Assembly: GCF_006715565.1 (NCBI RefSeq)
Contig: NZ_VFNL01000001.1
Coordinates: 744,001 to 808,000 of the forward strand
Direction of reading: 5' to 3'
Origin: Microbacterium sp. SLBN-154
Lineage (GTDB): Bacteria > Actinomycetota > Actinomycetes > Actinomycetales > Microbacteriaceae
DNA length: 64,000 nucleotides
Under the pieces are notes generated by a model that searched no databases, was not told the origin of the DNA, and worked only from the letters and a program-made list of their open reading frames with translations. How positions within the stretch are numbered: position 1 is the first letter of the stretch; the number at the start of each line of letters is the position of its first letter. Below, in pieces: positions 1-64,000 of the stretch. The position numbers and the translations under genes are program-made.

Positions 1-1
1 G

Positions 2-487
2 GAGTTCCTCCGGCCGATCCCGTCGGTGGCGCTCATCCCGCTGGCGATCCTGATGTTCGGCATCCAGCTGCAGGCGGCGCTCGTCATCATCGTCTTCGCC
101 AGCTTCTGGCAGATCTTCGTCCAGGTGCTCTACGGCGTCGCCGACGTCGACGCCGTCGCCCGCGACACCGCCAAGAGCTTCGGACTGCCGCGCGCGCAGC
201 GCATCCGCTACCTCGTCCTGCCCACCGCGCTGCCATACCTCATGACCGGGCTCCGTCTCGGCGCGACGGTGGCGCTGATCCTCGCCGTCACCGCCGAGAT
301 GACGATCGGCAACCCGGGCCTCGGCAGCGCCATCGTGCTGGCCCAGTCGGCCGGCGACTACGTCCGCGTCTACGCCCTGGTCATCGTCACCGGGCTCCTC
401 GGCCTCGTGGTCAACCTCGTCTTCCGCCTCATCGAGCGGCGGTCGCTCGCGTGGCATCAGTCGGTGCGTGGGGAGGAAGTGCTGTGA
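2..487 (+). CDS. ABC transporter permease, SsuC/TauC type (5' partial)
   Basis: The reading frame is open from the first complete codon of the window, so the start lies upstream and 161 C-terminal residues are visible. It is an inner-membrane permease of the binding-protein-dependent class used for nitrate, sulfonates, taurine and some aromatic acids. The EFLRPIPSVALIPL segment at the window edge and the later ARSFG/YLVLPTALPYLMTGLRLG stretch form the EAA cytoplasmic loop that docks onto the ATPase. Hydrophobic segments follow. Its stop overlaps the GTG start of a second permease, so this is an operon of two permeases, an ATPase and a PaaX regulator. The substrate cannot be read from sequence; the neighbouring genes suggest an aromatic or phenylpropanoid acid. 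Confidence 0.9.
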   Translation, partial: EFLRPIPSVALIPLAILMFGIQLQAALVIIVFASFWQIFVQVLYGVADVDAVARDTAKSFGLPRAQRIRYLVLPTALPYLMTGLRLGATVALILAVTAEMTIGNPGLGSAIVLAQSAGDYVRVYALVIVTGLLGLVVNLVFRLIERRSLAWHQSVRGEEVL

Positions 488-1308
488 CCCTCTACACCAG
501 CACCGTGGTGACGCCGGGGCCCCGCTCGCGACGGTGGGCGAGCGTCGGGTCGGGCATCGGGTACGCCCTCGGGTTCCCCCTCCTGCTCCTCATCGTGTGG
601 GGGATCTGGTCGTCCTTCTCGACGACCCCCTTCTTCCCGAGCCCCGTCGTCATCGCCGAGGCGTTCGTGGAGACCTGGGTGGGTCCGGCGTTCTTCACCG
701 ATGTGCTCCCGAGCCTCGGCCGCCTGGTGGTCGGAGCAGCGCTGTCGATCCTCATCGGCATCGTCGCCGGACTGGTCATCGGGCTCACCCGGTGGCTGAG
801 CGAGCTGCTCGAGCCGATCCTGGAGTTCTTCCGAGCCATCCCGCCGCCCGTGCTCATCCCGATCATCGCGGTGCTCCTCGGCCCCACCGACTCGATGAAG
901 ATCGTCGTGATCGTCGCCGGGTCGCTCTGGCCGGTGCTGCTGAACACCATCGACGGGGTGCGAGCGACAGACAGCGTGATGACCGAGACCGCCCGCTCCT
1001 TCGCGCTGACGCCGGGCGAACGCATCCGCTATCTCGTCCTGCCCGCCGCGAGCCCGCGCATCATGACCGGGGTGCGGCAGGCGCTGTCGATCGCGCTGAT
1101 CCTCATGGTCATCTCCGAGATGTTCTACTCGTCGTCGGGGCTCGGTTATCGCATCGTCTTCTTCCAGCGCAATTACCTCATCGCCGAGATGTGGAGCGGC
1201 ATCGTGCTGCTCGGACTCATCGGGGTGCTGCTCGCCACGATCTTCGGGTTCGTCGAGCGGCGGGTGCTGCGCTGGTACCACGGAATCAAGGAGGTGGAGC
1301 GTGCCTGA
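484..1308 (+). CDS. ABC transporter permease, SsuC/TauC type
   Basis: A second membrane permease, 274 residues. I chose GTG 484, which overlaps the preceding TGA and has a GGAGGAA ribosome site about 9 bases upstream. A start at 451 would run into the upstream gene. Six hydrophobic segments are visible, with FFRAIPPPVLIPI before the EAA loop (ARSFALTPGERIRYLVLPAA). Two different permeases in one operon suggest a heterodimeric membrane domain. The last 8 bases overlap the ATPase gene. Family membership is clear; the substrate is unknown. Confidence 0.92.
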   Translation: MTLYTSTVVTPGPRSRRWASVGSGIGYALGFPLLLLIVWGIWSSFSTTPFFPSPVVIAEAFVETWVGPAFFTDVLPSLGRLVVGAALSILIGIVAGLVIGLTRWLSELLEPILEFFRAIPPPVLIPIIAVLLGPTDSMKIVVIVAGSLWPVLLNTIDGVRATDSVMTETARSFALTPGERIRYLVLPAASPRIMTGVRQALSIALILMVISEMFYSSSGLGYRIVFFQRNYLIAEMWSGIVLLGLIGVLLATIFGFVERRVLRWYHGIKEVERA

Positions 1309-2107
1309 CGCACTGCTCGAGGTTCAGAACCTCAAGAAGGTCTACGAGTCGGCGACCGGCAACGTCGAGGCGATCGGCGACATCAGTTTCCGGATGAAGG
1401 CCGGAGAGCTGGTCTGCATCGTCGGTCCGTCGGGCTGCGGCAAGACGACCCTGCTGAAGTGCATCGCCGGACTCCTGCGCCCCACGGCCGGTTCGGTCGA
1501 GCTCGACGGCCAGGCGGTGACCGCGCCGCCCGAGAGCATGGCGCTGGTCTTCCAGGAGTACGGCCGGTCGCTGTACCCGTGGCTGACGGTGCGCGGCAAC
1601 GTCGAGCTGCCGTTGAAGCACAAGCGGATGTCGCGGACCGACCGCGATCGCCTCGTCGACGATGCGCTGAAGGCCGTGGGCCTCGATCACGCCGACAAGA
1701 GCTATCCCTGGCAGCTGTCGGGCGGGATGCAGCAGCGCGTCGCCATCGCGCGGGCGGTGGCCTATCAGCCCGAGGTGCTGATCATGGACGAGCCCTTCGC
1801 GGCCGTCGACGCCCAGACCCGCGCCGACCTCGAGGACCTCGTGCGCACGCTCCACCGCGAGCGCGGAATGTCGATCCTCTTCGTCACGCACGACATCGAC
1901 GAGTCGGTGTACCTCGGCGAGCGCGTCGTGGTGCTCTCGAAGTCGCCCACCTGGGTGCAGGAGGATCTGGCGATCGACCTGCCCCCGGCGCGTGACCAGA
2001 TCACGACGCGAGCGATGCCCCGGTTCACCGAGCTCCGGACGCACGTGTACGAGCAGATCCAGCGCGCCAAGCGCGGTGAGGCCGTGAGGCCGGGCGCAGT
2101 GGCGTGA
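1301..2107 (+). CDS. ABC transporter ATP-binding protein, SsuB/TauB type
   Basis: Cytoplasmic ATPase of 268 residues that powers the two preceding permeases. Walker A GPSGCGKTT is at residues 42-50, the Q-loop VFQEYGRSLYPW near 83-94, the ABC signature LSGGMQQR at 139-146, and Walker B VLIMDEP at 159-165, followed by the D-loop and the H-loop THDIDE. The length is normal for the nitrate/sulfonate/bicarbonate ATPases. GTG 1301 is the start, 8 bases inside the upstream permease. No solute-binding protein gene follows, so it probably lies before the window. The gene overlaps the PaaX-type regulator by 4 bases. Confidence 0.95.
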   Translation: MPDALLEVQNLKKVYESATGNVEAIGDISFRMKAGELVCIVGPSGCGKTTLLKCIAGLLRPTAGSVELDGQAVTAPPESMALVFQEYGRSLYPWLTVRGNVELPLKHKRMSRTDRDRLVDDALKAVGLDHADKSYPWQLSGGMQQRVAIARAVAYQPEVLIMDEPFAAVDAQTRADLEDLVRTLHRERGMSILFVTHDIDESVYLGERVVVLSKSPTWVQEDLAIDLPPARDQITTRAMPRFTELRTHVYEQIQRAKRGEAVRPGAVA

Positions 2108-2943
2108 CCTCCCCCGTCCTCCGGTCGGCGTCGCCCGACCGCACCCTCCTCACGCGCAAGCCGCGCCAGCTGCTGCTGGCGTTCTTCGGCGAGTACGTCT
2201 GCGACCGCTACTTCGAGCCGCTGCGGGCGAGCGTGCTGTTGAGCGTGCTGGAGGGAGCGGGGGTCGCCGGCCCGGCGGTGCGGACGAACCTCGACCGGAT
2301 GGTCTTCAGCGGCCTCGTCGAGCGCCGACGGCTCGGCCGCGAGATCGGCTTCGTGCTCACCGCGCACGGCAGCGACGTGCTGCGCGAGGCCTCGCACCGC
2401 GTGCACAGCCCCACCCCGTTCGCGCGGGAAGGGGAGGGGTGGACGCTGGTGACCTTCAGCGTCCCCGAGCATCAGCGCACGCTCCGCCATCGGCTTCGCG
2501 CGGCCCTCACCTGGTCGGGATTCGCGCCGCTGCGCGACGGCCTCTGGATCGCCCCGGGCGAGGTCGACCTCGCCGCGGCGCTCGCCGCCATCATCCCCGA
2601 TCTCAAGCCCGGCTCGGTGACGGCGTTCGCCGCGAGCCAGCTCGAGGGCTTCCCGATGGGCGAGGCGGTGCGCACCGCGTGGGACATCGCATCGATCCGG
2701 CGTGCGCACCACGAGTTCCTGTCGCAGTGGGATGACGATGTCGACCCGGATGCTCCCGGAGCGCTGGCCACCCGCATCCTGCTCGTGGCCGACTGGCTCG
2801 CTCTTCTGCGCGCCGACCCGGCGCTGCCGGCGCAGTACATGGATGACGACTGGCCGGCGGATCGCTCACTGGAGCTGTTCACGCGCCGCCACCGCGAGCT
2901 GGCCTTCCCCGCGGTGCGGGAGTTCGCGGCGCTCGTCGGGTGA
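2104..2943 (+). CDS. PaaX-family transcriptional regulator
   Basis: A 279-residue DNA-binding protein. The N-terminal winged helix (about residues 20-85, LLLAFFGEYV then GPAVRTNLDRMVFSGLVERRR) and the following PaaX central and C-terminal domains match the PaaX family. The founding member represses phenylacetate catabolism and responds to phenylacetyl-CoA. GTG 2104 overlaps the ATPase stop in a GTGA arrangement, so it is cotranscribed with the transporter. I infer that it senses an aryl-CoA ester and controls the transporter, the side-chain cluster at 3870-8955, or both. No phenylacetate ring-epoxidase genes are in the window, so the ligand need not be phenylacetyl-CoA. Confidence 0.88.
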   Translation: MTSPVLRSASPDRTLLTRKPRQLLLAFFGEYVCDRYFEPLRASVLLSVLEGAGVAGPAVRTNLDRMVFSGLVERRRLGREIGFVLTAHGSDVLREASHRVHSPTPFAREGEGWTLVTFSVPEHQRTLRHRLRAALTWSGFAPLRDGLWIAPGEVDLAAALAAIIPDLKPGSVTAFAASQLEGFPMGEAVRTAWDIASIRRAHHEFLSQWDDDVDPDAPGALATRILLVADWLALLRADPALPAQYMDDDWPADRSLELFTRRHRELAFPAVREFAALVG

Positions 2944-2952
2944 CGGCGGCCG

Positions 2953-3609
2953 TCAGGTCTCGCTGGTGCGCGTGAACGTGACGTGGACCACGCCGCTGGA
3001 GGACACCTCCGACGCCACCTCGTAATCGCGGTCGAGGCCGCGCAGCTCGTCCCAGAGGCGAATGCCCTTGTCGAGGATGATCGGGGCGATGCCGACGTGC
3101 AGCACGTCCACGAGCCCGGCGCGGAGGTACTCGCGGGCCATCGTCGGTCCGCCGCCGATGCGGACGTCCCGGTCGCCCGCCGCCTCGCGGGCCAGGGCCA
3201 GAGCCTCGGTCGGCGAAGCTTCGATGAAGGTGAACGTGGTGCCGCCCTGCATCTGCAGGGGTGGGCGAGGAGTGTGGGTGAGGACGAACACGGGGGTGTG
3301 GAAGGGCGGGTCCTCGCCCCACCAGCCGCGCCAGTCCGGGTCGTCCGGGTGGGCGTGTAGGCCGAACTTGCCGGCGCCCATGATCTCGGCGCCGATGCCG
3401 TCGAAGTAGCCGCGGGCGTAGGCGTCATCGAGTCCGGACGTGCCCGCGCCGCTGGTGTCGTGGAGCACCTGCTCGCGGAAGGTGCGGGTCTGGGTGTAGG
3501 CCTCGACGAGCCGGCCCCAGTCTTCGCCGAACGGGTTGTCGGGGGTCTGGTCGGCCGTGGCGGCGATGCCGTCGAGGGAGATGTTGAGGTCCATGCGAAC
3601 GAGACTCAT
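2953..3609 (-). CDS. Dihydrofolate reductase-family protein (RibD C-terminal fold)
   Basis: A 218-residue cytoplasmic protein of the RibD_C/DHFR-like superfamily, which binds NADPH. MSLVRMDLNISLDGIAA at the start and GDRDVRIGGGPTMAREYLRAGLVDVLHVGIAPIIL towards the C-terminus are diagnostic of stand-alone actinobacterial members. The reading frame is open well upstream, but the DHFR-like fold begins at ATG 3609 and the upstream part is low-complexity and overlaps a palindromic repeat. It converges on the paaX-like gene with a 9-base gap. Relatives are annotated only as dihydrofolate reductase family and their substrates are mostly unknown. Confidence 0.88.
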   Translation of the reverse strand: MSLVRMDLNISLDGIAATADQTPDNPFGEDWGRLVEAYTQTRTFREQVLHDTSGAGTSGLDDAYARGYFDGIGAEIMGAGKFGLHAHPDDPDWRGWWGEDPPFHTPVFVLTHTPRPPLQMQGGTTFTFIEASPTEALALAREAAGDRDVRIGGGPTMAREYLRAGLVDVLHVGIAPIILDKGIRLWDELRGLDRDYEVASEVSSSGVVHVTFTRTSET

Positions 3610-3684
3610 GCGCCGACCCTGACACGGCCGGGGCGCCGTCTCAAGGGGAGCGCCGGGCGTGCGGCCGTGGTCGGGGCTGCATGA

Positions 3685-3820
3685 GATCGAGGTGGCGGAG
3701 GTGGTCGCGTTTTGTCGCTGGGCCCGACAATTTGTGCCACTTCGATGCGGTGGGGGTGATCGAGGTGGCGGAGATGGTCGCCGTGCGGCGCTGAACCCGA
3801 CCATTTGTGCCACTTCGATC
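3685..3820. repeat. Two tandem ~62-bp imperfect palindromes in an intergenic gap
   Basis: Unit 1 is 3685-3746 and unit 2 is 3758-3820. Each begins GATCGAGGTGGCGGAG and ends GTGCCACTTCGAT, so the arms of about 23 bases pair imperfectly around a short loop. Two diverged copies of the same design lie at 50631-50693 and 50705-50765. Both gaps have paired units. I see no T-run that would make these ordinary terminators, although this pair lies just downstream of the ligase operon (3870-8955, minus strand) and could end it. Confidence 0.75.
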
Positions 3821-3869
3821 ACCTCGACGGGCGGTCGTGACGGGTAGATGCGCGGCGCCGCGCCCCGCC

Positions 3870-5405
3870 TCACCCGGCGAAGCGCGTGCGAAGCTCGGCC
3901 TTGCGCACCTTCCCCGACGCGGTGCGGGGGAGCTCGTCGACCACGACGACGTTCTTCGGGATCTTGTACCGCGCGATCCGTCCCTCGAGGTGGGCGCGGA
4001 CGTCATCGGGCGACACCTCCGTTTCGGGTGCCACGGTGACGATCGCCCACGGCACCTCGCCCCAGCGCTCGTCGGGCACCCCGATCACGGCGACCCCCGT
4101 CACGCCGGCGACGTCACTGATGAGGTTCTCGACCTCGGCGGGGTAGATGTTCTCACCGCCCGAGATGATCATGTCCTTCAGCCGGTCGGCGATGAAGAGG
4201 TACCCGTCGGTGTCGAGGTACCCCAGGTCGCCTGAGCGGAACCAGCCGTCGGCGGTGAACGCCGCGGCCGTGGCATCCGGCAGGTTCAGGTATCCCGCGA
4301 AGACGTTCGGTCCTGAGATCTCGATCTCTCCCACGGTGCCGCGGGGCACCATCGCACCCGACTCGTCGGCGATCCGCACCTCGGTGAAGAAGTGCGGCAG
4401 CCCCACGCTTCCCTGCTTCTCGCGCGTCTTCTCGGGCGAGAGCGAGGTCGCCCCCGGCGAGGTCTCGGTCATGCCGTACCCCTGCGAGAACGACATCCCC
4501 CGCTCCTCGTAGGCATTGAGGATGCGGGTGGGCACCGCCGATCCGCCGCACGTGAGCTTCCGCAGGCTCGACAGGTCGGTGCCGGCCCAGTCGGGATGGT
4601 CGGCCATCAGCTGATACGTGGTGGGCACACCGCTCAGCATCGTCACGCGGTGCTGTGCGATGAGGGCGAGCGCCCGGCCCGGATCGAAGCCCTTCTCGAG
4701 CACGAGCGTGCCGCCCTTGAGGAAGACCGGCAGCGCCCCCATGCCGAGCGAGGCGACGTGGAACAGCGGCGAGATCATCAGCGCGATGTCGGTGGAGACC
4801 ACGTCGTAGTCGATGATGCAGTTCAGCGCCACCCACGTGAGGTTGCCGTGGGTGAGCACCGCGCCCTTGGCCTTCCCCGTCGTGCCGGAGGTGTAGACGA
4901 TCGCCACCGGGTGATCGGGCGCCACGTCGTCGGGGCCCACCTTCTCGTCGGCGTGGCCGCCGGATGCGCCCCGGATGAGCAGATCCAATCCGGGATGCCG
5001 CGCGTCGCCCTCGCCGGTCGGGATGACGTCGACGATGCGGGCCTGCTCGATCCCCGGCTGGGCGCGCTCGCGGAGCGCCGGGTCGACGATCACCACACGC
5101 GCTCCCGAATCGGTCAGCACATGGGCGACCTCGGGCGGGGCGAGCCGGGTGTTGACCGGCACGAACACGGCACCCAGCTGCGCCGCGGCGAACATCACCT
5201 CGAGGAACTCGGGGCAGTTCTCGCCGATGTAGGCCACCGCGTCGCCGCGACCGAGCCCGTGATGGCGGAGCACCGACGAGATGCGGTCGACCTGATCGGC
5301 GAACTGCCGGTAGGTCACCTGCACGTCACCGGCGACGATCGCCACCTTGTCGGGGCTCTTCCGGCGACGCGTCGCCGCCCACGCCCCGATGCCGTGGTTG
5401 TGCAT
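3870..5405 (-). CDS. Acyl/aryl-CoA synthetase (AMP-forming)
   Basis: A 511-residue adenylate-forming CoA ligase that activates a carboxylic acid to its CoA thioester. The P-loop-like motif YTSGTTGKAKGA is near residues 171-182, YGMTETSPG is the adenine-binding segment, and the C-terminal SGGENIYPAEVE hinge and the lysine in TASGKVRKAEL are intact. ATG 5405 has a GAAGGAG ribosome site. It is the last gene of the minus-strand operon starting near 8955. The presence of SDR, MaoC, acyl-CoA dehydrogenase and amidohydrolase partners makes a phenylpropanoid (hydroxycinnamate or dihydrocinnamate) ligase, like CouL/PhdA, my preferred reading. A medium-chain fatty acid ligase is the alternative. Confidence 0.9.
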   Translation of the reverse strand: MHNHGIGAWAATRRRKSPDKVAIVAGDVQVTYRQFADQVDRISSVLRHHGLGRGDAVAYIGENCPEFLEVMFAAAQLGAVFVPVNTRLAPPEVAHVLTDSGARVVIVDPALRERAQPGIEQARIVDVIPTGEGDARHPGLDLLIRGASGGHADEKVGPDDVAPDHPVAIVYTSGTTGKAKGAVLTHGNLTWVALNCIIDYDVVSTDIALMISPLFHVASLGMGALPVFLKGGTLVLEKGFDPGRALALIAQHRVTMLSGVPTTYQLMADHPDWAGTDLSSLRKLTCGGSAVPTRILNAYEERGMSFSQGYGMTETSPGATSLSPEKTREKQGSVGLPHFFTEVRIADESGAMVPRGTVGEIEISGPNVFAGYLNLPDATAAAFTADGWFRSGDLGYLDTDGYLFIADRLKDMIISGGENIYPAEVENLISDVAGVTGVAVIGVPDERWGEVPWAIVTVAPETEVSPDDVRAHLEGRIARYKIPKNVVVVDELPRTASGKVRKAELRTRFAG

Positions 5406-5453
5406 GCACTTCTCCTTCGAAGTCGGATGCCGGGACTCGCCGCCGGACGGCGC

Positions 5454-5906
5454 TCAGGCGTAGAAGCGGTACAGGCCCCGCGCGACGACGGCGGGCTTCT
5501 CGGCGCCGTCGATCTCGATCGTCTGGTCGACGGCGAACTGGTAGCCGCCCCGCACCTCGGTGACCTCGGCGATGACGGCGGTCATGCGCACGCGCGCGCC
5601 GACCTTCACCGGCGAGACGAAGCGCACCTTGTCGAGGCCGTAGTTGACGCGGGTGCTGACGCCGGTGACGTCGAACAACTCCGACCAGAACTTCACCGTC
5701 AGCGACAGCGAGAGGAAGCCGTGCGCGATCGGCGCGCCGAACGGGCCCTCCGCGGCGCGGGCGGGGTCGACGTGGATCCACTGGTGGTCGTCGGTGGCGT
5801 CGGCGAAGAGATTCACCCGGTCCTGGGTGACCTCGAGCCAGTCGGTGTAGCCGAGGTCGGTGCCGGCCAGGCCCGCGACGTCGTCGTAGCTGACGGTGGT
5901 GGTCAT
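5454..5906 (-). CDS. MaoC-family (R)-specific enoyl-CoA hydratase
   Basis: A 150-residue single hotdog-fold protein. WLEVTQDRVNLFADATDDHQWIHVDPARA carries the MaoC hydratase motif with the catalytic Asp and His (D-x4-H), and GPFGAPIAHGFLSLSL is the typical following helix. It would hydrate an enoyl-CoA to a 3-hydroxyacyl-CoA. The ATG at 5906 has a GAAGGAG site. It lies between the CoA ligase and the acyl-CoA dehydrogenase, in the position of the cinnamoyl-CoA hydratase in a side-chain shortening pathway. The length and fold match stand-alone MaoC/NodN-like proteins. Confidence 0.9.
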   Translation of the reverse strand: MTTTVSYDDVAGLAGTDLGYTDWLEVTQDRVNLFADATDDHQWIHVDPARAAEGPFGAPIAHGFLSLSLTVKFWSELFDVTGVSTRVNYGLDKVRFVSPVKVGARVRMTAVIAEVTEVRGGYQFAVDQTIEIDGAEKPAVVARGLYRFYA

Positions 5907-5930
5907 GGGATGTCTCCTTCGGTGGATGGA

Positions 5931-7124
5931 TCAGGTGAAGGCCGAGGTGCCGGTGAGTGCGCGCCCGACGATGAGGGCGTTGATCTCGTGCGTGCCCTCG
6001 TAGGAGTACACGGCCTCGGCATCGGCGAAGAACCGCGCGACGTCGTGTGCGAGCAGGATGCCGTTGCCGCCGAGCACCTCGCGGCCGAGGGCGGCGGTCT
6101 CCCGTGCCAGGCGCGCGGTCTGCATCTTCGCCAGCGCCGAGTTCTCGTCGGCGAAGACGCCCGAGGCGTCCTGGTGGAGCGACAGCTCCACGACGAGGGA
6201 GAGGGAGGCGACGGCGTTGCCGAGCATGCGGGCGAGCTTGTCCTGCACGAGCTGGAATCCGCCGAGCGGCCGATCGAACTGGCGCCGCTCCCGCGTGTAG
6301 CGGACGGCGGCGTCGAGGACGCCGGCCTGGAGACCGGCAGCGATCCAGGCGACATCCGACCTCATGGCCCGCAGGATCCGGGCGACGTCGCGCCAGCCCT
6401 CGACCCGCTGCAGCCGATCGGGCTCACACACCCGCACACCCTCGAGCGAGATGAGGGCGTTCTGCATCGGCCGGAGCGAGACCTTGCCGGTGATCGCGGC
6501 CATGCTGACGCCGGGCGCATCGGTCGGCACGAGGAAGGCTTTCACGGCGGCGTCGGCGACATCGCGGGCGAAGACCACCAGGAGGTCGGATGCCGCGGCC
6601 CCGCCGATCCAGGTCTTCGCGCCGTCGATCACCCAGGCGTCGCCGTCCCGGCGCGCGGTGGTCGACAGGCCCCCGGCGATGTCGGAGCCGTGGTCGGGTT
6701 CGGTCAGGGCGAAGACGCCGGTGACGTCGAAGCTCCGCACGCGCGGATCGATCTCGGCCACCTGCTCGGGGGAGCCCCCGAGCGCGACGGCCGAGCGGAA
6801 GAGCCCCGACTGGGCGTTGTACAGGGTCGCGACCGACACGTCGGTGCGGGCGAGGACGTAGTTGCGGAAGCCGGAGAACATCGTCGAGCGTGTCTCGGCG
6901 GCATCCATCCCCGACGGCTGCATGAGGTCGAGCGGGATCAGTGCCTCGAGGATCGCCTCGGGCATCACCGCCCGTTCCCAGGCGTCGGCGAGGAGCGGAC
7001 GCACCTCGCGCTCGAGCGTCGACTGCAGGCGCGCGAGCGCTTCTCGCGCGGCCGGGCTCAGGTGCCGCGCGGCGATCGCGTACGGGTCGAACCCGAACAC
7101 CTCGTCCGCTTCGAGCGCGGGCAT
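5931..7124 (-). CDS. Acyl-CoA dehydrogenase
   Basis: A 397-residue FAD flavoprotein of the acyl-CoA dehydrogenase family, making an alpha-beta double bond and passing electrons to ETF. FALTEPDHGSDIAGG is the FAD/substrate signature, RRDGDAWVIDGAKTWIGG the beta-domain, and GGNGILLAHDVARFFADAEAVYSYEGTHEIN the C-terminal domain; the glutamate in YEGTHEIN is at the usual glutaryl/isovaleryl-type base position. ATG 7124 is 1 base from the stop of the upstream amidohydrolase gene. In this operon it would convert a dihydrocinnamoyl-CoA to the cinnamoyl-CoA, as proposed for PhdD-type enzymes. Glutaryl-CoA-like activity cannot be excluded. Confidence 0.9.
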   Translation of the reverse strand: MPALEADEVFGFDPYAIAARHLSPAAREALARLQSTLEREVRPLLADAWERAVMPEAILEALIPLDLMQPSGMDAAETRSTMFSGFRNYVLARTDVSVATLYNAQSGLFRSAVALGGSPEQVAEIDPRVRSFDVTGVFALTEPDHGSDIAGGLSTTARRDGDAWVIDGAKTWIGGAAASDLLVVFARDVADAAVKAFLVPTDAPGVSMAAITGKVSLRPMQNALISLEGVRVCEPDRLQRVEGWRDVARILRAMRSDVAWIAAGLQAGVLDAAVRYTRERRQFDRPLGGFQLVQDKLARMLGNAVASLSLVVELSLHQDASGVFADENSALAKMQTARLARETAALGREVLGGNGILLAHDVARFFADAEAVYSYEGTHEINALIVGRALTGTSAFT

Positions 7125-7125
7125 G

Positions 7126-8010
7126 TCAGCGTCCGAGGCCGAGCAGTCGCACGGCGTTGTCCTTCAGGATGCCGGGCATCACCTCGGGCTTGAGCGCCGT
7201 CTCGGCCGCGTCGCGCTGCCAGCGATCGGGGGTGAGGAGGGGGAAGTCCGACCCGAACAGCACACGCTTCTTCAAATAGGAGTTCGCTGCGCGCACCAGC
7301 GACTCGGGGAAGTACTTCGGGCTCCACCCCGACAGGTCGATCCAGGTGTTGTGCTTGTGGGTCGCCACCGACAGCGCCTCGTCCTGCCAGGGCACGGAGG
7401 GGTGGGCCATGATGATCTGCAGCTCGGGGAAGTCGGCGGCGACGGGGTCGAGGAGCATCGGGTTGGACAGGCCGAGGCGCATGCCGCGCCCGCCGGGAAG
7501 GCCCGCACCGATGCCGGTCTGGCCGGTGTGGAAGAGGGCGACGACACCGGCATCCTGCAGGATCGCGTAGAGCGGATACCAGCGCTCGTCCGACGGGTCG
7601 AACCCCTGCACGGTGGGGTGGAACTTGAAGCCGCGCACGCCCGCGTCCTCGATGAGGGTGCGCATGCGGTCGGCGGCGTCGGAGCGGTGCGGATCGACCG
7701 AGCCGAAGGGGATGAGGACGTCGTTGTGGCGGGCGGCGCCCGCGGCGACCTCGGCACTGGAGATGGGCGGATGGCCGAGCGTGTGCTCGGCGTCGACGGT
7801 GAAGACGACGGCGGCCATCGCGCGTTCGCGGTAGTAGTCCGCGACGGAGTCGAGGTCGGGGCGGGGGCCGTCGGCGGAGAAGTACCGGGATGCCGCGGCG
7901 ACGAGGTCGTCGGGAAGGGAGTGGTGTCCGTGCCCGTCGACCTCGATGTGCACGTGGACGTCGACGGCGGTGATCGCGTCGACGTCGATCGCGGGCTCGT
8001 ACCGGGTCAT
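7126..8010 (-). CDS. Amidohydrolase-family (amidohydrolase 2) enzyme, CouO/PhdC-like candidate
   Basis: A 294-residue TIM-barrel metal hydrolase. The DVHVHIEVDG segment near residues 17-26 supplies the HxH metal ligands, with later GFKFHPTVQGFDP, ALFHTGQTG, IIMAHPSVPWQ and LFGSDFPLLTP motifs. In actinobacterial phenylpropanoid clusters an amidohydrolase-family protein (CouO in Rhodococcus, PhdC in Corynebacterium) hydrolyses the 3-oxo-3-aryl-propionyl-CoA to the arylcarboxylate. The neighbours here (ligase, hydratase, SDR, acyl-CoA dehydrogenase) and the absence of a thiolase in this operon fit that role. It could otherwise be a decarboxylase of the ACMSD clan. Confidence 0.85.
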   Translation of the reverse strand: MTRYEPAIDVDAITAVDVHVHIEVDGHGHHSLPDDLVAAASRYFSADGPRPDLDSVADYYRERAMAAVVFTVDAEHTLGHPPISSAEVAAGAARHNDVLIPFGSVDPHRSDAADRMRTLIEDAGVRGFKFHPTVQGFDPSDERWYPLYAILQDAGVVALFHTGQTGIGAGLPGGRGMRLGLSNPMLLDPVAADFPELQIIMAHPSVPWQDEALSVATHKHNTWIDLSGWSPKYFPESLVRAANSYLKKRVLFGSDFPLLTPDRWQRDAAETALKPEVMPGILKDNAVRLLGLGR

Positions 8011-8040
8011 GGCTGCGTCGGAGTCATCGCGTCGTGCGGG

Positions 8041-8955
8041 TCACCGCTGCAGATCCTCGGGAAGCGGCGGGAATTTCTCGCCGACCGTCTGCAGGTCGCC
8101 GACGGCGTCGCCGAAGCCTTCGACCAGCGCGTCATAGGTCCAGCCGCCCTCGCGGTAGGCGGTCGCGACAGCCTCGGGGTGCGACCAGAGCTGCAGGCGG
8201 TCGCCGCCGATGCCGATCGCCTGGCCGGAGACGCCCGCGGCGGCGTCGGAGGCGAGGAAGGCGATGAGTCCGGCGACATCGTCGGAGGTGCCGAACCCGA
8301 GGTCGTGGCGGAAGAACGCGGGCATCGCCTCGCCCTTCTCCTCGGCTTCGACGGCGGCGGCGAAGTACGGCACGGTCGCCGTCATCGCGGTCGCCGCGAC
8401 CGGGATGACCGCGTTCGTGGTGATGCCGGCCTTCTTCAGCTCCAGCGCCCAGGTGCGCACCATCCCGACGATGCCGGCCTTGGCGGCGGCGTAGTTGGTC
8501 TGGCCGAAGTTGCCGCGCTGACCGGTGGGGGAGCCGATGCAGATGATCCGCCCCGCGATCTCGTTCGCACGCATGTAGGTCGCCGCGGCGCGGACGCAGG
8601 TGAAGGTGCCGCGGAGGTGCACATCGATGACGGTGTCGAAGTCGTCGTCGCTCATCTTCCACAGCACGGTGTCGCGCAGCACACCGGCGTTGGTGACGAG
8701 GATGTCGAGGCGCCCGAAGGTGTCGACGGCCGTCTGGACGAGCTGCTCGGCGGTCTCGGTCGGGCCGACCCGGGCCACCACGGCGACGGCGGAGCCCCCG
8801 GCGTCGGTGATGGTCTTCACCGCCGCATCGGCGGTCGCGTCGTCGACGTCGTTGATGACGACCGAGGCGCCCTGCCGCGCGAGTTCCTGGGCATAGGCCA
8901 GGCCCAGGCCGCGGCCCGAACCGGTGACGATGGCGACTTTGCCTTCGAGTGACAT
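8041..8955 (-). CDS. SDR-family 3-hydroxyacyl-CoA dehydrogenase
   Basis: A 304-residue short-chain dehydrogenase. VTGSGRGLGLAYA (residues 9-21) is the TGxxxGxG cofactor motif, NAGV follows, and the catalytic Ser-Tyr-Lys appears in CIGSPTG and YAAAKAG. It resembles the dehydrogenase half of MFE-2-type beta-oxidation proteins. I took ATG 8955 because a GAAGGAG site lies 6-8 bases upstream; a GTG 21 bases earlier would be translated through it. It is the first gene of the minus-strand operon and has its own promoter at 8979-9008. The likely role is oxidation of a 3-hydroxy-3-arylpropionyl-CoA (CouN/PhdB position). Confidence 0.88.
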   Translation of the reverse strand: MSLEGKVAIVTGSGRGLGLAYAQELARQGASVVINDVDDATADAAVKTITDAGGSAVAVVARVGPTETAEQLVQTAVDTFGRLDILVTNAGVLRDTVLWKMSDDDFDTVIDVHLRGTFTCVRAAATYMRANEIAGRIICIGSPTGQRGNFGQTNYAAAKAGIVGMVRTWALELKKAGITTNAVIPVAATAMTATVPYFAAAVEAEEKGEAMPAFFRHDLGFGTSDDVAGLIAFLASDAAAGVSGQAIGIGGDRLQLWSHPEAVATAYREGGWTYDALVEGFGDAVGDLQTVGEKFPPLPEDLQR

Positions 8956-8978
8956 GACAGCTCCTTCGGTCACCACCC

Positions 8979-9010
8979 ATTGAATCGGACGATGATTGAA
9001 GTTGTCAACT
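8979..9010 (-). promoter_or_regulatory. Promoter with overlapping palindromic operator for the side-chain operon
   Basis: On the minus strand TTGACA (9003-9008) is followed after 18 bases by TTCAAT (8979-8984), a good sigma-A type promoter in front of the SDR gene. The -35 box sits inside the perfect 11-base palindrome AGTTGTCAACT (9000-9010), which is a plausible operator because a bound protein would block polymerase. PaaX at 2104 or MarR at 10536 are the nearby candidates. Confidence 0.6.
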
Positions 9011-9031
9011 ATTCACGCGCAGGGACTGCCC

Positions 9032-10435
9032 TCAGGAGTCGAACCCCATCCCGACCGCGTCGAGCGTGCGCAGGAGCACGTTCCGCCGACCCTGGTTGTG
9101 GTCGGCGCGATCGAGGGACCACTTCGTGAGGGTGACGCCGAGGGCAGCCACCGGCTCGGGGGGAAAGGGGATCGGCTTGTCCTTGACCATCTTCAGCTCG
9201 GTGCGCTCGGTGGGCGTGCCGGCCAGCAGGTCGAGCATGACGTCGGCGGCGAACCGCGTGGCGCCGACCCCGAGTCCCGTGAAGCCGGCCGCGTAGGCGA
9301 CGGTGCCGCCACGGGCGACCCCGTAGAAGGCGCAGAACCGCGAGCACGTGTCGATGGGGCCCGACCAGCGGTGGGAGAAGCGGAGCCCCTCGAGCTGGGG
9401 GAAGGTGGTGAAGAAGTGCGACGCCAGGGTGCGGTAGCTCGAGGCGCGCTCCTCGTAGGCGGGCCGCACCTTGCGGCCGTAGTGGTAGATCGCGTCGTAT
9501 CCGCCGAAGAGGATGCGATCATCGCGTGTGAGCCGGTAGTAGTGGAACTGGTTGGCCAGGTCGGCGATGCCCTGGCGCCCCTCCCACCCGATGGCGGCCT
9601 TCTGCTGCGCGGTGAGCGGCTCGGTCATGAGGACGTAGTCGTAGACCGGCACGGTGTAGAGCCGCGTGCGGGTGAGCAGTGACGGGAAGACGTTCGTGGC
9701 GAGCGCCACCTTGGCGGCTCGGACGGCGCCGTCGGAGGTGCGGACGATCGGCCGGCTTCCCGCCTCGGAGTCGATGTCGACCACGCGGGAGTGCTCGAAG
9801 ATCTCCACCCCCGCCTCGGCCGCCACCCGCGCGAGCTCGGCGGCGAGCTTCGCGGGGTGGATGAGCGCGGTCTCCTCGCGCTCCCAGGCGCCGGCGAGAT
9901 AGGTGGGGGAGTCGACGAGGGCGCGGGTGGCCGCGGCATCCAGGAACCCCTTCTCCTCGGCGAGCCACTCGATCTGGTGGGGTTCGACGGCGACCGAGAG
10001 GGTGCCGGTGCGCTCGAACTCGGCGTCCATGCCGTAGCGGGCGACGGTCTCGCCGATGGCATCGAGGTTCTCGCGACCCAGTTCGTCGAGGCGGTCGATC
10101 TCGTCGGGCCAGCGGGTGGCGCCGTTGTCGTGGCCGTGGGTGAGGCTCGCCTCGCAGAAGCCGCCGTTGCGGCCGGAGGCCGCCCAGCCGACGGTGCGGG
10201 CCTCGACGACGATCACCCGCCGTGCCGGATCGCGTTCCTTGGCGCGGAGCGCCGTCCACAGCCCCGCGTAGCCGGCGCCGACCACGACGAGGTCGGCGAG
10301 GTGCGTGCCGACCAGTCGCGGATACGAGGGCGGGGTGATGTCGTCGAGCCAGAACACGCTGTGGCGGGTCGCGGCCAGCGCATGATCGATCACCGAGGCC
10401 GCGGGTGGGCGGCGTTCGAAGACGGTGGTGTGCAT
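9032..10435 (-). CDS. FAD-dependent amine/amino-acid oxidoreductase (DAO family, PuuB-like)
   Basis: A 467-residue flavoprotein. The N-terminal dinucleotide-binding motif VVVGAGYAGLWTAL (about residues 50-63), then SGRNGGFCEA and the C-terminal AAGFTGLGVGATRFAADVM define the DAO family. The layout (leader of about 45 residues with DDITPPSYPRL before the Rossmann motif) resembles gamma-glutamylputrescine oxidases. It would oxidise a primary or secondary amine to an aldehyde or keto product with H2O2. ATG 10435 has a GAGGAGG site. It stands alone between the side-chain operon and the MarR gene; no puuA or puuC partners are present, so the substrate is open. Confidence 0.85.
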   Translation of the reverse strand: MHTTVFERRPPAASVIDHALAATRHSVFWLDDITPPSYPRLVGTHLADLVVVGAGYAGLWTALRAKERDPARRVIVVEARTVGWAASGRNGGFCEASLTHGHDNGATRWPDEIDRLDELGRENLDAIGETVARYGMDAEFERTGTLSVAVEPHQIEWLAEEKGFLDAAATRALVDSPTYLAGAWEREETALIHPAKLAAELARVAAEAGVEIFEHSRVVDIDSEAGSRPIVRTSDGAVRAAKVALATNVFPSLLTRTRLYTVPVYDYVLMTEPLTAQQKAAIGWEGRQGIADLANQFHYYRLTRDDRILFGGYDAIYHYGRKVRPAYEERASSYRTLASHFFTTFPQLEGLRFSHRWSGPIDTCSRFCAFYGVARGGTVAYAAGFTGLGVGATRFAADVMLDLLAGTPTERTELKMVKDKPIPFPPEPVAALGVTLTKWSLDRADHNQGRRNVLLRTLDAVGMGFDS

Positions 10436-10535
10436 CGGGTCCTCCTCGAGCGTGGCGAAGGCCGCTCAGCACCACTGTGCACATCGTCGGCGGGATTCGC
10501 CAGTGCCGCGGGTCGAGTCGGGGGAGCGTGTCCGG

Positions 10536-10997
10536 TCAGGAGGCGAACGCGAGGCGGCGGAGAAGGGTCATGAGGGTGCGGCGCTCATCGGCGTCGAGGT
10601 CGCCGTGGACGGTCTCCTCCGCGCGGCGGGCGGTCTGCTGCGCGTCGCGGGCGAGCTCCAGGCCGGCGGCGGTGGCGACGACGGCGTTCGCGCGCCGGTC
10701 GTTGGGGTCGGCGCGGCGCTCGACCAGGCCCCGCTGCTCCAGCTGGTCGATGAGGGCCACCACCTGGCTGGGATCCAGGCGCAGGAAGTCGGCCAGCTCG
10801 CGCTGCGACGGCGGTGGGGTGGCACATGCCGCGACGAGCACGGCGTACGAGCGGGCCTTCAGATCGTGGGCGGCGAGGGCGGCGTTGCCGGCGCTCAGCG
10901 ACAGGGCGTTGGCCCGGGCGAGGAGGAAGCTGAGGTCGTCGCCGAGGACGGATGCCGCGAGCCCGGTGGTCGCGGTGGCGTCGTCCTTCGTCGGCAT
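10536..10997 (-). CDS. MarR-family transcriptional regulator
   Basis: A 153-residue winged-helix repressor. The central PPPSQRELADFLRLDPSQVVALIDQLEQRGLVERRADPNDRRANAVVATAAG stretch is the classic MarR recognition helix and wing. MarR proteins bind short palindromes as dimers and release on binding phenolic or aryl-CoA ligands; CouR/PhdR of phenylpropanoid clusters belong here. A perfect inverted repeat sits 21-41 bases upstream of its ATG (11018-11038), consistent with autoregulation. It is followed on the same strand by the DAO-type gene and the side-chain operon, and preceded by the MFS gene. Confidence 0.92.
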   Translation of the reverse strand: MPTKDDATATTGLAASVLGDDLSFLLARANALSLSAGNAALAAHDLKARSYAVLVAACATPPPSQRELADFLRLDPSQVVALIDQLEQRGLVERRADPNDRRANAVVATAAGLELARDAQQTARRAEETVHGDLDADERRTLMTLLRRLAFAS

Positions 10998-11017
10998 GCC
11001 GCCGATCGTAGCGCCGA

Positions 11018-11038
11018 ATCGTTGAGTTTCCCAACGAT
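11018..11038. promoter_or_regulatory. Candidate MarR operator
   Basis: ATCGTTG (11018-11024) and CAACGAT (11032-11038) are perfect 7-base arms around a 7-base spacer. The element lies between the end of the MFS gene (11050) and the MarR start (10997), the expected place for autorepression. Confidence 0.6.
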
Positions 11039-11049
11039 ATGCGCCGGGT

Positions 11050-12270
11050 TCACCTCAGCACGAATCTCGGGCGTCCCGCGAACACCCCCACCGCGCTCTG
11101 GCCGACGAGGACGAGCAGCAGCAGACCGAGCGGCCACAGCCACGACCCCGTCGCGGAGTACAGCGCGCCGAACACGATCGGTCCGGTCGCGGCGACGAGG
11201 TAGCCGACCGACTGCGCCATTCCCGACAGCGCCGACGAGGCGACGTGGTCGCGGGCGCGCACCGCCATGAGCGTCAGCGACATGCCGAGCGACGCCCCCG
11301 ACGACAGCCCGATGAGTACCACCCAGCCGGTGATGAGGTCGGGTGCGGCCATGAGCCCGATGGTGCCGACCACCGCGAGCACCGGCACGGCGGCCGGGGC
11401 CCAGCGCTCGACCCGGCCGCGCAGCAGCAGCGGCAGTACCAGGGCGCCCGCGGTGGAGAAGAGCTGGTAGAGCATCACGTCGACGCCCGCGGCGACTTCG
11501 CTGCGCCCCGTCGAGACCGAGATCGCGGCGAACCAGGTGACGCTCATGTAGAACATCGCCGACTGCAGTCCCATGTAGGCCGCGACGAGCCAGGCGACGC
11601 GGTCGCGCCAGATCCCGGTGCTCCGCCGCGGCGGCCGTGCCGTGGCATCCGCGCTCTTCCGCCGTGATGCCGCCGCCCAGCCTGCGATCGCCGGCGGGAT
11701 GAGCACCCCGCCGACGAGGACCAGCGCCCACCGCCAGCCGAGCTCGCCGCCGGCGGTCGACAGGTGCGAGAGCGGCACGACGACACCCGAGGCGAGGGCG
11801 CCGAAACCGCCGAGAAGGGCGGTGTAGACCGCCATCATCAGCGGAACGCGGGCGGGGAAGTCGCGTTTGACCACCGCGGGCATGAGGACGTTCACCGCGG
11901 CGAGCGCCATGCCGATGAGGGCCGTGCCGATCCACAGCAGAGCGACGGGACCCGGGAGCGAGCGGACGACGGCGCCGGCGAGCAGCAGCACGAGTGACCC
12001 GAGGATGGCGCCGCCGAGGCCGAAGCGCCGCGCGACCTCGTGCGCGAGGGGCGAGAACAGCGCCCACGCCGCGAGTGGGACGGCGGCGAGAACACCCAGC
12101 ACGGCGAGCGAGAGGCCGGTGTCGGCGCCGATCTGGTCGAGCACCGGGCCGAGTGCGGTGATCGTGGGGCGCATGTTGGCCGCCACCAGGCACACCGCGA
12201 GGACCAGGATGACGGTGCGCGCCGTCGTGCGCGATGTCCTGCGCGCCGTCGCCCGCGCCGGTGAGGTCAT
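11050..12270 (-). CDS. MFS transporter, CynX/NimT type
   Basis: A 406-residue polytopic inner-membrane protein with about 12 hydrophobic segments. The opening ILVLAVCLVAANMRPTITALGPVLDQIGADTGLSLAVLGVL is characteristic of the CynX/NimT (cyanate/2-nitroimidazole) group. A cytoplasmic basic linker (AASRRKSADATARPPRR) divides the halves. ATG 12270 is chosen; a GTG two codons upstream is possible and no strong ribosome site is visible. It may be cotranscribed with the MarR gene, or be its target. An aromatic acid or amine is a reasonable cargo from context only. Confidence 0.88.
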   Translation of the reverse strand: MTSPARATARRTSRTTARTVILVLAVCLVAANMRPTITALGPVLDQIGADTGLSLAVLGVLAAVPLAAWALFSPLAHEVARRFGLGGAILGSLVLLLAGAVVRSLPGPVALLWIGTALIGMALAAVNVLMPAVVKRDFPARVPLMMAVYTALLGGFGALASGVVVPLSHLSTAGGELGWRWALVLVGGVLIPPAIAGWAAASRRKSADATARPPRRSTGIWRDRVAWLVAAYMGLQSAMFYMSVTWFAAISVSTGRSEVAAGVDVMLYQLFSTAGALVLPLLLRGRVERWAPAAVPVLAVVGTIGLMAAPDLITGWVVLIGLSSGASLGMSLTLMAVRARDHVASSALSGMAQSVGYLVAATGPIVFGALYSATGSWLWPLGLLLLVLVGQSAVGVFAGRPRFVLR

Positions 12271-12330
12271 GAGCACCGAACCTAGCCGAGCCTCGCGTCC
12301 GGTCGACCCCGCCGCTCACTCACCGGGACC

Positions 12331-12617
12331 GCGAGGGTGCACTCCCTCCCCGCGAGGGTGCACTTTCTCCCGCACGAGGGTGCACTCCCGCCCCGCGAGG
12401 GTGCACGCCCCCCGGCGCTCCGTCCGTCCTGAGAGGAGGACAGTCGGTCCAGACGCGTACATCCCGTAACCGAACGTACGCGTCTCGGCCGATCGTCCGC
12501 GCGCGGAGGGGACGGGGAACGGGGTGGCCAGGAAGCCGCGAGGGTGCACTCCCGCCCCGCGAGGGTGCACTTTGTCCCGCACGAGGGTGCACTCCCTCCC
12601 CGCGAGGGTGCATGCCC
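12331..12617. repeat. Two blocks of GCGAGGGTGCACT tandem repeats around a hairpin
   Basis: The 409-base gap between the MFS and pobA genes holds eight copies of a unit of about 19-22 bases with core CGAGGGTGCACT and a C-rich tail. Four lie at 12331-12411 and four at 12538-12617, in the same orientation and order apart from small changes in the tails. GTGCAC is itself palindromic. Between the blocks, 12451-12460 and 12476-12485 form a perfect 10-base inverted repeat (AGACGCGTAC) with a 15-base loop. Nothing else coding-like is supported here. Function unknown; the spacing resembles a reiterated protein-binding array or a mobile intergenic element. Confidence 0.75.
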
Positions 12618-12679
12618 TCCCCCGCGAGCCTGGGCGGGATGCGGCCACAACCGCCGGATGCCGCGGGCGCGGCGACGGC

Positions 12680-13864
12680 TCAGCCCGCCTGCGGAAGCGG
12701 CCAGCCGGTGTAGGCCTCTGCCAGGTAGGACTTCCCCGCCTCCGACTCCACGACCGAGCGCAGTTCGCCGATCTGCCGCCGCCGGTCGAAGTCGGTGGCG
12801 TCGGGTGCGACATGGAGCATGCTCGTCATCCACCACGAGAAGTGCTGAGCCTTCCAGATGCGGGCGAGCGCGGTCTCGGGGAACGCTTCGATGAGCCGGG
12901 TGTCGTTCTCGAGCAGCAGGGCGCGCAGCGCCCGTTCGAGAACGATCACGTCGGCGATCGCGAGGTTCATGCCCTTCGCGCCGGTGGGCGGCACGGTGTG
13001 GGCGGCGTCGCCGATGAGGGCCACCCGGCCGCGCAGCAGCTCGTGGGCGACGAAGCTGCGGAACCGCAGCACGTCGCGCTGGAAGATCGGACCCTGGTTC
13101 AGGGTCGTCCCGGGCACGCGCACCTGCAGCTCGTGCCAGAGTTGCTCCTCGCTGTAGGAGGCGGGATCGACCTCGGGGTCGCACTGGAAGTACATCCGCT
13201 GCACGGTGGCGTTCCGCTGGCTGATCAGGGCGAAGCCGTCAGGGGAGTTGGAGTAGATCAGCTCCTCCGAGCTCGGCGGCGCCTCGCAGAGGATCCCGAA
13301 CCACGCGAACGGGTACTCGCGGAAGTAGCCGCCGGTCGCCGACCCCGTGACGGCGGGGCGCACCACGCTGCGGGAGCCGTCGGAGCCCACCACGAAGTCG
13401 GCTTCGATCTCGAGCGGCTGACCGTCGGCGTCGACGGCGATGACCCGCGGATGATCCGTCTCGGCGTCTTCGACCCGCTCGGCCGTGACGCCGAGGCGCA
13501 GGTCCTGCCCCTCGGCGAGGCGCACCGCGACGAGGTCTCTCAGCACCTCGTGCTGCGGGTACAGCCAGACCGCGCGGCCGGTCGACGACGGGAAGTCGAT
13601 GCGGTGCCCCTCGCCCTCGAAGCGCAGCTCGATTCCGTCGTGGCGGTTGCCGACCGTGCGCACCCGCGAGGACGCGCCGCTGGACTCGAGGATGTCGACG
13701 GTCCCCTGCTCGAGGATCCCTGCCCGGATCGTCGTCTCGATCTCCTCGCGGGTGCGCTGGTCGATGACGACCGACTCGATGCCGGCCTTGGCGAGCAGGT
13801 GCGACAGCAGCAGGCCGGCGGGCCCGGCGCCCACGATCGCGACGCGGGTGCGGATGCGGGTCAT
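12680..13864 (-). CDS. pobA: 4-hydroxybenzoate 3-monooxygenase
   Basis: A 394-residue class A flavoprotein hydroxylase converting 4-hydroxybenzoate to protocatechuate with NAD(P)H and O2. GAGPAG at residues 12-17 binds FAD, the DG-type motif is VVGSDGSRSVVR, and the second FAD motif is LIGDAAHTVPPTGAKGMNLAIAD. The PobA-specific stretches GILEQGTVDIL, YFREYPFAWFGIL and FQRDVLRFRSFVAHELLRGRVAL are present, and the length equals the family norm. It lies directly downstream of an IclR gene on the same strand, the pobR-pobA arrangement. Its product is the substrate of pcaHG at 16228-17636. Confidence 0.96.
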   Translation of the reverse strand: MTRIRTRVAIVGAGPAGLLLSHLLAKAGIESVVIDQRTREEIETTIRAGILEQGTVDILESSGASSRVRTVGNRHDGIELRFEGEGHRIDFPSSTGRAVWLYPQHEVLRDLVAVRLAEGQDLRLGVTAERVEDAETDHPRVIAVDADGQPLEIEADFVVGSDGSRSVVRPAVTGSATGGYFREYPFAWFGILCEAPPSSEELIYSNSPDGFALISQRNATVQRMYFQCDPEVDPASYSEEQLWHELQVRVPGTTLNQGPIFQRDVLRFRSFVAHELLRGRVALIGDAAHTVPPTGAKGMNLAIADVIVLERALRALLLENDTRLIEAFPETALARIWKAQHFSWWMTSMLHVAPDATDFDRRRQIGELRSVVESEAGKSYLAEAYTGWPLPQAG

Positions 13865-13875
13865 GACGTCTCCTT

Positions 13876-13915
13876 CGACGGATGTCGGTGCACGGCGACG
13901 GATGTCGGTGCGCGG
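13876..13915. repeat. 20-bp tandem direct repeat upstream of pobA
   Basis: CGACGGATGTCGGTGCACGG (13876-13895) is repeated at 13896-13915 with one mismatch, 12 to 51 bases upstream of the pobA ATG. IclR-type PobR regulators bind repeated sequences at pobA promoters, so this is a candidate operator. It could also be a recent slippage duplication. Confidence 0.5.
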
Positions 13916-13978
13916 CGTTTTGGCGCCCGTGCGACCAGTGTGCCGGGCGGCGCCCGCGCGGCATCCGGCATCTCCCGT

Positions 13979-14737
13979 TCAATGAGAACTGGATCGCAAC
14001 GCGCGCTCGACTCCCGCCGCCGCCGAGCGCAGCTCGTCGAGCGCCCCGGCGGTCGGCGCGTCGCGGGGGAGGACGACCGAGAGCGCCGCGACGACCGGTC
14101 CTGTCCGGCCCTCGCGGATCGGCACCGCCACGCCCGTCGACACCGCCTCGACCGTGCCGGCGGCGACGACGAAGCGCTCGCGGCGGATCCGGGCGAGAAG
14201 GCGCCGGAGCTCCGCGGCACGCGTCACCGTCTCGGGAGCGAGGGCGGTCAGACGGCTCGACAGCACGTGCTCCTGCACCGCCTGATCGGCGAAGGCGAGG
14301 AGCACCAGTCCCGATGAGGAGGCGTGCAGCGGGAGCCGCCCCGCGACGCGGGTGATGTTCGCTCCCGCCTGCGGGTGGCTGAGGCGCTCGAGGAACAGCG
14401 CCTCGCCCTGCTCCAGCACGGCGAGCTGGGTGTGCTCGCGCACCCGGGCCTGCACCCTCTCCATGTACGGGAGGGCGGCTTGGCGCAGGCGCAGGGCGAG
14501 CGACCCGCGTTCGGCGAGTTCCCACAGCCGCAGGCCCAGGCGCACCCGATGGTCCTCGTCGCGCTCGAGCAGCCCGGCGGCGACCAGGTCGCCGACGAGG
14601 CGGTGCGCGGTCGAGGGCGGAAGGCCCGCGCGGCGCCCGATCTCGGACGCCGTCTGCAGTGTGCGATCGGCGTCGAAGGTCTCGAGCACCCGCACCAGGC
14701 GGTCCAGACCCGAGTCGCCGGAGGGCGAGTTGGCCAT
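13979..14737 (-). CDS. IclR-family regulator (PobR-like position)
   Basis: A 252-residue regulator with an N-terminal winged helix (GLDRLVRVLETF then TASEIGRRAGLPPSTAHRLVGDLVAAGLLERDED, residues 9-60) and a GAF-like C-terminal effector domain (RVAGRLPLHASSSGLVLLAF). It is immediately upstream of and codirectional with pobA, 114 bases apart. IclR proteins such as PobR and PcaU activate 4-hydroxybenzoate and protocatechuate genes on binding the aromatic acid. The effector is inferred from position. Confidence 0.9.
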   Translation of the reverse strand: MANSPSGDSGLDRLVRVLETFDADRTLQTASEIGRRAGLPPSTAHRLVGDLVAAGLLERDEDHRVRLGLRLWELAERGSLALRLRQAALPYMERVQARVREHTQLAVLEQGEALFLERLSHPQAGANITRVAGRLPLHASSSGLVLLAFADQAVQEHVLSSRLTALAPETVTRAAELRRLLARIRRERFVVAAGTVEAVSTGVAVPIREGRTGPVVAALSVVLPRDAPTAGALDELRSAAAGVERALRSSSH

Positions 14738-14781
14738 GGTGACACCATCTCACGGGCGCACACCCTCCACGGCGGACATCC

Positions 14782-15237
14782 TCACACCAGGTGGTCGTCG
14801 GCGGTGAGCTGCCGGATGCCGTCGTCGTGGAGGACGAACTGCGCCCGGAGGCCCACGCCTTCCGCGCCGCACTCGACCGCCATCGCCCCCGCCCACGCGC
14901 GTTCATCGTCAGTGAACTCGCGCGGCCCGCGTCGCTCCCACACGATCACCGCCTGGGCCGCGTCGATCGCCGCGATCAGACCACCGATCCAGACCGCCAG
15001 GATCTCGGCGCACGGCAGGAGGCCGAGGTCGTCGATCTCGTCGAGCCGGAACGGGTCGAGCGGGTAGTCGTCGCAGGGCATGATCGGACCCGTCAGACGC
15101 CCATCGGCATCCAGGAACAGCAGCCACATCTGCCGGGGGTTCAGCGCCCGGTCGAGCAGCAGTTCGAGCACCTCCTCCAGATCGCTGTCGTGGCGGAGCA
15201 CGCGGTCGTGGTCGAGGCGGGGATCCATCGTCGTCAT
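14782..15237 (-). CDS. Conserved hypothetical protein, unknown function
   Basis: A 151-residue acidic soluble protein without signal peptide or membrane segments. I do not recognise the family. Visible features are a WLLFLDADGRLTGP beta-strand segment, PCDDYPLDPFRLDEIDDLG, a hydrophobic AVWIGGLIAAIDAAQAVIVWERRG helix-strand and FTDDERAWAGAMAVECGAEG. Starts at 15237 or 15228 (ATG) are both possible. It sits between two IclR genes and is codirectional with the first. Codon use matches its neighbours. Nothing ties it to aromatic metabolism except location. Confidence 0.7.
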   Translation of the reverse strand: MTTMDPRLDHDRVLRHDSDLEEVLELLLDRALNPRQMWLLFLDADGRLTGPIMPCDDYPLDPFRLDEIDDLGLLPCAEILAVWIGGLIAAIDAAQAVIVWERRGPREFTDDERAWAGAMAVECGAEGVGLRAQFVLHDDGIRQLTADDHLV

Positions 15238-15353
15238 GCCCCCACGCTGGCCGAGCGCGCGGTGCCCTCGAGGCCCGCCGGCGCATCTGGGGACAGCTCG
15301 CCTCGCCGGGGCGCCTGTGCAGGAGTGGTTGCGGGGACCGTAGTGTCGGATGG

Positions 15354-16139
15354 GTGCGCGAAGATGCCGAACAGCGGGACGACCGAGCCCCCTCGGGGGA
15401 GGGTCTGCTCGATCGCGCGCTGCGCGTTCTCGGTGCGTTCACGGAGGATGAGCCGGCGCTCACGGCCGCAGAGCTCGGCGCCCGCGCGACCCTGTCGTCC
15501 TCGACCCTGCACCGGCTGCTCGCCCGCCTCGTCGATCAGGGCCTCCTCGTGCGGCTTCCCGACCGTCGCTACGCGATCGGGCCCCGGCTGTGGGAGCTCG
15601 GCGAACTCTCGCCCCTCGCCCTGAGGCTCCGTGAGACCGCGCTTCCGCACATGCTGCGCCTCTACGAGGCCACCGGCGAGAACGTGCACCTCGCCGTGCT
15701 CGACGGCCCCAGCCCCGAGGGCTCGGCGGCGCTCTTCGTCGGCCGGGTCACCGGGCGCCATTCGATCCCGACCCTCAGCCGCATGGGCGGCCGAGGGCCC
15801 CTGCACACCACCGGTGTCGGCAAGGCGCTGCTGATGACGAGGGATGACGCATGGCTGGCGCGCTACTTCACCGCTCCACTCGAGCGCGAGACCGTCCACT
15901 CGCTCACGGATGAGACCGCCCTGCGCGCCGACCTCTCCCGCGCTCGCGCGCGGGGTTTCGCCACGACGCGCGAGGAGATGACGCTCGGAAATGTGTCGGT
16001 CGCGGCTCCCCTGCCCCGTCTCGACGGGCTGCCGCCCGCGGCGATCGGACTCGTGGTGCACCTCGAGCGCGCTGATGAGCGGCGCCTGGGTCCGCTGGTG
16101 ATCCAGACGGCGCGCGAACTGGCCGACGACCTGCGCTGA
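15354..16139 (+). CDS. IclR-family regulator of the pca operon (candidate)
   Basis: A 261-residue protein with an N-terminal winged helix (LLDRALRVLGAFTE, LTAAELGARATLSSSTLHRLLARLVDQGLLVRLPDRR) and the IclR effector domain (GRVTGRHSIPTLSRMGGRGPLHTTGVGKALL). GTG 15354 is the likely start; the frame is open only shortly upstream. It is divergent from the hypothetical gene at 14782 and precedes pcaH by 88 bases on the same strand, so it may lead the pca operon. It is the second of three IclR genes in 11 kb; all three differ in sequence, so they are not recent duplicates. Confidence 0.9.
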   Translation: MREDAEQRDDRAPSGEGLLDRALRVLGAFTEDEPALTAAELGARATLSSSTLHRLLARLVDQGLLVRLPDRRYAIGPRLWELGELSPLALRLRETALPHMLRLYEATGENVHLAVLDGPSPEGSAALFVGRVTGRHSIPTLSRMGGRGPLHTTGVGKALLMTRDDAWLARYFTAPLERETVHSLTDETALRADLSRARARGFATTREEMTLGNVSVAAPLPRLDGLPPAAIGLVVHLERADERRLGPLVIQTARELADDLR

Positions 16140-16227
16140 GTCCTCCCACTCACCGGGAGTCCCGACCGCTCCCGTGGCCGCTCGGTGTCACCCTGGACGC
16201 ACCCGGACCCGTCGAAGGAGACCGCCG

Positions 16228-17055
16228 ATGACACTCGCGGACCAGGCGCCCACGCCACCCGCCGCCCCCGAGTCGCTGCTCGCGACGCCGGTGCAGGTGA
16301 GCCAGGCCGAGATCACCCAGGAGATCCGCGATCTCCACGCCGAATACGACCGGCGCGAGGCCGCCGGCGAGGTGCTTCCCGCCACGATGTGGGACTTCCC
16401 GCCCTACCGCTCGAGCATCCTGCGTCATCCGACGAAGAACCCCAAGCTCGTCGACCCCGAGACGATCGAGCTGCTCTCCCCGGCCTTCGGGCAGCGTGAC
16501 GTGGCCGCGATCGAGTCCGACCTCACGCTGCAGCACTCCGGTGAGCCGATGGGCGAGCGCATCACCGTCCGCGGTCGCCTGCTGGACTCATGGGGTCGTC
16601 CGATCGCCAATCAGCTGATCGAGATCTGGCAGGCCAACGCCGCCGGGCGCTACATCCACCAGCGCGACCAGCACCCCGCCCCGCTCGACCCGAACTTCAC
16701 CGGCGCCGGCCGCACGGTCACCAACGACCAGGGCGAATACCTCTTCACCACCATCAAGCCCGGGCCCTACCCGTGGAAGAACCACACCAACGCCTGGCGT
16801 CCCGCGCACATCCACTTCTCGGTGTTCGGCAGCGCGTTCACGCAGCGCATCGTCACGCAGATGTACTTCCCGGGCGACCCGCTGTTCGCCCTCGACCCGA
16901 TCTACAACACCATCCGCCGCCAGCGCGACCGCGATGCGCTGATCAGCATCTACGACCACGACCTCACGGTTCCCGAGTTCTCGATGGGCTACCGGTTCGA
17001 CATCGTCGTGGACGGCCCCGACGCCACCTGGTTCGAGCCCGAGGAAGAGCACTGA
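16228..17055 (+). CDS. pcaH: Protocatechuate 3,4-dioxygenase beta subunit
   Basis: A 275-residue iron-containing subunit of the intradiol dioxygenase that opens protocatechuate to 3-carboxy-cis,cis-muconate. By alignment to the Pseudomonas enzyme the four Fe(III) ligands are present: Y142 (GRYIHQ), Y181 (GPYPW), H194 and H196 (PAHIHF). APLDPNFTGAGRT and the terminal YRFDIV motif are typical. ATG 16228 has a GAAGGAG site; the longer frame upstream is not coding-like. The stop overlaps the pcaG ATG in a TGATG junction, consistent with equimolar translation of the alpha-beta complex. Confidence 0.97.
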   Translation: MTLADQAPTPPAAPESLLATPVQVSQAEITQEIRDLHAEYDRREAAGEVLPATMWDFPPYRSSILRHPTKNPKLVDPETIELLSPAFGQRDVAAIESDLTLQHSGEPMGERITVRGRLLDSWGRPIANQLIEIWQANAAGRYIHQRDQHPAPLDPNFTGAGRTVTNDQGEYLFTTIKPGPYPWKNHTNAWRPAHIHFSVFGSAFTQRIVTQMYFPGDPLFALDPIYNTIRRQRDRDALISIYDHDLTVPEFSMGYRFDIVVDGPDATWFEPEEEH

Positions 17056-17636
17056 TGCCCCGCCCCACCGGTCCGAAGACCCACACCCCGTCCGCCGGCC
17101 AGACAGTCGGCCCCTTCTTCCACTACGGCGTGACCTACGACGCCATGCACCAGGTCGCGTTCCCCCATTCGCCGGGGGCGATCGTACTGTCGGGCACGGT
17201 CACCGACGGCGCGGGCGCGCCGATTCCCGACGCGCTCGTCGAGGTCTGGTCGGCCGACAGCGACGGCACCGTCTCGCGCGCCCGCGGCGCGCTCCGCCGC
17301 GACGGCCACACCTTCACCGGGTACGGCCGCTCCGGCACGACCGACGACGGCCACTACGAGTTCTGGACCCGAAACCCCGGGGCCGAGGCGGGCAAGGCCC
17401 CGTTCTTCGCGGTGATCGTCTACGCCCGGGGCCTGCCGAACAAGCTGCACACCCGCATCTACCTGCCCGACGACGAGGCGCTCCTCGCCGCCGACCCGCT
17501 GCTGGCCTCACTCGACGCCGACGAGCGCGCTACGCTCATCGCAACGCGCACCCCCGACGGACATCTGCGCCACGACATCCGGCTGCAGGGGGAGAAGGAG
17601 ACCGTGTTCCTTGCCTTCCCCGACGCCCCCGCCTGA
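17055..17636 (+). CDS. pcaG: Protocatechuate 3,4-dioxygenase alpha subunit
   Basis: A 193-residue structural subunit of protocatechuate 3,4-dioxygenase. The opening PSAGQTVGPFFHYGV and the intradiol beta-sandwich (VLSGTVTDGAGAPIPDALVEVWSADSDG, HYEFWTRNPG, PFFAVIVYARGLPNKLHTRIYLPD) match PcaG. As usual for alpha subunits, the iron ligands are not conserved. It starts at ATG 17055 on the pcaH stop and its 3' end overlaps pcaB by 26 bases. Confidence 0.96.
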   Translation: MPRPTGPKTHTPSAGQTVGPFFHYGVTYDAMHQVAFPHSPGAIVLSGTVTDGAGAPIPDALVEVWSADSDGTVSRARGALRRDGHTFTGYGRSGTTDDGHYEFWTRNPGAEAGKAPFFAVIVYARGLPNKLHTRIYLPDDEALLAADPLLASLDADERATLIATRTPDGHLRHDIRLQGEKETVFLAFPDAPA

Positions 17637-19020
17637 CACGTCCGACGACGGCGCGATCGACGTCGGCCTGCTGAGCCCGGTCACCGTCGGTCATGACGCC
17701 GGGGTCTCGGATGCCGCCGTGCTCGACGCCCTCGTGACGGCCGAGGTCGCCCTCACCCGCGCCTACGGCCGCGTGGGCGCCGCACCCGGCGGCGCCGTCA
17801 CCGAGGTCGCCTCGACCTTCGGCTGGCAGGACGGGCAGAGCGGATGCCGCGGGCACGGCGTCGCGCTCGGCGAACTCGTCACCGCGGCGGTGGCCGGGGG
17901 GAATCCCGTCATCCCGCTCGTGGGCGCACTGAAGGCCCGGGTGTCGCCGGAGGCGGCGACGTGGATCCACCGCGGGGCGACGAGCCAGGACATCCTCGAC
18001 ACCGCCCTCGTCCTCGTCGCCCGCGATGCGGCCGCCGAGGTCGCCGACTCCCTCGCCGCCACCTCCGTCTCCCTCGCGCACCTCGCGCGCGTGCACCGCG
18101 ACGAGGTCGCCGCCGCCCGCACGCTCACCCAGCACGCCGTTCCCACGACCGTCGGCGCCCGCGCCGCCGGCTGGCTCCGCGGGGTCGACCGCGCGCGGGC
18201 GCGGCTGGACGCCGCACGCGCGGCGCTCCCCGCGCAGCTGGGCGGGGCAGCCGGCACGGCCGCGGCGTTCGCCGAGCACCTGGGATCGCCCGAGGACGCC
18301 GCCGCGCTCATCGACGCCTACGCCGCAGAGCTCGGCCTCGCGGCCCCGGCAACCCCGTGGCACACCGAGCGCTGGCCGATCACCGAGCTCGGCGACGCGC
18401 TCGTGCAGGCGATCGATGCGGTCGGAAAGATCGCCACCGACGTCGCCACCCTCAGCCGCACCGAGATCGGCGAGGTCGCCGAGGGTGCAGCCGGCGGATC
18501 CTCGGCGATGCCGCAGAAGCAGAACCCGGCAGCATCCGTCCTCATCCGGTCCGCGGCGCTTCGCGCTCCGCAGCTGGGGGCGACGCTGCACCTGGCCGCC
18601 GCGCTCGCCGCCGACGAGCGGCCCGATGGCGCGTGGCACGCCGAGTGGCCGACGCTGCGCGACCTCCTCCGCCTCGCCCTCGGCGCCGCCGCCACCGCCG
18701 CGCGGCTGGCGGGCGGCCTGCGGATCGACACCGCCGCCGTCGCGCACAACCTCGCCGCGACCGGCGGCCTCCTCGTCTCCGAGCGGCTCTCCATCGCCCT
18801 CACCCCCCCGATCGGCGCGGCACGCGTGCGCGAGATCGTCGCCGCCGCCGCACGCGGCGACGACCTCGCGGCGCTCCTGCGCGCCCTCCCCGAGCTCGAC
18901 GGGACGGAGGTCGCGAACCTGCTCGATCCCGCCGCCTACACCGGCCTCGCCGGCACCTTCGTCGACCGCTCGGTCGCCGGATCCCGCGATGCCTCCGACC
19001 CCGGGAGAGACCCCCGATGA
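17611..19020 (+). CDS. pcaB: 3-carboxy-cis,cis-muconate cycloisomerase
   Basis: A 469-residue member of the fumarase/argininosuccinate lyase superfamily, catalysing the lactonising step after PcaHG. The signature GGSSAMPQKQNPAASVLIRS (about residues 295-314) carries the mobile SS loop, and WIHRGATSQDILDTALVL and TLTQHAVPTTVGARAAGWL are the other two conserved regions. The TTG at 17611 is the best start and lies inside pcaG; a later internal start would cut the first domain. Its C-terminal tail of about 90 residues is as expected for PcaB. ATGA overlap with pcaD. Confidence 0.94.
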   Translation: MPSPTPPPDTSDDGAIDVGLLSPVTVGHDAGVSDAAVLDALVTAEVALTRAYGRVGAAPGGAVTEVASTFGWQDGQSGCRGHGVALGELVTAAVAGGNPVIPLVGALKARVSPEAATWIHRGATSQDILDTALVLVARDAAAEVADSLAATSVSLAHLARVHRDEVAAARTLTQHAVPTTVGARAAGWLRGVDRARARLDAARAALPAQLGGAAGTAAAFAEHLGSPEDAAALIDAYAAELGLAAPATPWHTERWPITELGDALVQAIDAVGKIATDVATLSRTEIGEVAEGAAGGSSAMPQKQNPAASVLIRSAALRAPQLGATLHLAAALAADERPDGAWHAEWPTLRDLLRLALGAAATAARLAGGLRIDTAAVAHNLAATGGLLVSERLSIALTPPIGAARVREIVAAAARGDDLAALLRALPELDGTEVANLLDPAAYTGLAGTFVDRSVAGSRDASDPGRDPR

Positions 19021-19802
19021 CGCAACCCGCGCTGACCCTCACCGACGCCGGCGGCCCGGCGGGCGCCCCCCTCGTCGTCCTCGGCAACTCCCTCGGCACC
19101 TCGACGATCCTGTGGGAGCAGGTCGTTCCGGCCCTTCGGGCCCGGTTCCGGGTGCGCGCCTTCGACCTCCCCGGCCACGGTGCCTCTCCCGCGGCGACCG
19201 AGGCGTTCACCGTCGCCGGCCTCGCCGACGCCCTCGCCGCCGAGATCGACGAACCCTTCCACTACGCCGGAGTCTCGCTCGGGGGCGCCGTCGGGTTGGA
19301 GCTGGCCCTGCGGCATCCCTCCCTCGTCCGCTCCGCGACGATCATCGCGTCTGGTGCGAAGATCGGCACAGCCGAGGGGTGGCACGAGCGCGCCGCGCAG
19401 GTGCGGCAGCAGTCGACGTCGTCGCTCATCATCGCCTCGGCCGGGCGGTGGTTCGCCCCCGACACGATCGCGGCGAACCCCGACCTGACCGGGCGGCTCC
19501 TGCACTCCCTGCGCGATGCCGACGCCGAGAGTTACGCCCGCTGCTGCGAGGCGCTCGCCGCGCACGATATGCGTGCCCGGCTCGGCGAGATCGCCGTGCC
19601 CGTGCTGGCGGTCTGGGGCGGATACGACCAGGTCACCCCCGAGAGCCTCGCCCGCGAGATCGCCGACGGCGTCGCTCACGGCCGCGCCGCCGGCATCCCG
19701 CGCGCCGCGCACCTGCCGCCCGTCGACGACCCCGCCGCCACCGCGGCCGTGGTCGCCGACTTCATCGACGAAATCGAGAGGACACCGGATGACCCGGCCT
19801 GA
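19017..19802 (+). CDS. pcaD: 3-oxoadipate enol-lactonase
   Basis: A 261-residue alpha/beta hydrolase. The nucleophile elbow GVSLGGAVG puts the catalytic serine at residue 87; AFDLPGHGASPA supplies the following loop, and the acid and histidine lie in VWGGYDQVTPES and RAAHLPPVDDP. It hydrolyses 3-oxoadipate enol-lactone to 3-oxoadipate. ATG 19017 overlaps the pcaB stop by 4 bases, and its own end overlaps pcaC by 14 bases. In many actinobacteria these two activities are fused as PcaL; here they are separate genes. Confidence 0.95.
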   Translation: MTQPALTLTDAGGPAGAPLVVLGNSLGTSTILWEQVVPALRARFRVRAFDLPGHGASPAATEAFTVAGLADALAAEIDEPFHYAGVSLGGAVGLELALRHPSLVRSATIIASGAKIGTAEGWHERAAQVRQQSTSSLIIASAGRWFAPDTIAANPDLTGRLLHSLRDADAESYARCCEALAAHDMRARLGEIAVPVLAVWGGYDQVTPESLAREIADGVAHGRAAGIPRAAHLPPVDDPAATAAVVADFIDEIERTPDDPA

Positions 19803-20190
19803 CGGCGAAGGACTGACCGACCAGGAGCGCTACGACCAGGGCATGACGGTGCGCCGCGAGGTGCTCTCGGACGCCCACGTCGACCGCGCGATCGCGGGGA
19901 CGACCCCGCTGACGGCGGACTTCCAGGACTTCATCACCCGGGTCGCCTGGGGCGACGTCTGGTCGCGCCCGGGCCTTGATCGACGCGCCCGCTCGGTGGC
20001 GGTGCTCACCGCGCTCATCGCGCTCGGCCACCACGAAGAGCTGGCGATGCACCTGCGGGCGGCACTTCGCAACGGGCTCACCGTCGACGAGGTGCGCGAG
20101 GTCATCCTGCAGGCGGCGGTGTACTGCGGTGTGCCCGCGGCCAACACCGCGTTCCGCATCGCTGCAGAGGTCTACGCCGACGCACCATGA
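19789..20190 (+). CDS. pcaC: 4-carboxymuconolactone decarboxylase
   Basis: A 133-residue all-helical AhpD-like protein that decarboxylates 4-carboxymuconolactone to the enol-lactone. The core ITRVAWGDVWSRPGLDRRARSVAVLTALIALGHHEELAMHLRAALRNG and EVILQAAVYCGVPAANTAFRIA is diagnostic; the helix with GHHEEL is the active-site region. Length is standard for stand-alone PcaC. ATG 19789 lies inside pcaD, so the two are translationally coupled. Confidence 0.95.
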   Translation: MTRPDGEGLTDQERYDQGMTVRREVLSDAHVDRAIAGTTPLTADFQDFITRVAWGDVWSRPGLDRRARSVAVLTALIALGHHEELAMHLRAALRNGLTVDEVREVILQAAVYCGVPAANTAFRIAAEVYADAP

Positions 20191-20197
20191 TGTGAGC

Positions 20198-21208
20198 ATG
20201 ACCGCAGAGCCGCCGGCGACCGCCGAACCGCCGATGTCGGATGCCGCAGCCCCCGCCGACCGCGTGACGATGCGCTTCCTGGCGCTGCCGCACGATGCGG
20301 CCGCCGGCGGCCTGACGGTCGCCGCGGGAAGCGTGATGGAGTGGATCGACCAGGCCGGCTACGCCTGCGCGGTCGGCTGGAGCGGGCGCTACTGCGTCAC
20401 GGCGTACGTCGGGAACGTGCAGCACACCCGCCCGATCGCGCCCGGATCGCTCGTGGCCGTGCACGCCCGCGTCGTGCACACCGGCCGGTCGAGCGTGCAC
20501 GTCGCCGTGACCGTCGAAGCCGCGGACATCCGGTCGCGTCAGTACGAACCGTCGACCACGTGCATGCTCGTCTTCGTCGCCGTCGATGACGACCGCACGC
20601 CCGCGTCGGTGCCGGAGTGGACGCCGCGCACCGACGCCGACCGGGCCCTCGGGGCGATCGCGACCTCGCGCATCGCCGCCCGCGACACCATCAAGAATGC
20701 CATGCTCGGCCAGGTCTACACCGAAGACACCGCGGCGCCCCGGTCGCAGATGCGCTTCCTGGCCCCGCCGAGCGCGGTGAACTTCGGCGGCGCCGCGCAC
20801 GGCGGCACGGTGATGGGCTGGATCGACGAGGCGGCGTTCGCGTGCGCGGCCGCGTGGTCGTCCGACAAGGCCGTCGCGGTGTATTCCGGCGGCATCCACT
20901 TCCTCGCGCCGGTGCGCATCGGGCACCTCGTCGAGCTCGACGCGCGTCTCATCTACACCGGCCCGCGCAGCATGCACATCGTCGTGCGGGTGCTCTCGGC
21001 CGACCCCCGGACCCCCGCCGAGAAGATCCTCACCACGCAGTGCATCATGGTCTTCGTCGACCCCGGCGACGACGGCCGCGCCCGGCCGGTTCCGCGCTGG
21101 GAGCCCCAGCTCGCCGAGGATGTGCGGCTCGTGCGCCACGCCGTGGAACTCATCCACGAGCGCGAGCGCATCGTGCCGATCCCCGCCGCGCTGACGCTGC
21201 AGGACTGA
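20198..21208 (+). CDS. Acyl-CoA thioesterase with two hotdog domains
   Basis: A 336-residue protein made of two tandem BFIT/ACOT-type hotdog domains, each opening with a MRFLA motif: residues about 26-145 (TMRFLALPHDAAAGGLTVAAGSVMEWIDQAGYACA) and about 180-310 (SQMRFLAPPSAVNFGGAAHGGTVMGWIDEAAFACA). Such proteins hydrolyse acyl-CoA thioesters. It follows pcaC by 7 bases and is cotranscribed with the pca genes, an unusual addition to this operon. It may recycle CoA trapped as dead-end aryl- or 3-oxoadipyl-CoA. ATG 20198 or GTG 20192 can start it. The insertion in a pca operon is what I infer from; the substrate is unknown. Confidence 0.88.
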   Translation: MTAEPPATAEPPMSDAAAPADRVTMRFLALPHDAAAGGLTVAAGSVMEWIDQAGYACAVGWSGRYCVTAYVGNVQHTRPIAPGSLVAVHARVVHTGRSSVHVAVTVEAADIRSRQYEPSTTCMLVFVAVDDDRTPASVPEWTPRTDADRALGAIATSRIAARDTIKNAMLGQVYTEDTAAPRSQMRFLAPPSAVNFGGAAHGGTVMGWIDEAAFACAAAWSSDKAVAVYSGGIHFLAPVRIGHLVELDARLIYTGPRSMHIVVRVLSADPRTPAEKILTTQCIMVFVDPGDDGRARPVPRWEPQLAEDVRLVRHAVELIHERERIVPIPAALTLQD

Positions 21209-21345
21209 CTCCTGCGCGCGGTGCCGACGACGCGCGGTGCCCGCGCCGTACGGCGGGGCGTCGCTCGCCGTCACCCACCTTCGCCCGCCTGTCGCAATCG
21301 GCGGCCCCGCACCGCACATCGTGACCAGTGACGCACGGCCGCGTG

Positions 21346-21399
21346 CCTTCGCTTGGCGCGCATGGCGCGAAGGACCAGCCGTTCGGGTCAGGCGAACGG
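21346..21399. terminator. Paired hairpins ending the pcaHGBDC-thioesterase operon (candidate)
   Basis: The 311-base gap 21209-21519 holds two inverted repeats: CCTTCGC (21346-21352) with GCGAAGG (21367-21373), and CCGTTCG (21379-21385) with CGAACGG (21393-21399). No clear T-run follows, so they may be weak terminators or regulatory hairpins. The rest of the gap up to 21450 shows nothing else I can support. Confidence 0.4.
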
Positions 21400-21456
21400 T
21401 TGCGTTCGCGAGAGCGGGTCGCGCTGGCGGCGGATGCGGCGTACCATGGGTGCGTC

Positions 21457-21476
21457 ATACGTACAGGTGTACGTAT
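21457..21476. promoter_or_regulatory. Palindromic operator upstream of pcaIJF
   Basis: ATACGTAC-AGGT-GTACGTAT is a perfect inverted repeat of 8-base arms with a 4-base spacer, 44-63 bases upstream of the pcaI start. A TACCAT box (21442-21447) just upstream could be a -10 element, which would put the palindrome at the transcription start. An IclR regulator (the one at 24063 is in the same operon) is the likely ligand. Confidence 0.6.
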
Positions 21477-21519
21477 CGCGAACATTTCCCGCGAAGCAAG
21501 CGGGAAGGCAGGAGCCGGT

Positions 21520-22248
21520 GTGATCGACAAGACCGTGGCGGGCGTCGCAGACGCCGTCGCCGACATCCCTGACGGCGCGACCGTCATGATCGGCGGGTTC
21601 GGCCGTGCCGGTCAGCCCGTCGAGCTCATCGACGCCCTCATCGCGCAGGGCGCGACCGACCTGACGATCGTCAACAACAACGCCGGCAACGGCGATGTCG
21701 GGCTCGCGGCCCTCCTCGCCAAGCGGCGGGTGCGCAAGATCATCTGCTCGTTCCCCCGGCAGAGCGACTCGTGGGTCTTCGACGGCCTGTACCGCGACGG
21801 TGACATCGAGCTCGAGCTCGTCCCGCAGGGCAACCTCGCCGAGCGCATCCGCGCCGCCGGCGCCGGGATCGGCGCCTTCTTCTCGCCGACCGGGGTGGGC
21901 ACGGAGCTCGCCGAGGGCAAGGAGGCCCGCGAGATCGATGGACGCGCCTACGTGCTGGAGTATCCGATCACGGCCGACGTCGCCCTGATCAGCGCGCTGA
22001 AGGGCGACCGGTGGGGCAACCTCGTCTTCCGCGAGACGGCCCGGAACTTCGGCCCGATCATGGCCACAGCCGCGACCCGGACGATCGCCCAGGTCGACCA
22101 GATCGTGCCGCTGGGAAGCCTCGACCCCGAGACGGTGGTGACCCCCGGCATCTTCGTCGACCGCGTCGTCGCCGTCGGCGAGCGCCCCTGGCTGAACAAC
22201 GGTGCCTTCGTGGGCGGCGTCGACCTGGAAGGACGGCCCGTCCGATGA
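21520..22248 (+). CDS. pcaI: 3-oxoadipate CoA-transferase subunit A
   Basis: A 242-residue alpha subunit of a class I CoA-transferase moving CoA from succinyl-CoA to 3-oxoadipate. The near-N-terminal GATVMIGGFGRAGQPVELIDAL motif is the SCOT/GctA signature, and the C-terminal half has the family's VALISALKGDRWGNLVFRETARNFGPIMATAA. GTG 21520 is the start, with AGGAGC 8-12 bases upstream; the longer open frame covers the operator. The stop overlaps pcaJ by 4 bases (ATGA). Confidence 0.95.
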   Translation: MIDKTVAGVADAVADIPDGATVMIGGFGRAGQPVELIDALIAQGATDLTIVNNNAGNGDVGLAALLAKRRVRKIICSFPRQSDSWVFDGLYRDGDIELELVPQGNLAERIRAAGAGIGAFFSPTGVGTELAEGKEAREIDGRAYVLEYPITADVALISALKGDRWGNLVFRETARNFGPIMATAATRTIAQVDQIVPLGSLDPETVVTPGIFVDRVVAVGERPWLNNGAFVGGVDLEGRPVR

Positions 22249-22895
22249 GCACCCGCATCTCGCGCGACGACCTCGCCCGCCGCATCGCCGCCGACATCCC
22301 CGAGGGCGCGTACGTCAACCTCGGCATCGGCGCCCCCACGCTCGTGGCGAACTTCCTCCCCGCCGACCTCGAGATCATCCTCCACACCGAGAACGGGCTC
22401 CTGGGCATGGGGCCGGCCCCCGAGGCCGGCGCCGTCGACCCCGACCTCATCAACGCCGGCAAGCAGGCCGTCACCGCCCTCCCGGGCGCGGCCTACTTCC
22501 ACCACGCCGACTCCTTCGGCATGATGCGCGGCGGACACCTGGATGTCTGCGTGCTCGGGGCGTTCCAGGTCTCCGAGACCGGCGACCTGGCGAACTGGTC
22601 GACGGGGGCGCCCGGCGCGATCCCCGCCGTCGGCGGGGCGATGGACCTCGCCATCGGCGCGAAGGACGTCTACGTCATGACCGACCTGCTCACCAAGACC
22701 GGGGAGTCCAAGCTCGTCACGGCCTGCACCTACCCGCTGACCGGCGTCGGCTGCGTCACCCGGGTGTACACCGACCACGCGATCTTCGACGTGACCCCGG
22801 GCGGCTTCACAGTGCGGGAGGCCTTCGGTGACAACACCGTCGCCTCGCTCGAAGAACTCACGGGCCTGCGCCTGGCCCGGACGGAAGGAGCCTGA
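22245..22895 (+). CDS. pcaJ: 3-oxoadipate CoA-transferase subunit B
   Basis: A 216-residue beta subunit of the CoA-transferase. The catalytic glutamate that forms the enzyme-CoA thioester is E49 in LHTENGLLGMGP, and NLGIGAPTLVANF, SFGMMRGGHLDVCVLGAFQVSETGDLANW and GAMDLAIGAKDVYVMTDLLTK are characteristic. It starts inside the pcaI stop. One base separates its stop from the pcaF ATG. Confidence 0.96.
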   Translation: MSTRISRDDLARRIAADIPEGAYVNLGIGAPTLVANFLPADLEIILHTENGLLGMGPAPEAGAVDPDLINAGKQAVTALPGAAYFHHADSFGMMRGGHLDVCVLGAFQVSETGDLANWSTGAPGAIPAVGGAMDLAIGAKDVYVMTDLLTKTGESKLVTACTYPLTGVGCVTRVYTDHAIFDVTPGGFTVREAFGDNTVASLEELTGLRLARTEGA

Positions 22896-22896
22896 C

Positions 22897-24066
22897 ATGC
22901 CCGCCACCTACGTCTACGACGCCGTCCGCACCCCGTTCGGCCGCGCCGGCGGCGCGCTCTCGGGCGTTCGACCCGACGACCTGGCCGCGGTCGCCATGAA
23001 GGCCGTCGTCGAGCGCACGGGCCTCGACCCCGCCCGTATCGACGACGTCATCTTCGGTGATGCCAACCAGGCCGGTGAGGACAACCGCAATGTCGCGCGG
23101 TTCGGCGCGCTCCTCGCAGGGTTTCCCACCACGGTGCCGGGGGTGACCGTCAACCGCCTCTGCGGATCGAGCATGGAGGCCGTCATCCAGGGCTCCCGCG
23201 CAATCGAGGCCGGCGACGCCGATGTGATCCTCGCCGGGGGTGTGGAGTCGATGAGCCGCGCCCCGTTCGTCGTGGAGAAGTCGCCGAAGCCGTGGCCTGC
23301 CACCGGCAACCAGACGATGTGGAACACCTCGATCGGCTGGCGTATGACGAACAGGGCGCTGCCGAAGGAGTGGACGATCTCCAACGGCGAGTCCGCAGAG
23401 AAGCTCGCGTCGATCTACGACATCTCCCGAGAAGAACAGGATGCCTTCGCCCTCCGCAGTCACGAGCGTGCCGCCCAGGCGTGGGCGGACGGCGTGTTCG
23501 ACGGTGAGATCACCCAGGTTCCCGGCGCGGAGCTCGCCCGCGACGAGGGCATCCGCGCCGACACGACGCTCGAGAAGCTCGCAGGCCTGCGCGCGCTCTT
23601 CGCCGCCGACGGCACCGTGACCGCCGGCAACTCGTCGTCGATCAACGACGGCGCCGCGGCGATCCTTCTCGGCGCCGAGGGGGCGCTGGAGGGCGAGCCG
23701 CTGGCGCGGATCACCGGTCGGGCCGCCTTCGGCAACGACCCCGACGTCTTCGGGGTCGCCCCCGTGGAGGCGGCGAACCGGGCCCTGGCCCGTGCGGGCC
23801 GAACCTGGGCCGACGTCGACGTCATGGAGCTGAACGAGGCGTTCGCGTCGCAGAGCCTCGCGTGCCTGAAGCTGTGGACCGAGCTCGACCCCGAGAAGGC
23901 GAACTCCCACGGCGGCGCGATCGCGATCGGTCACCCGCTCGGCGCCTCCGGCGCGCGCGTCATCGGCCGCGCAGCGCACGAGCTCGCCCGGCGCGGCTCG
24001 GGCGTCGCCGTCGCGGCGCTCTGCATCGGCGTCGGTCAGGGGCTCGCGGTGGTCCTCGAGCGGTGA
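22897..24066 (+). CDS. pcaF: 3-oxoadipyl-CoA thiolase
   Basis: A 389-residue degradative thiolase that splits 3-oxoadipyl-CoA into acetyl-CoA and succinyl-CoA, the last step of the beta-ketoadipate pathway. The nucleophile is C89 in VNRLCGSSMEA; the other catalytic residues are in NEAFASQ, GGAIAIGHPLGASGAR and LCIGVGQGLA. The ribosome site is AAGGAG. Its stop overlaps the GTG of the IclR gene. A fatty-acid thiolase is the only alternative, and the operon makes it unlikely. Confidence 0.95.
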   Translation: MPATYVYDAVRTPFGRAGGALSGVRPDDLAAVAMKAVVERTGLDPARIDDVIFGDANQAGEDNRNVARFGALLAGFPTTVPGVTVNRLCGSSMEAVIQGSRAIEAGDADVILAGGVESMSRAPFVVEKSPKPWPATGNQTMWNTSIGWRMTNRALPKEWTISNGESAEKLASIYDISREEQDAFALRSHERAAQAWADGVFDGEITQVPGAELARDEGIRADTTLEKLAGLRALFAADGTVTAGNSSSINDGAAAILLGAEGALEGEPLARITGRAAFGNDPDVFGVAPVEAANRALARAGRTWADVDVMELNEAFASQSLACLKLWTELDPEKANSHGGAIAIGHPLGASGARVIGRAAHELARRGSGVAVAALCIGVGQGLAVVLER

Positions 24067-24839
24067 GCGCCGATCCCGAACCGCCGAGCGAGTTCGTCCA
24101 ATCCCTGGCGCGCGGGCTCGGGGTGATCCGCGCGTTCGATGCCGAGCATCCGTCGCTCACCCTCAGCGAGGTCGCGCGCCGCACCGATCTCACCCGCGCC
24201 GCGGCGCGGCGGTTCCTGCACACCCTGCAGACCCTCGGCTACGTCCGCAGCGACGGTCGAGCGTTCGCGCTGACGCCGAAGGTGCTCGAGCTCGGCTTCA
24301 GCTACCTGTCCGCGCTGTCGCTGCCCGAGGTCGTGCAACCCCACCTCGAGCCGCTTTCGCGCGAGGTCGACGAGAGCGTCTCGGCGGCGGTCCTCGCCGG
24401 TGCCGAGGTCGTGTACGTCGCCCGTGTGCCCACGCGCCGCATCATGAGCGTTCGCATCACGATCGGTACGCGGTTCCCCGCCTACGCCACCTCGATGGGG
24501 CGGGTGCTGCTGGCCGCCCTGCCGGACGCGGCGGTCGCCGACATCCTCGCCCTCCTCCCTCCCGAGCACCTCACCGACCGCACCCTCACCGATCCCGATG
24601 CGCTCGCCGCCGAGCTCGCCCGTGTGCGCACGCAGGGGTGGTCGCTCGTCGACGGCGAGCTCGAGCCCGGCCTGCGCTCGGTCGCCGCGCCGATCCGCGA
24701 TCGCACGGGCACCGTCGTGGCCGCCGTCAACATCTCCACCAGCGCCACGCGCGACACCGTCGACCGGGTGCGCGAGACCTACCTCCCCGCGCTCCTGTCG
24801 ACGACCCGCGCGATCGAGGCGGACCTGCGGCTGGTGTGA
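24063..24839 (+). CDS. pcaR: IclR-family regulator, PcaR/PcaU type
   Basis: A 258-residue protein opening with EFVQSLARGLGVIRAFDAEHPSLTLSEVARRTDLTRAAARRFLHTLQTLGYVRSDGRAF, the DNA-binding domain typical of the PcaR/PcaU/PobR beta-ketoadipate group, then the effector domain (VYVARVPTRRIMSVRITIGTRFPAYATSMGRVLLAAL). GTG 24063 overlaps the pcaF stop, so it is autoregulated with pcaIJF. The palindrome at 21457 is a candidate binding site. The symbol is assigned by subgroup and position. Confidence 0.88.
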   Translation: MSADPEPPSEFVQSLARGLGVIRAFDAEHPSLTLSEVARRTDLTRAAARRFLHTLQTLGYVRSDGRAFALTPKVLELGFSYLSALSLPEVVQPHLEPLSREVDESVSAAVLAGAEVVYVARVPTRRIMSVRITIGTRFPAYATSMGRVLLAALPDAAVADILALLPPEHLTDRTLTDPDALAAELARVRTQGWSLVDGELEPGLRSVAAPIRDRTGTVVAAVNISTSATRDTVDRVRETYLPALLSTTRAIEADLRLV

Positions 24840-24844
24840 CGGGG

Positions 24845-24883
24845 CGGGCGTTTCGTCTCGCTGCGCTCGCTCAACGACCGGGG
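24845..24883 (-). repeat. Dispersed SLSERSE-type repeat element
   Basis: The minus strand reads GGTCGTTGAGCGAGC followed by GCAGCGAGACGAAACGC. The same element occurs at 46084-46144 (two copies) and 47313-47441 (two forward, one inverted). It lies between pcaR and the next operon. Confidence 0.7.
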
Positions 24884-24901
24884 CATCCGCCACCTCAATG
24901 T

Positions 24902-24922
24902 GGATATTTATCCTTCTTATGC
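24902..24922 (+). promoter_or_regulatory. AT-rich promoter region with GGATATTTATCC palindrome and CTTATG box
   Basis: A sharply AT-rich stretch precedes the fused deglycosidase-like operon. GGATATTTATCC (24902-24913) is a perfect 5-base-arm palindrome and CTTATGC (24916-24922) matches a box found upstream of several other operons in the window. No confident -35/-10 pair was picked. Confidence 0.4.
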
Positions 24923-25019
24923 GCGAAAGCGACAGATCGAGTTAGCCTGAGGATGGGCCTGTCGAGGCCTCGTGCCGGCGTCGCCGCCGCGCCGGACCAT
25001 CCCGACGAAGTGAGCATCG

Positions 25020-26321
25020 ATGCTTCTCGAACGAGACATCCTCCAGTCCATCGGCTTCCGAAACGTCCGTGAGGGCGACCGGGTGACCGGCTTCCAGATC
25101 CGCCTGCGCATGCCGTCCTACCGCGGCATGGCCGCTTCGCTCATCGACGGGATCGGCGTGCGCGTCGGCGACCTCGTCGATGTCGGTCCCGACGTCCCGC
25201 GGTGGACGCTGCAGGGCCGCACGTACACCCTCCAGGAGCTGTGGGACTCCGAGGGTGTCCGGTGGCCGCTGGAGTATGCCGCGGTGATCACCGTGCCGTT
25301 CGACGGCGGTCTTCCCGAGGGCACCCACGAGGTCTCGATCGAGCTGCGGCTGCGGATGTCGTACATCCCGGTCGAGCACCAGCCCTCGACCTACCGCGAG
25401 ACCCGGCACATCACGCTGACCTCCGACCTCGACGGCGGGCCCTTCAAGTACGGCGTCTCGCTCTACAGCTTCATGCACGACTTCGGCACGGTGCTCGACC
25501 TCGAGTCGGCGCTCGCGCACGTCGCCGACGTCGGCGCCACCGGGGTCGAGATCCTCGGCGAGGGGCACATCGCGGGGTACCCCGAGCCCTCCACGGCGTG
25601 GATCGACACGTGGTTCGCCCTGCTGGAGAAATACCGGCTCGAGCCGACGAACTACGGCTCGTGGATCGACACGCGCCTGCACTCCAGCGGCGCGAACGCC
25701 CGCGACCTCACCGCAGCCGAGGGAGCGGCTATGCTCCAGCGCGACCTGCGGCTCGCCCGTCGCCTGGGGTTCGGGTTCGTCCGGCCGAAGATCGGGGTGG
25801 TCTCGAGCGACCTCGTTCCGCACCCGACGTGGACCGAGGCCGTGGAGCGGAGCCTCGACCTCGCCGCCGAGCTCGACGTGATCATCTGCCCGGAGATCCA
25901 CTCGCCCACCCCCATCAAGCACGAGGTCGTCGACGACTACATCGGTCTCATCCAGCGCACCGGGACGAAGCACTTCGGGCTGCTGGTGGACACCGGCATC
26001 TTCCAGGACCGGCCGATTCCGCTCCGACCCGGCGAGCTCCCCGGTCAGCGCCCGGCCTTCCTCGACGGCATCGGGGTCGACCCCGCCGACATCGCCGGCA
26101 TCGCCGAGTACGTCGTGTTCATCCAGGCGAAGTTCCACGACATCGATGAGAACCAGGTCGATCAGCAGATCCCGTGGGAGCCGGTGCTCCGCGCCCTGAA
26201 GGATGCCGGGTACAACGGCTATCTCTCCAGCGAATACGAGGGTGACCGCGCGCCGTGGCGCTCGATCGAACAGGTCCGCCGACAGCACAGCCTCATCCGG
26301 CGCATCGCCTCTAGCCTCTGA
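25020..26321 (+). CDS. C-glycoside deglycosidase-like fusion: beta-type domain + TIM-barrel alpha-type domain
   Basis: A 433-residue protein of two parts. Residues 1 to about 137 look like the small beta-sandwich of CGD beta subunits (DUF6379-like: GFQIRLRMPSYRGMAASLIDGIGVRVGD, WTLQGRTYTLQELWD, SIELRLRMSYIP). From YGVSLYSFMHDFGTVLDLESAL on it is a sugar-isomerase-type TIM barrel like CGD alpha. Expected metal ligands are seen as E in IICPEIHSP, D in FGLLVDTGIF and E in YLSSEYEGDR, but the usual His in (H)VHAKF is Gln here (FIQAKFHDID). It starts the operon; a 10-base gap separates it from the next fusion. Either a divergent lyase or a non-catalytic partner. Confidence 0.75.
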   Translation: MLLERDILQSIGFRNVREGDRVTGFQIRLRMPSYRGMAASLIDGIGVRVGDLVDVGPDVPRWTLQGRTYTLQELWDSEGVRWPLEYAAVITVPFDGGLPEGTHEVSIELRLRMSYIPVEHQPSTYRETRHITLTSDLDGGPFKYGVSLYSFMHDFGTVLDLESALAHVADVGATGVEILGEGHIAGYPEPSTAWIDTWFALLEKYRLEPTNYGSWIDTRLHSSGANARDLTAAEGAAMLQRDLRLARRLGFGFVRPKIGVVSSDLVPHPTWTEAVERSLDLAAELDVIICPEIHSPTPIKHEVVDDYIGLIQRTGTKHFGLLVDTGIFQDRPIPLRPGELPGQRPAFLDGIGVDPADIAGIAEYVVFIQAKFHDIDENQVDQQIPWEPVLRALKDAGYNGYLSSEYEGDRAPWRSIEQVRRQHSLIRRIASSL

Positions 26322-26331
26322 AGGACGCATC

Positions 26332-27816
26332 ATGCCCAACGGACTCATCGCCGACGACAGCCTCCGCCCGCACCCCGAGGGGCTCGCGCTCGCGCTCACG
26401 ATCCCGTGGTACCGCAGCCTCTGGCTGTCATCGGTCTCCACGCTCTCGGTCGCCGTCGACGGCACGCGGGTGCCGGCATCCGATCTGTCCTTCGAACTCG
26501 CGGGGCGCCGGTACTCGATCGACGAGCTGCCCGCCCAGAGCGAGACGCTGTGGTTCCTGCAGGCGCACCCCCTGCTGGTCGTGCGGCGCGACGACAAGAC
26601 CGCCGTCGGCGACACCCATGAGGTCACGGTGCACGGCGAGCTGCGCCTGCCGTACATGCAGATCGCACCCGGGGAGGACGGCGGGCCGGGCCTCTACGTG
26701 CCCAACGTGGTGCACCAGACGCTCACCCTCACCGCGACCGACGGCGACGCGCCGCCCCCCGCGCTCGTCCGCGACGTCGCGCCGCCGCCGCCCGCGACCG
26801 ACAGCGATCCTTTCCAGCTGGGGTTGACGCTCTACTCCGCGAGCGCCGAATTCCGCGCCGGCTGGTACGACTTCGACGGCCTGCTCGACCGGGTCGCCGA
26901 GCTCGGCATCGGCCCCGGCATCGAGATCGTCGCGTCGCAGATGGTACCCACCTACCCGGTCGTCTCGGATGACTTCGTCCGCACGTGGCGCGACGCCTTC
27001 GACCGGCACGGGTTCGCGGCGAGCTCCTTCGGTGCGAACCTCGACATGGGCCGACGCCGCGATCGCGACATGACGCCCGACGAGGAGTTCGCGTTCTCGG
27101 TGGAGATGTTCCGCGGCGCGAAGAAGCTCGGGTTCCCTCTGGTGCGCATCCAATCGGCGAAGCCCGCGCTGCTGCGGCGGCTGCTTCCGGTGGCCGAGGA
27201 ACTCCAGCTCACGCTCGCCTACGAGATCCACGCGCCACTCGGTCCGAACGCGCCCGAGATCATGAAGGTGCGCGACACCTACGCCGAGCTCGATTCGCCC
27301 CTTCTCGGGTTCGTCGCCGATTTCTCCTCGACGATGCACGCGATGTCGCCGACGCTGCTGCGCGCGGTGCGGCGGGCGGGGCTCGACGACCCTGCCGTGG
27401 AAAGGCTGCAGGAGATCTGGGCCACAGACGCGTCGATGCGCGACCGGCAGCAGGAGTTCATCGCCTATCTGCACGGCCGTGATTTCGATCCCGGGCGGCT
27501 CGGCGCCTTCGCCCACCTCGCTTTCAACATGCACGGCCACGTCGACCCGCGGGAGTGGGCCGACATCATGCCGCAGATCCTCCACGTGCACGCGAAGTTC
27601 TACGACATCGACGACAGCGGGCAGGAGCCGGCGATCGACTATCCCGCCCACGTGCGGGTGTTCGTCGAGGGAGGCTACCGCGGGTACTGGTCCAGTGAGT
27701 GGGAGGGGCACGCCTTCGCCGAGCTCGGCGAGGTCGATCCCCTCCTCCTCGTCCGGCGTCAGCACGACCTGATCCGCGCGTCGATGCGGGCTGCGGCGGA
27801 GCCGGCACATGCCTGA
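26332..27816 (+). CDS. C-glycoside deglycosidase-like single-chain beta-alpha fusion
   Basis: A 494-residue fusion. Residues 1 to about 145 (ALTIPWYRSLWLSSVSTLSVAVDG, DELPAQSETLWFL, ELRLPYMQIAPGEDGGPGLYV) resemble the stand-alone beta protein at 45657. After a proline-rich linker (PPPALVRDVAPPPP) comes a TIM barrel very like the stand-alone alpha protein at 43805, with the ligands E (LAYEIHAP), D (GFVADFSST), H (LHVHAKFYDID) and E (WSSEWEGHAF) all present. Known CGDs cleave the C-C bond of 3-keto-C-glycosides as alpha-beta complexes. ATG 26332 follows the previous stop closely and the gene overlaps the esterase gene by 8 bases. Activity on O-glycosides is the alternative. Confidence 0.8.
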   Translation: MPNGLIADDSLRPHPEGLALALTIPWYRSLWLSSVSTLSVAVDGTRVPASDLSFELAGRRYSIDELPAQSETLWFLQAHPLLVVRRDDKTAVGDTHEVTVHGELRLPYMQIAPGEDGGPGLYVPNVVHQTLTLTATDGDAPPPALVRDVAPPPPATDSDPFQLGLTLYSASAEFRAGWYDFDGLLDRVAELGIGPGIEIVASQMVPTYPVVSDDFVRTWRDAFDRHGFAASSFGANLDMGRRRDRDMTPDEEFAFSVEMFRGAKKLGFPLVRIQSAKPALLRRLLPVAEELQLTLAYEIHAPLGPNAPEIMKVRDTYAELDSPLLGFVADFSSTMHAMSPTLLRAVRRAGLDDPAVERLQEIWATDASMRDRQQEFIAYLHGRDFDPGRLGAFAHLAFNMHGHVDPREWADIMPQILHVHAKFYDIDDSGQEPAIDYPAHVRVFVEGGYRGYWSSEWEGHAFAELGEVDPLLLVRRQHDLIRASMRAAAEPAHA

Positions 27817-28726
27817 GACCGACACCGATTTCCGTTCCCTGCCCCTCGCGGAGCTTCTCCGGCTGCTGCGCGAGGAGGGGGAGCCGGCCGACCCGCGCCC
27901 CGACATCGACACAGCCTCGCTCAGGGTCCGGTTCCCCCGGCTCGCGGGGGTGGCGATGCGCGACCTGGCGATCGAGGGCGCCGAAGGTCGGGCGGTCGCG
28001 GCACGGCTCTATCGGGATGACACGGCACCGGCCTCGGGCCGGGCGCTCGTCTGGGTCCACGGCGGCGCCTTCATCGGCGGGCACCTCGACATGCCCGAGT
28101 CGCACTGGGTGGCGATGGAGCTCGCCGCGCGCGGCACTCCTGTCCTCACGCTCGACTACGCGAAGTGCCTCGGTGCAACCCACTTCCCCGAGCCCTCCGA
28201 CGACGTGCTCGCGGGGTGGCGGTACGCCGTCGCCCACGCCGATCAGCTCTTCGACGTTCCCGCGTCGGCGATCGCGCTCGGCGGTGCGAGTGCGGGCGGG
28301 AACCTGACCGCCGGGGTGACCGCTCGCCTGCGCGACGCAGGAGATCCGGTGCCGGCCGGGCTCGTCCTCGTCTATCCCGTGGTTCATCCCAACGGGCCGG
28401 AGGCTTCGGCTGAGGTCGACCCGTGCTCTCGTCACGGCGAGCTCGCGCTGAACTTCGCGGGCACGACCGAGGCGCTCGCCGACCCGCATGCGTTCGCGGC
28501 GCTCGGGCCGGCCGCGGGGTTCCCGCAGACATTCATGCTGGTCTGCGAGCGCGACGAGCTCCGTCCGTCGGGTGAGGCGTTCGCACGGCAGCTCGGCGAT
28601 GCCGGTGTGCCCGTCTCGCTGCGGGTGGAGCCCGGCGCAGCGCACGGTCACATCAACGAGCCGTCCAACCCCACCGCCCTCCCCACCGTCGAGGCGATCG
28701 CGGACTGGATCGGAGGACTCCCGTGA
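27809..28726 (+). CDS. Alpha/beta hydrolase, hormone-sensitive lipase (acetylesterase) type
   Basis: A 305-residue cytoplasmic esterase. HGG at residues 84-86 is the oxyanion motif, GGASAGG puts the nucleophile at S161, and the acid and histidine follow in CERDELRPSG and GAAHGHINEP. No signal peptide. It is coupled to the fusion gene upstream (8-base overlap) and to the GH35-like gene downstream (GTGA overlap). In this operon it probably removes acetyl or other acyl groups from plant glycosides. Confidence 0.9.
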   Translation: MPETDTDFRSLPLAELLRLLREEGEPADPRPDIDTASLRVRFPRLAGVAMRDLAIEGAEGRAVAARLYRDDTAPASGRALVWVHGGAFIGGHLDMPESHWVAMELAARGTPVLTLDYAKCLGATHFPEPSDDVLAGWRYAVAHADQLFDVPASAIALGGASAGGNLTAGVTARLRDAGDPVPAGLVLVYPVVHPNGPEASAEVDPCSRHGELALNFAGTTEALADPHAFAALGPAAGFPQTFMLVCERDELRPSGEAFARQLGDAGVPVSLRVEPGAAHGHINEPSNPTALPTVEAIADWIGGLP

Positions 28727-30363
28727 GCACGTCAGGCAATCACTCACGCTGGGCGTTCGACGACGACATGCGTCTGCGACAGGGGAACGAGCTTCGTCTC
28801 CTTCTCGGCGGGCAGGTACACAACTCGTCCAGTTCCTCGGCGGCGACAATCCGCCGGTCATTCGCGCACACCCGACGCCTGGGCGCCAATACGGTGCTCG
28901 CCCCGGTCAGCTGGGCGCTGACAGAGCCGCAGGAGGGCGTCTTCGATTTCGACCTCGTGGACACGATGATCGAGGAGGCGCGCCGGCTGAGTCTGCGCCT
29001 CGTGCCACTGTGGTTCGGTGCGTTCAAGAACGCTGCCTCAACGTACGCGCCGCGGTGGGTTCGCGCAGACCTCGAGAGGTTTCCGCGAGCCGTGGTGCAA
29101 GCCAAGGTCCGCGGCAACGCGTTCCACTACTCCGGAGTGACGCCCACACCCGTGCTTTCGGTGTTCAGCGAGAACCTCCGCGCGGCCGATGCTGCGGCGT
29201 TCGAGGCGTTCCTGGCACACGTGGCGAAGGTTGACACGACCGACGTCGTTGCCATGGTCCAGGTCGAGAACGAGTCGGGCATCCTCCGCGACAGCCGAGA
29301 TCGAAGCGCACTCGCCGAGGAGGCTTGGGCCGGCCAGGTCCCGTCCGAACTGATCGTGCTCGCACGCGCTGGTCGCGCCGACTCGTTGCTGCGCGAGCTC
29401 TGGACAGCGCACGGGGAACGGGAGAGCGGAACCTGGGCCGAAGTGTTCGGTGAGGGGTCCGGAGCCGACGAGGTCTTCATGGCGTGGTCCATAGGCTCAT
29501 ACGTGCAGCACGTCGCCGAACGTGGACGTGTGCACAGCCGTGTCCCGATGTACACCAACGCGTGGCTCGGGCCGCAGCCGGGGCAGGACGAGCCGGGACA
29601 GTGGCCGAGTGGCGGCCCCGCCAGCCGGGTCGTGGATGTATGGCGCACCGCGGCTCCCTCGCTGTCGTTCGTCGCCCCCGACATCTACGTCGACGACGCT
29701 GATTCGGCGATGCGGGTCTACACCTCCCACAACCAGCCGTTCTTCGTCCCGGAAAGCCGGTTGCGCGCAGGCGAGCTCGTCCGTGCGATCGGCAGCTACC
29801 GCGCCATCGGCTGGTCGGCGTTCGGCATCGATGGCGCGAACCCCGATGGCCAGGTCGCGGCCGTGCTCACGTTTCTCAGCGCCCTCGAGTCGGACATCGC
29901 CGAGGCTCAGCGCGCCCGTCGCATCGGAGCCGTCGTCGTCGAGCGCGACTCTTCACCTGCCGAGACTCGGGTCGGCGATCTCACGGTCTCGGCGCGCGGC
30001 CTCAACGACATCGTGCGCACTTTCCTCCTCGACGTCGGTGTGCAGCTGCCCGACGCAGCACTCCCCGTTCCTGACGAGACGCTCCCGCAAGAGCCCGTCC
30101 CGACGCCCGGTGAGCAGCGACCGTTCGCCCTGGTCTTCGCAGTAGCCGACGATGAGCTGGTCGTCGTGGGACAGGGGGTCAAACTGGACTTCGCCACTTC
30201 CGACGGCGGTGTCGAAATCGACTCCGTCACGGAACTGCTCCTCGAAAAAGGAGAGCTCGTGCCGGGCAGGGTCCTCAATGGCGATGAACGCCTGCAGGTC
30301 GTGCCGGTGGACCGCGTCGGCGCTGCGAAAATCACTCTGCTCAGGCTTTCTCAGGATCAATGA
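28723..30363 (+). CDS. GH35-like beta-galactosidase (DUF5597-type)
   Basis: A 546-residue glycoside hydrolase of the GH35/GH42 clan A layout. TRRLGANTVLAPVSWALTEPQEGVFDFDLVD is the N-terminal barrel start, VQVENESGIL puts the acid/base at E184, and FFVPESRL puts the nucleophile at E344. The C-terminal third is beta-rich and matches DUF5597-type extensions. There is no signal peptide, so it acts on imported oligosaccharides. Base composition is visibly less GC-rich than its neighbours, with more A and T at third positions, suggesting a different history. GTG 28723 overlaps the esterase stop; the end overlaps the GH43 gene. Confidence 0.82.
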   Translation: MSTSGNHSRWAFDDDMRLRQGNELRLLLGGQVHNSSSSSAATIRRSFAHTRRLGANTVLAPVSWALTEPQEGVFDFDLVDTMIEEARRLSLRLVPLWFGAFKNAASTYAPRWVRADLERFPRAVVQAKVRGNAFHYSGVTPTPVLSVFSENLRAADAAAFEAFLAHVAKVDTTDVVAMVQVENESGILRDSRDRSALAEEAWAGQVPSELIVLARAGRADSLLRELWTAHGERESGTWAEVFGEGSGADEVFMAWSIGSYVQHVAERGRVHSRVPMYTNAWLGPQPGQDEPGQWPSGGPASRVVDVWRTAAPSLSFVAPDIYVDDADSAMRVYTSHNQPFFVPESRLRAGELVRAIGSYRAIGWSAFGIDGANPDGQVAAVLTFLSALESDIAEAQRARRIGAVVVERDSSPAETRVGDLTVSARGLNDIVRTFLLDVGVQLPDAALPVPDETLPQEPVPTPGEQRPFALVFAVADDELVVVGQGVKLDFATSDGGVEIDSVTELLLEKGELVPGRVLNGDERLQVVPVDRVGAAKITLLRLSQDQ

Positions 30364-31904
30364 GTCCGGGCAGTTCGCCCGAGCGTCACCGACGTGGCGT
30401 GCAGGAGGGGGACGTGGATCAGGAAGCTGACGGACCGGGAGCTGCGCGGAGCTACACCAACCCGGTCCTCAGGGGAGACCGGCCCGACCCCGCGGTCATC
30501 AAGGTGGGGGACGAGTACTGGATGACGTACTCGTCGTTCGAGGCGGCTCCCGGGCTGCTCCTGTACCGCTCACCCGACCTCGTGAACTGGGCGTACGCGG
30601 GTTCCGCGCTCCCCGAACCTCTCGGCAGCACGTTCGCCGTCGACGTCGCCGAGCATGACGGCCGCTTCTTCATCTACATCCCCTTCATCCCGACACCGTG
30701 GTCGTCCCTCACCGACGCCTCGATCTTCGTCATCCACGCCGACGCGATGGCCGGTCCCTGGTCGGAGCCGATCGATCTCGGCGTCCGGGGAGCCATCGAC
30801 CCCGGCCACGTGGTCGGCGAAGACGGCCGGCGCTACCTGTTCCTCAGCGGCATTCGCCGGGTCGCCCTGTGCGACGACGGACTGTCGACCGTGGGGGAGA
30901 TCGAGCAGGTCTACGACGGCTGGCGGTACCCCGACGACTGGATCACCGAGGCCTACGCCCTCGAGGGCCCCAAGCTGTTCCGGCGCGGGGAGTGGTTCTA
31001 CCTCGTCAGTGCGGTCGGCGGCACGGCTGGCCCGCCGACCGGTCATATGGTGATCGTCGCCCGATCGCGGTCGGTGCACGGTCCGTGGGAGAACCACCCG
31101 GGTAATCCGATCGCTCGCACCCGCAGCACGGACGAGCGCTGGTGGTCGCGCGGGCACGCCACGATCCTCGAAGGCCCGGGCGAGCAGTGGTACATGCTGT
31201 CGCACGGGTACGAGAACGGCTACCGCACTCTCGGTCGGCAGATCCTGCTCGAGCAGGTCGCGTGGACGGAGGACGGATGGCCCGTGGCGGCCGCCGACGA
31301 CGTCGGCGGTGCGCTTCCCCTCCCCGAGGGGGCAGCCCCGCAGCATCCGCTTCTCCCACCGGCCGAAGAGATCCCCGGCTTCCGCCTCGGGGAGCGCTGG
31401 GCCTTCCACGCCCCGTTACCGGGCGAGTCCGGGCGCCTCACCGTCGCCGACGACGTGCTGGTCCTCCGCGGCAAGGGGGTGGGGCCCGGAGACTCCTCCC
31501 CGCTCGCCCTCGTCACCGGCGACCACGCTTACGAGATCGAGGTCGACGTCGAGCTGGAGGGGCCGATCGAGGCGGGGCTGCTGCTGTTCTTCAACGGGCG
31601 CCTCTTCTGCGGGATGGCCATCGACGGCGCGGGGATGCGCAGCTACTCCGGGGGCATCCGCACGCACTGGCGCGAGCCTGCGCCGGCCGGGCGCCGCCTG
31701 TCGCTTCGCCTGCGGAACGACCACCACATCGTCACGGGCTGGTGGCGCGAGCAGGGCGGCGAGTGGACACGGCACGGCGTCCGCTACGAGACGTCGGGCT
31801 ACCACGCCAACACGATCGGCGACCTGCTGAGCCTCCGTCCGGCCATCTACGCCGCCGGTGACGGGTCTGCGCGGTTCCGCGCCCTGCGCTACCGCCGAGG
31901 CTGA
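30360..31904 (+). CDS. Glycoside hydrolase family 43 (beta-xylosidase/arabinofuranosidase type)
   Basis: A 514-residue enzyme. The five-bladed propeller carries the three GH43 carboxylates: base D43 in RGDRPDPAVI, D147 in AIDPGHVVG and acid E202 in ALEGPKLF. A C-terminal beta-sandwich (from about residue 345, GFRLGERWAFHAPLP onwards) completes the usual two-domain architecture. No signal peptide. ATG 30360 overlaps the GH35-like stop (ATGA); the first 30 residues are low-complexity. Convergent with the LysR gene, 5 bases apart. Substrate specificity cannot be told. Confidence 0.9.
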   Translation: MSPGSSPERHRRGVQEGDVDQEADGPGAARSYTNPVLRGDRPDPAVIKVGDEYWMTYSSFEAAPGLLLYRSPDLVNWAYAGSALPEPLGSTFAVDVAEHDGRFFIYIPFIPTPWSSLTDASIFVIHADAMAGPWSEPIDLGVRGAIDPGHVVGEDGRRYLFLSGIRRVALCDDGLSTVGEIEQVYDGWRYPDDWITEAYALEGPKLFRRGEWFYLVSAVGGTAGPPTGHMVIVARSRSVHGPWENHPGNPIARTRSTDERWWSRGHATILEGPGEQWYMLSHGYENGYRTLGRQILLEQVAWTEDGWPVAAADDVGGALPLPEGAAPQHPLLPPAEEIPGFRLGERWAFHAPLPGESGRLTVADDVLVLRGKGVGPGDSSPLALVTGDHAYEIEVDVELEGPIEAGLLLFFNGRLFCGMAIDGAGMRSYSGGIRTHWREPAPAGRRLSLRLRNDHHIVTGWWREQGGEWTRHGVRYETSGYHANTIGDLLSLRPAIYAAGDGSARFRALRYRRG

Positions 31905-31909
31905 CGGCG

Positions 31910-32875
31910 TCAGACCGCGACGGCCGCCTCGGGCATCGAGGCGACGTGGGCGCCGGAGTCGACGATGCGTCCGGCCTCGACGAAGAGGTCGCGCATCCAG
32001 GCGTGCTCGGGGTCGCGCCCGTGCACCGGATGCCACCACAGGGCGTTGGTCAGCGGTGTCGGCTCGAACGGCAGCCCGACCGCGCGCACCCCGCCGGCGC
32101 GGGTGGCGAGGTGCGCGATGGCCTTCTGGATGATGCCGATCCGCCGCGTTCCGGCGATGAAGTGGCTCATCGCCAGGAAGCTCTCCACGATCGCCTCGAT
32201 GCGCGGCTCGATGCCGAGCTGCTGCACCTGCCGCCCCGCCGAGGTGAAGGCCGACCGAGTCTGATAGGTCATCACCCAGGGGAGCTCTGCCAGCTGGTCG
32301 CGGGTCAGTTCGTCGCCGACCTCATCGTTTCCGGTCGCGACGAGAGCCGTCCAGTCGTCGTGCCAGAGGTCGACGAACGGATGATCCGAGATCGGCCCGT
32401 GGGGGATGATCATGCCGTCCACCGAACGCAGCCTGGTCGCGGCATCGTCGACGATCGTGGGGTTGTGGAGCATGAACCGGAAGCGCACCCCGGGTGCGCG
32501 CTCGGCGGCCAGGCGCGAAACGACGCTGCCGACGGTGACGAAGCCGTAGTCGGAGCCGTAGATCGCGAACTCCCGCGTGGACTCCTCCGGTGACCACGTC
32601 GCCTGCGACTCGAAGACCCGGCGCGCGGCTTCGAGGGCGGAGGTGGTGTGCTCGCTCAGGCGGACTGCGAAGGGCGTCAGCTCGTAGGTGTTGCCACGGC
32701 GGGCGAGGATAGGGTCACCGAAGTGGGTGCGCAGTCGTGCGAGGGAGGCGCTGAGGGCCGGCTGGCTGAGGTGCAGCCGCTCCGCGGCCCGGGTGACGCT
32801 GCGCTCGGTGAGCAGCGCGTCGAGCGAGACCAGCAGGTTCAGGTCGAGGCGGGAGAGCGGCATCTGGTCGGTCAC
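31910..32875 (-). CDS. LysR-family transcriptional regulator
   Basis: A 321-residue regulator. The N-terminal HTH reads LDLNLLVSLDALLTERSVTRAAERLHLSQPALSASLARLRTHFGDPILARRGNTYELTPFA, followed by a periplasmic-binding-like effector domain. The NahR/NodD-type opening suggests an aromatic or flavonoid ligand. GTG 32875 has an AAGGAT site; an ATG four codons later and a longer frame are possible. It converges on the GH43 gene and lies downstream of the solute-binding protein gene on the same strand, separated by a strong terminator, so it is transcribed on its own. Its targets are unknown. Confidence 0.9.
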   Translation of the reverse strand: MTDQMPLSRLDLNLLVSLDALLTERSVTRAAERLHLSQPALSASLARLRTHFGDPILARRGNTYELTPFAVRLSEHTTSALEAARRVFESQATWSPEESTREFAIYGSDYGFVTVGSVVSRLAAERAPGVRFRFMLHNPTIVDDAATRLRSVDGMIIPHGPISDHPFVDLWHDDWTALVATGNDEVGDELTRDQLAELPWVMTYQTRSAFTSAGRQVQQLGIEPRIEAIVESFLAMSHFIAGTRRIGIIQKAIAHLATRAGGVRAVGLPFEPTPLTNALWWHPVHGRDPEHAWMRDLFVEAGRIVDSGAHVASMPEAAVAV

Positions 32876-32974
32876 GGCGGTGTGATCCTTCGGTCGGGGG
32901 CACGCCCACCGTATCAACCAGTTCTATGTTCGTGCTATCCCTCATCGGTGCGGGCGATGCGCCCTCGCCGCAAA

Positions 32975-33015
32975 GAAGAGCGTCGCCGCCCGGGAGGAGG
33001 ACCCGGGCGGCGACG
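32975..33015 (-). terminator. Strong intrinsic terminator of the solute-binding protein gene
   Basis: A perfect 14-base inverted repeat (32981-32994 with 33002-33015) around a 7-base loop, followed on the minus strand by CTCTTCTTT. It lies 33 bases after the stop of the minus-strand lipoprotein gene. Confidence 0.85.
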
Positions 33016-33047
33016 TTTCGACGCGGAGGCGTCAGGTGCGGCGAGTG

Positions 33048-34358
33048 TTACTCACCCCACGCGGCATCCATCTCATCGAGCACCTGGTCGACGGTCTTCT
33101 GGCCGGTCAGCAGACCCTGCACACCCACACCGAGGGCGTTGTAGACGTCAGGGTTCGGCCACGTGGCGTTCGGGAGACCCGCGTAGTCGCCGTTCTCGAG
33201 CAGGTCGCCGATCGGGGAGTAGATCGGCAGCAGGTTGTCGGCCGTGGCGCCGGAGATCGACACGAAGCCCGACAGGTCGGCGAAGGCCTGCGACTCCTCG
33301 GGAGTGGCCAGCCAGTCGAGGAACTCCTGCGCGGAGGCCTTGACGGCGTCGTCGGCCGAGGCGTTGACGGCCCAGGCGTAGTTGGCCGAGGCCAGCGTGT
33401 AGGGCTCGCCGCCGTCCGCGGGCGGGAAGGCCTGGACGGTGAGGTCGAGACCGGTGCCGGCGCTGATCGACGACGCCGCCGAGCCGGGAACCGCCGCGGT
33501 GAGCGAGGACTGCGAGCCGATGCCCTGCGTGATCGAGTCGAAGGTGCCGCCCGCGACGCCGTCCTGGAAGCAGCCGCCCTCGTTCATCTCCACGATGTCC
33601 TCGAGCACGTCGCGCCATCCGCTGTCGGCGAAGGTCACATCGCCGGCGGCACGCTGCTCGTTCCAATCGGGGGTCTCGGCGTACACGCGCGTGGCGGAAA
33701 TCAGCATCGAGAACAGGCCGGTGTTGAAGGGAACGCTGCCGGCGAGCACGGTGAAGGTCTTGCCGCCGTCGCGCGCCGTCGTGCACGCCTCGAGCAGGTC
33801 TTCGTAGGTCTCGGGGTAGGCGTCGATGCCGACCTCTTCGCCGCCGGCGCCGTTGTAGATGAATCCGACGGGCACGAGGGCGGCCGGCTGTGCGTAGACG
33901 TCGCCGTCGAAGGAGTACTCCGCCTCGGTACCCGAGGGGATCGTCGCGGCGGAGGTCTCGTTGAGCGGCTCGAGGAAGCCCGCCTCGGCGAGGTTGACGA
34001 CCGAGATCGGCTGGCCCGTTCCGGGGGCGAGCACCATCATGTCGGCGGCGTTTCCGGCCTGCAGCTGCGTGGTGACCTGCGTGTTGTATGCGTCGGAGGG
34101 GTAGGGGATGACCTCGATCTCGACACCGGTCTGCTCGGTGTACTTCGCGGCGGTCTCGGCCCAGTAGTCGTCCTGGTCGTTGGCCTGCGCGACCATGAGG
34201 CTGAAGTTCGCCGAGGTCTCGTCGCCGGAGTCGCCTCCATCGTCGGAACCACCGCTGTCGGAACCGCCCCCCGAGCAACCCGCGAGGACGAGGGCGCCGG
34301 CGGCGCTCACAGCCAGGAGGGACCAACGGAGGCGCCGGATGTCGGAATGCTGTGACAT
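33048..34358 (-). CDS. Extracellular sugar-binding lipoprotein of an ABC transporter
   Basis: A 436-residue substrate-binding protein. The signal peptide (WSLLAVSAAGALVLAGC) ends in a lipobox with the lipidated C28, followed by a Ser/Gly-rich tether. ANFSLMVAQANDQDDYWAETAAKYTEQTGVEIEVIPYPSDAYNTQVTTQLQAGNAADMMVL is the cluster-B (carbohydrate) binding-protein fold. ATG 34358 has an AAAGG site; the longer frame lacks signal-peptide logic. The two permeases it should serve lie at 37909 and 38875, beyond the rhamnosidase gene and on the opposite strand. An inverted repeat at 34452-34470 lies upstream. Confidence 0.92.
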   Translation of the reverse strand: MSQHSDIRRLRWSLLAVSAAGALVLAGCSGGGSDSGGSDDGGDSGDETSANFSLMVAQANDQDDYWAETAAKYTEQTGVEIEVIPYPSDAYNTQVTTQLQAGNAADMMVLAPGTGQPISVVNLAEAGFLEPLNETSAATIPSGTEAEYSFDGDVYAQPAALVPVGFIYNGAGGEEVGIDAYPETYEDLLEACTTARDGGKTFTVLAGSVPFNTGLFSMLISATRVYAETPDWNEQRAAGDVTFADSGWRDVLEDIVEMNEGGCFQDGVAGGTFDSITQGIGSQSSLTAAVPGSAASSISAGTGLDLTVQAFPPADGGEPYTLASANYAWAVNASADDAVKASAQEFLDWLATPEESQAFADLSGFVSISGATADNLLPIYSPIGDLLENGDYAGLPNATWPNPDVYNALGVGVQGLLTGQKTVDQVLDEMDAAWGE

Positions 34359-34451
34359 GTCGACCTTTCGTGACGTCGTTGTCGCCAGTGCAGGACTGGC
34401 GCGGCTTCGGATCTGCCGCACCATCAGCCTGACACGATATGCCGCATTTCG

Positions 34452-34470
34452 ACATAACTACTGCTTATGT
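34452..34470. promoter_or_regulatory. ACATAA-N7-TTATGT inverted repeat (candidate operator)
   Basis: ACATAA (34452-34457) and TTATGT (34465-34470) are perfect arms with a 7-base spacer, overlapping the last codons of the GH106 gene and lying about 95 bases upstream of the binding-protein start. It contains the CTTATGT box shared with other operons. Confidence 0.5.
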
Positions 34471-37400
34471 GTGGCCATAGTCCTGGTGATCTGCGGGGCG
34501 GGGCTCAGAACGAGCGACACCGGCCCGGTGAGGCCCGCGGGCCGCGGAGCCGCCTCGACGGTGAAGACCCCCGTCATCGGTGCGTAGATCCGCCCGCTCG
34601 GCGCCTTCGCCTCGGCGATGAGCCGGTTGCGCCACCCCGTCGCCACGCGCACCGCGAGCAGGTTCTCGCCCTCGCGGACGCGATCGGTGATGTCCAGGCG
34701 CCACGGCGCCGTCCACACCACCCCGGCGCTCTCCCCGCCCACGAGGATCTCCGCGATGTCATGCACGGACTCGAACTGCACGCTCACGAGCCCCTGCAGA
34801 TCTGCGGCCGAAAGGGTGAACCGCGTCTCGTAGGTGCCCACCCCCGAGAAGCCGGCGCGATCCGCGTCATCCGTCCACAGCCGGGGCACCGTGGCGAACA
34901 GCTGCGGCGCGTGTCCCGGCAGCGTCGCCCGCCATGACCCGTCCAGGGGCACCCGCCTCTCGCCGTCCCGGGCGGGAACCGGCGCGTCGGCTCCCGCCAC
35001 GAGGAACGCCGACCCGAAGGGCGCGAGTTCCAGCGCGAAGGTAGCCGGACCGCCCGGGAGGGCCTGGAGTGCCGTCGCCGTCGTGGTGACCGGATCCCAC
35101 AGGGCGATCCTCGCGGCGTCATCCCCCGACACCGACACCGACCCCGACCCCGACCCCGACCCCGACACCGACACCGACACCGACACCGACGTCGAGACCG
35201 GCGTCGGGCCGGGATTCGCCACGAACGTCACCAGGTGCCCCTCCACACGCCGCGAGATCATCCGGACGGCCGGGTCGCCCACCACGACGGCGGGTGGGAT
35301 CCCGAGCATGCGAAGGGCCTCGGAGAGATCGGATGTCGCCACGAGGCGCCCGCCGTGGTCCGACCCCCAGATCCGGTCGCGGATCGCCGCGAAGGCCTCG
35401 GGGTCGTCGGCGAGAGAGGGCGACGCCTCCGGCGCGCGTCCGACGACGGTCGCGCCCGCCGTGAGGAGGCGCTCGATGTGAGCGAGGGCGGCGAGTGTCA
35501 TCCGGTGGGAGCTGCCACCGAGGAAGAGGACGGCGTACGAGGCGCCGCGGGCCGTGATCCGCCCGTCAGCCACGCCGAGGACGTTCACGAGAGCATCGAC
35601 GCCGACGTAGTCGAAGCCATAGCCCGCCGGCGCCGTGTCGTCCGGTGCTTCGCTGAAGAGCGCCGTGACCGGCGCCTCCTCGCCCACGAAGACCGCGACC
35701 TCGACCGCGGGCTCCCCTTCGGCGAGCAGTGCAGAACACCGGGTGAGGTAGTCGATCCACGGCCGGGCCATCGTCGCCCAGGTCTCGTTTCGCGAGAAGG
35801 TCTGCCCGAGGAACGGCGCGAGCGCCATGCCGGGAAGCGGCGCCGTCGACGGCTGATGGGGCGACGAGTGGATGCAGAAGCGCGTCACGCCCAGGGCCAG
35901 CTGAAGGTCGGCGACGTGCTTGAGGCTGCCGGGGGTCGCGGTCCATGGGTCTTCGAACGCCGTGAAGGCCTCCGATCCGGTGTGCGCGGCGCCGTAGACA
36001 TGGGCGACCGAGGCGGCGCCGCGGAGGTCGGCGACGTAGGTCGGGCGCGGCCCCTTCTCCGGCGCGAAGGTCCACATCGCGCCCATCGGCACGTCGGCGG
36101 GTGCTCGCATGGCCAGGTCGTCGCCGAGCTGCGGACGCCCGTCCTCGAGCGCTTCGGTGAAGAACGTCCATCCCCGCTCGTGCGCCACCTCGGCGAGAGT
36201 GCCGTAGTACCGCTCGGACAGCAGCTCGGCGAGGGTGCGGCGGTAGTCGTAGAGGAAGCGGTCCGCGCTCGCCGCGTCGCCCACCACCCATCCGAGCAGA
36301 CACGGCAGCCACGGTGTCGGGTCGTAGCCGCGTCGCGCGGCGAACTCCTCGGCGATCGCGTCGGTCCAGTTCTGCAGCCCGGCTTCGATGCTGTCGCTGA
36401 GAAGTGCCGAGACGGCGTCCTCGGCGGGTCCGGTGAACCGCGCCAGATGGGTCTCGAGGTACGCGCGCACACGACCCGCGTCGAGCTTGTCGACTTCGAG
36501 CCCGGTCGCGTCCGGCAGCGCAGGGCCGTTGACGGCTCCCGTCGTCGACGCCCCGAGACGCAGGATCCGCCACCGCCCGGGTGGCGGAGTCCACTCGAGG
36601 ATGCCGTCCCGCAGGTGGTAGGTCAGATCGAAGACCTGCGCGGGATCGATCACCCCCGCGGTTGCGTCGGGGGAATCGAGGGCGTAGTAATCGGATGCCA
36701 CGCCGAAGCCGGCCTTCGCTTCGCCGACGTGCACGCGTGATGCGGTGAACAGGGCGAACTCGCTGACCTCGAACGCGCGTGCCGGGCGGAGCACCGGGGG
36801 TGTCGCCAGACCGTCGGCCATCGGCGGCAGTGCGGTCGTGGCCGGTTCCCCGTGGAGTCGGAGGCGGAACGCGCGGGCGCTCACCGGCGCGAAGGACGCC
36901 GAGCGCACCGGCGCGCGCGTGTCGAGCAGCTCGACGACGACCGCCCAGGTGCCGGCACCCGTCTCGGCCTCGAGCGCCGCGCGCGCCGGCGGCGCGGCAC
37001 CGAAACCGCGTGGACCCGGGAGCCCGACGACCACCGAGCGGACGGTCACCGGCTCGGCGAAGCGCTGCACGATCCAGGCCTCCGACGGGCCATCCGGATC
37101 ACGGGCGAGCGACACCCCGCCGGCGAAGGAGCCGTCGGTCAGCGTGCCGGCCGCCGCGACATCCCCCGACGACGTTTCGACCGTCTGCGCGCGAAGCGGC
37201 AGGCGATCGAGGTCGTCGGGCACCGCGAGCACGCGCCAGTGCGCCGAGAATCGCCTCGCCGCGTCGTCCGTCCCACTGTCTTGGTACGCCCCGACGGACG
37301 TCGGAAGCGGGGGAAGGGAGATGCGCACCGGTGCGCCGCCGTCGACGGTCGCTTCCGACCACACGATCTTCTTCATCGCGTCGACGGACTCCACCCAGGG

Positions 37401-37739
37401 CCCACCCGACGCGCTCCACCCCGAGGAGGTGGCGACCGCCACCTCGAGCCCGAGCTCGCGGGCCCGGGTTGTCGCTGCGGTCATCGCCTCGTCCCAGGAC
37501 GGGCTTCCCGGACGCACCGGCGCCGCGACGACGGTGGGGAGCCCCATGCCGCCGTCGAAGATCTGCACGCCGCCGATCCCGGCACCGTGCATCCACTCGA
37601 GATCGGCGCGGAGGCCCGGGATGTCGATGTTGCCGTCCATCCAGTGCCACCACACGTGGGGGCGGGCGTCCGCGGGCGGGTCGAGGAACACCCGGCGCAG
37701 GCGGGCGATGACGGTCTCGCCATCGAGGGAAGGGATCAC
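34458..37739 (-). CDS. Glycoside hydrolase family 106-like (alpha-L-rhamnosidase candidate)
   Basis: A 1093-residue multidomain enzyme without signal peptide. The N-terminal RPHVWWHWMDGNIDIPGLRADLEWMHGAGIGGVQIFDGG segment is the GH106 barrel opening; LSDSIEAGLQNWTDAIAEEFAARRGYDPTPWLPCL and EALEDGRPQLGDDLAM hold likely active-site acidic residues. The C-terminal 150 residues form a galactose-binding-like sandwich (GVGTYETRFTLSAADLQGLVSVQFESVHDIAEILVGG). A VS/GS dipeptide run near residue 860 is encoded by 11 hexamers (35125-35190). Divergent from the ABC permeases. Rhamnose is common on flavonoid glycosides, which fits the aglycone genes nearby. Confidence 0.82.
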   Translation of the reverse strand: MIPSLDGETVIARLRRVFLDPPADARPHVWWHWMDGNIDIPGLRADLEWMHGAGIGGVQIFDGGMGLPTVVAAPVRPGSPSWDEAMTAATTRARELGLEVAVATSSGWSASGGPWVESVDAMKKIVWSEATVDGGAPVRISLPPLPTSVGAYQDSGTDDAARRFSAHWRVLAVPDDLDRLPLRAQTVETSSGDVAAAGTLTDGSFAGGVSLARDPDGPSEAWIVQRFAEPVTVRSVVVGLPGPRGFGAAPPARAALEAETGAGTWAVVVELLDTRAPVRSASFAPVSARAFRLRLHGEPATTALPPMADGLATPPVLRPARAFEVSEFALFTASRVHVGEAKAGFGVASDYYALDSPDATAGVIDPAQVFDLTYHLRDGILEWTPPPGRWRILRLGASTTGAVNGPALPDATGLEVDKLDAGRVRAYLETHLARFTGPAEDAVSALLSDSIEAGLQNWTDAIAEEFAARRGYDPTPWLPCLLGWVVGDAASADRFLYDYRRTLAELLSERYYGTLAEVAHERGWTFFTEALEDGRPQLGDDLAMRAPADVPMGAMWTFAPEKGPRPTYVADLRGAASVAHVYGAAHTGSEAFTAFEDPWTATPGSLKHVADLQLALGVTRFCIHSSPHQPSTAPLPGMALAPFLGQTFSRNETWATMARPWIDYLTRCSALLAEGEPAVEVAVFVGEEAPVTALFSEAPDDTAPAGYGFDYVGVDALVNVLGVADGRITARGASYAVLFLGGSSHRMTLAALAHIERLLTAGATVVGRAPEASPSLADDPEAFAAIRDRIWGSDHGGRLVATSDLSEALRMLGIPPAVVVGDPAVRMISRRVEGHLVTFVANPGPTPVSTSVSVSVSVSGSGSGSGSVSVSGDDAARIALWDPVTTTATALQALPGGPATFALELAPFGSAFLVAGADAPVPARDGERRVPLDGSWRATLPGHAPQLFATVPRLWTDDADRAGFSGVGTYETRFTLSAADLQGLVSVQFESVHDIAEILVGGESAGVVWTAPWRLDITDRVREGENLLAVRVATGWRNRLIAEAKAPSGRIYAPMTGVFTVEAAPRPAGLTGPVSLVLSPAPQITRTMATHKQ
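35125..35190. repeat. Eleven-unit hexanucleotide microsatellite inside the GH106-like gene
   Basis: Eleven tandem copies of CCCGAC or ACCGAC encode alternating Ser-Val and Ser-Gly on the minus strand, in an interdomain linker. Unit changes keep the frame, so slippage would alter linker length without breaking the enzyme. Confidence 0.9.
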
Positions 37740-37796
37740 GGGCCGATCCTGTCACCGCACCGAACTCAAGAGGCACTCTCCCGCGCCTCGCGCCCA

Positions 37797-37815
37797 CTTA
37801 TATCCGATATCGCAA
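37797..37815. promoter_or_regulatory. Divergent promoter region with CTTATAT and CGATATCG
   Basis: The 169-base gap between the divergent GH106 and permease genes is AT-rich around 37797-37850. CTTATAT (37797-37803) resembles the CTTATGT box, CGATATCG nearby is a perfect 8-base palindrome, and CTAATGTG lies about 20 bases further on. Core promoter boxes could not be fixed. Confidence 0.4.
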
Positions 37816-37908
37816 AAACTAATGTGCGGTTTCGACGCAAGCGTGTGATCCTGAATTCACGGCGCCCCGAACTGCTGTGGGCGCGCAGACGACGACGAGG
37901 TCAGGCGA

Positions 37909-38871
37909 ATGACAGCGACGATGCAGGACGATCAGAGCACCCGGGCGGTGACCGTGCCGCCGAAGAACCGCCGCGCAAGCACCCGGATCAAGGGGCGCCG
38001 GCCGCTCATCAGCTACGGCCACTGGTGGTGGGCGCTGCCCGCCGTCGTCTTCGTCATCGGAGTGCACTACGTCGCGACCCTCACCGGCGGGTTCTTCGCC
38101 TTCACCAACTGGACGGGACTGGGCGACTGGGAGTTCATCGGCGTCGACAACTTCGTCCGCATCTTCAGCGACCCGCTCCTCCTCGGCTCGGTCTGGAACA
38201 CCCTCTTCCTCGCGATCGGCTCGGTCGTGCTGACGAACGTCCTGGGCCTGCTGTACGCCCTCGCAATCAACCGGATGCTGAAGACCCGGTACATCCTGCG
38301 GACTCTCCTGTTCATGCCGGTGGTGCTCAGCCCCCTGGCGGTGTCGTACGTGTGGAAGTTCATCTTCCAGTTCGACGGGCCGCTCAACGACTTCCTCGGC
38401 CTCGTCGGCCTGCAGTCGTGGCAGAAGGTGTGGCTGGCCGACCCGACCTACTCGATCTGGGCGATCCTCATCGTCATCGTCTGGCAGCAGACCGGTTTCA
38501 CCATGGTCATCTACCTCGCAGGGCTCGCGTCGGTCCCGGTCGAAGTCGAGGAGGCCGCGGCACTGGACGGCGCGAACCTCTGGCAGCGCTTCTGGCATGT
38601 CGTCGCCCCCGCCATCCGTCCCTCGATCGCCATCGCGACGACCCTCGGCATCATCCAGGGACTGCGGGTGTTCGACCAGATCCTGGCCCTCACCGGGGGT
38701 GGGCCCGCCGGTGTCACCGAGACCCTGGCCACCCAGGTGTACAAGCAGGCGTTCTCGCTCGGTCAGTTCGGCTTCGGCTCGGCGCTCGCGCTCGTGCTGA
38801 CGGTCATCATCCTCGTCTTCGCCATCTTCCAGCAGTGGCTCACCCGCGACCGCTCGGTCGGAAAGGCCTGA
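37909..38871 (+). CDS. Carbohydrate ABC transporter permease (MalF/UgpA type)
   Basis: A 320-residue inner-membrane protein with six predicted membrane segments after a charged N-terminus. The EAA loop (VPVEVEEAAALDGANLWQRFWHVVAPAIRPS) is of the CUT1 sugar class. It forms the membrane pore with the permease that follows 3 bases later. The matching binding protein is at 33048. No ATPase gene is present, as is common in actinobacteria where one MsmK-like ATPase serves many transporters. Confidence 0.93.
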   Translation: MTATMQDDQSTRAVTVPPKNRRASTRIKGRRPLISYGHWWWALPAVVFVIGVHYVATLTGGFFAFTNWTGLGDWEFIGVDNFVRIFSDPLLLGSVWNTLFLAIGSVVLTNVLGLLYALAINRMLKTRYILRTLLFMPVVLSPLAVSYVWKFIFQFDGPLNDFLGLVGLQSWQKVWLADPTYSIWAILIVIVWQQTGFTMVIYLAGLASVPVEVEEAAALDGANLWQRFWHVVAPAIRPSIAIATTLGIIQGLRVFDQILALTGGGPAGVTETLATQVYKQAFSLGQFGFGSALALVLTVIILVFAIFQQWLTRDRSVGKA

Positions 38872-38874
38872 GAC

Positions 38875-39711
38875 ATGTTCCGCTACACCAAGCTCACCGC
38901 GGCGCGTGAGGTCTTCGTCTGGGTGGTGACCCTCCTCGGGCTCCTCCCCTTCTGGATCCTCATCATGACCTCGCTGAAGTCCGATCAGGAGGCCTTGACC
39001 TCGAGCGCCGTCGCCCCGCCGACGGCGCCGACCTTCAACGCCTTCGTCGAGGTGCTCACCACCACCGGGCGCAACAGCATCCCCCTCAGCATCCTGAACA
39101 GCGCCGTCATCACCGCGGGGTCGATCTTCCTGCTCGTGCTGCTCGGGTCGGTCTCGGCCTATGTCATCGCCCGCCGCACGCGCACCTGGACGACGCTGAC
39201 CTACTACCTGGTGCTGATCGCGATCATCCTCCCCGCGCAGCTGGGCACCGTGCCCCTCTACATCGGTGCCCGCAGCGTCGGTCTCACGGGCTCCGTGCTC
39301 GGCATGGTGCTGCTGTGGGCGGGCATTCTGCTCCCCCTGTCGGTCTTCCTCTACGCGAGCTTCTTCCGGGGCCTGTCGACCGAGTACGAAGAGGCCGCCG
39401 TCATCGACGGCGCCTCGCCCACACAGGCGTTCTTCCGCGTCGTCCTGCCTCTCATGGCCCCCGCGACCGGAACGGTGGCGATCCTCACCGGTCTCATCAT
39501 CTGGAACGACTTCTTCAACTCGTTGATCTTCCTCGGCGGCACCACGACCCAGACCCTCCCGGTGGCCATGTACACCTACGTGGGCGGTCTGGTGTCGGCG
39601 TGGAACAAGATCTTCGCCGTCGTGATCATCTCGATGATCCCGATCCTGGCGTTCTACATGTTCGCCCAGAAGCGCTTCATCCAGGGCTTCGCCGGCGGCC
39701 TCAAGGGCTGA
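38875..39711 (+). CDS. Carbohydrate ABC transporter permease (MalG/UgpE type)
   Basis: A 278-residue partner permease. The long C-terminal EAA loop (GLSTEYEEAAVIDGASPTQAFFRVVLPLMAPATGTVAIL) and the terminal KRFIQGFAGGLKG motif are typical of the MalG-like half of CUT1 importers. Length and six-segment topology fit. It is cotranscribed with the preceding permease and probably with the isomerase and GMC oxidase genes downstream, suggesting that the imported sugar or glycoside is their substrate. Confidence 0.93.
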   Translation: MFRYTKLTAAREVFVWVVTLLGLLPFWILIMTSLKSDQEALTSSAVAPPTAPTFNAFVEVLTTTGRNSIPLSILNSAVITAGSIFLLVLLGSVSAYVIARRTRTWTTLTYYLVLIAIILPAQLGTVPLYIGARSVGLTGSVLGMVLLWAGILLPLSVFLYASFFRGLSTEYEEAAVIDGASPTQAFFRVVLPLMAPATGTVAILTGLIIWNDFFNSLIFLGGTTTQTLPVAMYTYVGGLVSAWNKIFAVVIISMIPILAFYMFAQKRFIQGFAGGLKG

Positions 39712-39766
39712 GCCCCGCCCGCCGTCGACCCACCCTCATCCCGTCATCCCGTCAGGAGACCCTCCC

Positions 39767-40561
39767 GTGTATCAGCTCGCCCCCAACATCGAACTCCTCT
39801 TCACCGAGGCCGGTGACTACCACGACCGCGTCCGCGCGGCCGCGGCCGCCGGGTTCACCGCCGTCGAGATGTGGGGACCCACCGGTGTCGACGCCCCGGC
39901 ACAGCCGAAGGACCTCCCGGCGCTGAAGGCCGCGCTCGAAGAGACCGGAACGCAGCTGACCGCGCAGCTGTCGGAGCCGCGCACACAGTTCATGATCCCG
40001 CCGTGGGACCACAGCGAGTTCTTCCGCAAGCTCGACGAGGGCGTACAGATCGCCCAGGATCTGGGCTGCCCGCGCATCGTCGTGGGCAGCGGCACGGGAT
40101 TCGGCGGGTGGAAGCGCCAGGTGCAGCTGGACAAGCTCGTCGAGATCTACCAGAAGGCCATCGCGCAGATCGACGGCTCCGGTATCGCGCTCGTGCTCGA
40201 GCCGGTGAACGTCCGGGTCGATCACCCGGGATCGCTCCTGGACCGCACCGCCGAGGCGGTGTACGTCGCCCGGGGCGTCGACTCGCCTTTCTTCGGGGTG
40301 CTCTACGACATCTATCACTCCGCCGTCGAGGGCGAGGACATGGCAGCAGAGCTGGCGAACGCCGGCGACCTGGTGCAGTACGTGCAGCTGGCGGATGCCC
40401 CGGGCCGAGGTGAGCCCGGATCCGGCGACCTCGACTGGGCCGAGCGCCTGGGCATCCTGCGCGCGTCGGGCTACGACGGACCCATCGGCCTGGAGTACTA
40501 CCCGACCACCGAGTCCGCCGCCTCGGTGGCGCGGATCGTCGAGTGGGCAGCATCGGCATGA
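39767..40561 (+). CDS. Hydroxypyruvate isomerase-like TIM-barrel protein
   Basis: A 264-residue single-domain TIM barrel of the xylose isomerase-like/Hyi group. Metal-site carboxylates appear in ALVLEPVNV, FGVLYDIYHS and GLEYYPTTES. GTG 39767 has a CAGGAG site. It overlaps the GMC oxidoreductase start by 4 bases and follows the ABC permeases. In keto-sugar pathways such isomerases interconvert 2-keto and 3-keto forms; glyoxylate-type hydroxypyruvate isomerisation is less likely because no glyoxylate genes are nearby. Confidence 0.82.
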   Translation: MYQLAPNIELLFTEAGDYHDRVRAAAAAGFTAVEMWGPTGVDAPAQPKDLPALKAALEETGTQLTAQLSEPRTQFMIPPWDHSEFFRKLDEGVQIAQDLGCPRIVVGSGTGFGGWKRQVQLDKLVEIYQKAIAQIDGSGIALVLEPVNVRVDHPGSLLDRTAEAVYVARGVDSPFFGVLYDIYHSAVEGEDMAAELANAGDLVQYVQLADAPGRGEPGSGDLDWAERLGILRASGYDGPIGLEYYPTTESAASVARIVEWAASA

Positions 40562-42099
40562 CGCGGTACCCCTCCGAGGTCGATGTCGCCATCGTCGGCA
40601 GTGGTCCGACCGGCGCGGCGTACGCGCGCGTCCTCAGCGAGCAGGCGCCGAACGCGACGATCGCGATGTTCGAGGTGGGTCCCACGGTGTCCGACCCGCC
40701 GGGCGCGCACGTGAAGAACATCGCCGACCCCGAGGCGCGCGCTCGCGCGCAGGCGGCTTCGGAGGGCCCGGGCGCGCGCGGCGAGAAGGTGGCCAACCCC
40801 GGGCAGGCGAAGGCCGGCATGCGCGCGGCGCGACCGGGGACCTTCCTCCTCGAGGACGGTTTCCGCTTCGAGGGCGAGGACGGGATGCCGGTGGCGGCGA
40901 TGTCCAGCAACGTCGGCGGCATGGCGGCCCACTGGACCGGCGCCTGCCCCCGGCCGGGGGGCAGCGAGCGGATCGACTTCCTCCCTGACCTCGACGACCT
41001 GCTGACCGAGGCGGAGCGGCTCCTCGGCGTCACCACCGACGCGTTCGACGCCGCACCCTTCGGGCAGATCGTCCGAGATCGACTCTCCGTCGCCGTCGAC
41101 GACGGACGGACGGTCGAGACGAGGGTGCAGCGGATGCCGCTGGCCGCACACCGTCGCGACGACGGCCGGCTGGTGTGGTCGGGCTCGGATGTCGTCCTGG
41201 GCGACGTCACCCGCGACAACCTCGCCTTCGACCTTTTCGACGAATCACTCGTGACGCGGGTGCTGACCGAGGACGGTCACGCGACGGGCGTCGAGGTGCG
41301 GGATCTCCGGTCGGGGGAGACGCACCGGGTGGCGGCGCGGTTCGTCGTGGTCGCCGCCGACGCGCTGCGCACTCCGCAGGTGCTCTGGGCTTCCGGAATC
41401 CGTCCCCCCGCCCTCGGGCGCTACCTCAACGACCAGGCGCAGATCGTCTTCGCCTCGCGGCTGCGCGGCGTCGAGACCCTGGGCGCCGATGCGCCGACGA
41501 CAGGACTGGCGGAGTACAGCGGCGTCAGCTGGGTGCCGTTCACCGACGACGTCCCCTTCCATGGACAGGTCATGCAGCTCGACGCCTCGCCCATCCCCCT
41601 CGCCGACGACGATCCCGTCGTCCCCGGTTCGATCGTGGGTCTCGGGCTCTTCTGTGCCAAGGACCTCCAGGCCGACGACCGCGTCGAGTTCGACGACGCC
41701 GCGCACGACGCCTACGGCATGCCGGCACCGCGGATCCACTACCGGCTGACCGAGCGCGACCACGAGGTGGTCGACCGGGCTCGCGCCGAAATCGTGCGAC
41801 TCGGAGAGGCGATCGGCGACCCGCTGGACAGCCGGCCGTTCACCCTTCCACTCGGCTCCTCGCTGCACTACCAGGGGACGACCCGCATGGGTCGGACGGA
41901 TGACGGAACGAGTGTCTGCGGACCCGACAGCCAGGTGTGGGGTGTCGACGGACTCTTCGTCGCCGGCAACGGCGTGATTCCCACCGCGACCGCGTGCAAC
42001 CCCACGCTCACCTCCGTCGCTCTCGCGGTCGCCGGTGCGCGCAGCATCGCGCGTGCCCTGTCTCGCACGCCCGTCGCGGGGATCGCCAGTACTCCATGA
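40558..42099 (+). CDS. GMC-family FAD oxidoreductase (CarA/pyranose-oxidase-like glycoside 3-oxidase candidate)
   Basis: A 513-residue flavoprotein. The ADP-binding motif GSGPTG is at residues 14-19, the GMC loop AAMSSNVGGMAAHWTGACPRP near 114-134, and the His-Asn catalytic pair is H437 (LHYQGTTRMG) and N481 (ATACNPTLTS). Microbacterium CarA and relatives oxidise the C3 hydroxyl of a C-glucoside to give the 3-keto form needed by C-glycoside deglycosidases. This gene stands directly upstream of CGD-like beta and alpha genes, which makes that function likely. It is coupled to the isomerase gene (4-base overlap). No signal peptide. An oxidase for free sugars is the alternative. Confidence 0.82.
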   Translation: MTRYPSEVDVAIVGSGPTGAAYARVLSEQAPNATIAMFEVGPTVSDPPGAHVKNIADPEARARAQAASEGPGARGEKVANPGQAKAGMRAARPGTFLLEDGFRFEGEDGMPVAAMSSNVGGMAAHWTGACPRPGGSERIDFLPDLDDLLTEAERLLGVTTDAFDAAPFGQIVRDRLSVAVDDGRTVETRVQRMPLAAHRRDDGRLVWSGSDVVLGDVTRDNLAFDLFDESLVTRVLTEDGHATGVEVRDLRSGETHRVAARFVVVAADALRTPQVLWASGIRPPALGRYLNDQAQIVFASRLRGVETLGADAPTTGLAEYSGVSWVPFTDDVPFHGQVMQLDASPIPLADDDPVVPGSIVGLGLFCAKDLQADDRVEFDDAAHDAYGMPAPRIHYRLTERDHEVVDRARAEIVRLGEAIGDPLDSRPFTLPLGSSLHYQGTTRMGRTDDGTSVCGPDSQVWGVDGLFVAGNGVIPTATACNPTLTSVALAVAGARSIARALSRTPVAGIASTP

Positions 42100-42101
42100 C
42101 C

Positions 42102-42170
42102 GCGAGAATCCAACGGCGCGCCGAGAGTGCGGGTGAACCCCGCGTCCTCGGCGCCCCGTTGCATTCTCGC
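42102..42170. terminator. Large inverted repeat after the GMC gene
   Basis: Arms of 24 bases (42102-42125 and 42147-42170) match at 22 positions, and the loop itself holds GCGGG-N5-CCCGC. No T-run follows, so it may be a factor-assisted terminator or an mRNA-stabilising hairpin between the oxidase operon and the deglycosidase operon. Confidence 0.65.
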
Positions 42171-42203
42171 CGGCACCGGGCGAAGCGAGAAGGCCGCGAG
42201 GCA

Positions 42204-42233
42204 TTGACTTATGTTGGAAAACAACGTTAAAGT
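42204..42233 (+). promoter_or_regulatory. Promoter and operator of the deglycosidase operon
   Basis: TTGACT (42204-42209) and TAAAGT (42228-42233) are separated by 18 bases. The spacer holds GTTG-GAAAA-CAAC, an inverted repeat that extends to ATGTTG/CAACGT with one mismatch, and the CTTATGT box (42208-42214). An operator in the spacer implies repression. The GTG at 42290 follows. Confidence 0.65.
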
Positions 42234-42289
42234 GTAGGAATTATGACAAAGACGTCGGCGGCGCTGGCCGCCCCCACGAGGAGGTTCGC

Positions 42290-42691
42290 GTGATCCCCGA
42301 TCGAATCATCGAGCAGGGCACGCTCACGTCGCGCGACGGCCGCGTCGCCGTCGAGGTGCGACTGCCCTGGTATCGCGCGCTGCCGGGATCGTGCATCGCC
42401 GGCGCGACGCTCACCGTCGACGGCGTCGAGGCGCCGGCCGCCTCGCTCCGCTGGCGGATGAACGGCAGCGAGTTCACGTTCGACGAGCTGAAGACCAATA
42501 CCGACGAGTGGTGGTTCCCCACCGACTCCGCCGTCCTGTCCGGCGCGCTCGAGCTCGCCGGCGGCGAGCACGAGGTCAGCGTCGAGCTCGTCCTCTACAT
42601 CCCGTACATCGTCATCTCCGACGACGAGGTGCTCCACATCGAGGAGCGCGACACGAAGAAGATGGCCGTCCGACAGGAGGTCTCGGCATGA
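42290..42691 (+). CDS. C-glycoside deglycosidase beta subunit-like (DUF6379-type)
   Basis: A 133-residue soluble protein with the compact beta-sandwich pattern of CGD beta subunits: VAVEVRLPWYRALPGSCIAGATLTVDGVEAPA, RMNGSEFTFDELKTNTDEWWFPTDSAVL and EHEVSVELVLYIPYIV. GTG 42290 has a GAGGAGG site. The stop overlaps the alpha-type gene by 4 bases, so the two are made together. In known CGDs the beta subunit shapes the active site at the alpha-subunit barrel mouth. Family assignment is from motif memory. Confidence 0.82.
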   Translation: MIPDRIIEQGTLTSRDGRVAVEVRLPWYRALPGSCIAGATLTVDGVEAPAASLRWRMNGSEFTFDELKTNTDEWWFPTDSAVLSGALELAGGEHEVSVELVLYIPYIVISDDEVLHIEERDTKKMAVRQEVSA

Positions 42692-43794
42692 CCGCCACAG
42701 CGAAGGGCACGCCGATCCAGGGCGTCACCCTCTACAGCTTCACCCGCGCATTCCACGGGCGCGAGTACGACCTCGAGCAGCTGATCCGCAAGGTCGCCGC
42801 CGAGGGGTACGGTCCGGGGCTGGAGATCATCGGGTTCTCCAGCTTCCGCGGATTCCCCGAGATCGACGACGCCTACGCGGCATCCTTCTCCGACCTGGTC
42901 GACGAGGTCGGACTCGTCCGCACCTCGCTCGCGGTCAACGCCGACATCGGCATCCACCGCGACCGCCTTCTGAACCAGGACGAGCTGCTGGAGTACATGC
43001 GCCGCCAGATCCAGGCCGCTGCCAAGCTCGGCTTCCCCGTCGCCCGCGTGCAGATCTCGATTACGCCCGATTCCATGGAGGCGCTCGCGCCGATCGCCGA
43101 GGAGTACGGGGTGACCCTCGCGCTCGAGGTGCACGCCGACCAGTACGCCTCACATCCCCGCATCCTCGCCCTCCGCGACCGCTACGAGAAGGTCGGCTCC
43201 CCGTTCCTCGGCTTCACGATGGATTGGGGCGCCACGGTCAGCGGGTTCGCGCCGTCGCTCATCGAGGCCTATCGCCGTCGCGGCGCGTCGGAGGAGCTGC
43301 TCGCCGCCGTCGTCCAGCTCTGGGACGACTTCTACGAGCAGGGACCCCCGGCCGATCAGGCCGAGCACGGCCAGCGATTCGGCCGCTTCATCGGTCTCGC
43401 CCACCAGTACGGCCGCCCCGACCTCGGCATCGACTTCGGCATCAACGGCACGGGCCTGTTCGGTCCCGCACGGGTGGACGACTGGCTGGAGATCTTCCCG
43501 TGGATCCGCCACGTGCACGGCAAGTTCTTCGGGATCGACGAGAACCATCAGGAGCCGTCCGTGCCGGTCGCCGAGCTCACCACGCTGCTGGTCGAGAACG
43601 GCTACAGCGGTGCCATCTCGAGCGAGTACGAGGGCTGGCACTGGAACCACTGGCAGAGCCCGTTCGAGATCATCCGCGATGAGCAGGCCCTTCAGCGCGC
43701 GGCCGCCGAGGCAGCGGGCTCCCGAATGATCACGGATGCCGCGGAGGCCCGCCGCATCCTCGATTCCCACCTCGCGCACGCCGTGCGCTCCTGA
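42688..43794 (+). CDS. C-glycoside deglycosidase alpha subunit-like TIM-barrel protein
   Basis: A 368-residue sugar isomerase-type barrel beginning GVTLYSFTRAFHGREYDLEQLIRK. Metal ligands are seen as E in LALEVHADQ, D in LGFTMDWGAT, H in RHVHGKFFGID and E in AISSEYEGWHW. It is translated from ATG 42688 inside the stop of the beta-type gene, the arrangement of characterised alpha-beta CGD pairs. The expected reaction is release of an aglycone from a 3-keto-glycoside with formation of an unsaturated keto-sugar. It differs clearly from the paralogue at 43805, suggesting a different substrate. Confidence 0.82.
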   Translation: MTATAKGTPIQGVTLYSFTRAFHGREYDLEQLIRKVAAEGYGPGLEIIGFSSFRGFPEIDDAYAASFSDLVDEVGLVRTSLAVNADIGIHRDRLLNQDELLEYMRRQIQAAAKLGFPVARVQISITPDSMEALAPIAEEYGVTLALEVHADQYASHPRILALRDRYEKVGSPFLGFTMDWGATVSGFAPSLIEAYRRRGASEELLAAVVQLWDDFYEQGPPADQAEHGQRFGRFIGLAHQYGRPDLGIDFGINGTGLFGPARVDDWLEIFPWIRHVHGKFFGIDENHQEPSVPVAELTTLLVENGYSGAISSEYEGWHWNHWQSPFEIIRDEQALQRAAAEAAGSRMITDAAEARRILDSHLAHAVRS

Positions 43795-43804
43795 GAGGAC
43801 GACG

Positions 43805-44875
43805 ATGACCCTTCGACAGGCTCAGAACAGACCCGACGGTATCGCCGGAACCGGCATCAAGCTCGGCACCACCCTGTATTCGATGACGAGCGAGTTCGCC
43901 GCGGGCCTGTACACGCCCGAGACGCTCATCAAGGCCGTCCACGATGAGGGCATCGGCCCGGGTGTGGAGTTCAACATCGCGCAGCTGCTGCGCACGTACC
44001 CCGACGTCGATCAGGAGTTCGTGAAGCTCTGGTTCGATTCGCTGGAGAAGTACGGACTGGAGGCCAGCGCCGTCGGCACGAACCTCGACATGGGGCGCCG
44101 CAAGGACCGCGACATGACCCCCGACGAGGAGCACGACTTCCTCGCCCGGCAGCTCAAGACGGCGCACACGCTGGGCTTCAAGAGGGTGGTCATCCGCTCG
44201 CACGGCAAGGAGCTGCTGCGCGGTCTCCTGCCGCTCGCCGAGAAGTACGACCAGTACCTCGGCTACGAGATCCACGCGCCGTCGGGGCCGAACAACCCGC
44301 AGGTGCTGCAGATGCGCGAGATGTACGACGAGCTGCAGTCCGAGCGCCTCGGCTTCACCGCCGACTTCTCATCGACGATGCACTCGCTTTCGCCGACGCT
44401 GCTGACCACGCTCGCGCGCATGGGGATGGACGAGAAGCACTTCCCCGTCATGGACGAGATCTGGCACGAGCCCACCCCGATGCACGTGCGAAACCAGAAG
44501 TTCGAGGACTACCTGGTCGGCGAGGGCGTCGACCCGCTCACCTTCGGCCCGTTCACGAGGCTCGCCTTCAACATGCACGGGCTCGTGCCGCCGGAGGAGT
44601 GGCTGGACATCATGCCCCAGATGTTCCACGTGCACGCCAAGTTCTACGACATCGGCGCCGACGGTGAGGAGCCGGCGATGGACATCCCACGCATCGTGAA
44701 GCAGTTCGTCGTGGGGGGCTACCAGGGGTATCTCTCCAGCGAGTGGGAGGGACACGCCTTCCAGGACCTCGGCGAGGCCGACCCCATCGATCTCGTGAAG
44801 AAGCAGCATGCGCTCATGCGCAAAGCCATCGAAGACACCGTCGCCGAGCAGTCGAGGGAGACCGCGAATGTCTGA
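43805..44875 (+). CDS. C-glycoside deglycosidase alpha subunit-like TIM-barrel protein (second)
   Basis: A 356-residue barrel with the full metal set: E155 (GYEIHAP), D187 (GFTADFSST), H277 (HVHAKFYD) and E313 (LSSEWEGHAF). The NLDMGRRKDRDMTPDEE loop (93-109) is shared with the fusion at 26332, whose N-terminus resembles the separate beta-type protein at 45657; by that logic 43805 and 45657 are partners. The first ten residues come from a dispersed repeat (CCTTCGACAGGCTCAG) and are not part of the fold; ATG 43805 follows the previous gene by 10 bases. It overlaps the SnoaL-like gene by 8 bases. Confidence 0.84.
   Translation: MTLRQAQNRPDGIAGTGIKLGTTLYSMTSEFAAGLYTPETLIKAVHDEGIGPGVEFNIAQLLRTYPDVDQEFVKLWFDSLEKYGLEASAVGTNLDMGRRKDRDMTPDEEHDFLARQLKTAHTLGFKRVVIRSHGKELLRGLLPLAEKYDQYLGYEIHAPSGPNNPQVLQMREMYDELQSERLGFTADFSSTMHSLSPTLLTTLARMGMDEKHFPVMDEIWHEPTPMHVRNQKFEDYLVGEGVDPLTFGPFTRLAFNMHGLVPPEEWLDIMPQMFHVHAKFYDIGADGEEPAMDIPRIVKQFVVGGYQGYLSSEWEGHAFQDLGEADPIDLVKKQHALMRKAIEDTVAEQSRETANV
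43807..43828. repeat. CCTTCGACAGGCTCAG repeat inside a gene start
   Basis: This is a variant of the CCCTTCGACAAGCTCAGGG element dispersed in many high-GC genomes. Here it covers codons 2-8 of the alpha-type gene; read on the other strand it gives the telltale LSLSKG peptide. Confidence 0.75.
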
Positions 44876-45647
44876 CACCACCACTGTCTCGGTCGGCGAG
44901 CTCGCCGCCGAGCTCGCCGCTCTCCGCGAGGAGGTCGTCGCCGCCCGCGCTCTTGCGCAGCGCGCCGAGGATCGCGGACAGGTCGAGAACCTGTTCAACC
45001 GCTACATGTACCTCCACAACGCCTTCGAGGACGAGCAGATCATCCCGCTGTGGGTGAAGGAGGGCACCGAGGGCATCCGGGCCCGCTACACCAACGCCGG
45101 TCAGTACACGACGTGGCAGAGCGTCACCGACTACCACCGCGGTCGGCCCCACCCCGAGGGCAAGCTCATCCTGCACGCGACGACGACCCCCGTCATCGAG
45201 GTCGCCGCCGACGGCAAGACCGCCAAGGGCGTGTGGTTGATGGCAGGCACCGAGTCGGGTCTGACCGACCCGAAGGTCGCCGAGGCCTTCCCCGACATGT
45301 ACTCCCCCGAAGAGGTGCTCGGCAAGAAGGTCTGGGCGCACTGGGTGTGGTGCAAGTACGCCATCGACTTCCTCAAGCAGGACGGCGAGTGGAAGTTCTG
45401 GAAGTTCCGCTGCTACGAGCTCGCCCGCGCGCCCTTCGAGGAGAACTGGGTGAGCTTCGGTCTGAAGAACCAGGGCGCGTTCGACCTCGACCTCATGTAC
45501 TTCGGCGACGACGGCAAGCCCGTCTTCATGCCGCCCGCCGACGAGCCCGTGCCGTCGACCAACCACCCCTACAGCCCCGAGACGGTGCAGAAGCTCGAGC
45601 CGGCCCCGCCGGTTCCGCATGACACCTTCACCGACACCTACGCCTGA
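44868..45647 (+). CDS. SnoaL-like/NTF2-fold protein with coiled N-terminus
   Basis: A 259-residue soluble protein. Residues 8-40 are a Glu/Ala-rich heptad-like helix (GELAAELAALREEVVAARALAQRAED), followed by a cone-shaped SnoaL_4/NTF2-like domain (QVENLFNRYMYLHNAFEDEQIIPLWV, then TTTPVIEVAADGKTAKGVWLMAG and WAHWVWCKYAIDFLKQDGEWKFWKFRCYE). Such folds serve dehydratases, cyclases and hydrolases. It lies between a CGD-alpha-like and a CGD-beta-like gene in one overlapping operon, so it probably acts on the keto-sugar or aglycone. The exact reaction is unknown. Confidence 0.78.
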   Translation: MSDTTTVSVGELAAELAALREEVVAARALAQRAEDRGQVENLFNRYMYLHNAFEDEQIIPLWVKEGTEGIRARYTNAGQYTTWQSVTDYHRGRPHPEGKLILHATTTPVIEVAADGKTAKGVWLMAGTESGLTDPKVAEAFPDMYSPEEVLGKKVWAHWVWCKYAIDFLKQDGEWKFWKFRCYELARAPFEENWVSFGLKNQGAFDLDLMYFGDDGKPVFMPPADEPVPSTNHPYSPETVQKLEPAPPVPHDTFTDTYA

Positions 45648-45656
45648 GGAACGACC

Positions 45657-46073
45657 ATGGCAACGCACGACTCGCTCTTCCGCGACGACGACGTCCGTCG
45701 CACCGACGACGGCCTCGCCGTCTCGCTGCAGATCCCCTGGTACCGGAGCCTCTGGCTCTCCGCGGTCGACGACGTCGCCGCGACGGTCAACGGTGTCGAG
45801 GTCCCCACAGAGGACCTGCGCTTCGTCCTCGAGGGACGCGAATACCGCATCGAGGAGCTCCCCGAGCAGTGGGACACCCTCTGGTTCGTCGCCGAGCGCC
45901 CCGACGTCCGCATCCGCCTCGACGACCCGCCGGCCGCCGGCGAGAAGATCACCGTCGGGGTGGTGCTCACCATGCGCCTGCTCTACATGCAGATCATGCC
46001 GGGCGTGGACGGCGGACCTGGCCGGTACGTGACCAACCGTGTGCCTGTGGAACGGGAGCTGGTGCTCGCATGA
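45657..46073 (+). CDS. C-glycoside deglycosidase beta subunit-like (DUF6379-type), second
   Basis: A 138-residue protein matching the N-terminal domain of the fusion at 26332 in order and wording: SLQIPWYRSLWLSAVDDVAATVNGVEVP, EELPEQWDTLWFVAERP, TMRLLYMQIMPGVDGGPGRYV. I infer it partners the alpha-type protein at 43805, from which it is separated by the SnoaL-like gene. ATG 45657 lies 9 bases after the previous stop; the end overlaps the Gfo/Idh gene (ATGA). Confidence 0.83.
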   Translation: MATHDSLFRDDDVRRTDDGLAVSLQIPWYRSLWLSAVDDVAATVNGVEVPTEDLRFVLEGREYRIEELPEQWDTLWFVAERPDVRIRLDDPPAAGEKITVGVVLTMRLLYMQIMPGVDGGPGRYVTNRVPVERELVLA

Positions 46074-47323
46074 CCAGCTCTCGCTCGTTGAGCGAGCGTA
46101 GCGAGACCCGGTCGTTGAGCGAGCGTAGCGAGACGAAACGCCCGCTCCGCGTCGCGATGATCGGCTACGGCTTCATGGGCGCGGCGCACTCGGTCGGCTG
46201 GCGCCAAGCGCCGCGCGTGTTCTCGCTTCCCGAGGCCGTCGAGATGGCCGTCGTCGTCGGTCGCAACGCCGAGGCGGTGGCCGATGCCGCGGCCCAGTGG
46301 GGCTGGCAGGAATGGGCGACCAATTGGCGCGAGGTCATCGCGCGGGACGACATCGACATCGTCGACATCGTCACGCCCGGTGACTCGCACGCCGAGATCG
46401 CGATCGCCGCTTTGGAGGCCGGCAAGCACGTCCTCTGCGAGAAGCCGTTGGCCAATACGGTGGCCGAGGCCGAAGCGATGGCGGATGCCGCCGAGCGCGC
46501 GTCTGCGCGCGGAGTGCGCGCGATGGTGGGGTTCACCTATCGGCGCGTGCCCGCGGTCACCCTCATGCGCGACATGATCGTCGAGGGCGCGGTGGGCACC
46601 GTGCAGCAGGTGCGCGCGGCCTACCGGCAGGACTGGCTCGTCGACCCTGCGATGCCGCTGGCCTGGCGGCTGCAGAAGGAGCACGCGGGCTCGGGTGCGC
46701 TCGGTGACATCGGCGCGCACATCATCGACATGACCCAGTTCGTCACAGGACAGACGGTGGAGCGAGTGAGCGGCACCCTCGAGACGATCGTGAAGGAGCG
46801 ACCGCTGCAGGCAGCCGGCTCGGGGCTCAGCGGCGAGGCCGGTGTCGGAACGGGCACGGTGACCGTCGACGACCTGGCGATCTTCACCGGCCGGCTCTCG
46901 GGCGGATCGCTGGCCTCGTTCGAGGCGACGCGTTTCGCGACGGGCCGGAAGAACGCCCTGACCGTGGAAGTCTCGGGGGATCGGGGAGCGCTCGCGTTCG
47001 ACCTCGAAGACCTCAACAGCCTGCGGTTCTACGACCGCACCGCGCCCGAGGGGCGACAGGGCTTCACCCAGATCCTCGTCACCGAGTCGGTGCACCCGTA
47101 TGTGGCCGCATGGTGGCCGGCAGGCCACATGCTCGGCTACGAGCACGGCTTCAGCCACCAGGTGGTCGACCTCGTCACCGCGATCGCCGAGGGCACCGAC
47201 CCGCACCCGACCTTCGCTGAGGGACTCAGCGTGCAGCGCGTGCTCGACGCGGTCGAGCGGTCGAGCGCGAACGACGCCGCGTGGACACCGGTCGCCGCCG
47301 ACGTCCTCGTCCCCGGTCGTTGA
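46070..47323 (+). CDS. Gfo/Idh/MocA-family NAD(P) oxidoreductase with repeat-derived N-terminus
   Basis: A 417-residue sugar dehydrogenase-type protein. The Rossmann motif VAMIGYGFMGAAHSVGW is at about residues 27-43, CEKPLANTVAEAEAM holds the conserved EKP, and the C-terminal half is the substrate-binding sheet (GDIGAHIIDMTQF with the conserved H). Before the Rossmann fold are about 23 residues encoded by two copies of a dispersed DNA repeat (SLSERSET twice). The ATG overlaps the beta-type stop, and a start nearer the fold would remove strand 1, so the extension is probably translated. The stop TGA also lies in a repeat copy. It may oxidise or reduce the glycoside or keto-sugar. Confidence 0.85.
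   Translation: MTSSRSLSERSETRSLSERSETKRPLRVAMIGYGFMGAAHSVGWRQAPRVFSLPEAVEMAVVVGRNAEAVADAAAQWGWQEWATNWREVIARDDIDIVDIVTPGDSHAEIAIAALEAGKHVLCEKPLANTVAEAEAMADAAERASARGVRAMVGFTYRRVPAVTLMRDMIVEGAVGTVQQVRAAYRQDWLVDPAMPLAWRLQKEHAGSGALGDIGAHIIDMTQFVTGQTVERVSGTLETIVKERPLQAAGSGLSGEAGVGTGTVTVDDLAIFTGRLSGGSLASFEATRFATGRKNALTVEVSGDRGALAFDLEDLNSLRFYDRTAPEGRQGFTQILVTESVHPYVAAWWPAGHMLGYEHGFSHQVVDLVTAIAEGTDPHPTFAEGLSVQRVLDAVERSSANDAAWTPVAADVLVPGR
46084..46144 (+). repeat. Two tandem dispersed repeats inside coding sequence
   Basis: CGTTGAGCGAGCGTAGCGAG occurs at about 46086 and again at about 46113, with the second followed by ACGAAACGCCCG. They encode the N-terminal extension of the Gfo/Idh protein. Related copies are at 24845 and 47313-47441. 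Confidence 0.85.
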
Positions 47324-47441
47324 GCGAGCCCCTGCCCCCGGTCGTTGAGCGAGCGGAGCGAGTCGAAACGCCCGGAACCGGTGTGGGCACGGGGCCCGAG
47401 TCGTTTCGTCTCGGTCGCTCCGCTCCCTCGCTCAACGAACG
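47313..47441. repeat. Cluster of dispersed repeats, two direct and one inverted
   Basis: Copies begin near 47313 (CCGGTCGTTGAGCGAGC) and 47339, and an inverted copy spans 47402-47441. The inverted copies could fold into a long hairpin and may end the upstream operon. The 141-base gap between genes consists almost wholly of this material. The Gfo/Idh stop (47321-47323) is inside the first copy. Confidence 0.8.
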
Positions 47442-47464
47442 AAATTCACGAAGGAGTCAATGAG

Positions 47465-48472
47465 ATGGCACGTCCGATCACGTTGTTCACCGGCCAGTGG
47501 GCGGATCTTCCGTTCGAGGAGGTGGCGCGTTTGGCGGGCGAGTGGGGGTACGACGGGTTGGAGATCGCCTGCTGGGGCGATCACCTGGATGTGTCCCGGT
47601 GGGATGACGCGGAGTACGTCCAGTCGCGGAAGGACATCCTGGAGCGCAACGGGCTGAGGGTGTGGGCGATCTCGAATCACCTCACCGGTCAGGCGGTGTG
47701 CGACGACCCGATCGACCAGCGGCACCGCGACATCCTCTCCGACCGGGTGTGGGGCGACGGCGACCCCGAGGGTGTGCGCCGGCGGGCGGCGGAAGACCTC
47801 AAAGACACCGCGCGGATGGCGGCGAAGCTGGGTGTGACGCAGGTGAACGGGTTCACCGGGTCATCCATCTGGAAAGCCGTCGCCATGTTCCCGCCCGCCT
47901 CGGAGGAGTGGATCGACGCCGGCTACCAGGACTTCGCCGACCGGTGGCATCCGATCCTCGACGTCTTCGAGGAGGAGGGCGTGCGGTTCGGGCTCGAGGT
48001 GCACCCGTCCGAGATCGCGTACGACTACTGGACGGCCAAGCGGACGCTCGAGGCGATCGGCCACCGGAAGAGCTTCGGCCTCAACTTCGACCCGTCGCAT
48101 TTCATGTGGCAGCAGCTGGATCCGGTCGCCTTCGTGCTCGACTTCGCCGACCACATCTTCCACGTGCACGTGAAGGAGTCGGTCACCAACCTGGACGGGC
48201 GCAACGGCGTGCTCGGCTCGCACCTGGGGTGGGCGAACCCGCGCCGCGGCTGGACGTTCGTCTCGACCGGTCACGGCGCGGTGCCGTGGGAGCCGATCTT
48301 CCGCGCTCTGAACGCGATCGGCTATGACGGGCCCACCAGCGTCGAATGGGAGGACGCCGGGATGGACCGCCTCATCGGCGCGCCCGAAGCCCTGCAGTTC
48401 GTGCGCACGCTCAACGCCATCACCCCGCCCGCCGCGGCTTTCGACGCCGCGTTCTCCACCAAGGCGGATTGA
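47465..48472 (+). CDS. Sugar phosphate isomerase/epimerase-type TIM-barrel protein
   Basis: A 335-residue xylose isomerase-like barrel beginning [39 protein letters not shown]. Metal-site candidates are E in [15 protein letters not shown] in [12 protein letters not shown] in FHVHVKES and E in [12 protein letters not shown] 47465 has a GAAGGAG site; the frame is open upstream but that part is repeat DNA. It is followed 3 bases later by a ThuA gene, a pairing usual in keto-disaccharide and keto-glycoside degradation. It is more distant from CGD alpha than the other barrels here. Confidence 0.85.
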
Positions 48473-48475
48473 CTC

Positions 48476-49348
48476 GTGACCGACATCCTCAACGTCCTCA
48501 TCCTCTCGGGCCATATGACCCGCGAGCACGACAACGAGCATCGCAGCTTCCGGTTGCACAACCAGTGGATCACGACGCTGCTCGAAGACACCGGCCGCTT
48601 CAAGGTGCGCGTCGTGGAGGATCCGCGAGGGCTCGGCGCCGAGGTCATCGACAAGTACGACGTGCTGATCGTCGTCTTCGAGGGTCGCGACGGCTTCTTC
48701 GAGAAGGCCGTCGGGTTCGGCGCGGAGACGGACGCCGCGATCCTGAGGTTCGTCCACGACGACGGAAAGGGCATCGTCTGGTTCCACGGGTCGGCCGCGC
48801 AGGAGGACCGCTGGGGCTATCCCGAGGAGTACAACGTCATGCGCGGGGCGAAGCTCAGCGCGTACGAGACGGGTCTTCGTCCTCGCCCGTGGGGTGAGGC
48901 GCAGCTCGATACGGTCGAGCCGCGGCATCCGATCACCGAGGGGATCAGCGCCCGCTGGACTGTGACCGGTGACGACATCCTCACCGGCGTCGACCTGTAC
49001 GAGGGTGCCCAGGTGCTGTTGACGACCTTCGACGATCTCGAGGCGTACGAGAAGGCACCGGTGTGGCCGATGTCGCACTACCCGGTCGAGATCCCCGAGG
49101 GGGGCATCGCCGCACTCAACGGCATGAACACCGACCAGCCGATCGCCTGGATCAACGAGTACGGTGCAGGCCGGTCGTTCACGATCACGATCGGACACGA
49201 TATCGACACGTTCCGGCGCATCGAATTCATCCGCATGTTCCCGCGCGGCGTCGAGTGGGCGGCCACGGGAGAGGTCACCCTCACGGGCCCCGACCGCCGT
49301 GGCGAGCGTCGCTTCCTCCCCTGGCCGTACTACAACCGCGAGGGCTGA
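48476..49348 (+). CDS. ThuA-like domain protein
   Basis: A 290-residue protein of the class I glutamine amidotransferase-like ThuA family, which helps degrade 3-keto-disaccharides such as 3-ketotrehalose. ILNVLILSGHMTREHDNEHRS opens the fold, KGIVWFHGSAAQEDRWGYPEEYNVMRG and HPITEGISARW follow, and AYEKAPVWPMSHYP plus ARSFTITIGHDIDTFRRIEF-like C-terminal segments are typical. There is no catalytic cysteine in the amidotransferase position, as expected. GTG 48476 lies 3 bases after the isomerase stop. Its presence supports a 3-keto-sugar intermediate. Confidence 0.87.
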   Translation: MTDILNVLILSGHMTREHDNEHRSFRLHNQWITTLLEDTGRFKVRVVEDPRGLGAEVIDKYDVLIVVFEGRDGFFEKAVGFGAETDAAILRFVHDDGKGIVWFHGSAAQEDRWGYPEEYNVMRGAKLSAYETGLRPRPWGEAQLDTVEPRHPITEGISARWTVTGDDILTGVDLYEGAQVLLTTFDDLEAYEKAPVWPMSHYPVEIPEGGIAALNGMNTDQPIAWINEYGAGRSFTITIGHDIDTFRRIEFIRMFPRGVEWAATGEVTLTGPDRRGERRFLPWPYYNREG

Positions 49349-49411
49349 GTCCGGCAGCCACGCGCCCACGCTTCTCGGCCCGGCGCACTCGCGTCGGGTT
49401 ACGGTGGGCCC

Positions 49412-49954
49412 ATGCGGTCTCGATTGATGGCGCTTCCCGGCGTCCTGATCTGCGGCGCGGTGATGGCGGCGTGCACCGGTGGCCCGCCCGAACCGCCGGA
49501 GACTCCGCCCGCGGTGACCGGCGACCCCGCCGCCCGCGCACAGGCCGCGGCATGGCTGGATGCCGCCGCTCTCCCGCCCGGAGCCGTGCGGTCGGACGCG
49601 GGTGTCGCCGAGTTCCTCTCCTTCACGGGGTGGCCGTGCACGCCGGTCGAGGAGCTCGAGGGCTACTGGGCCGTTCCCGAATCGACGGTAGCGGAAACAG
49701 CGAACTGGCTGCTGGCCAATCCGACCGCCGATCTGGTCACGACCGGGATCGGTCCCTACCCCGACGACTCCGAGCTCGACAACGTGACCGTCGGCTACAT
49801 CCCGGCTGAGGGTTCGCAGGAGGGCGTCGTCTACACGGTCGTGCAGACGGCCGACGGCGTCGCGGTGCGCGCCGAGGTCGCCGCCCTCACCGAATCGGCG
49901 GTGTGTCCGGAGCTGCCGGACGGCGGAACGCTCGGACCTCCCGGCCAGGGCTGA
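49412..49954 (+). CDS. Small secreted lipoprotein, unknown function
   Basis: A 180-residue protein with a signal peptide (MALPGVLICGAVMAAC) and lipobox cysteine C21, then a Pro-rich tether (GGPPEPPETPP). The rest is soluble and contains two or more Cys (WPCTPVEE, AVCPELP) that may pair outside the membrane. It repeats no known enzyme motif that I can recognise. It is codirectional with the phosphatase gene downstream and separated from the glycoside operon by 63 bases. Confidence 0.75.
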   Translation: MRSRLMALPGVLICGAVMAACTGGPPEPPETPPAVTGDPAARAQAAAWLDAAALPPGAVRSDAGVAEFLSFTGWPCTPVEELEGYWAVPESTVAETANWLLANPTADLVTTGIGPYPDDSELDNVTVGYIPAEGSQEGVVYTVVQTADGVAVRAEVAALTESAVCPELPDGGTLGPPGQG

Positions 49955-49977
49955 GGGCAGGGCAGGATGAAGGGGTG

Positions 49978-50595
49978 ATGAGCACCGCAAGTACCGAACC
50001 CCGGGGAACGATGGTCCTCGTCCGACACGGCGAGACCGAGTGGAGCAAGACCGGGCGCCACACCGGGCTCACCGACATCCCGCTCACCGAGACCGGCGTC
50101 TACAAGTCCGAGCTCGCCGGCACGCTCCTCGCGACCCGTCGCTTCGACCTCGTGCTCACCAGCCCGCTCCGCCGCGCCGTCGATACCGCCCGATACGCGG
50201 GTTTCCCCGACGCCCAGCCCGATGAGCGCCTCCACGAGTGGGACTACGGTGCGTACGAAGGGCTCACCACCCCCGAGATCATCGCGCAGCTCGGCCACCC
50301 CTGGTCGATCTGGGACGACGGTGCCCCCGCGGGCGAGACTCCCGGCGAGGGCATCGCTGCCGTCACCGCCCGCGCACAGTCGCTGCTGGACGACATCCGT
50401 CCGCGCCTCGAGCGCAGCGAGCACGTGCTGATGTTCTCCCACGCCCACTTCATCCGCGCCCTCACCGGCACGTGGCTCGGGCTCACCGCCGCCGGCGGGC
50501 GCTACTTCTGGCTCGGCACGTCGGCGGTCAATGAGCTCGGCTTCGAGCACGGGCGGCCGGTCGTGCTGCAGTGGAACCACGTGCGCGGGCGCTGA
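49978..50595 (+). CDS. Histidine phosphatase family protein (phosphoglycerate mutase-like)
   Basis: A 205-residue enzyme with the RHG motif LVRHGETEWSKTGRHTGLTDIPLTETG near the N-terminus giving the phosphorylated histidine, SPLRRA the second arginine, HEWDYGAYEG the acid, and MFSHAHFIRAL the second catalytic histidine. Such proteins dephosphorylate sugars or small phosphoesters. ATG 49978 (or GTG 3 bases earlier) has an AAGGGG site. Alpha-ribazole phosphatase and broad-specificity sugar phosphatase are both possible. Confidence 0.92.
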   Translation: MSTASTEPRGTMVLVRHGETEWSKTGRHTGLTDIPLTETGVYKSELAGTLLATRRFDLVLTSPLRRAVDTARYAGFPDAQPDERLHEWDYGAYEGLTTPEIIAQLGHPWSIWDDGAPAGETPGEGIAAVTARAQSLLDDIRPRLERSEHVLMFSHAHFIRALTGTWLGLTAAGGRYFWLGTSAVNELGFEHGRPVVLQWNHVRGR

Positions 50596-50630
50596 GTCTC
50601 GCGAGGCGATTTCACCCCGCCGACGCGAAT

Positions 50631-50765
50631 GATCGAGGTGGCGAATCTGGTCGCCGGCGAGCCTGAAATGCGACCATCTGTGTCTCCTTGATCGCATCAC
50701 TGCCATCGAGGTGGCACAGATCGCCGCCCACGCCGACCAGAGGCGACCAATTCCGCCACCTCGGT
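50631..50765. repeat. Two ~62-bp imperfect palindromes, same design as 3685-3820
   Basis: Units at 50631-50693 and 50705-50765 again have GATCGAGGTGGC-like starts and GCCACCTCG-like ends around a loop with CGACCA or GGCGACC. The 246-base gap between the phosphatase and dinB genes holds these and the dinB ribosome site. Confidence 0.72.
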
Positions 50766-50841
50766 CACGCAGCCTGCGAGCCCGCGCTGGCCGCCGATGT
50801 CGCACCCCCGTGCGACGATGCGCGCGGGGAGGGAGGTGTCG

Positions 50842-52050
50842 ATGCGCGACACGGCGACGGTGCTGCACGCCGACCTCGACGCGTTCTACGCCTCGGTCGA
50901 GCAGCGCGACGCTCCCGCCCTGCGTGGGCGACCGGTGATCGTCGGGGGCGGAGTCGTGCTCGCCGCCAGCTACGAGGCGAAGGCGCGCGGGGTGCGTACC
51001 GCGATGGGCGGACGCCAGGCGCGGGAGCTCTGCCCCGATGCCATCGTCGTGCCCCCGCGCATGGAGGCGTACTCGGCCGCGAGCAGGGCGGTGTTCGACA
51101 TCTTCCGCGACACCACCCCGCTCGTCGAGGGGCTCTCGATCGACGAGGCCTTCCTCGAGGTCGGCGGACTGAGACGCATCGCCGGTCCTCCCGCAGACAT
51201 CGCCGCCCGCCTGCGCGAACGCGTTCGCGCCGAGGTCGGCCTCCCGATCTCGGTCGGCGTCGCCCGCACGAAGTTCCTCGCCAAGGTCGCGAGCGCCGTG
51301 AGCAAGCCCGACGGCCTCCTCGTCGTCGAACCGGGCGAGGAGGAGGCCTTCCTCCTACCGCTGCCGGTCGAGCGGCTGTGGGGCGTGGGCGCGAAGACCG
51401 CGGAGAAGCTGCACGGCCTCGGCATCCGCACCGTCGGTCAGCTCGCCGAGCTCGAGGCCGCGACGGCCGAGCGCCTCCTCGGAAGGGCAGCGGGCGCGCA
51501 CCTGCACGCGCTCGCGCGCCTGCGCGACCCGCGACCGGTCGACACGACCCGCCGGCGCCGTTCGATCGGGTCGCAGCGGGCCCTCGGCACCCGTCCCCGC
51601 GCCCCCGACGAGCTCGACGTCATCCTCAGCCAGATCGTCGACCGGCTGGCTCGGCGGCTCCGCGACGGCGACCGGGTCTGCCGGAGCGTCGTCCTCCGCC
51701 TCCGCTTCGGCGACTACACAAAGGCGACGAGATCACGCACACTGCGGTTCCCCACCGATCGCACGTCGGTGCTCATCGACACGGCGCGGATGCTGCTGGC
51801 CGCCGCCCTTCCGACGATCACCGAGCGGGGCATCACCCTGATCGGCCTCTCGCTGTCGCATCTCGAGCACGCCGACAGCGTGCAACCCGAGCTCCCCCTC
51901 GACTTCAGCGGCGGCGATCAGATCGACGGCGCTCTCGACGATGTGCTCGACCGCCTTCGCGATCGCTTCGGCTCCGACGCTGTTGCCCGTGCTACGCAGC
52001 TCGGTCGTGATCCGGGGTGGTCGACGCCGATCCTGCCCGAGCACGAGTAG
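50842..52050 (+). CDS. dinB: DNA polymerase IV (Y family)
   Basis: A 402-residue translesion polymerase. HADLDAFYASVEQRD carries the first metal carboxylate, LSIDEAFLEVGG the second pair, and VGVARTKFLAKVASAVSKPDGL the DinB signature; the helix-hairpin-helix (LWGVGAKTAEKLHGLGIRTVGQLAEL) and little-finger domains follow. ATG 50842 has a GGGAGGTG site; an ATG 24 bases earlier is less likely. I see no beta-clamp motif of standard form, but QPELPLDF near residue 360 is a plausible clamp-binding peptide. Unlinked in function to its neighbours. No LexA box was identified. Confidence 0.96.
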   Translation: MRDTATVLHADLDAFYASVEQRDAPALRGRPVIVGGGVVLAASYEAKARGVRTAMGGRQARELCPDAIVVPPRMEAYSAASRAVFDIFRDTTPLVEGLSIDEAFLEVGGLRRIAGPPADIAARLRERVRAEVGLPISVGVARTKFLAKVASAVSKPDGLLVVEPGEEEAFLLPLPVERLWGVGAKTAEKLHGLGIRTVGQLAELEAATAERLLGRAAGAHLHALARLRDPRPVDTTRRRRSIGSQRALGTRPRAPDELDVILSQIVDRLARRLRDGDRVCRSVVLRLRFGDYTKATRSRTLRFPTDRTSVLIDTARMLLAAALPTITERGITLIGLSLSHLEHADSVQPELPLDFSGGDQIDGALDDVLDRLRDRFGSDAVARATQLGRDPGWSTPILPEHE

Positions 52051-52138
52051 GTGGAGGGACCATCGGCCCCCACGGGCCGACCGTCTGCACGTACCGTGCG
52101 GTCATGAAGACCCATCGCGCGTTCCGGGATGCCGGGCG

Positions 52139-52525
52139 ATGATCGTCTTCGTGGTGCTGGGCGTCGCACTGGGTGCCGCCGTCGGCATCCCGCTGGGTCG
52201 GCGCATCGACCGCACGCGGCCGCCGCAGCGGGCGAGCGCTCTGGCGTGGACAGCCCTCGCTCTCGGCATTGTCGCGGTCGGAATGCTTGCCAGCGCCCTC
52301 TTCCTCCCGCTGGCGCTTCCGGGCCCGACCGGCTCAGCCGTCAATTCCACGCCGGTGTCCATCGTGCTGTCCATGGCCGGGGTGACCGCTGCGGTCTGGG
52401 CGATCGCCCGAGGCGACCGCCGCTGGGTCTCGTGGACCGCGGGTGGGATCGCCGCGGTCCCCACCGTCTTCTGGACCGTCTTCGCGCTGGGCTATCTCAT
52501 CGACCCGAATCCGGCGTCCGGGTGA
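52139..52525 (+). CDS. Small membrane protein, unknown function
   Basis: A 128-residue protein with four hydrophobic segments at about residues 1-17, 37-60, 70-92 and 100-122 (MIVFVVLGVALGAAVGIPL; LAWTALALGIVAVGMLASALFL; VSIVLSMAGVTAAVWAIA; GGIAAVPTVFWTVFALGYL). ATG 52139 is chosen because the first segment starts there; the upstream frame is Arg/Pro-rich shadow. It is convergent with the alpha-type gene at 52541. No family recognised. Confidence 0.7.
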   Translation: MIVFVVLGVALGAAVGIPLGRRIDRTRPPQRASALAWTALALGIVAVGMLASALFLPLALPGPTGSAVNSTPVSIVLSMAGVTAAVWAIARGDRRWVSWTAGGIAAVPTVFWTVFALGYLIDPNPASG

Positions 52526-52540
52526 CGGCGCCTCGGGCGT

Positions 52541-53545
52541 TCACGCCGCGCCGAGCGCCTCGCGCGCCCCGGCGATGTGGTCCCTCGTCATCTGGGCGGG
52601 GTCGGAGTCGAGCCACTCGTGCCCGCCCCATTCGCTGGTGAGGACCCCGTCGAACCCTGTCGTCGCGAGCACGGCTCCGAGGTCGCGCACCGGCTGCCAC
52701 ACCCGGCCGTCGGCATCCTCGAGATCCCAGAACTTCAGATGGAACCCACTCACCAGGGGCAGGACCGGACGGATGGCATCGACCGACGACCGCCCGAACC
52801 GCACGATCATGTCCATGTACAACGTGTGGACCGGCTCCGGAACGCCGCCCGAACGAAGGACGTCCACGATCGCGGGCAGCGTCGCCGGATTGCGCCAGTC
52901 GTCACGCACCCGCTCGATCAGCGAGCCCGGCACACCTCCGCGCTCGAGCTCGTCGAGGTAGCTCACCGGCACCGCGGGCATGAGCATGCTGATGTCGATG
53001 AGCAGCCGCACATGGGGATCGTCCAGCTCGGCGATCACCTCGTACGCGCCCGCCGACGAAGGAGAGTCCGGCGTCTGCGACCCCTGCGCCTCTTCGAACA
53101 GCACGAGGTCGAGCTCATGGAGGAGGGGCTGGAGCCGCCGGAGAAGGCCCGGTCCCGCCTGGCCGATCGGCAGGCGCAGACCGACGGCGCCGAGCGCATG
53201 TGCGGCATGCAGCTGCGGTGCGAGGAACTCCAGGCGCTCCTCCTCCGTGCGACGCCGCGTCGGCGACATCCACTCATCCAGGCTGGCGCCGACGATGCTG
53301 ACCCGCCCCCCGGCCGCTGCGAGGCGGTCACGCAGGAGGGCGGCCTCATCGGTGCGGGTGACGGGGAACGACCGCCACAGCTGGCCGGGTTCGATCTCGA
53401 TGACCGGGCTCACGCGGTCGGCGACGATGTCCACGGCGATGGAGGTCGCGGCGCGCTCGGCCCGGATGACCTCGGGGGTCCAGTTGAAGGCGCTCGCCCC
53501 GATCACACGACGCGGAAGGGCGGATGCTGCGGCGTCAGGCAACAT
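52541..53545 (-). CDS. C-glycoside deglycosidase alpha-like TIM-barrel protein (divergent)
   Basis: A 334-residue barrel. Metal-site residues align with the other CGD-alpha-type proteins: E in LVLFEEAQGS, D in RLLIDISMLMP, H in GFHLKFWDLED and E in LTSEWGGHEW. The N-terminus is shorter and the LYSF segment is replaced by IGASAFNWTPEVIRAERAATSIAVDIVADR. ATG 53545 overlaps the beta-type gene upstream by 11 bases, giving a beta-alpha order like 42290/42688. It is probably a lyase for a different keto-glycoside. Confidence 0.75.
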   Translation of the reverse strand: MLPDAAASALPRRVIGASAFNWTPEVIRAERAATSIAVDIVADRVSPVIEIEPGQLWRSFPVTRTDEAALLRDRLAAAGGRVSIVGASLDEWMSPTRRRTEEERLEFLAPQLHAAHALGAVGLRLPIGQAGPGLLRRLQPLLHELDLVLFEEAQGSQTPDSPSSAGAYEVIAELDDPHVRLLIDISMLMPAVPVSYLDELERGGVPGSLIERVRDDWRNPATLPAIVDVLRSGGVPEPVHTLYMDMIVRFGRSSVDAIRPVLPLVSGFHLKFWDLEDADGRVWQPVRDLGAVLATTGFDGVLTSEWGGHEWLDSDPAQMTRDHIAGAREALGAA

Positions 53546-53945
53546 CGCGTGACACCGTCCCCGTGGCAGGCGCATCCAGGAGAAGGGTGCGCGCGGAGGC
53601 GAACGGGAGGCTGAGTGGACCGTCGGCGCCCGCGTCGAGGTACGGCACGATCAGCCGGAATCCGAGCGTCACCGCATGAGCGCCGGGTGCCAGCATCCGT
53701 CGCCCTTCGAGTCGGAGCCGATCCTGCACGAACCACCAGCCGCGCTCGAAGGCGAGGGCGGAGGGGGCGACGCGGCGATCGCCGACCCCCACGGCCGACA
53801 CCGCGACGGGATCGCCGTCGACGGACAGTTCCCACCCGCCCGCGCTCCACACCGGCAGCGACCTGATCCAGGGGAGCGAGACTCGGAGGCTGAAGCCTTC
53901 GTCGGTGGAGCGCAGGGCGTCGTCGCGCAGGATGGGCAGACTCAT
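53535..53945 (-). CDS. C-glycoside deglycosidase beta-like protein (third)
   Basis: A 136-residue protein with the same strand pattern as the other beta-type proteins: FSLRVSLPWIRSLPVWSAGGWELSVDG, ALAFERGWWFVQDRLRL and AVTLGFRLIVPYL. The TNT/DTL-WWF element is reduced to RGWWFVQD. It lies between the ROK gene (53 bases upstream, same strand) and the alpha-type gene. Sequence similarity to the other beta-type proteins is weaker, so confidence is lower. Confidence 0.68.
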   Translation of the reverse strand: MSLPILRDDALRSTDEGFSLRVSLPWIRSLPVWSAGGWELSVDGDPVAVSAVGVGDRRVAPSALAFERGWWFVQDRLRLEGRRMLAPGAHAVTLGFRLIVPYLDAGADGPLSLPFASARTLLLDAPATGTVSRDVA

Positions 53946-53998
53946 GAAGCACGTCCTCGTGGTGTCTTTGACCTCGAAGATACATGCTTACGTCTGAA

Positions 53999-55261
53999 TC
54001 AGGTAAAAGTAATGCGAGCGCTCGTGGGTCGCCCGTCCGCGAACCACCGGGCGAAAGTGACCTCGAAGAGCTGCTCGCGCGCGAGCTCGGCCCCGCCTCG
54101 AAGGGGTGCGTTGGGGTCGTTGACTGACTGCACGATCTCGAGGTCGCGCGTGGCGAGCGGCAGGGAGAGCTCGTACACCCGCTGTCGCACCTCGGCTAGG
54201 TAGAGCTCGCCGGCCGAGGCGACCGCCCCGCCGATCACGATGATGCCCGGGTTGAAGACGTTGACCAGCGTAGCGATGGAGCCCCCCACCACCCGTGCCG
54301 AGGCCTGGAGGAGCGAGATGGCCAGCGCGTCCCCATCCTCGGCCGCCAGGGAGATCGTCTCGGCGCTGAGGTCCTCGGGCGACAGGCGGCTCGCCTCGCC
54401 CGCCTCGATGCGCGCCTGCGCCTCGCGCACGAGCGCCCAGCCGCCGGCGACGGCCTCGAGGCACCCGATCTTGCCGCACCGGCAGGGGGCGTCGGATTCC
54501 GGAACGCGCACGTGCCCGATGTCGCCGGCCGAGCCGTTCGCGCCGCGGTGGATCCTTCCGCGCGAGAGCAGGCCCGCCCCGATCCCCGTGCCGATCTTGA
54601 TGTAGACGAGGTCGGCGTGGTGGCGGTGCCGTTCGGCGCGCTCGCCGAGGGCGAGGAGATTCACGTCGTTGTCGACCCAGATGGGCGCGTCGAAGCGCTG
54701 CTCGAAACGTCGCCGGATGTCGAACCCGTTCCACCCCGGCATGATCGGCGGGGCGACAGGGCGACCGGTCTCGAAATCGACCGGACCCGGCACACCGACG
54801 GCGACCGACCAGACCGGGGCGTCGCCGGTGCGTTCGAGAACCTCGTCGACCATGCTCATGACGACGTCGAGGGTGTCGGCGGGGCCACGGGAGATCTCCC
54901 ACGACCGGTGCACCTCGGCGAGCACGTCGCCGTCGAGGGCGGCGACGCCCACGTGGATGTGCAGCGCGCCGAGTGCGCAGACGATGATGCGGCCCTGGTC
55001 GGCGCGGAAGTGGAGGGTGCGGGGGGCTCGGCCGCCCGACGACGGGCCGAAATCGCCGTCGGCCAGGAAACCCATCTCGATCGCCTGGTCGACACGCTGC
55101 GTGACGACGCCGCGACCGAGTCCGGTGATGCGTCCGATCTCGGGGCGGGTTGTCGCTTCCCCGGTCCGGACGAGGTTCACGATGCGCAGCAGGCTGGTGA
55201 CCTCGTCGGTCTGCGCCGCGAAACGTAGGGTGCTGTCTCTTGCCACGCTCGATTCTGACAC
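53999..55261 (-). CDS. ROK-family transcriptional regulator
   Basis: A 420-residue repressor. The N-terminal winged helix (VTSLLRIVNLVRTGEATTRPEIGRITGLGRGVVTQRVDQAIEMGFL) precedes a ROK sugar-kinase-like domain with GVPGPVDFETGR, VYIKIGTGIGAGLL and the zinc motif CRCGKIGCLEA. Such proteins sense sugars or glycosides. GTG 55261 is the likely start. It is divergent from the Gfo/Idh gene at 55371 and leads the beta-alpha pair downstream, so it probably regulates both. The effector may be the keto-sugar. Confidence 0.93.
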   Translation of the reverse strand: MSESSVARDSTLRFAAQTDEVTSLLRIVNLVRTGEATTRPEIGRITGLGRGVVTQRVDQAIEMGFLADGDFGPSSGGRAPRTLHFRADQGRIIVCALGALHIHVGVAALDGDVLAEVHRSWEISRGPADTLDVVMSMVDEVLERTGDAPVWSVAVGVPGPVDFETGRPVAPPIMPGWNGFDIRRRFEQRFDAPIWVDNDVNLLALGERAERHRHHADLVYIKIGTGIGAGLLSRGRIHRGANGSAGDIGHVRVPESDAPCRCGKIGCLEAVAGGWALVREAQARIEAGEASRLSPEDLSAETISLAAEDGDALAISLLQASARVVGGSIATLVNVFNPGIIVIGGAVASAGELYLAEVRQRVYELSLPLATRDLEIVQSVNDPNAPLRGGAELAREQLFEVTFARWFADGRPTSARITFT

Positions 55262-55288
55262 AACCGATGCCCCTCATCGTCCATTTCG

Positions 55289-55323
55289 TTGACAACTAAT
55301 GCCCGAAGTACTTTCACTTATGT
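55289..55323. promoter_or_regulatory. Divergent ROK/Gfo-Idh control region
   Basis: The 109-base gap has TTGACA (55289-55294) within GTTGACAAC, and CACTTATGTAGTG (55315-55327), an imperfect palindrome with the CTTATGT box at 55317-55323. No well-spaced -10 box was found for the TTGACA. Confidence 0.4.
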
Positions 55324-55370
55324 AGTGTTCAGTCCTAAGAAGCACGAGCGGGAACGACGAGGGAGTCACC

Positions 55371-56402
55371 ATGCGGGGAGTCGGCCTGATCGGTGCCGGG
55401 CCGGGCGGGTGGGCACTGCATGCGCCCACGCTTTCGCGCCTGGGCGGTGAGTTCCGCCTCGTCCACGTCTCCGACGGCGGCAGCGGGCGTGCCGCTGAGA
55501 TCGCCGCCGCCCGGGGTGCGCGGAGCTCCACGGGCATCGACGACCTCCTCGCCGATCCCGCCGTCGAGGTCGTGGCGATCTGCTCCCCGCCCGAGGTGCA
55601 CGCTGCCCAGGTTCTCGCCGCCGTCGAGGCCGGCATCCGGGTCATCCTCTGCGAAAAGCCCCTGGCCACCACCGTCGCCGACGCCGAGCGGGTGATCGAA
55701 CGCTGTCGCGCGGCCCGCGTCGCGCTGGTCGTCGGCACGCACCACCTCTTCGATCCGGCGTGGGGCCGGGCGACGCACCACCTCACCGCCCTGTCCGGCG
55801 AGGTGCGGAGCGTGACGGTCACGCTCGCTCTTCCCCCCAACGACCGGTACCACCGGGCGGTGAGCGACGCCGCCCTTCCGCCTTCGACGCCGCGTCCGCG
55901 GCCCGATCTGTCCGACCCCGTGGTGGCAGGGCATGTCGCCCGAGCCCTCGTCTCCGGGCTCGTGATCCACGACCTTCCCCTCGTGCGGGATCTCGCGCGG
56001 GGCATCCCGCAGCTGGTCTACGCGACGCTCCTCCCGCCCATCGGCGTGGCGCTCGGGTGGACGGCCGGCGAGGTGGCGGTGCGTTCCTCCGCGGTCATGC
56101 TGCCCGAGGGCGCCGACGCGCTCTGGCGGCTGACGGTGCAGACCGACCGCGACCGCCTCGACATCGCGTTCCCGCCCGCCTTCGTGCACGCCGGAAGCGC
56201 GACGGTCACGGTGCGGAGCGCCGACGGCACCCGGACCGTCTACGCCGCCGACCCCGAAGACGGGTACGTCGCCCAGTGGGCGAACCTCGCCGCCCTCGCC
56301 CGCGGAGAACAAGCGATCGAGTACGACGAGATCCTCGCCGATGCCCGCTTCGCGATCGATCTGGCGGATGCCGCGGCCGCGGCGATCGGATCTGTCTCGT
56401 GA
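55371..56402 (+). CDS. Gfo/Idh/MocA-family oxidoreductase
   Basis: A 343-residue NAD(P)-dependent protein. The Rossmann motif GLIGAGPGGWALHAP is at the N-terminus, ILCEKPLATTVADAERVIE has the EKP lysine, and RALVSGLVIHDLPLVRDL gives the conserved substrate-site histidine. ATG 55371 has a GAGGGAG site. GTGA overlap joins it to the next gene. In the DgpA type of C-glycoside pathway a Gfo/Idh enzyme performs the 3-oxidation, so it might be a second route to a 3-keto-glycoside. Confidence 0.86.
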   Translation: MRGVGLIGAGPGGWALHAPTLSRLGGEFRLVHVSDGGSGRAAEIAAARGARSSTGIDDLLADPAVEVVAICSPPEVHAAQVLAAVEAGIRVILCEKPLATTVADAERVIERCRAARVALVVGTHHLFDPAWGRATHHLTALSGEVRSVTVTLALPPNDRYHRAVSDAALPPSTPRPRPDLSDPVVAGHVARALVSGLVIHDLPLVRDLARGIPQLVYATLLPPIGVALGWTAGEVAVRSSAVMLPEGADALWRLTVQTDRDRLDIAFPPAFVHAGSATVTVRSADGTRTVYAADPEDGYVAQWANLAALARGEQAIEYDEILADARFAIDLADAAAAAIGSVS

Positions 56403-57229
56403 TCGCGGTGTGGGCCTCCTCGGGCGTTGCCCGGCCGGTCGCCGTGGCGGTGGACTCCCTCGCGGCCCATGCCGTCGCGGCGAGGACCGCCGCCGGCGCG
56501 CTCGCCGTCGTCGGGGGCGGCGGCTGGTGCGCAGCGGCCGGGGCGGCCCTGCGCTCCGGAGCACGCGCGATCCTCGTGCTGCACCCCGCCGGTGGCTCCG
56601 CTGCCGAGCTCAACGAGCTTCATGCGGCCGCCGGCGGCGTCGCGTTCATGGTCGAGCGGCGCCGCCGCCCCTCGCAGCTCACCGAGCAGGTCCGCGACCT
56701 TCTCACCGCGCCGGGGACCGGCGATGCGCCCGCCTCGCTCATCGAGATCGATGTCTCGGCCCCCGAGGCGGAGCTGACCGACGCGCTGACCGATGCGCTG
56801 GCGTGGGCCGACGTCATCGGCCGGACGTCACACCTCACCCTGGAGGGCCACGCGCCGACGCGGCACGGGGCGATCGCACGACTGACGGCGCGCACCGGGG
56901 TCGGCGGCGACACGCGGCCGACGAGCGTCGTCGTCACCGCGACCGCGATTCGAGCGGGGGCCGGAGCGCTTCGCGTGACCCTCCTCGCCTCCGTGCGCGT
57001 GGAAGTGGAGATCGACCTCGACGCCGGCACGCAGAGGGTGACCGTCACCGACCAGAGGGGTGCGACGACGCTCGCTCCCCCCTTCGAGGATCCCCTGCGT
57101 CACGGCCTCCGACAGGCGATCCGCCGCCTCGGCGGCGCCGAGCCCACGGATGATCTCGAGGCCCTGATCCGCGATCGCGCCTCCGCCGGTGGCATCCTCA
57201 ACCCCCGTTCGCGGCATAAGTCAGTCTGA
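56399..57229 (+). CDS. Hypothetical protein, possible degenerate Gfo/Idh-like partner
   Basis: A 276-residue protein, start GTG 56399 inside the previous stop. The N-terminal half has an alpha/beta alternation (GALAVVGGGGWCAAAGAAL, ARAILVLHP) without a clear GxGxxG and without the EKP motif; the C-terminal half (VVVTATAIRAGAGALRVTLLASVRVEVEIDLDAGTQRV) resembles a Gfo/Idh C-terminal sheet. It may be a catalytically silent partner of the Gfo/Idh protein upstream. I do not recognise a named family. Confidence 0.6.
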   Translation: MIAVWASSGVARPVAVAVDSLAAHAVAARTAAGALAVVGGGGWCAAAGAALRSGARAILVLHPAGGSAAELNELHAAAGGVAFMVERRRRPSQLTEQVRDLLTAPGTGDAPASLIEIDVSAPEAELTDALTDALAWADVIGRTSHLTLEGHAPTRHGAIARLTARTGVGGDTRPTSVVVTATAIRAGAGALRVTLLASVRVEVEIDLDAGTQRVTVTDQRGATTLAPPFEDPLRHGLRQAIRRLGGAEPTDDLEALIRDRASAGGILNPRSRHKSV

Positions 57230-57263
57230 TATCGGGCATCCGCATATTCGGATTCCCTTATGT
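57225..57263. promoter_or_regulatory. Promoter region of the ring-cleavage cluster with ATCCG-N6-CGGAT and CTTATGT
   Basis: An AT-rich stretch upstream of the dioxygenase gene contains GATATCGG, the inverted repeat ATCCG-CATATT-CGGAT (about 57238-57253), and CTTATGT (57257-57263). It is the likely control region for the genes from 57334 on. Confidence 0.45.
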
Positions 57264-57333
57264 CGCTAATCGACCGATAGTGGATCTGGGCGCCGAAGTC
57301 ACACGCCCCCAGGGCTTTTTGAAAGGGTCGAAG

Positions 57334-58344
57334 ATGATCAAGCTTCTCTCTCACCTCTCCTATGTCTCCATCACGACTCCCGACGTCGAGGCGTCGGTGA
57401 AGTTCTACGAGGAAGAGGTCGGTCTCACCGTCGTCGACCGCGTCGACGGCCGGGTCTACCTCCGCTGCTGGGGTGACTATTACGCCTATTCGGTGGTCGT
57501 CGTTCCCGGTGACGAGCCGTCGCTGGAGACGATGGCGTGGCGCACCTCGAGCGAGGAAGCGCTCGAGGAGGCCGTGAAGCGCATCGAGGCTGCGGGCGTT
57601 CAGGGGGAGTGGTTCGAGGCCCACAAGATCGGGCGCGCGTATCGCTTCGTCGGTCCCCAGGGGCACCCGATGACGCTGCACTGGAACGTCACGCGCCACC
57701 AGGCTCCGGGGCACACCGCGTCGATCTATCCCGACCGCCCCGAGAAGCGCAGCAAGATCGCCGGCGCCCCCCGCCAGCTCGACCACGTCACCATCGCCGC
57801 GCGCGACGTCGACGAGTTCGCGAAGTGGTACAACGAGGTGCTGGGCTTCCGCATCATGGCCCGCACCGTTCTCGACCAGGCTCCGATCTCGGTGTTCAGC
57901 GTGCTGACCACCAACGAGAAGTCGCACGACCTCGGCGTCGTCCTCGACGGCTCGACCCGCCCCGGCCGCATCAACCACTACGCGTTCTGGGTCGACACGT
58001 ACGAAGAGCTCCTCATCGCCGCCGACACGCTCATGGAGCGCGACATCCCGATCGAGTACGGCCCCTCCATCCACGGAATCGGCGAGCAGACGTTCCTCTA
58101 CTATCGCGAGCCCTCGTCGATGCGCATCGAGCTGAACACGGGCGGCTACCGCAACTACGTGCCGGACTGGACGCCCAACACCTGGAAGCCGTCCCTCGGA
58201 TCGAGCAACATGTACCGCAACGGCGCCATGCCGATGTCGATGACCGAGTCGTTCCCGGCTGCCGACGGCCCCAGCGCGACCGAGGAGGGCGTGCCCGACG
58301 AGATCCGCGACGCGCTCATCAACCCGTACACCACGACCGGCTGA
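57334..58344 (+). CDS. Extradiol (catechol 2,3-type) ring-cleavage dioxygenase, VOC superfamily
   Basis: A 336-residue two-domain vicinal-oxygen-chelate protein. The C-terminal domain holds the Fe(II) 2-His-1-carboxylate set: H in LDHVTIAARD, H in RINHYAFWVD and E in SMRIELNTGG, with FLYYREPSS before it. ATG 57334 has a GAAAGGG site; a longer frame is open but starts in the promoter. It would open a catechol-type ring by meta cleavage. The FAH-type gene downstream would act on the product. The exact catechol is not deducible. Confidence 0.9.
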   Translation: MIKLLSHLSYVSITTPDVEASVKFYEEEVGLTVVDRVDGRVYLRCWGDYYAYSVVVVPGDEPSLETMAWRTSSEEALEEAVKRIEAAGVQGEWFEAHKIGRAYRFVGPQGHPMTLHWNVTRHQAPGHTASIYPDRPEKRSKIAGAPRQLDHVTIAARDVDEFAKWYNEVLGFRIMARTVLDQAPISVFSVLTTNEKSHDLGVVLDGSTRPGRINHYAFWVDTYEELLIAADTLMERDIPIEYGPSIHGIGEQTFLYYREPSSMRIELNTGGYRNYVPDWTPNTWKPSLGSSNMYRNGAMPMSMTESFPAADGPSATEEGVPDEIRDALINPYTTTG

Positions 58345-58415
58345 TCCGTGCTCGATTCCCGGGGCGGCCGATGACCGGCCGCCCCGGGCACCACGTCAGG
58401 ATTCGAGGAGGACTC

Positions 58416-59384
58416 ATGACGACCCCACCCCCCGCCCCGTTCGCCCTCGCCCGCTACCGCGCGGGCGATTCCGTGCGTCTGGGCCTCGTCGCCGCAGATC
58501 GCATCCGGCCGCTCGGCGAGAGCGAGCTCGGCGCGGCGAGCCTGAACGCCTTCCTCGCCGCCCCGGACTGGTCACGACTGCAGACGCTGGCGGAGCAGAC
58601 GGATGCCGCGTGGCAGCCCCTCGCCGAAGTCACCCTGATCGCCCCGGTGGAGCCCCGGCAGGTGCTGCAGGCCGGCGCGAACTACCGGACGCACGTGGTG
58701 CAGCTGATCATGGCGGGGCTGACCAAGGGCGGCGAGTCGGAGCTGAGCCCCGAGGAGCTGCGCGCGAAGGCCGAGAAGATCATGGACGCCCGGGCCGCCA
58801 GCGGCCGGCCCTTCATCTTCCTGGGTCTTGCGCAGTGCGTCGTCGGTGACGAGGTGCCGCTGGAGCTCCCCTCCTACAGCGACACCCACGACTGGGAGCT
58901 CGAGCTCGCCGTGGTGATCGGCCGCGAGGCATTCCGGGTGACCCCGGACGACGCGCTCGACCACGTCGCGGGGTACACGATCGTCAACGACATCACCACG
59001 CGTGACCGCGTGTTCCCGCCCGACGTCGGAGACATCGGCGCCGATTGGTACCGCTCGAAGAACGCGCCCGGATTCCTCCCGACCGGCCCGTACCTGGTGC
59101 CGGCCCCGTTCGTCGACCCGAGCGCGCTGTCCGTGCGCCTCGAGCTGAACGGCGAGGTCATGCAGGACGCGACGACGGCCGAGCTCGTCTTCGATGTGCC
59201 GACCCTCATTTCTGCGGCCTCGCAGACCCTTCCGCTCCTCCCGGGCGACCTCCTCCTCACCGGCAGTCCCGCCGGCAACGGGCAGCACTGGAAGCGATTC
59301 CTCCGGGATGGGGATGTCATGACGGGCACCATCGAGGGCCTGGGAACCCAGGTCGTCCGCTGCGTGGCGGAGGTCGGCGCGTGA
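58416..59384 (+). CDS. Fumarylacetoacetate hydrolase (FAH) family protein
   Basis: A 322-residue enzyme with the FAH C-terminal domain: VLQAGANYRTHV, DWELELAVVIGREAFRV (metal glutamates), GYTIVNDITTRDR, and LLLTGSPAGNG. FAH-type enzymes hydrolyse acylpyruvates or serve as oxalocrotonate decarboxylases and hydratases after meta cleavage. ATG 58416 has a GAGGAG site. GTGA overlap joins it to the cyclase gene. Confidence 0.88.
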   Translation: MTTPPPAPFALARYRAGDSVRLGLVAADRIRPLGESELGAASLNAFLAAPDWSRLQTLAEQTDAAWQPLAEVTLIAPVEPRQVLQAGANYRTHVVQLIMAGLTKGGESELSPEELRAKAEKIMDARAASGRPFIFLGLAQCVVGDEVPLELPSYSDTHDWELELAVVIGREAFRVTPDDALDHVAGYTIVNDITTRDRVFPPDVGDIGADWYRSKNAPGFLPTGPYLVPAPFVDPSALSVRLELNGEVMQDATTAELVFDVPTLISAASQTLPLLPGDLLLTGSPAGNGQHWKRFLRDGDVMTGTIEGLGTQVVRCVAEVGA

Positions 59385-60397
59385 GCGTGCACACCGAGAC
59401 GACACGTCCGTCCGAGAACCCGGCCGACCTCGATCGCACCGACCCCGAGGGTGAGATCGCGGCCCGCGCCGCCGCGTACCGCAACTGGGGACGCTGGGGC
59501 GAGGATGACGTGCTCGGCACGCTGAACTTCATCGACGCTGACAAGCGCGTCGCCGCGGCATCCCTCGTCCGCGAGGGGGTCGTGGTCTCCCTCGCGCAGG
59601 CCTTCGACACCGACGGGCCCCAGACCGGCTGGCGGCGCCGGACGAACCCGGTGCACACGATGACCGACACCGGCACCGACGCCGAGCGGGGCGCCCAGGG
59701 CTTCCCGCACGGCATCGGCGGCGCCGACGACGTGATCGCGATGCCCCTGCAGTGCTCGACGCAGTGGGACGGCCTCGGCCACATCTTCGACCACGGCATG
59801 GCGTGGAACGGTCGCCGGGCGGGCGACGTCGTCACGAGCGACGGCGACCTCGTCACCGGTATCGAGCACACCCGCACCTCGTTCGTCACCCGCGGCGTCC
59901 TGCTCGACGTCGCCGCGTACCTCCGCCCCGACACGGGTGAGCTCGAGGACGGATACGCCATCTCGGCCGATGACCTCGAAGCGACGATCGCCGCTCAGGG
60001 CGAGTCGAGCCGGGTCGGGCGCGGTGACATCGTCGTGGTCCGCACCGGACGCTACGCCCGCACGCGCCGCGAGGGGTGGAACGGCTACGCCGGCGGCTCG
60101 GCCGCGGGGCTCTCGCTCACCACCGCCGGGTGGCTCCACCGCACCGAGATCGCCGGGATCGCCACCGACACGTGGGGCTTCGAGGTGCGGCCGAACGAGT
60201 TCGACGTGCCCTCCTTCCAGCCCCTCCACCAGGTCGTGATCCCCAACATGGGACTCTCGATCGGTGAGATGTGGAACCTCGAGGAGCTCACCGAGACCTG
60301 CCACCGTCTCGGCCGGTTCGACTTCTTCCTCGCCGCGCCGACCCTGCCGATCACCGGCGCGGTCGGGTCGCCCGTCAACCCCGTCGCCGTCCTGTAG
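59381..60397 (+). CDS. Cyclase-family metal hydrolase (kynurenine formamidase-like)
   Basis: A 338-residue protein of the cyclase superfamily. NWGRWGEDDVLGTLNFI, PLQCSTQWDGLGHIFDHGMAWNG (the metal-binding HxGTHxD-type site, here with WDGLGHIF), and VVVRTGRYARTRREGW are characteristic. Such hydrolases open cyclic amides, lactones or beta-keto compounds. It starts at GTG 59381 on the FAH stop. It may hydrolyse a lactone or a ring-fission intermediate. Confidence 0.85.
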   Translation: MSVHTETTRPSENPADLDRTDPEGEIAARAAAYRNWGRWGEDDVLGTLNFIDADKRVAAASLVREGVVVSLAQAFDTDGPQTGWRRRTNPVHTMTDTGTDAERGAQGFPHGIGGADDVIAMPLQCSTQWDGLGHIFDHGMAWNGRRAGDVVTSDGDLVTGIEHTRTSFVTRGVLLDVAAYLRPDTGELEDGYAISADDLEATIAAQGESSRVGRGDIVVVRTGRYARTRREGWNGYAGGSAAGLSLTTAGWLHRTEIAGIATDTWGFEVRPNEFDVPSFQPLHQVVIPNMGLSIGEMWNLEELTETCHRLGRFDFFLAAPTLPITGAVGSPVNPVAVL

Positions 60398-60433
60398 GCG
60401 ACACGCACACCCACAGAACAGGGAGGTTCTGAA

Positions 60434-61585
60434 ATGACCCAGGAGCACAACACCTCCGTCGGCAAGGTCGCGATCGCCGGTGCCGGCGTCGCCGGGCTCG
60501 CCGCGGCGATCAGGCTCGCCGCCTCCGGCGTCGAGGTCGACCTGTACGAGTCCAAGCCCGAACTGACGGCGCTGGGGTCGGGGATCTCGCTGCAGGGCAA
60601 CGCGCTCCGGGTCTTCGACGCGCTCGGCGCGTGGGACGACATCCGCGCCGCCGGTTTCGCGTTCGAGGGTCTGACGCTGCGCGCCCCCGGACCCGACGCG
60701 CCGGTCGTCGCGAACCTCCCCGACGTCAAGACCGGTGGTCCCGACTATCCGGCCGCGATGGGGATGCCGCGACCCGACCTCGCGCGGATCCTGCTTGAGC
60801 ACGCCGAGAAGGCCGGTGCCCGCGTGCACTTCGGCCGCTCGATCACCGGGATCGACGCCCGTGCGAACGACGCGGTCGAGGTCTTCGTCGACGGCGAGTC
60901 CGCCGGCGAGTACGACCTGCTGATCGGCGCCGACGGGCTGAACTCCGCGATCCGCGAGATGATCGGCATCACCGAGAAGCCCGAACCGACGGGAATGGGC
61001 ATCTGGCGCACCTTCGTGTCGCGGCCGGCCGAGGTCGAGCGCAGCGAGCTCTACTACGGCGGGCCCGTCTACATCGCCGGCTACACCCCCACGGGTGAGG
61101 ACTCGATGTACGCCTTCCTCGTCGAGAAGGCGCAGGACCGCCAGGGTGTGTCCGACGAGGAGGCGACCCGCATCATGATCGAGGAGTCGCGCGCCTACGG
61201 CGGCCCCTGGAACGCGATCCGCGCCGACCTCGAGAAGGGCGCCCACGCCAACTACACGTGGTTCACCCAGCACCTCGTCGACGGTCCCTGGAACCGCGGC
61301 CGCGTCGTCATCATCGGCGACGCCGCACACAGCTGCCCGCCGACGATCGCGCAGGGCGCGGCCCAGGGACTGGAGGACGCCCTCGTGCTGACCGAGCTCC
61401 TCACCACCCGCGACACGGTCGACCAGGACCTCTGGGACACCTTCCACGCGCGGCGCCTGCCGCGGGCCAAGGCGGTCGTCGAGGCATCGGTTCAGCTCGG
61501 CCAGTGGCAGATCGACGGCAACCGCGACGCGGACGCCGGCGGCCTCATCTTCGGCATCGCCCAGCAGATGGCCCAGCCCGCATGA
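60434..61585 (+). CDS. FAD-dependent aromatic monooxygenase (salicylate hydroxylase-like)
   Basis: A 383-residue class A flavoprotein hydroxylase. VAIAGAGVAGLAAAIRLA near the N-terminus binds FAD, LIGADGLNSAIREM is the DG motif, and VVIIGDAAHSCPPTIAQGAAQGLEDA the second FAD motif. It resembles salicylate and 6-hydroxynicotinate/3-hydroxybenzoate hydroxylases. It would make the catechol for the dioxygenase at 57334. ATG 60434 has a GGGAGG site. The end overlaps the amidohydrolase gene by 4 bases. Confidence 0.9.
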   Translation: MTQEHNTSVGKVAIAGAGVAGLAAAIRLAASGVEVDLYESKPELTALGSGISLQGNALRVFDALGAWDDIRAAGFAFEGLTLRAPGPDAPVVANLPDVKTGGPDYPAAMGMPRPDLARILLEHAEKAGARVHFGRSITGIDARANDAVEVFVDGESAGEYDLLIGADGLNSAIREMIGITEKPEPTGMGIWRTFVSRPAEVERSELYYGGPVYIAGYTPTGEDSMYAFLVEKAQDRQGVSDEEATRIMIEESRAYGGPWNAIRADLEKGAHANYTWFTQHLVDGPWNRGRVVIIGDAAHSCPPTIAQGAAQGLEDALVLTELLTTRDTVDQDLWDTFHARRLPRAKAVVEASVQLGQWQIDGNRDADAGGLIFGIAQQMAQPA

Positions 61586-62601
61586 GCGCCGAGCATCCGG
61601 TCACCGACGTCCACGCGCACGTTCTGCTGCCGGCGCTGCACGCCGAGGTGGAGCGCCGCGCGCCCGACGAGGTGCGCGCCGCCGCCGAGCTCGACCTGCG
61701 TCGCAACGGCGCGGAGAGCCAGGCGGTGTCGGGCCCGATGGTCGGCTCGCGCATTCCGAAGCTCACCGACGTCGCGGTCCGGCTGGCCGACATGGACGCG
61801 CAGGGCGTCGACCGGCAGTGGGTGAGCGCCTCGCCGAACCACTTCTACCCGTGGGCGAACGAGGGGCTGTCGGTGTGGATCGCGATGGAGGCGAACCGTC
61901 TCATCGCCGAGCACGTCGCACAGGCCCCCGATCGGCTGACCGGGCTGGGAGTCGTTCCGCTCCAGCATCCCGAGCGTATCCTCGAGTGCCTCGACGACGC
62001 CGTCCTCGGCCGTGGACTCGCGGGAGTCGAGATCTCCTCGTTCGCCGGCGACGTCGAGCTCTCCGATGAGCGACTCGAGCCGTTCTGGGCACGCGCGGCC
62101 GAACTCGGCGTCGTGATCTTCCTCCACCCGTTCGGGTGCAGTCTCGACGAGCGTCTCGACCGGTTCTACCTCGCCAACACGGTGGGGCAGCCGGTGGAGA
62201 ACGCGGTGGCGCTGTCGCACCTCATCTTCTCGGGCGTGCTCGACCGGCATCCCGATCTGAAGATCGTCGCCGCGCACGGCGGTGGGTACCTTCCCACGGT
62301 GATCGGGCGCTCCGATCACGCCTGGCGGGTGCGGCCCGATGCGCGCCGCTGCGCGCACCTGCCGTCGACGTACCTGTCGAAGCTGTGGTTCGACACGGTG
62401 GTGCACGACGCCCGGACGCTGCGAGCCCTCGTCGACGTCGCGGGCGGCGCGAAGGTCGTCCTCGGCAGCGACTACCCGTTTGACATGGGACTGGAAGACC
62501 CGGTCTCCTTCGTGCGGGACGCCGACCTTCCCGAGGAGATCACCCGGGCGATCCTGTCGGGGAACGCCGCCGAGCTCCTGCGGACGCGGGTGAAGGTATG
62601 A
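61582..62601 (+). CDS. Amidohydrolase-family protein, ACMSD/gamma-resorcylate decarboxylase-like
   Basis: A 339-residue TIM-barrel metal enzyme. TDVHAHVLLPAL gives the HxH, then VIFLHPFG, IVAAHGGGYLPTVIGR and VVLGSDYPFDMG give the further His and Asp ligands. ACMSD-type decarboxylases act on aromatic or muconic acids. It starts on the stop of the monooxygenase gene and overlaps the next FAH gene. A decarboxylase producing a phenol for the hydroxylase, or acting on a ring-fission product, is likely. Confidence 0.88.
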   Translation: MSAEHPVTDVHAHVLLPALHAEVERRAPDEVRAAAELDLRRNGAESQAVSGPMVGSRIPKLTDVAVRLADMDAQGVDRQWVSASPNHFYPWANEGLSVWIAMEANRLIAEHVAQAPDRLTGLGVVPLQHPERILECLDDAVLGRGLAGVEISSFAGDVELSDERLEPFWARAAELGVVIFLHPFGCSLDERLDRFYLANTVGQPVENAVALSHLIFSGVLDRHPDLKIVAAHGGGYLPTVIGRSDHAWRVRPDARRCAHLPSTYLSKLWFDTVVHDARTLRALVDVAGGAKVVLGSDYPFDMGLEDPVSFVRDADLPEEITRAILSGNAAELLRTRVKV

Positions 62602-63581
62602 AGATCGCACGCTGGACCGGTGGGGGCGAGGGCTTCATCATCGAAGATCGCGTCGTGCCGTTCCCCGACGGACTGACCGTCGGCCGAGTGCTGGCGGGCG
62701 GACTGCCGCTCGCGCAGGCGCTGTACCACCGGGTCGCCGACAGTCGCACGATCGCCGATCACGGGCAGCCGCTCGCAGATGTCACGCTGCTGGCGCCCCT
62801 GCAGCCGGCCTCGGTCCGTGATTTCGTGACCTTCGAAGAGCACGTCGAGGGCGTGAGTGCGGGCGTCGAGGGCAAGAGCAACGTCGCCGACGAGTGGTAT
62901 CAGGCGCCGACGTTCTACTTCACCAATCCGCACACGATCCTCGGACCGGGCCAACCGGTCAGCCCGCCGGTCACCGAGCGCCTCGACTTCGAGCTCGAGG
63001 TCGCCGTCGTCATCGGCGAGGTCGCCGGATCGACCGGGTCGAACCTCGACGCCGAGCAGGCGGCGGCGCACATCTTCGGGTACACGATCATGAACGACTG
63101 GTCGGCCCGTGACCTTCAGGCGCGGGAGATGAAGGTGCGCCTCGGCCCGGCGAAGGGCAAGGACTTCGGCACGAGCCTCGGTCCGTGGATCGTCACCGCC
63201 GACGAGCTCGCGCATCATCTCGACGACGACGGATTCCTGGCCATCCGCGCCGAGGTGCGGGTCAACGGCGTGCTCATCGGCGACGACCTCGTGTCGAACA
63301 TGGGGTGGCCTTTCCCCGAGCTCGTCGCCTATGCCTCGCGCAACTCCCGCGTCGCACCCGGGGACGTGCTCGGCTCGGGGACGGTCGGAAACGGCGGATG
63401 CCTCGGCGAGCTGTGGGGTCGGAACGGCGACCTGACACCCCCGCCGCTGAAGCCCGGCGACACGGTGACGATGTCGGTCGAGGGCCTCGGCGAGCTGAGC
63501 GGCCAGGTCGGGGAGTACGTCCCGGCCCCCGACCTGCCCGCCGCGCGTCCTCGGCCACGGGTGCGACACCGTGCACTTTAG
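62598..63581 (+). CDS. Fumarylacetoacetate hydrolase (FAH) family protein, second
   Basis: A 327-residue enzyme. SVRDFVTFEEHVEGV, WYQAPTFYFTNPHTILGPG, RLDFELEVAVVIGEVAG (metal glutamates), GYTIMNDWSARDLQAREM, GKDFGTSLGPWIVTADEL and GSGTVGNGGCLGELWG are the full set of conserved FAH-hydrolase blocks. This is closer to true fumarylacetoacetase-type C-C hydrolases than the one at 58416. ATG 62598 overlaps the amidohydrolase stop. Confidence 0.9.
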   Translation: MKIARWTGGGEGFIIEDRVVPFPDGLTVGRVLAGGLPLAQALYHRVADSRTIADHGQPLADVTLLAPLQPASVRDFVTFEEHVEGVSAGVEGKSNVADEWYQAPTFYFTNPHTILGPGQPVSPPVTERLDFELEVAVVIGEVAGSTGSNLDAEQAAAHIFGYTIMNDWSARDLQAREMKVRLGPAKGKDFGTSLGPWIVTADELAHHLDDDGFLAIRAEVRVNGVLIGDDLVSNMGWPFPELVAYASRNSRVAPGDVLGSGTVGNGGCLGELWGRNGDLTPPPLKPGDTVTMSVEGLGELSGQVGEYVPAPDLPAARPRPRVRHRAL

Positions 63582-63610
63582 TTGCTTTTAGACCGAAGCT
63601 CACATAAAAT
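63582..63610 (+). promoter_or_regulatory. Promoter of the terminal MFS gene
   Basis: TTGCTT (63582-63587) and TAAAAT (63605-63610) with a 17-base spacer. If used, transcription starts near 63618, so the ATG at 63609 cannot be used and translation starts at 63651 or later. TTTATGTG on the minus strand (63601-63608) resembles the CTTATGT box. Confidence 0.55.
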
Positions 63611-63650
63611 GGACCTGACGTCGGGGTCCTCTGGGCCCGTTCCCGCCGTG

Positions 63651-64000
63651 ATGGATCGGACGGGGCACACCGAGTCGCGTCGACGGCCCGATCGATCGGG
63701 CACATCGAATATGCCGCTCTCCCGCGCCAGGCTCCGCCTGCTCGTCTTCTCCCTTCTCACCGCCGCCTTCCTCGGCGCCCTCGATCACACGGTCGTCGCG
63801 ACATCGCTCGCCACGGTCGCCGGCGACCTGGGTGCTCTGGAGCACATGAGCTGGGTGGTCGTCGGCTACACCCTCGCCGCGACCGTGCTGCTTCCCGTCC
63901 TCGGCAAGCTCGGCGACATCCTGGGGCCGCGGGCGGTCTTCTTGACGTCGCTCGTCGTCTTCATCGTCGCGTCGCTCGCGTGCGGCTTCGCCCAGGACAT
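63651..64000 (+). CDS. MFS transporter, DHA2 (EmrB/QacA) type, 3' partial
   Basis: The reading frame runs off the window end; about 116 residues are visible. After a charged N-terminus, LRLLVFSLLTAAFLGALDHTVVATSLATVAGDLG is the first membrane segment with the DHA2 motif, and MSWVVVGYTLAATVLLPVLGKLGDILGPRAVFL gives segment 2 and MFS motif A. Members export drugs or aromatic compounds with protons. ATG 63651 is used because of the promoter position; a GTG 3 bases earlier and an ATG at 63711 are alternatives. It probably serves the ring-cleavage cluster upstream. Confidence 0.85.
   Translation, partial: MDRTGHTESRRRPDRSGTSNMPLSRARLRLLVFSLLTAAFLGALDHTVVATSLATVAGDLGALEHMSWVVVGYTLAATVLLPVLGKLGDILGPRAVFLTSLVVFIVASLACGFAQD

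What the first reader, a model, noticed from the sequence alone, without database searches (positions are those of the whole stretch)
40558..46073. Candidate C-glycoside deglycosidase operon with two alpha and two beta genes behind a GMC 3-oxidase
Seen: a GMC oxidoreductase with His437-Asn481, then overlapping beta-type (42290), alpha-type (42688), alpha-type (43805), SnoaL-like (44868), beta-type (45657) and Gfo/Idh (46070) genes. Known: Microbacterium CarA oxidises C3 of a C-glucoside and alpha-beta CGD complexes then cleave the C-C bond. Inferred: this locus degrades one or more C- or O-glycosides through 3-keto intermediates, with two alpha-beta complexes of different specificity.
Basis: partly seen in the sequence, partly recalled or inferred. 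Interest (0 to 1): 0.9.

Follow-up and report, generated by a model that had tools for sequence, protein, structure and literature searches.

The report
Bacterial gene cluster cutting plant C-glycosides
A soil bacterium, probably a Microbacterium, carries an already published type of gene cluster that oxidises and then cuts the tough carbon-carbon bond between sugars and plant pigments, together with three further enzyme sets of the same fold, one of which lacks the residues known to do the cutting and so probably does something else.

Summary
Observation confirmed at the stated coordinates: a GMC oxidase (His437/Asn481), then beta, alpha, alpha, SnoaL-like, beta and Gfo/Idh genes. The oxidase is closest to PsG3Ox/MtCarA; alpha 43805 and beta 45657 match crystallised AgCGD2; alpha 42688 carries the C6-type signature. 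All known metal and catalytic residues are present.

Beyond the coordinates the window has three more CGD-type sets. Two are single-chain beta-alpha fusions, the first matching solved Microbacterium testaceum CGD 8QRZ. The third, 52541-53945 (-), keeps the five metal ligands, but His149 is Gln and Glu307 Gly in every relative aligned, and beta Tyr39 is Ile in all but two divergent ones. It occurs in 41 of 44 same-genus genomes with CGD genes and 0 of 154 without. I found no description of it. By the known mechanism it should not cleave C-C bonds; it may be a keto-C-glycoside isomerase or epimerase. The given finding is a new member of a known kind; that pair is its open part.

The parts
39767..40561 (+). 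Xylose-isomerase-like TIM barrel (hydroxypyruvate-isomerase-like, 'HPI'); first gene of the syntenic unit; role inferred (handling of the released keto-sugar)
   Evidence: Pfam PF01261 134 bits; TIGR03234 157 bits, below its cut-off of 353; a hit in 72 of 77 named loci
40558..42099 (+). GMC-family glycoside/C-glycoside 3-oxidase, His437-Asn481
   Evidence: PsG3Ox 7qf8 848 bits, MtCarA 7dve 793 bits; residues
42290..42691 (+). CGD beta subunit 1 (b1), Tyr39 equivalent present
   Evidence: Pfam CGDB 65 bits; best PDB match AgCarC2, 47 bits; Tyr in 77 of 77 b1 hits
42688..43794 (+). CGD alpha subunit 1 (a1), C6-type signature (Met249 to Gly, shortened 241-242 loop)
   Evidence: 7dnm_A 190 bits; alignment; Gly 75 and Ala 2 of 77 aligned hits
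43805..44875 (+). CGD alpha subunit 2 (a2), orthologue of AgCGD2 alpha
   Evidence: 7dnm_A 614 bits; all metal and catalytic residues
44868..45647 (+). SnoaL_4-domain protein; accessory, no hit in 19 of the 75 named loci that have both a2 and b2
   Evidence: Pfam SnoaL_4 60 bits; AF2 model of low confidence
45657..46073 (+). CGD beta subunit 2 (b2), orthologue of AgCarC2, partner of a2
   Evidence: 7dnm_B 188 bits; 14-108 bases from a2 in the 19 loci without SnoaL
46070..47323 (+). Gfo/Idh/MocA oxidoreductase, levoglucosan-dehydrogenase-like; inferred 3-keto-glucose reductase or glycoside 3-dehydrogenase
   Evidence: NF052479 357 bits, cut-off 650
47462..48472 (+). IolE-like TIM barrel; inferred hydratase of 2-hydroxy-3-keto-glucal
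   Evidence: Pfam PF01261 152 bits; a hit in 65 of 77 named loci; role inferred from LgdB/AtHYD analogues
48476..49348 (+). ThuA-domain protein
   Evidence: Pfam PF06283 98 bits; a hit in 53 of 77 named loci
52541..53545 (-). Divergent CGD-like alpha (a5): metal ligands kept, His149 to Gln, Glu307 to Gly. Likely start at 53545 (longest ORF starts 53575)
53535..53945 (-). Divergent CGD-like beta (b5): Tyr39 to Ile; no Pfam match at E 0.001 for the window copy; overlaps a5 by about 11 bases
53999..55261 (-). ROK-family protein, possible regulator, next to b5
   Evidence: Pfam ROK 194 bits; a hit in 56 of 77 named loci
25020..26321 (+). Single-chain CGD (f1), beta fused to alpha; Gln at the His269 metal position
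   Evidence: 8qrz/8un2 787 bits, named M. testaceum CGD; CGDB + AP_endonuc_2; Gln in 15 of 15 aligned hits
26332..27816 (+). Second single-chain CGD (f2), AgCGD2-like beta fused to alpha; likely start 26332 (longest ORF starts 26203)
   Evidence: 7dnm_A 429 bits and 7dnm_B 102 bits in one frame; start read
33048..34424 (-). ABC-type sugar-binding protein, uptake (inferred)
   Evidence: Pfam SBP_bac_8 90 bits
37909..39711 (+). Two ABC permease-like genes upstream of the operon
   Evidence: Read as permeases from the translations, no family search run on them; a hit to each in 64 of 77 named loci

Best explanation
This is an actinobacterial C-glycoside catabolic operon of the CarA/PsG3Ox type. 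The GMC oxidase oxidises the glucosyl C3-OH of a plant C-glycoside (and some O-glycosides) with O2. Two metal-dependent CGD heterodimers, b1a1 (C6-type) and b2a2 (AgCGD2, C8-type), then eliminate the aglycone, His149 acting at C2 and beta Tyr39 activating the aglycone. The released 2-hydroxy-3-keto-glucal is hydrated by one of the neighbouring TIM-barrel proteins and reduced to glucose by the Gfo/Idh protein. Shown here by sequence: families, residues, pairing and synteny. Inferred from characterised relatives: each reaction, the C6/C8 split and the downstream hydration and reduction.
For: Close matches: GMC to 7qf8/7dve, a2/b2 to AgCGD2 7dnm A/B at 614/188 bits. Metal ligands E147, D179, H269, K271, E305, catalytic H149 and E307, and beta Tyr39 are present in a1/b1 and a2/b2 and fixed in the relatives aligned, apart from one a2 copy in L097. 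C6 versus C8 signature at position 249: Gly/Ala in 77 of 77 aligned a1 hits, Met in 79 of 79 aligned a2 hits, read with PMC8563793 (passages). Synteny with the published P. siccitolerans 4J27 cluster (L082; PMC10646112 passages). Pairing of a2 with b2: 14-108 bases apart in the 19 of 75 loci that have no SnoaL hit. Ring-cleavage genes in the same window (pobA-, pcaH-, pcaB-, pcaI-, pcaF-like).
Against: No activity, expression or substrate data for this strain. b2 has six residues in the loop beside the aglycone that AgCarC2 lacks, so orientin-type C8 specificity may not carry over. PurA also acts on O-glycosides (PMC12724307, Discussion), so the oxidase alone does not prove C-glycosides. Hydratase and reductase assignments are by analogy only; the Gfo/Idh protein misses the levoglucosan-dehydrogenase cut-off (357 of 650 bits).
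Confidence: 0.86

Rival explanations
1. The operon mainly serves O-glycosides such as rutin-like rhamnoglucosides: the neighbouring GH106 rhamnosidase trims, the oxidase makes 3-keto-O-glycosides, and the CGD complexes eliminate the aglycone oxygen; C-glycosides are incidental.
For: GH106 (731 bits) and GH43 (264 bits) and a GH35/42-like gene beside the island; PuCGE also cleaves 3-keto-phlorizin (PMC10628242 section 12); PurA is active on O-glycosides (PMC12724307).
Against: Both beta subunits keep Tyr39, whose Phe mutant in PuCGE loses about 1.2x10^4-fold on C-glycosides but only 2.4-fold on an O-glycoside, so its retention (77 of 77 b1, 79 of 79 aligned b2 hits) points to C-glycosides. GH106 gave a hit in 16 of 77 named loci, four of them only 25% identical; since it lies near the edge of the 10 kb flanks, some may be cut off.
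Confidence: 0.1
2. A levoglucosan or free-sugar pathway built from LGDH-like, LgdB-like and isomerase-like parts.
For: Gfo/Idh protein 357 bits to levoglucosan dehydrogenase; several PF01261 proteins as in levoglucosan loci (PMC10066097, passages).
Against: Below the equivalog cut-off of 650; the GMC C-glycoside oxidase and two aglycone-binding beta subunits have no place in that pathway.
Confidence: 0.03

Closest known systems
psg3ox with PsCGD_B1, B2, C1, C2 of Pseudarthrobacter siccitolerans 4J27 (PMC10646112, passages incl. legend of Fig. 1d)
   Same: GMC 3-oxidase plus two alpha and two beta CGD genes; L082, a contig of that strain, has HPI-GMC-b1-a1-a2-SnoaL-b2-Gfo-IolE in the window's order, and also a5, b5, ROK and the second Gfo/Idh gene
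   Different: Window proteins HPI to IolE are 66-80% identical; b5 is on the other strand from a5 in L082; the passages read speak of four CGD proteins and do not mention the a5/b5 pair
AgCGD2 (AgCarB2/AgCarC2), Arthrobacter globiformis, PDB 7DNM/7DNN
   Same: a2 and b2 are orthologues with every metal and catalytic residue
   Different: six-residue insertion in the b2 loop near the aglycone; a SnoaL gene between the subunit genes in the window
MiCGD/AgCGD1/MtCGD (CarBC, C6-type)
   Same: a1/b1 share the small residue at 249 and the shortened 241-242 loop described for these enzymes
   Different: their sequences were not at hand, so there was no direct comparison
Microbacterium testaceum single-chain CGD, PDB 8QRZ/8UN2
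   Same: f1: full-length match, 787 bits, including Gln at the His269 position
   Different: not identical in sequence; no other difference looked for
a5/b5 compared with the solved CGDs
   Different: Base His, supporting Glu and beta Tyr all replaced; 24% identical to 7dnm_A in that structural alignment

Membership tests
C-glycoside 3-oxidase (CarA / G3Ox, GMC) | GMC domains and closer to characterised C-glycoside oxidases than to pyranose 2-oxidases | tested here: met
   848 bits to PsG3Ox and 793 to MtCarA; chains named pyranose 2-oxidase at most 110 bits; two chains named only pyranose oxidase 442 (8qve) and 209 (9fl2) bits
C-glycoside 3-oxidase (CarA / G3Ox, GMC) | catalytic His/Asn pair (H440/N484 in PsG3Ox) | tested here: met
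   His437/Asn481
C-glycoside 3-oxidase (CarA / G3Ox, GMC) | C3 oxidation of a C-glycoside | not testable with these tools
   needs an enzyme assay
CGD alpha (a1, a2) | metal ligands E147, D179, H269, K271, E305 and catalytic H149, E307 (AgCGD2 numbering) | tested here: met
CGD beta (b1, b2) | PF19906 above cut-off and Tyr39 equivalent | tested here: met
   65 and 56 bits against 27.6; Tyr present
CGD alpha/beta (a1b1, a2b2) | C-C cleaving activity of the complex | not testable with these tools
   needs an enzyme assay
CGD (a5/b5 pair) | CGD fold, alpha with beta | tested here: met
CGD (a5/b5 pair) | metal ligands | tested here: met
   E, D, H, K, E in 120 of the 120 listed homologues (678 found)
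CGD (a5/b5 pair) | catalytic His149 and Glu307 | tested here: not met
   Gln and Gly in 120 of 120 and in 78 of 78 and 79 of 79 aligned locus hits
CGD (a5/b5 pair) | beta Tyr39 | tested here: not met
   Ile in 59 of 59 fused homologues and 74 of 74 aligned locus hits; but Tyr in the nearest beta beside two divergent alphas (L108, L109)
CGD (a5/b5 pair) | PF19906 match of the beta | tested here: not met
   window b5 has no Pfam match at E 0.001; some fused relatives do match PF19906, so the family sits at the edge of the model
Levoglucosan dehydrogenase (Gfo/Idh 46070) | NF052479 equivalog cut-off 650 bits | tested here: not met
   357 bits

The most novel reading that the evidence does not exclude
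The a5/b5 complex (52541-53945) is a separate, undescribed functional class on the CGD scaffold. It recognises the aglycone of a keto-C-glycoside through its beta partner but does not cut the C-C bond. With the base His, its supporting Glu and the aglycone-activating Tyr gone and the metal site intact, it would use the two metal-bound Glu residues as a proton shuttle, as tagatose/allulose 3-epimerases do (mechanism recalled), and as may the 3-keto-glucoside 4-epimerase YcjR. It would either turn dead-end 2-keto-C-glycosides back into the 3-keto form, or epimerise keto-C-glycosides (for example galactosyl to glucosyl), so that the other four CGD sets can cleave them.
Probability: 0.33. Interest if true: 0.72.

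Novelty: new member of a known kind. Interest (0 to 1): 0.42.

Why it matters
C-glycosides resist ordinary glycosidases, and enzymes that make or break them are wanted for food and drug chemistry. The operon itself adds one more source of known enzymes, with a clear prediction of a C6-type and a C8-type complex plus two natural single-chain versions. The fifth pair matters more: a conserved companion of this pathway that keeps the CGD fold and metal but lacks the residues now thought to cleave the bond gives a natural test of the proposed mechanism. If it is an isomerase or epimerase, it would explain how soil bacteria deal with 2-keto by-products or non-glucose C-glycosides that CGDs cannot use.

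Tried and rejected
1. Novelty of the two-alpha/two-beta layout: rejected; published for P. siccitolerans and syntenic in named genomes.

2. Novelty of beta-alpha fusions: largely rejected; f1 matches the solved M. testaceum CGD. The nearest solved chains to f2 are the separate AgCGD2 subunits; 8qrz is a more distant fusion (91 bits).

3. SnoaL protein as an essential CGD component: not supported; no hit in 19 of 75 loci with a2 and b2, and in the M. mangrovi locus (L052; same contig as L110) a hit in L110 covers only 84 bases. Its AF2 model was too weak (pLDDT 60.5), so I made no fold search with it; PDB sequence hits were weak (25 bits).

4. a5 as a mere degenerate copy: unlikely, because residues are fixed across relatives and it co-occurs with CGD genes. 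Control against over-reading: of 27 alignment columns fixed in the four other alpha families, 11 are kept and 11 have another majority residue in a5 (the remaining 5 fall between), so the clade is divergent as a whole and the catalytic changes are not the only ones; the metal site is spared.

5. a5/b5 as a canonical eliminase: disfavoured. The His-to-Ala mutants kept 10.4% (PuCGD) and 1.8% (MiCGD) activity; beta Y39F lost about 1.2x10^4-fold on C-glycosides. Against me: the Glu-to-Ala mutant of PuCGD kept 49.8% (MiCGD 1.9%), so loss of that Glu alone need not be fatal, and another residue could serve as base.

6. a5/b5 as the glycal hydratase: possible, but the IolE-like and HPI-like proteins are better candidates and the retained beta subunit suggests an aglycone-bearing substrate (inference).

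7. Other results against the a5/b5 reading: beta Tyr stands beside the two divergent alphas in L108 and L109; 3 of 44 CGD-positive genus genomes (G044, G100, G167) and 5 of 17 family genomes (G242, G252, G270, G366, G383) lack a5 at the thresholds used. a5 comes in two pieces in G019 and G091 and G420, and with one in-frame stop in G204. In the tree each alpha group is separate, but the join of a5 with a2/f2 is weak (86/60) and the tool warned of long branches meeting. One a2 copy (L097, the contig of which L112 is also a part) reads R/T/T at three active-site columns in a stretch where several genes give two HSPs, so it may be decayed or error-rich.

8. Literature on a5/b5: nothing seen. The CGD-related searches were (listings; on YcjR gave no pertinent paper, on PDB codes none). 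Of papers I saw: PMC8563793 sections 8 and 12 and passages; PMC10646112 abstract and passages; PMC10628242 section 12 and passages; PMC12724307 abstract and Discussion; PMC13273386 the first of three parts; PMC10066097, PMC10807413 and PMC12141560 passages. Only open-licence PMC papers are held, and supplements were not readable, so absence from print is not shown.


Full report
OBSERVATION. ORFs lie at 40543/40558-42099 (GMC), 42290-42691, 42688-43794, 43805-44875, 44868-45647, 45657-46073 and 46070-47323, all + strand (some of these frames are open further upstream). The GMC start at 40558 overlaps the preceding gene (39767-40561) by four bases, which favours it over 40543. Pfam assigns GMC_oxred, CGDB, AP_endonuc_2 twice, SnoaL_4, CGDB and GFO_IDH_MocA in that order. 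His437 and Asn481 are at those positions and match H440/N484 of PsG3Ox, whose alanine variants are inactive (PMC10646112, passages). Gaps between genes from 39767 to ThuA run from -8 to +190 bases. A search of the window's genome with PF19906 gave four hits, all inside the window.

WHAT THE FINDING IS. The oxidase matches PsG3Ox (7qf8) at 848 bits and MtCarA (7dve) at 793. Alpha 43805 matches AgCGD2 alpha (7dnm_A) at 614 bits over 337 residues, and beta 45657 matches AgCarC2 at 188 bits; in the 19 of 75 named loci without a SnoaL hit the two genes lie 14-108 bases apart, so they are partners. Alpha 42688 is more distant (190 bits), overlaps beta 42290 by four bases, and has Gly where AgCGD2 has Met249 plus a six-column gap around residues 241-242. 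PMC8563793 (passages) names these two features among those that separate the C6-acting MiCGD, AgCGD1 and MtCGD from AgCGD2. Position 249 is Gly or Ala in 77 of 77 aligned a1 hits and Met in 79 of 79 aligned a2 hits. I therefore predict b1a1 to be C6-type and b2a2 C8-type; the six extra residues in the b2 loop are a caution.

MECHANISM. Shown elsewhere for relatives: G3Ox makes the 3-keto-glycoside (PMC10646112 abstract); CGDs cleave it with a metal held by E147, D179, H269, K271 and E305, His149 as base and Glu307 in support (PMC8563793, passages; section 12); PuCGE releases 2-hydroxy-3-keto-glucal (PMC13273386, first part) and needs beta Tyr39 for C- but hardly for O-glycosides (PMC10628242 section 12); the glycal is hydrated and reduced by neighbours in analogous operons. 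The window's a1/b1 and a2/b2 have every one of these residues. Which neighbour hydrates and which reduces is inference.

PRIOR ART. The same layout is in print. PMC10646112 (passages) describes psg3ox with two CarB-like and two CarC-like genes downstream in P. siccitolerans 4J27. A contig of that strain came up as L082, and its order HPI-GMC-b1-a1-a2-SnoaL-b2-Gfo-IolE matches the window. In all, 66 of 77 named loci keep HPI-GMC-b1-a1-a2-(SnoaL)-b2-Gfo on one strand; several of the other 11 are short contigs.

BEYOND THE COORDINATES. The window has three further CGD-type sets. f1 (25020-26321) is one chain with CGDB and AP_endonuc_2; it matches 8qrz at 787 bits over its whole length, and names that entry Microbacterium testaceum C-glucosyl deglycosidase. 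It has Gln at the His269 metal position, as do 8qrz and 15 of 15 aligned hits. f2 (26332-27816) is also one chain and resembles AgCGD2. The fifth set is a5/b5 on the minus strand, 52541-53945, next to a ROK-family gene and a second Gfo/Idh gene; b5 ends about 11 bases inside a5.

CO-OCCURRENCE. In the genus sample (198 genomes, the window's included) a5 scoring at least 250 bits is in 41 of 44 genomes with CGDB and in 0 of 154 without (Fisher p 2.6e-39; genomes are related, so p overstates). In the family sample (E at most 1e-30; the window's genome again included) it is in 12 of 17 with CGDB, two of them divergent (34-35% identical), and in 0 of 232 without. Among the 77 named loci it has a hit within the fetched flanks in 58. 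It is thus part of the same catabolic region, not a stray relative.

READING OF THE FIFTH PAIR. By published mutants, loss of the base His and of beta Tyr39 should cripple C-C cleavage; loss of the supporting Glu alone was milder in PuCGD (49.8% kept). The statement that Tyr39 is conserved in the known CGEs makes the pair an exception. Because metal and beta partner are kept, an aglycone-bearing keto-sugar is still the likely ligand. The 3-keto-nothofagin made by oxidation drifts to the 2-keto form, which PuCGE does not use, so a 2-keto/3-keto isomerase would have a job here; a C4 or C2 epimerase is an alternative suggested by the fold's epimerase relatives. That the two metal-bound Glu are the proton shuttle in those epimerases is recalled, not from a call. 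I put this at one in three.

CONTEXT. The window also encodes a 4-hydroxybenzoate 3-monooxygenase (NF006091 subfamily, 495 bits, over its cut-off of 351), protocatechuate 3,4-dioxygenase beta (339 bits, over 296), a pcaB-like lyase (below cut-off), a 3-oxoacid CoA-transferase and a 3-oxoadipyl-CoA-thiolase-like protein upstream, and a catechol 2,3-dioxygenase-like protein downstream, plus GH106 and GH43 glycosidases and a sugar-binding protein. This fits uptake, deglycosylation and ring cleavage of plant polyphenols, as an inference.

VERDICT. Observation confirmed, interpretation supported, layout already known. I rate the finding as a new member of a known kind, and the a5/b5 pair, judged alone, as a new variant of a known kind with an open function.

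Noticed in passing
window 52541-53945 (-): Fifth CGD-like alpha/beta pair with all five metal ligands but Gln, Gly and Ile in place of three residues needed for C-C cleavage; conserved in relatives, often as one fused chain, and annotated as 'restriction endonuclease subunit R' in several records.
   Followed up: yes
window 25020-26321 and 26332-27816 (+): Two tandem single-chain beta-alpha CGDs; the first has Gln instead of His269 among the metal ligands, as in 8qrz.
   Followed up: partly
window 44868-45647 (+): SnoaL_4 protein lies between the two subunit genes of one heterodimer; 56 of 75 named loci with both subunits have a hit to it and 19 have none; function unknown.
   Followed up: partly
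window 12680-24066: Protocatechuate branch genes (pobA-, pcaH-, pcaB-, pcaI-, pcaF-like) next to the deglycosylation island, suggesting one polyphenol catabolic region.
   Followed up: partly
window 57280-63581 (+): Possible meta-cleavage cluster: catechol 2,3-dioxygenase-like, cyclase, FAD monooxygenase-like, amidohydrolase and fumarylacetoacetase-like genes.
   Followed up: partly
L024 (record titled Stenotrophomonas maltophilia P13) and L058 (Planococcus sp. APC 4015): Contigs with a2 94% and 88% identical to the window under distant organism names; perhaps actinobacterial contamination or mislabelled records.
   Followed up: no
L097 / L112 (Microbacterium elymi KUDC0405; G091): Several island genes give two adjoining or overlapping HSPs and a2 reads differently at three active-site columns; looks like a decayed or error-rich copy.
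   Followed up: no
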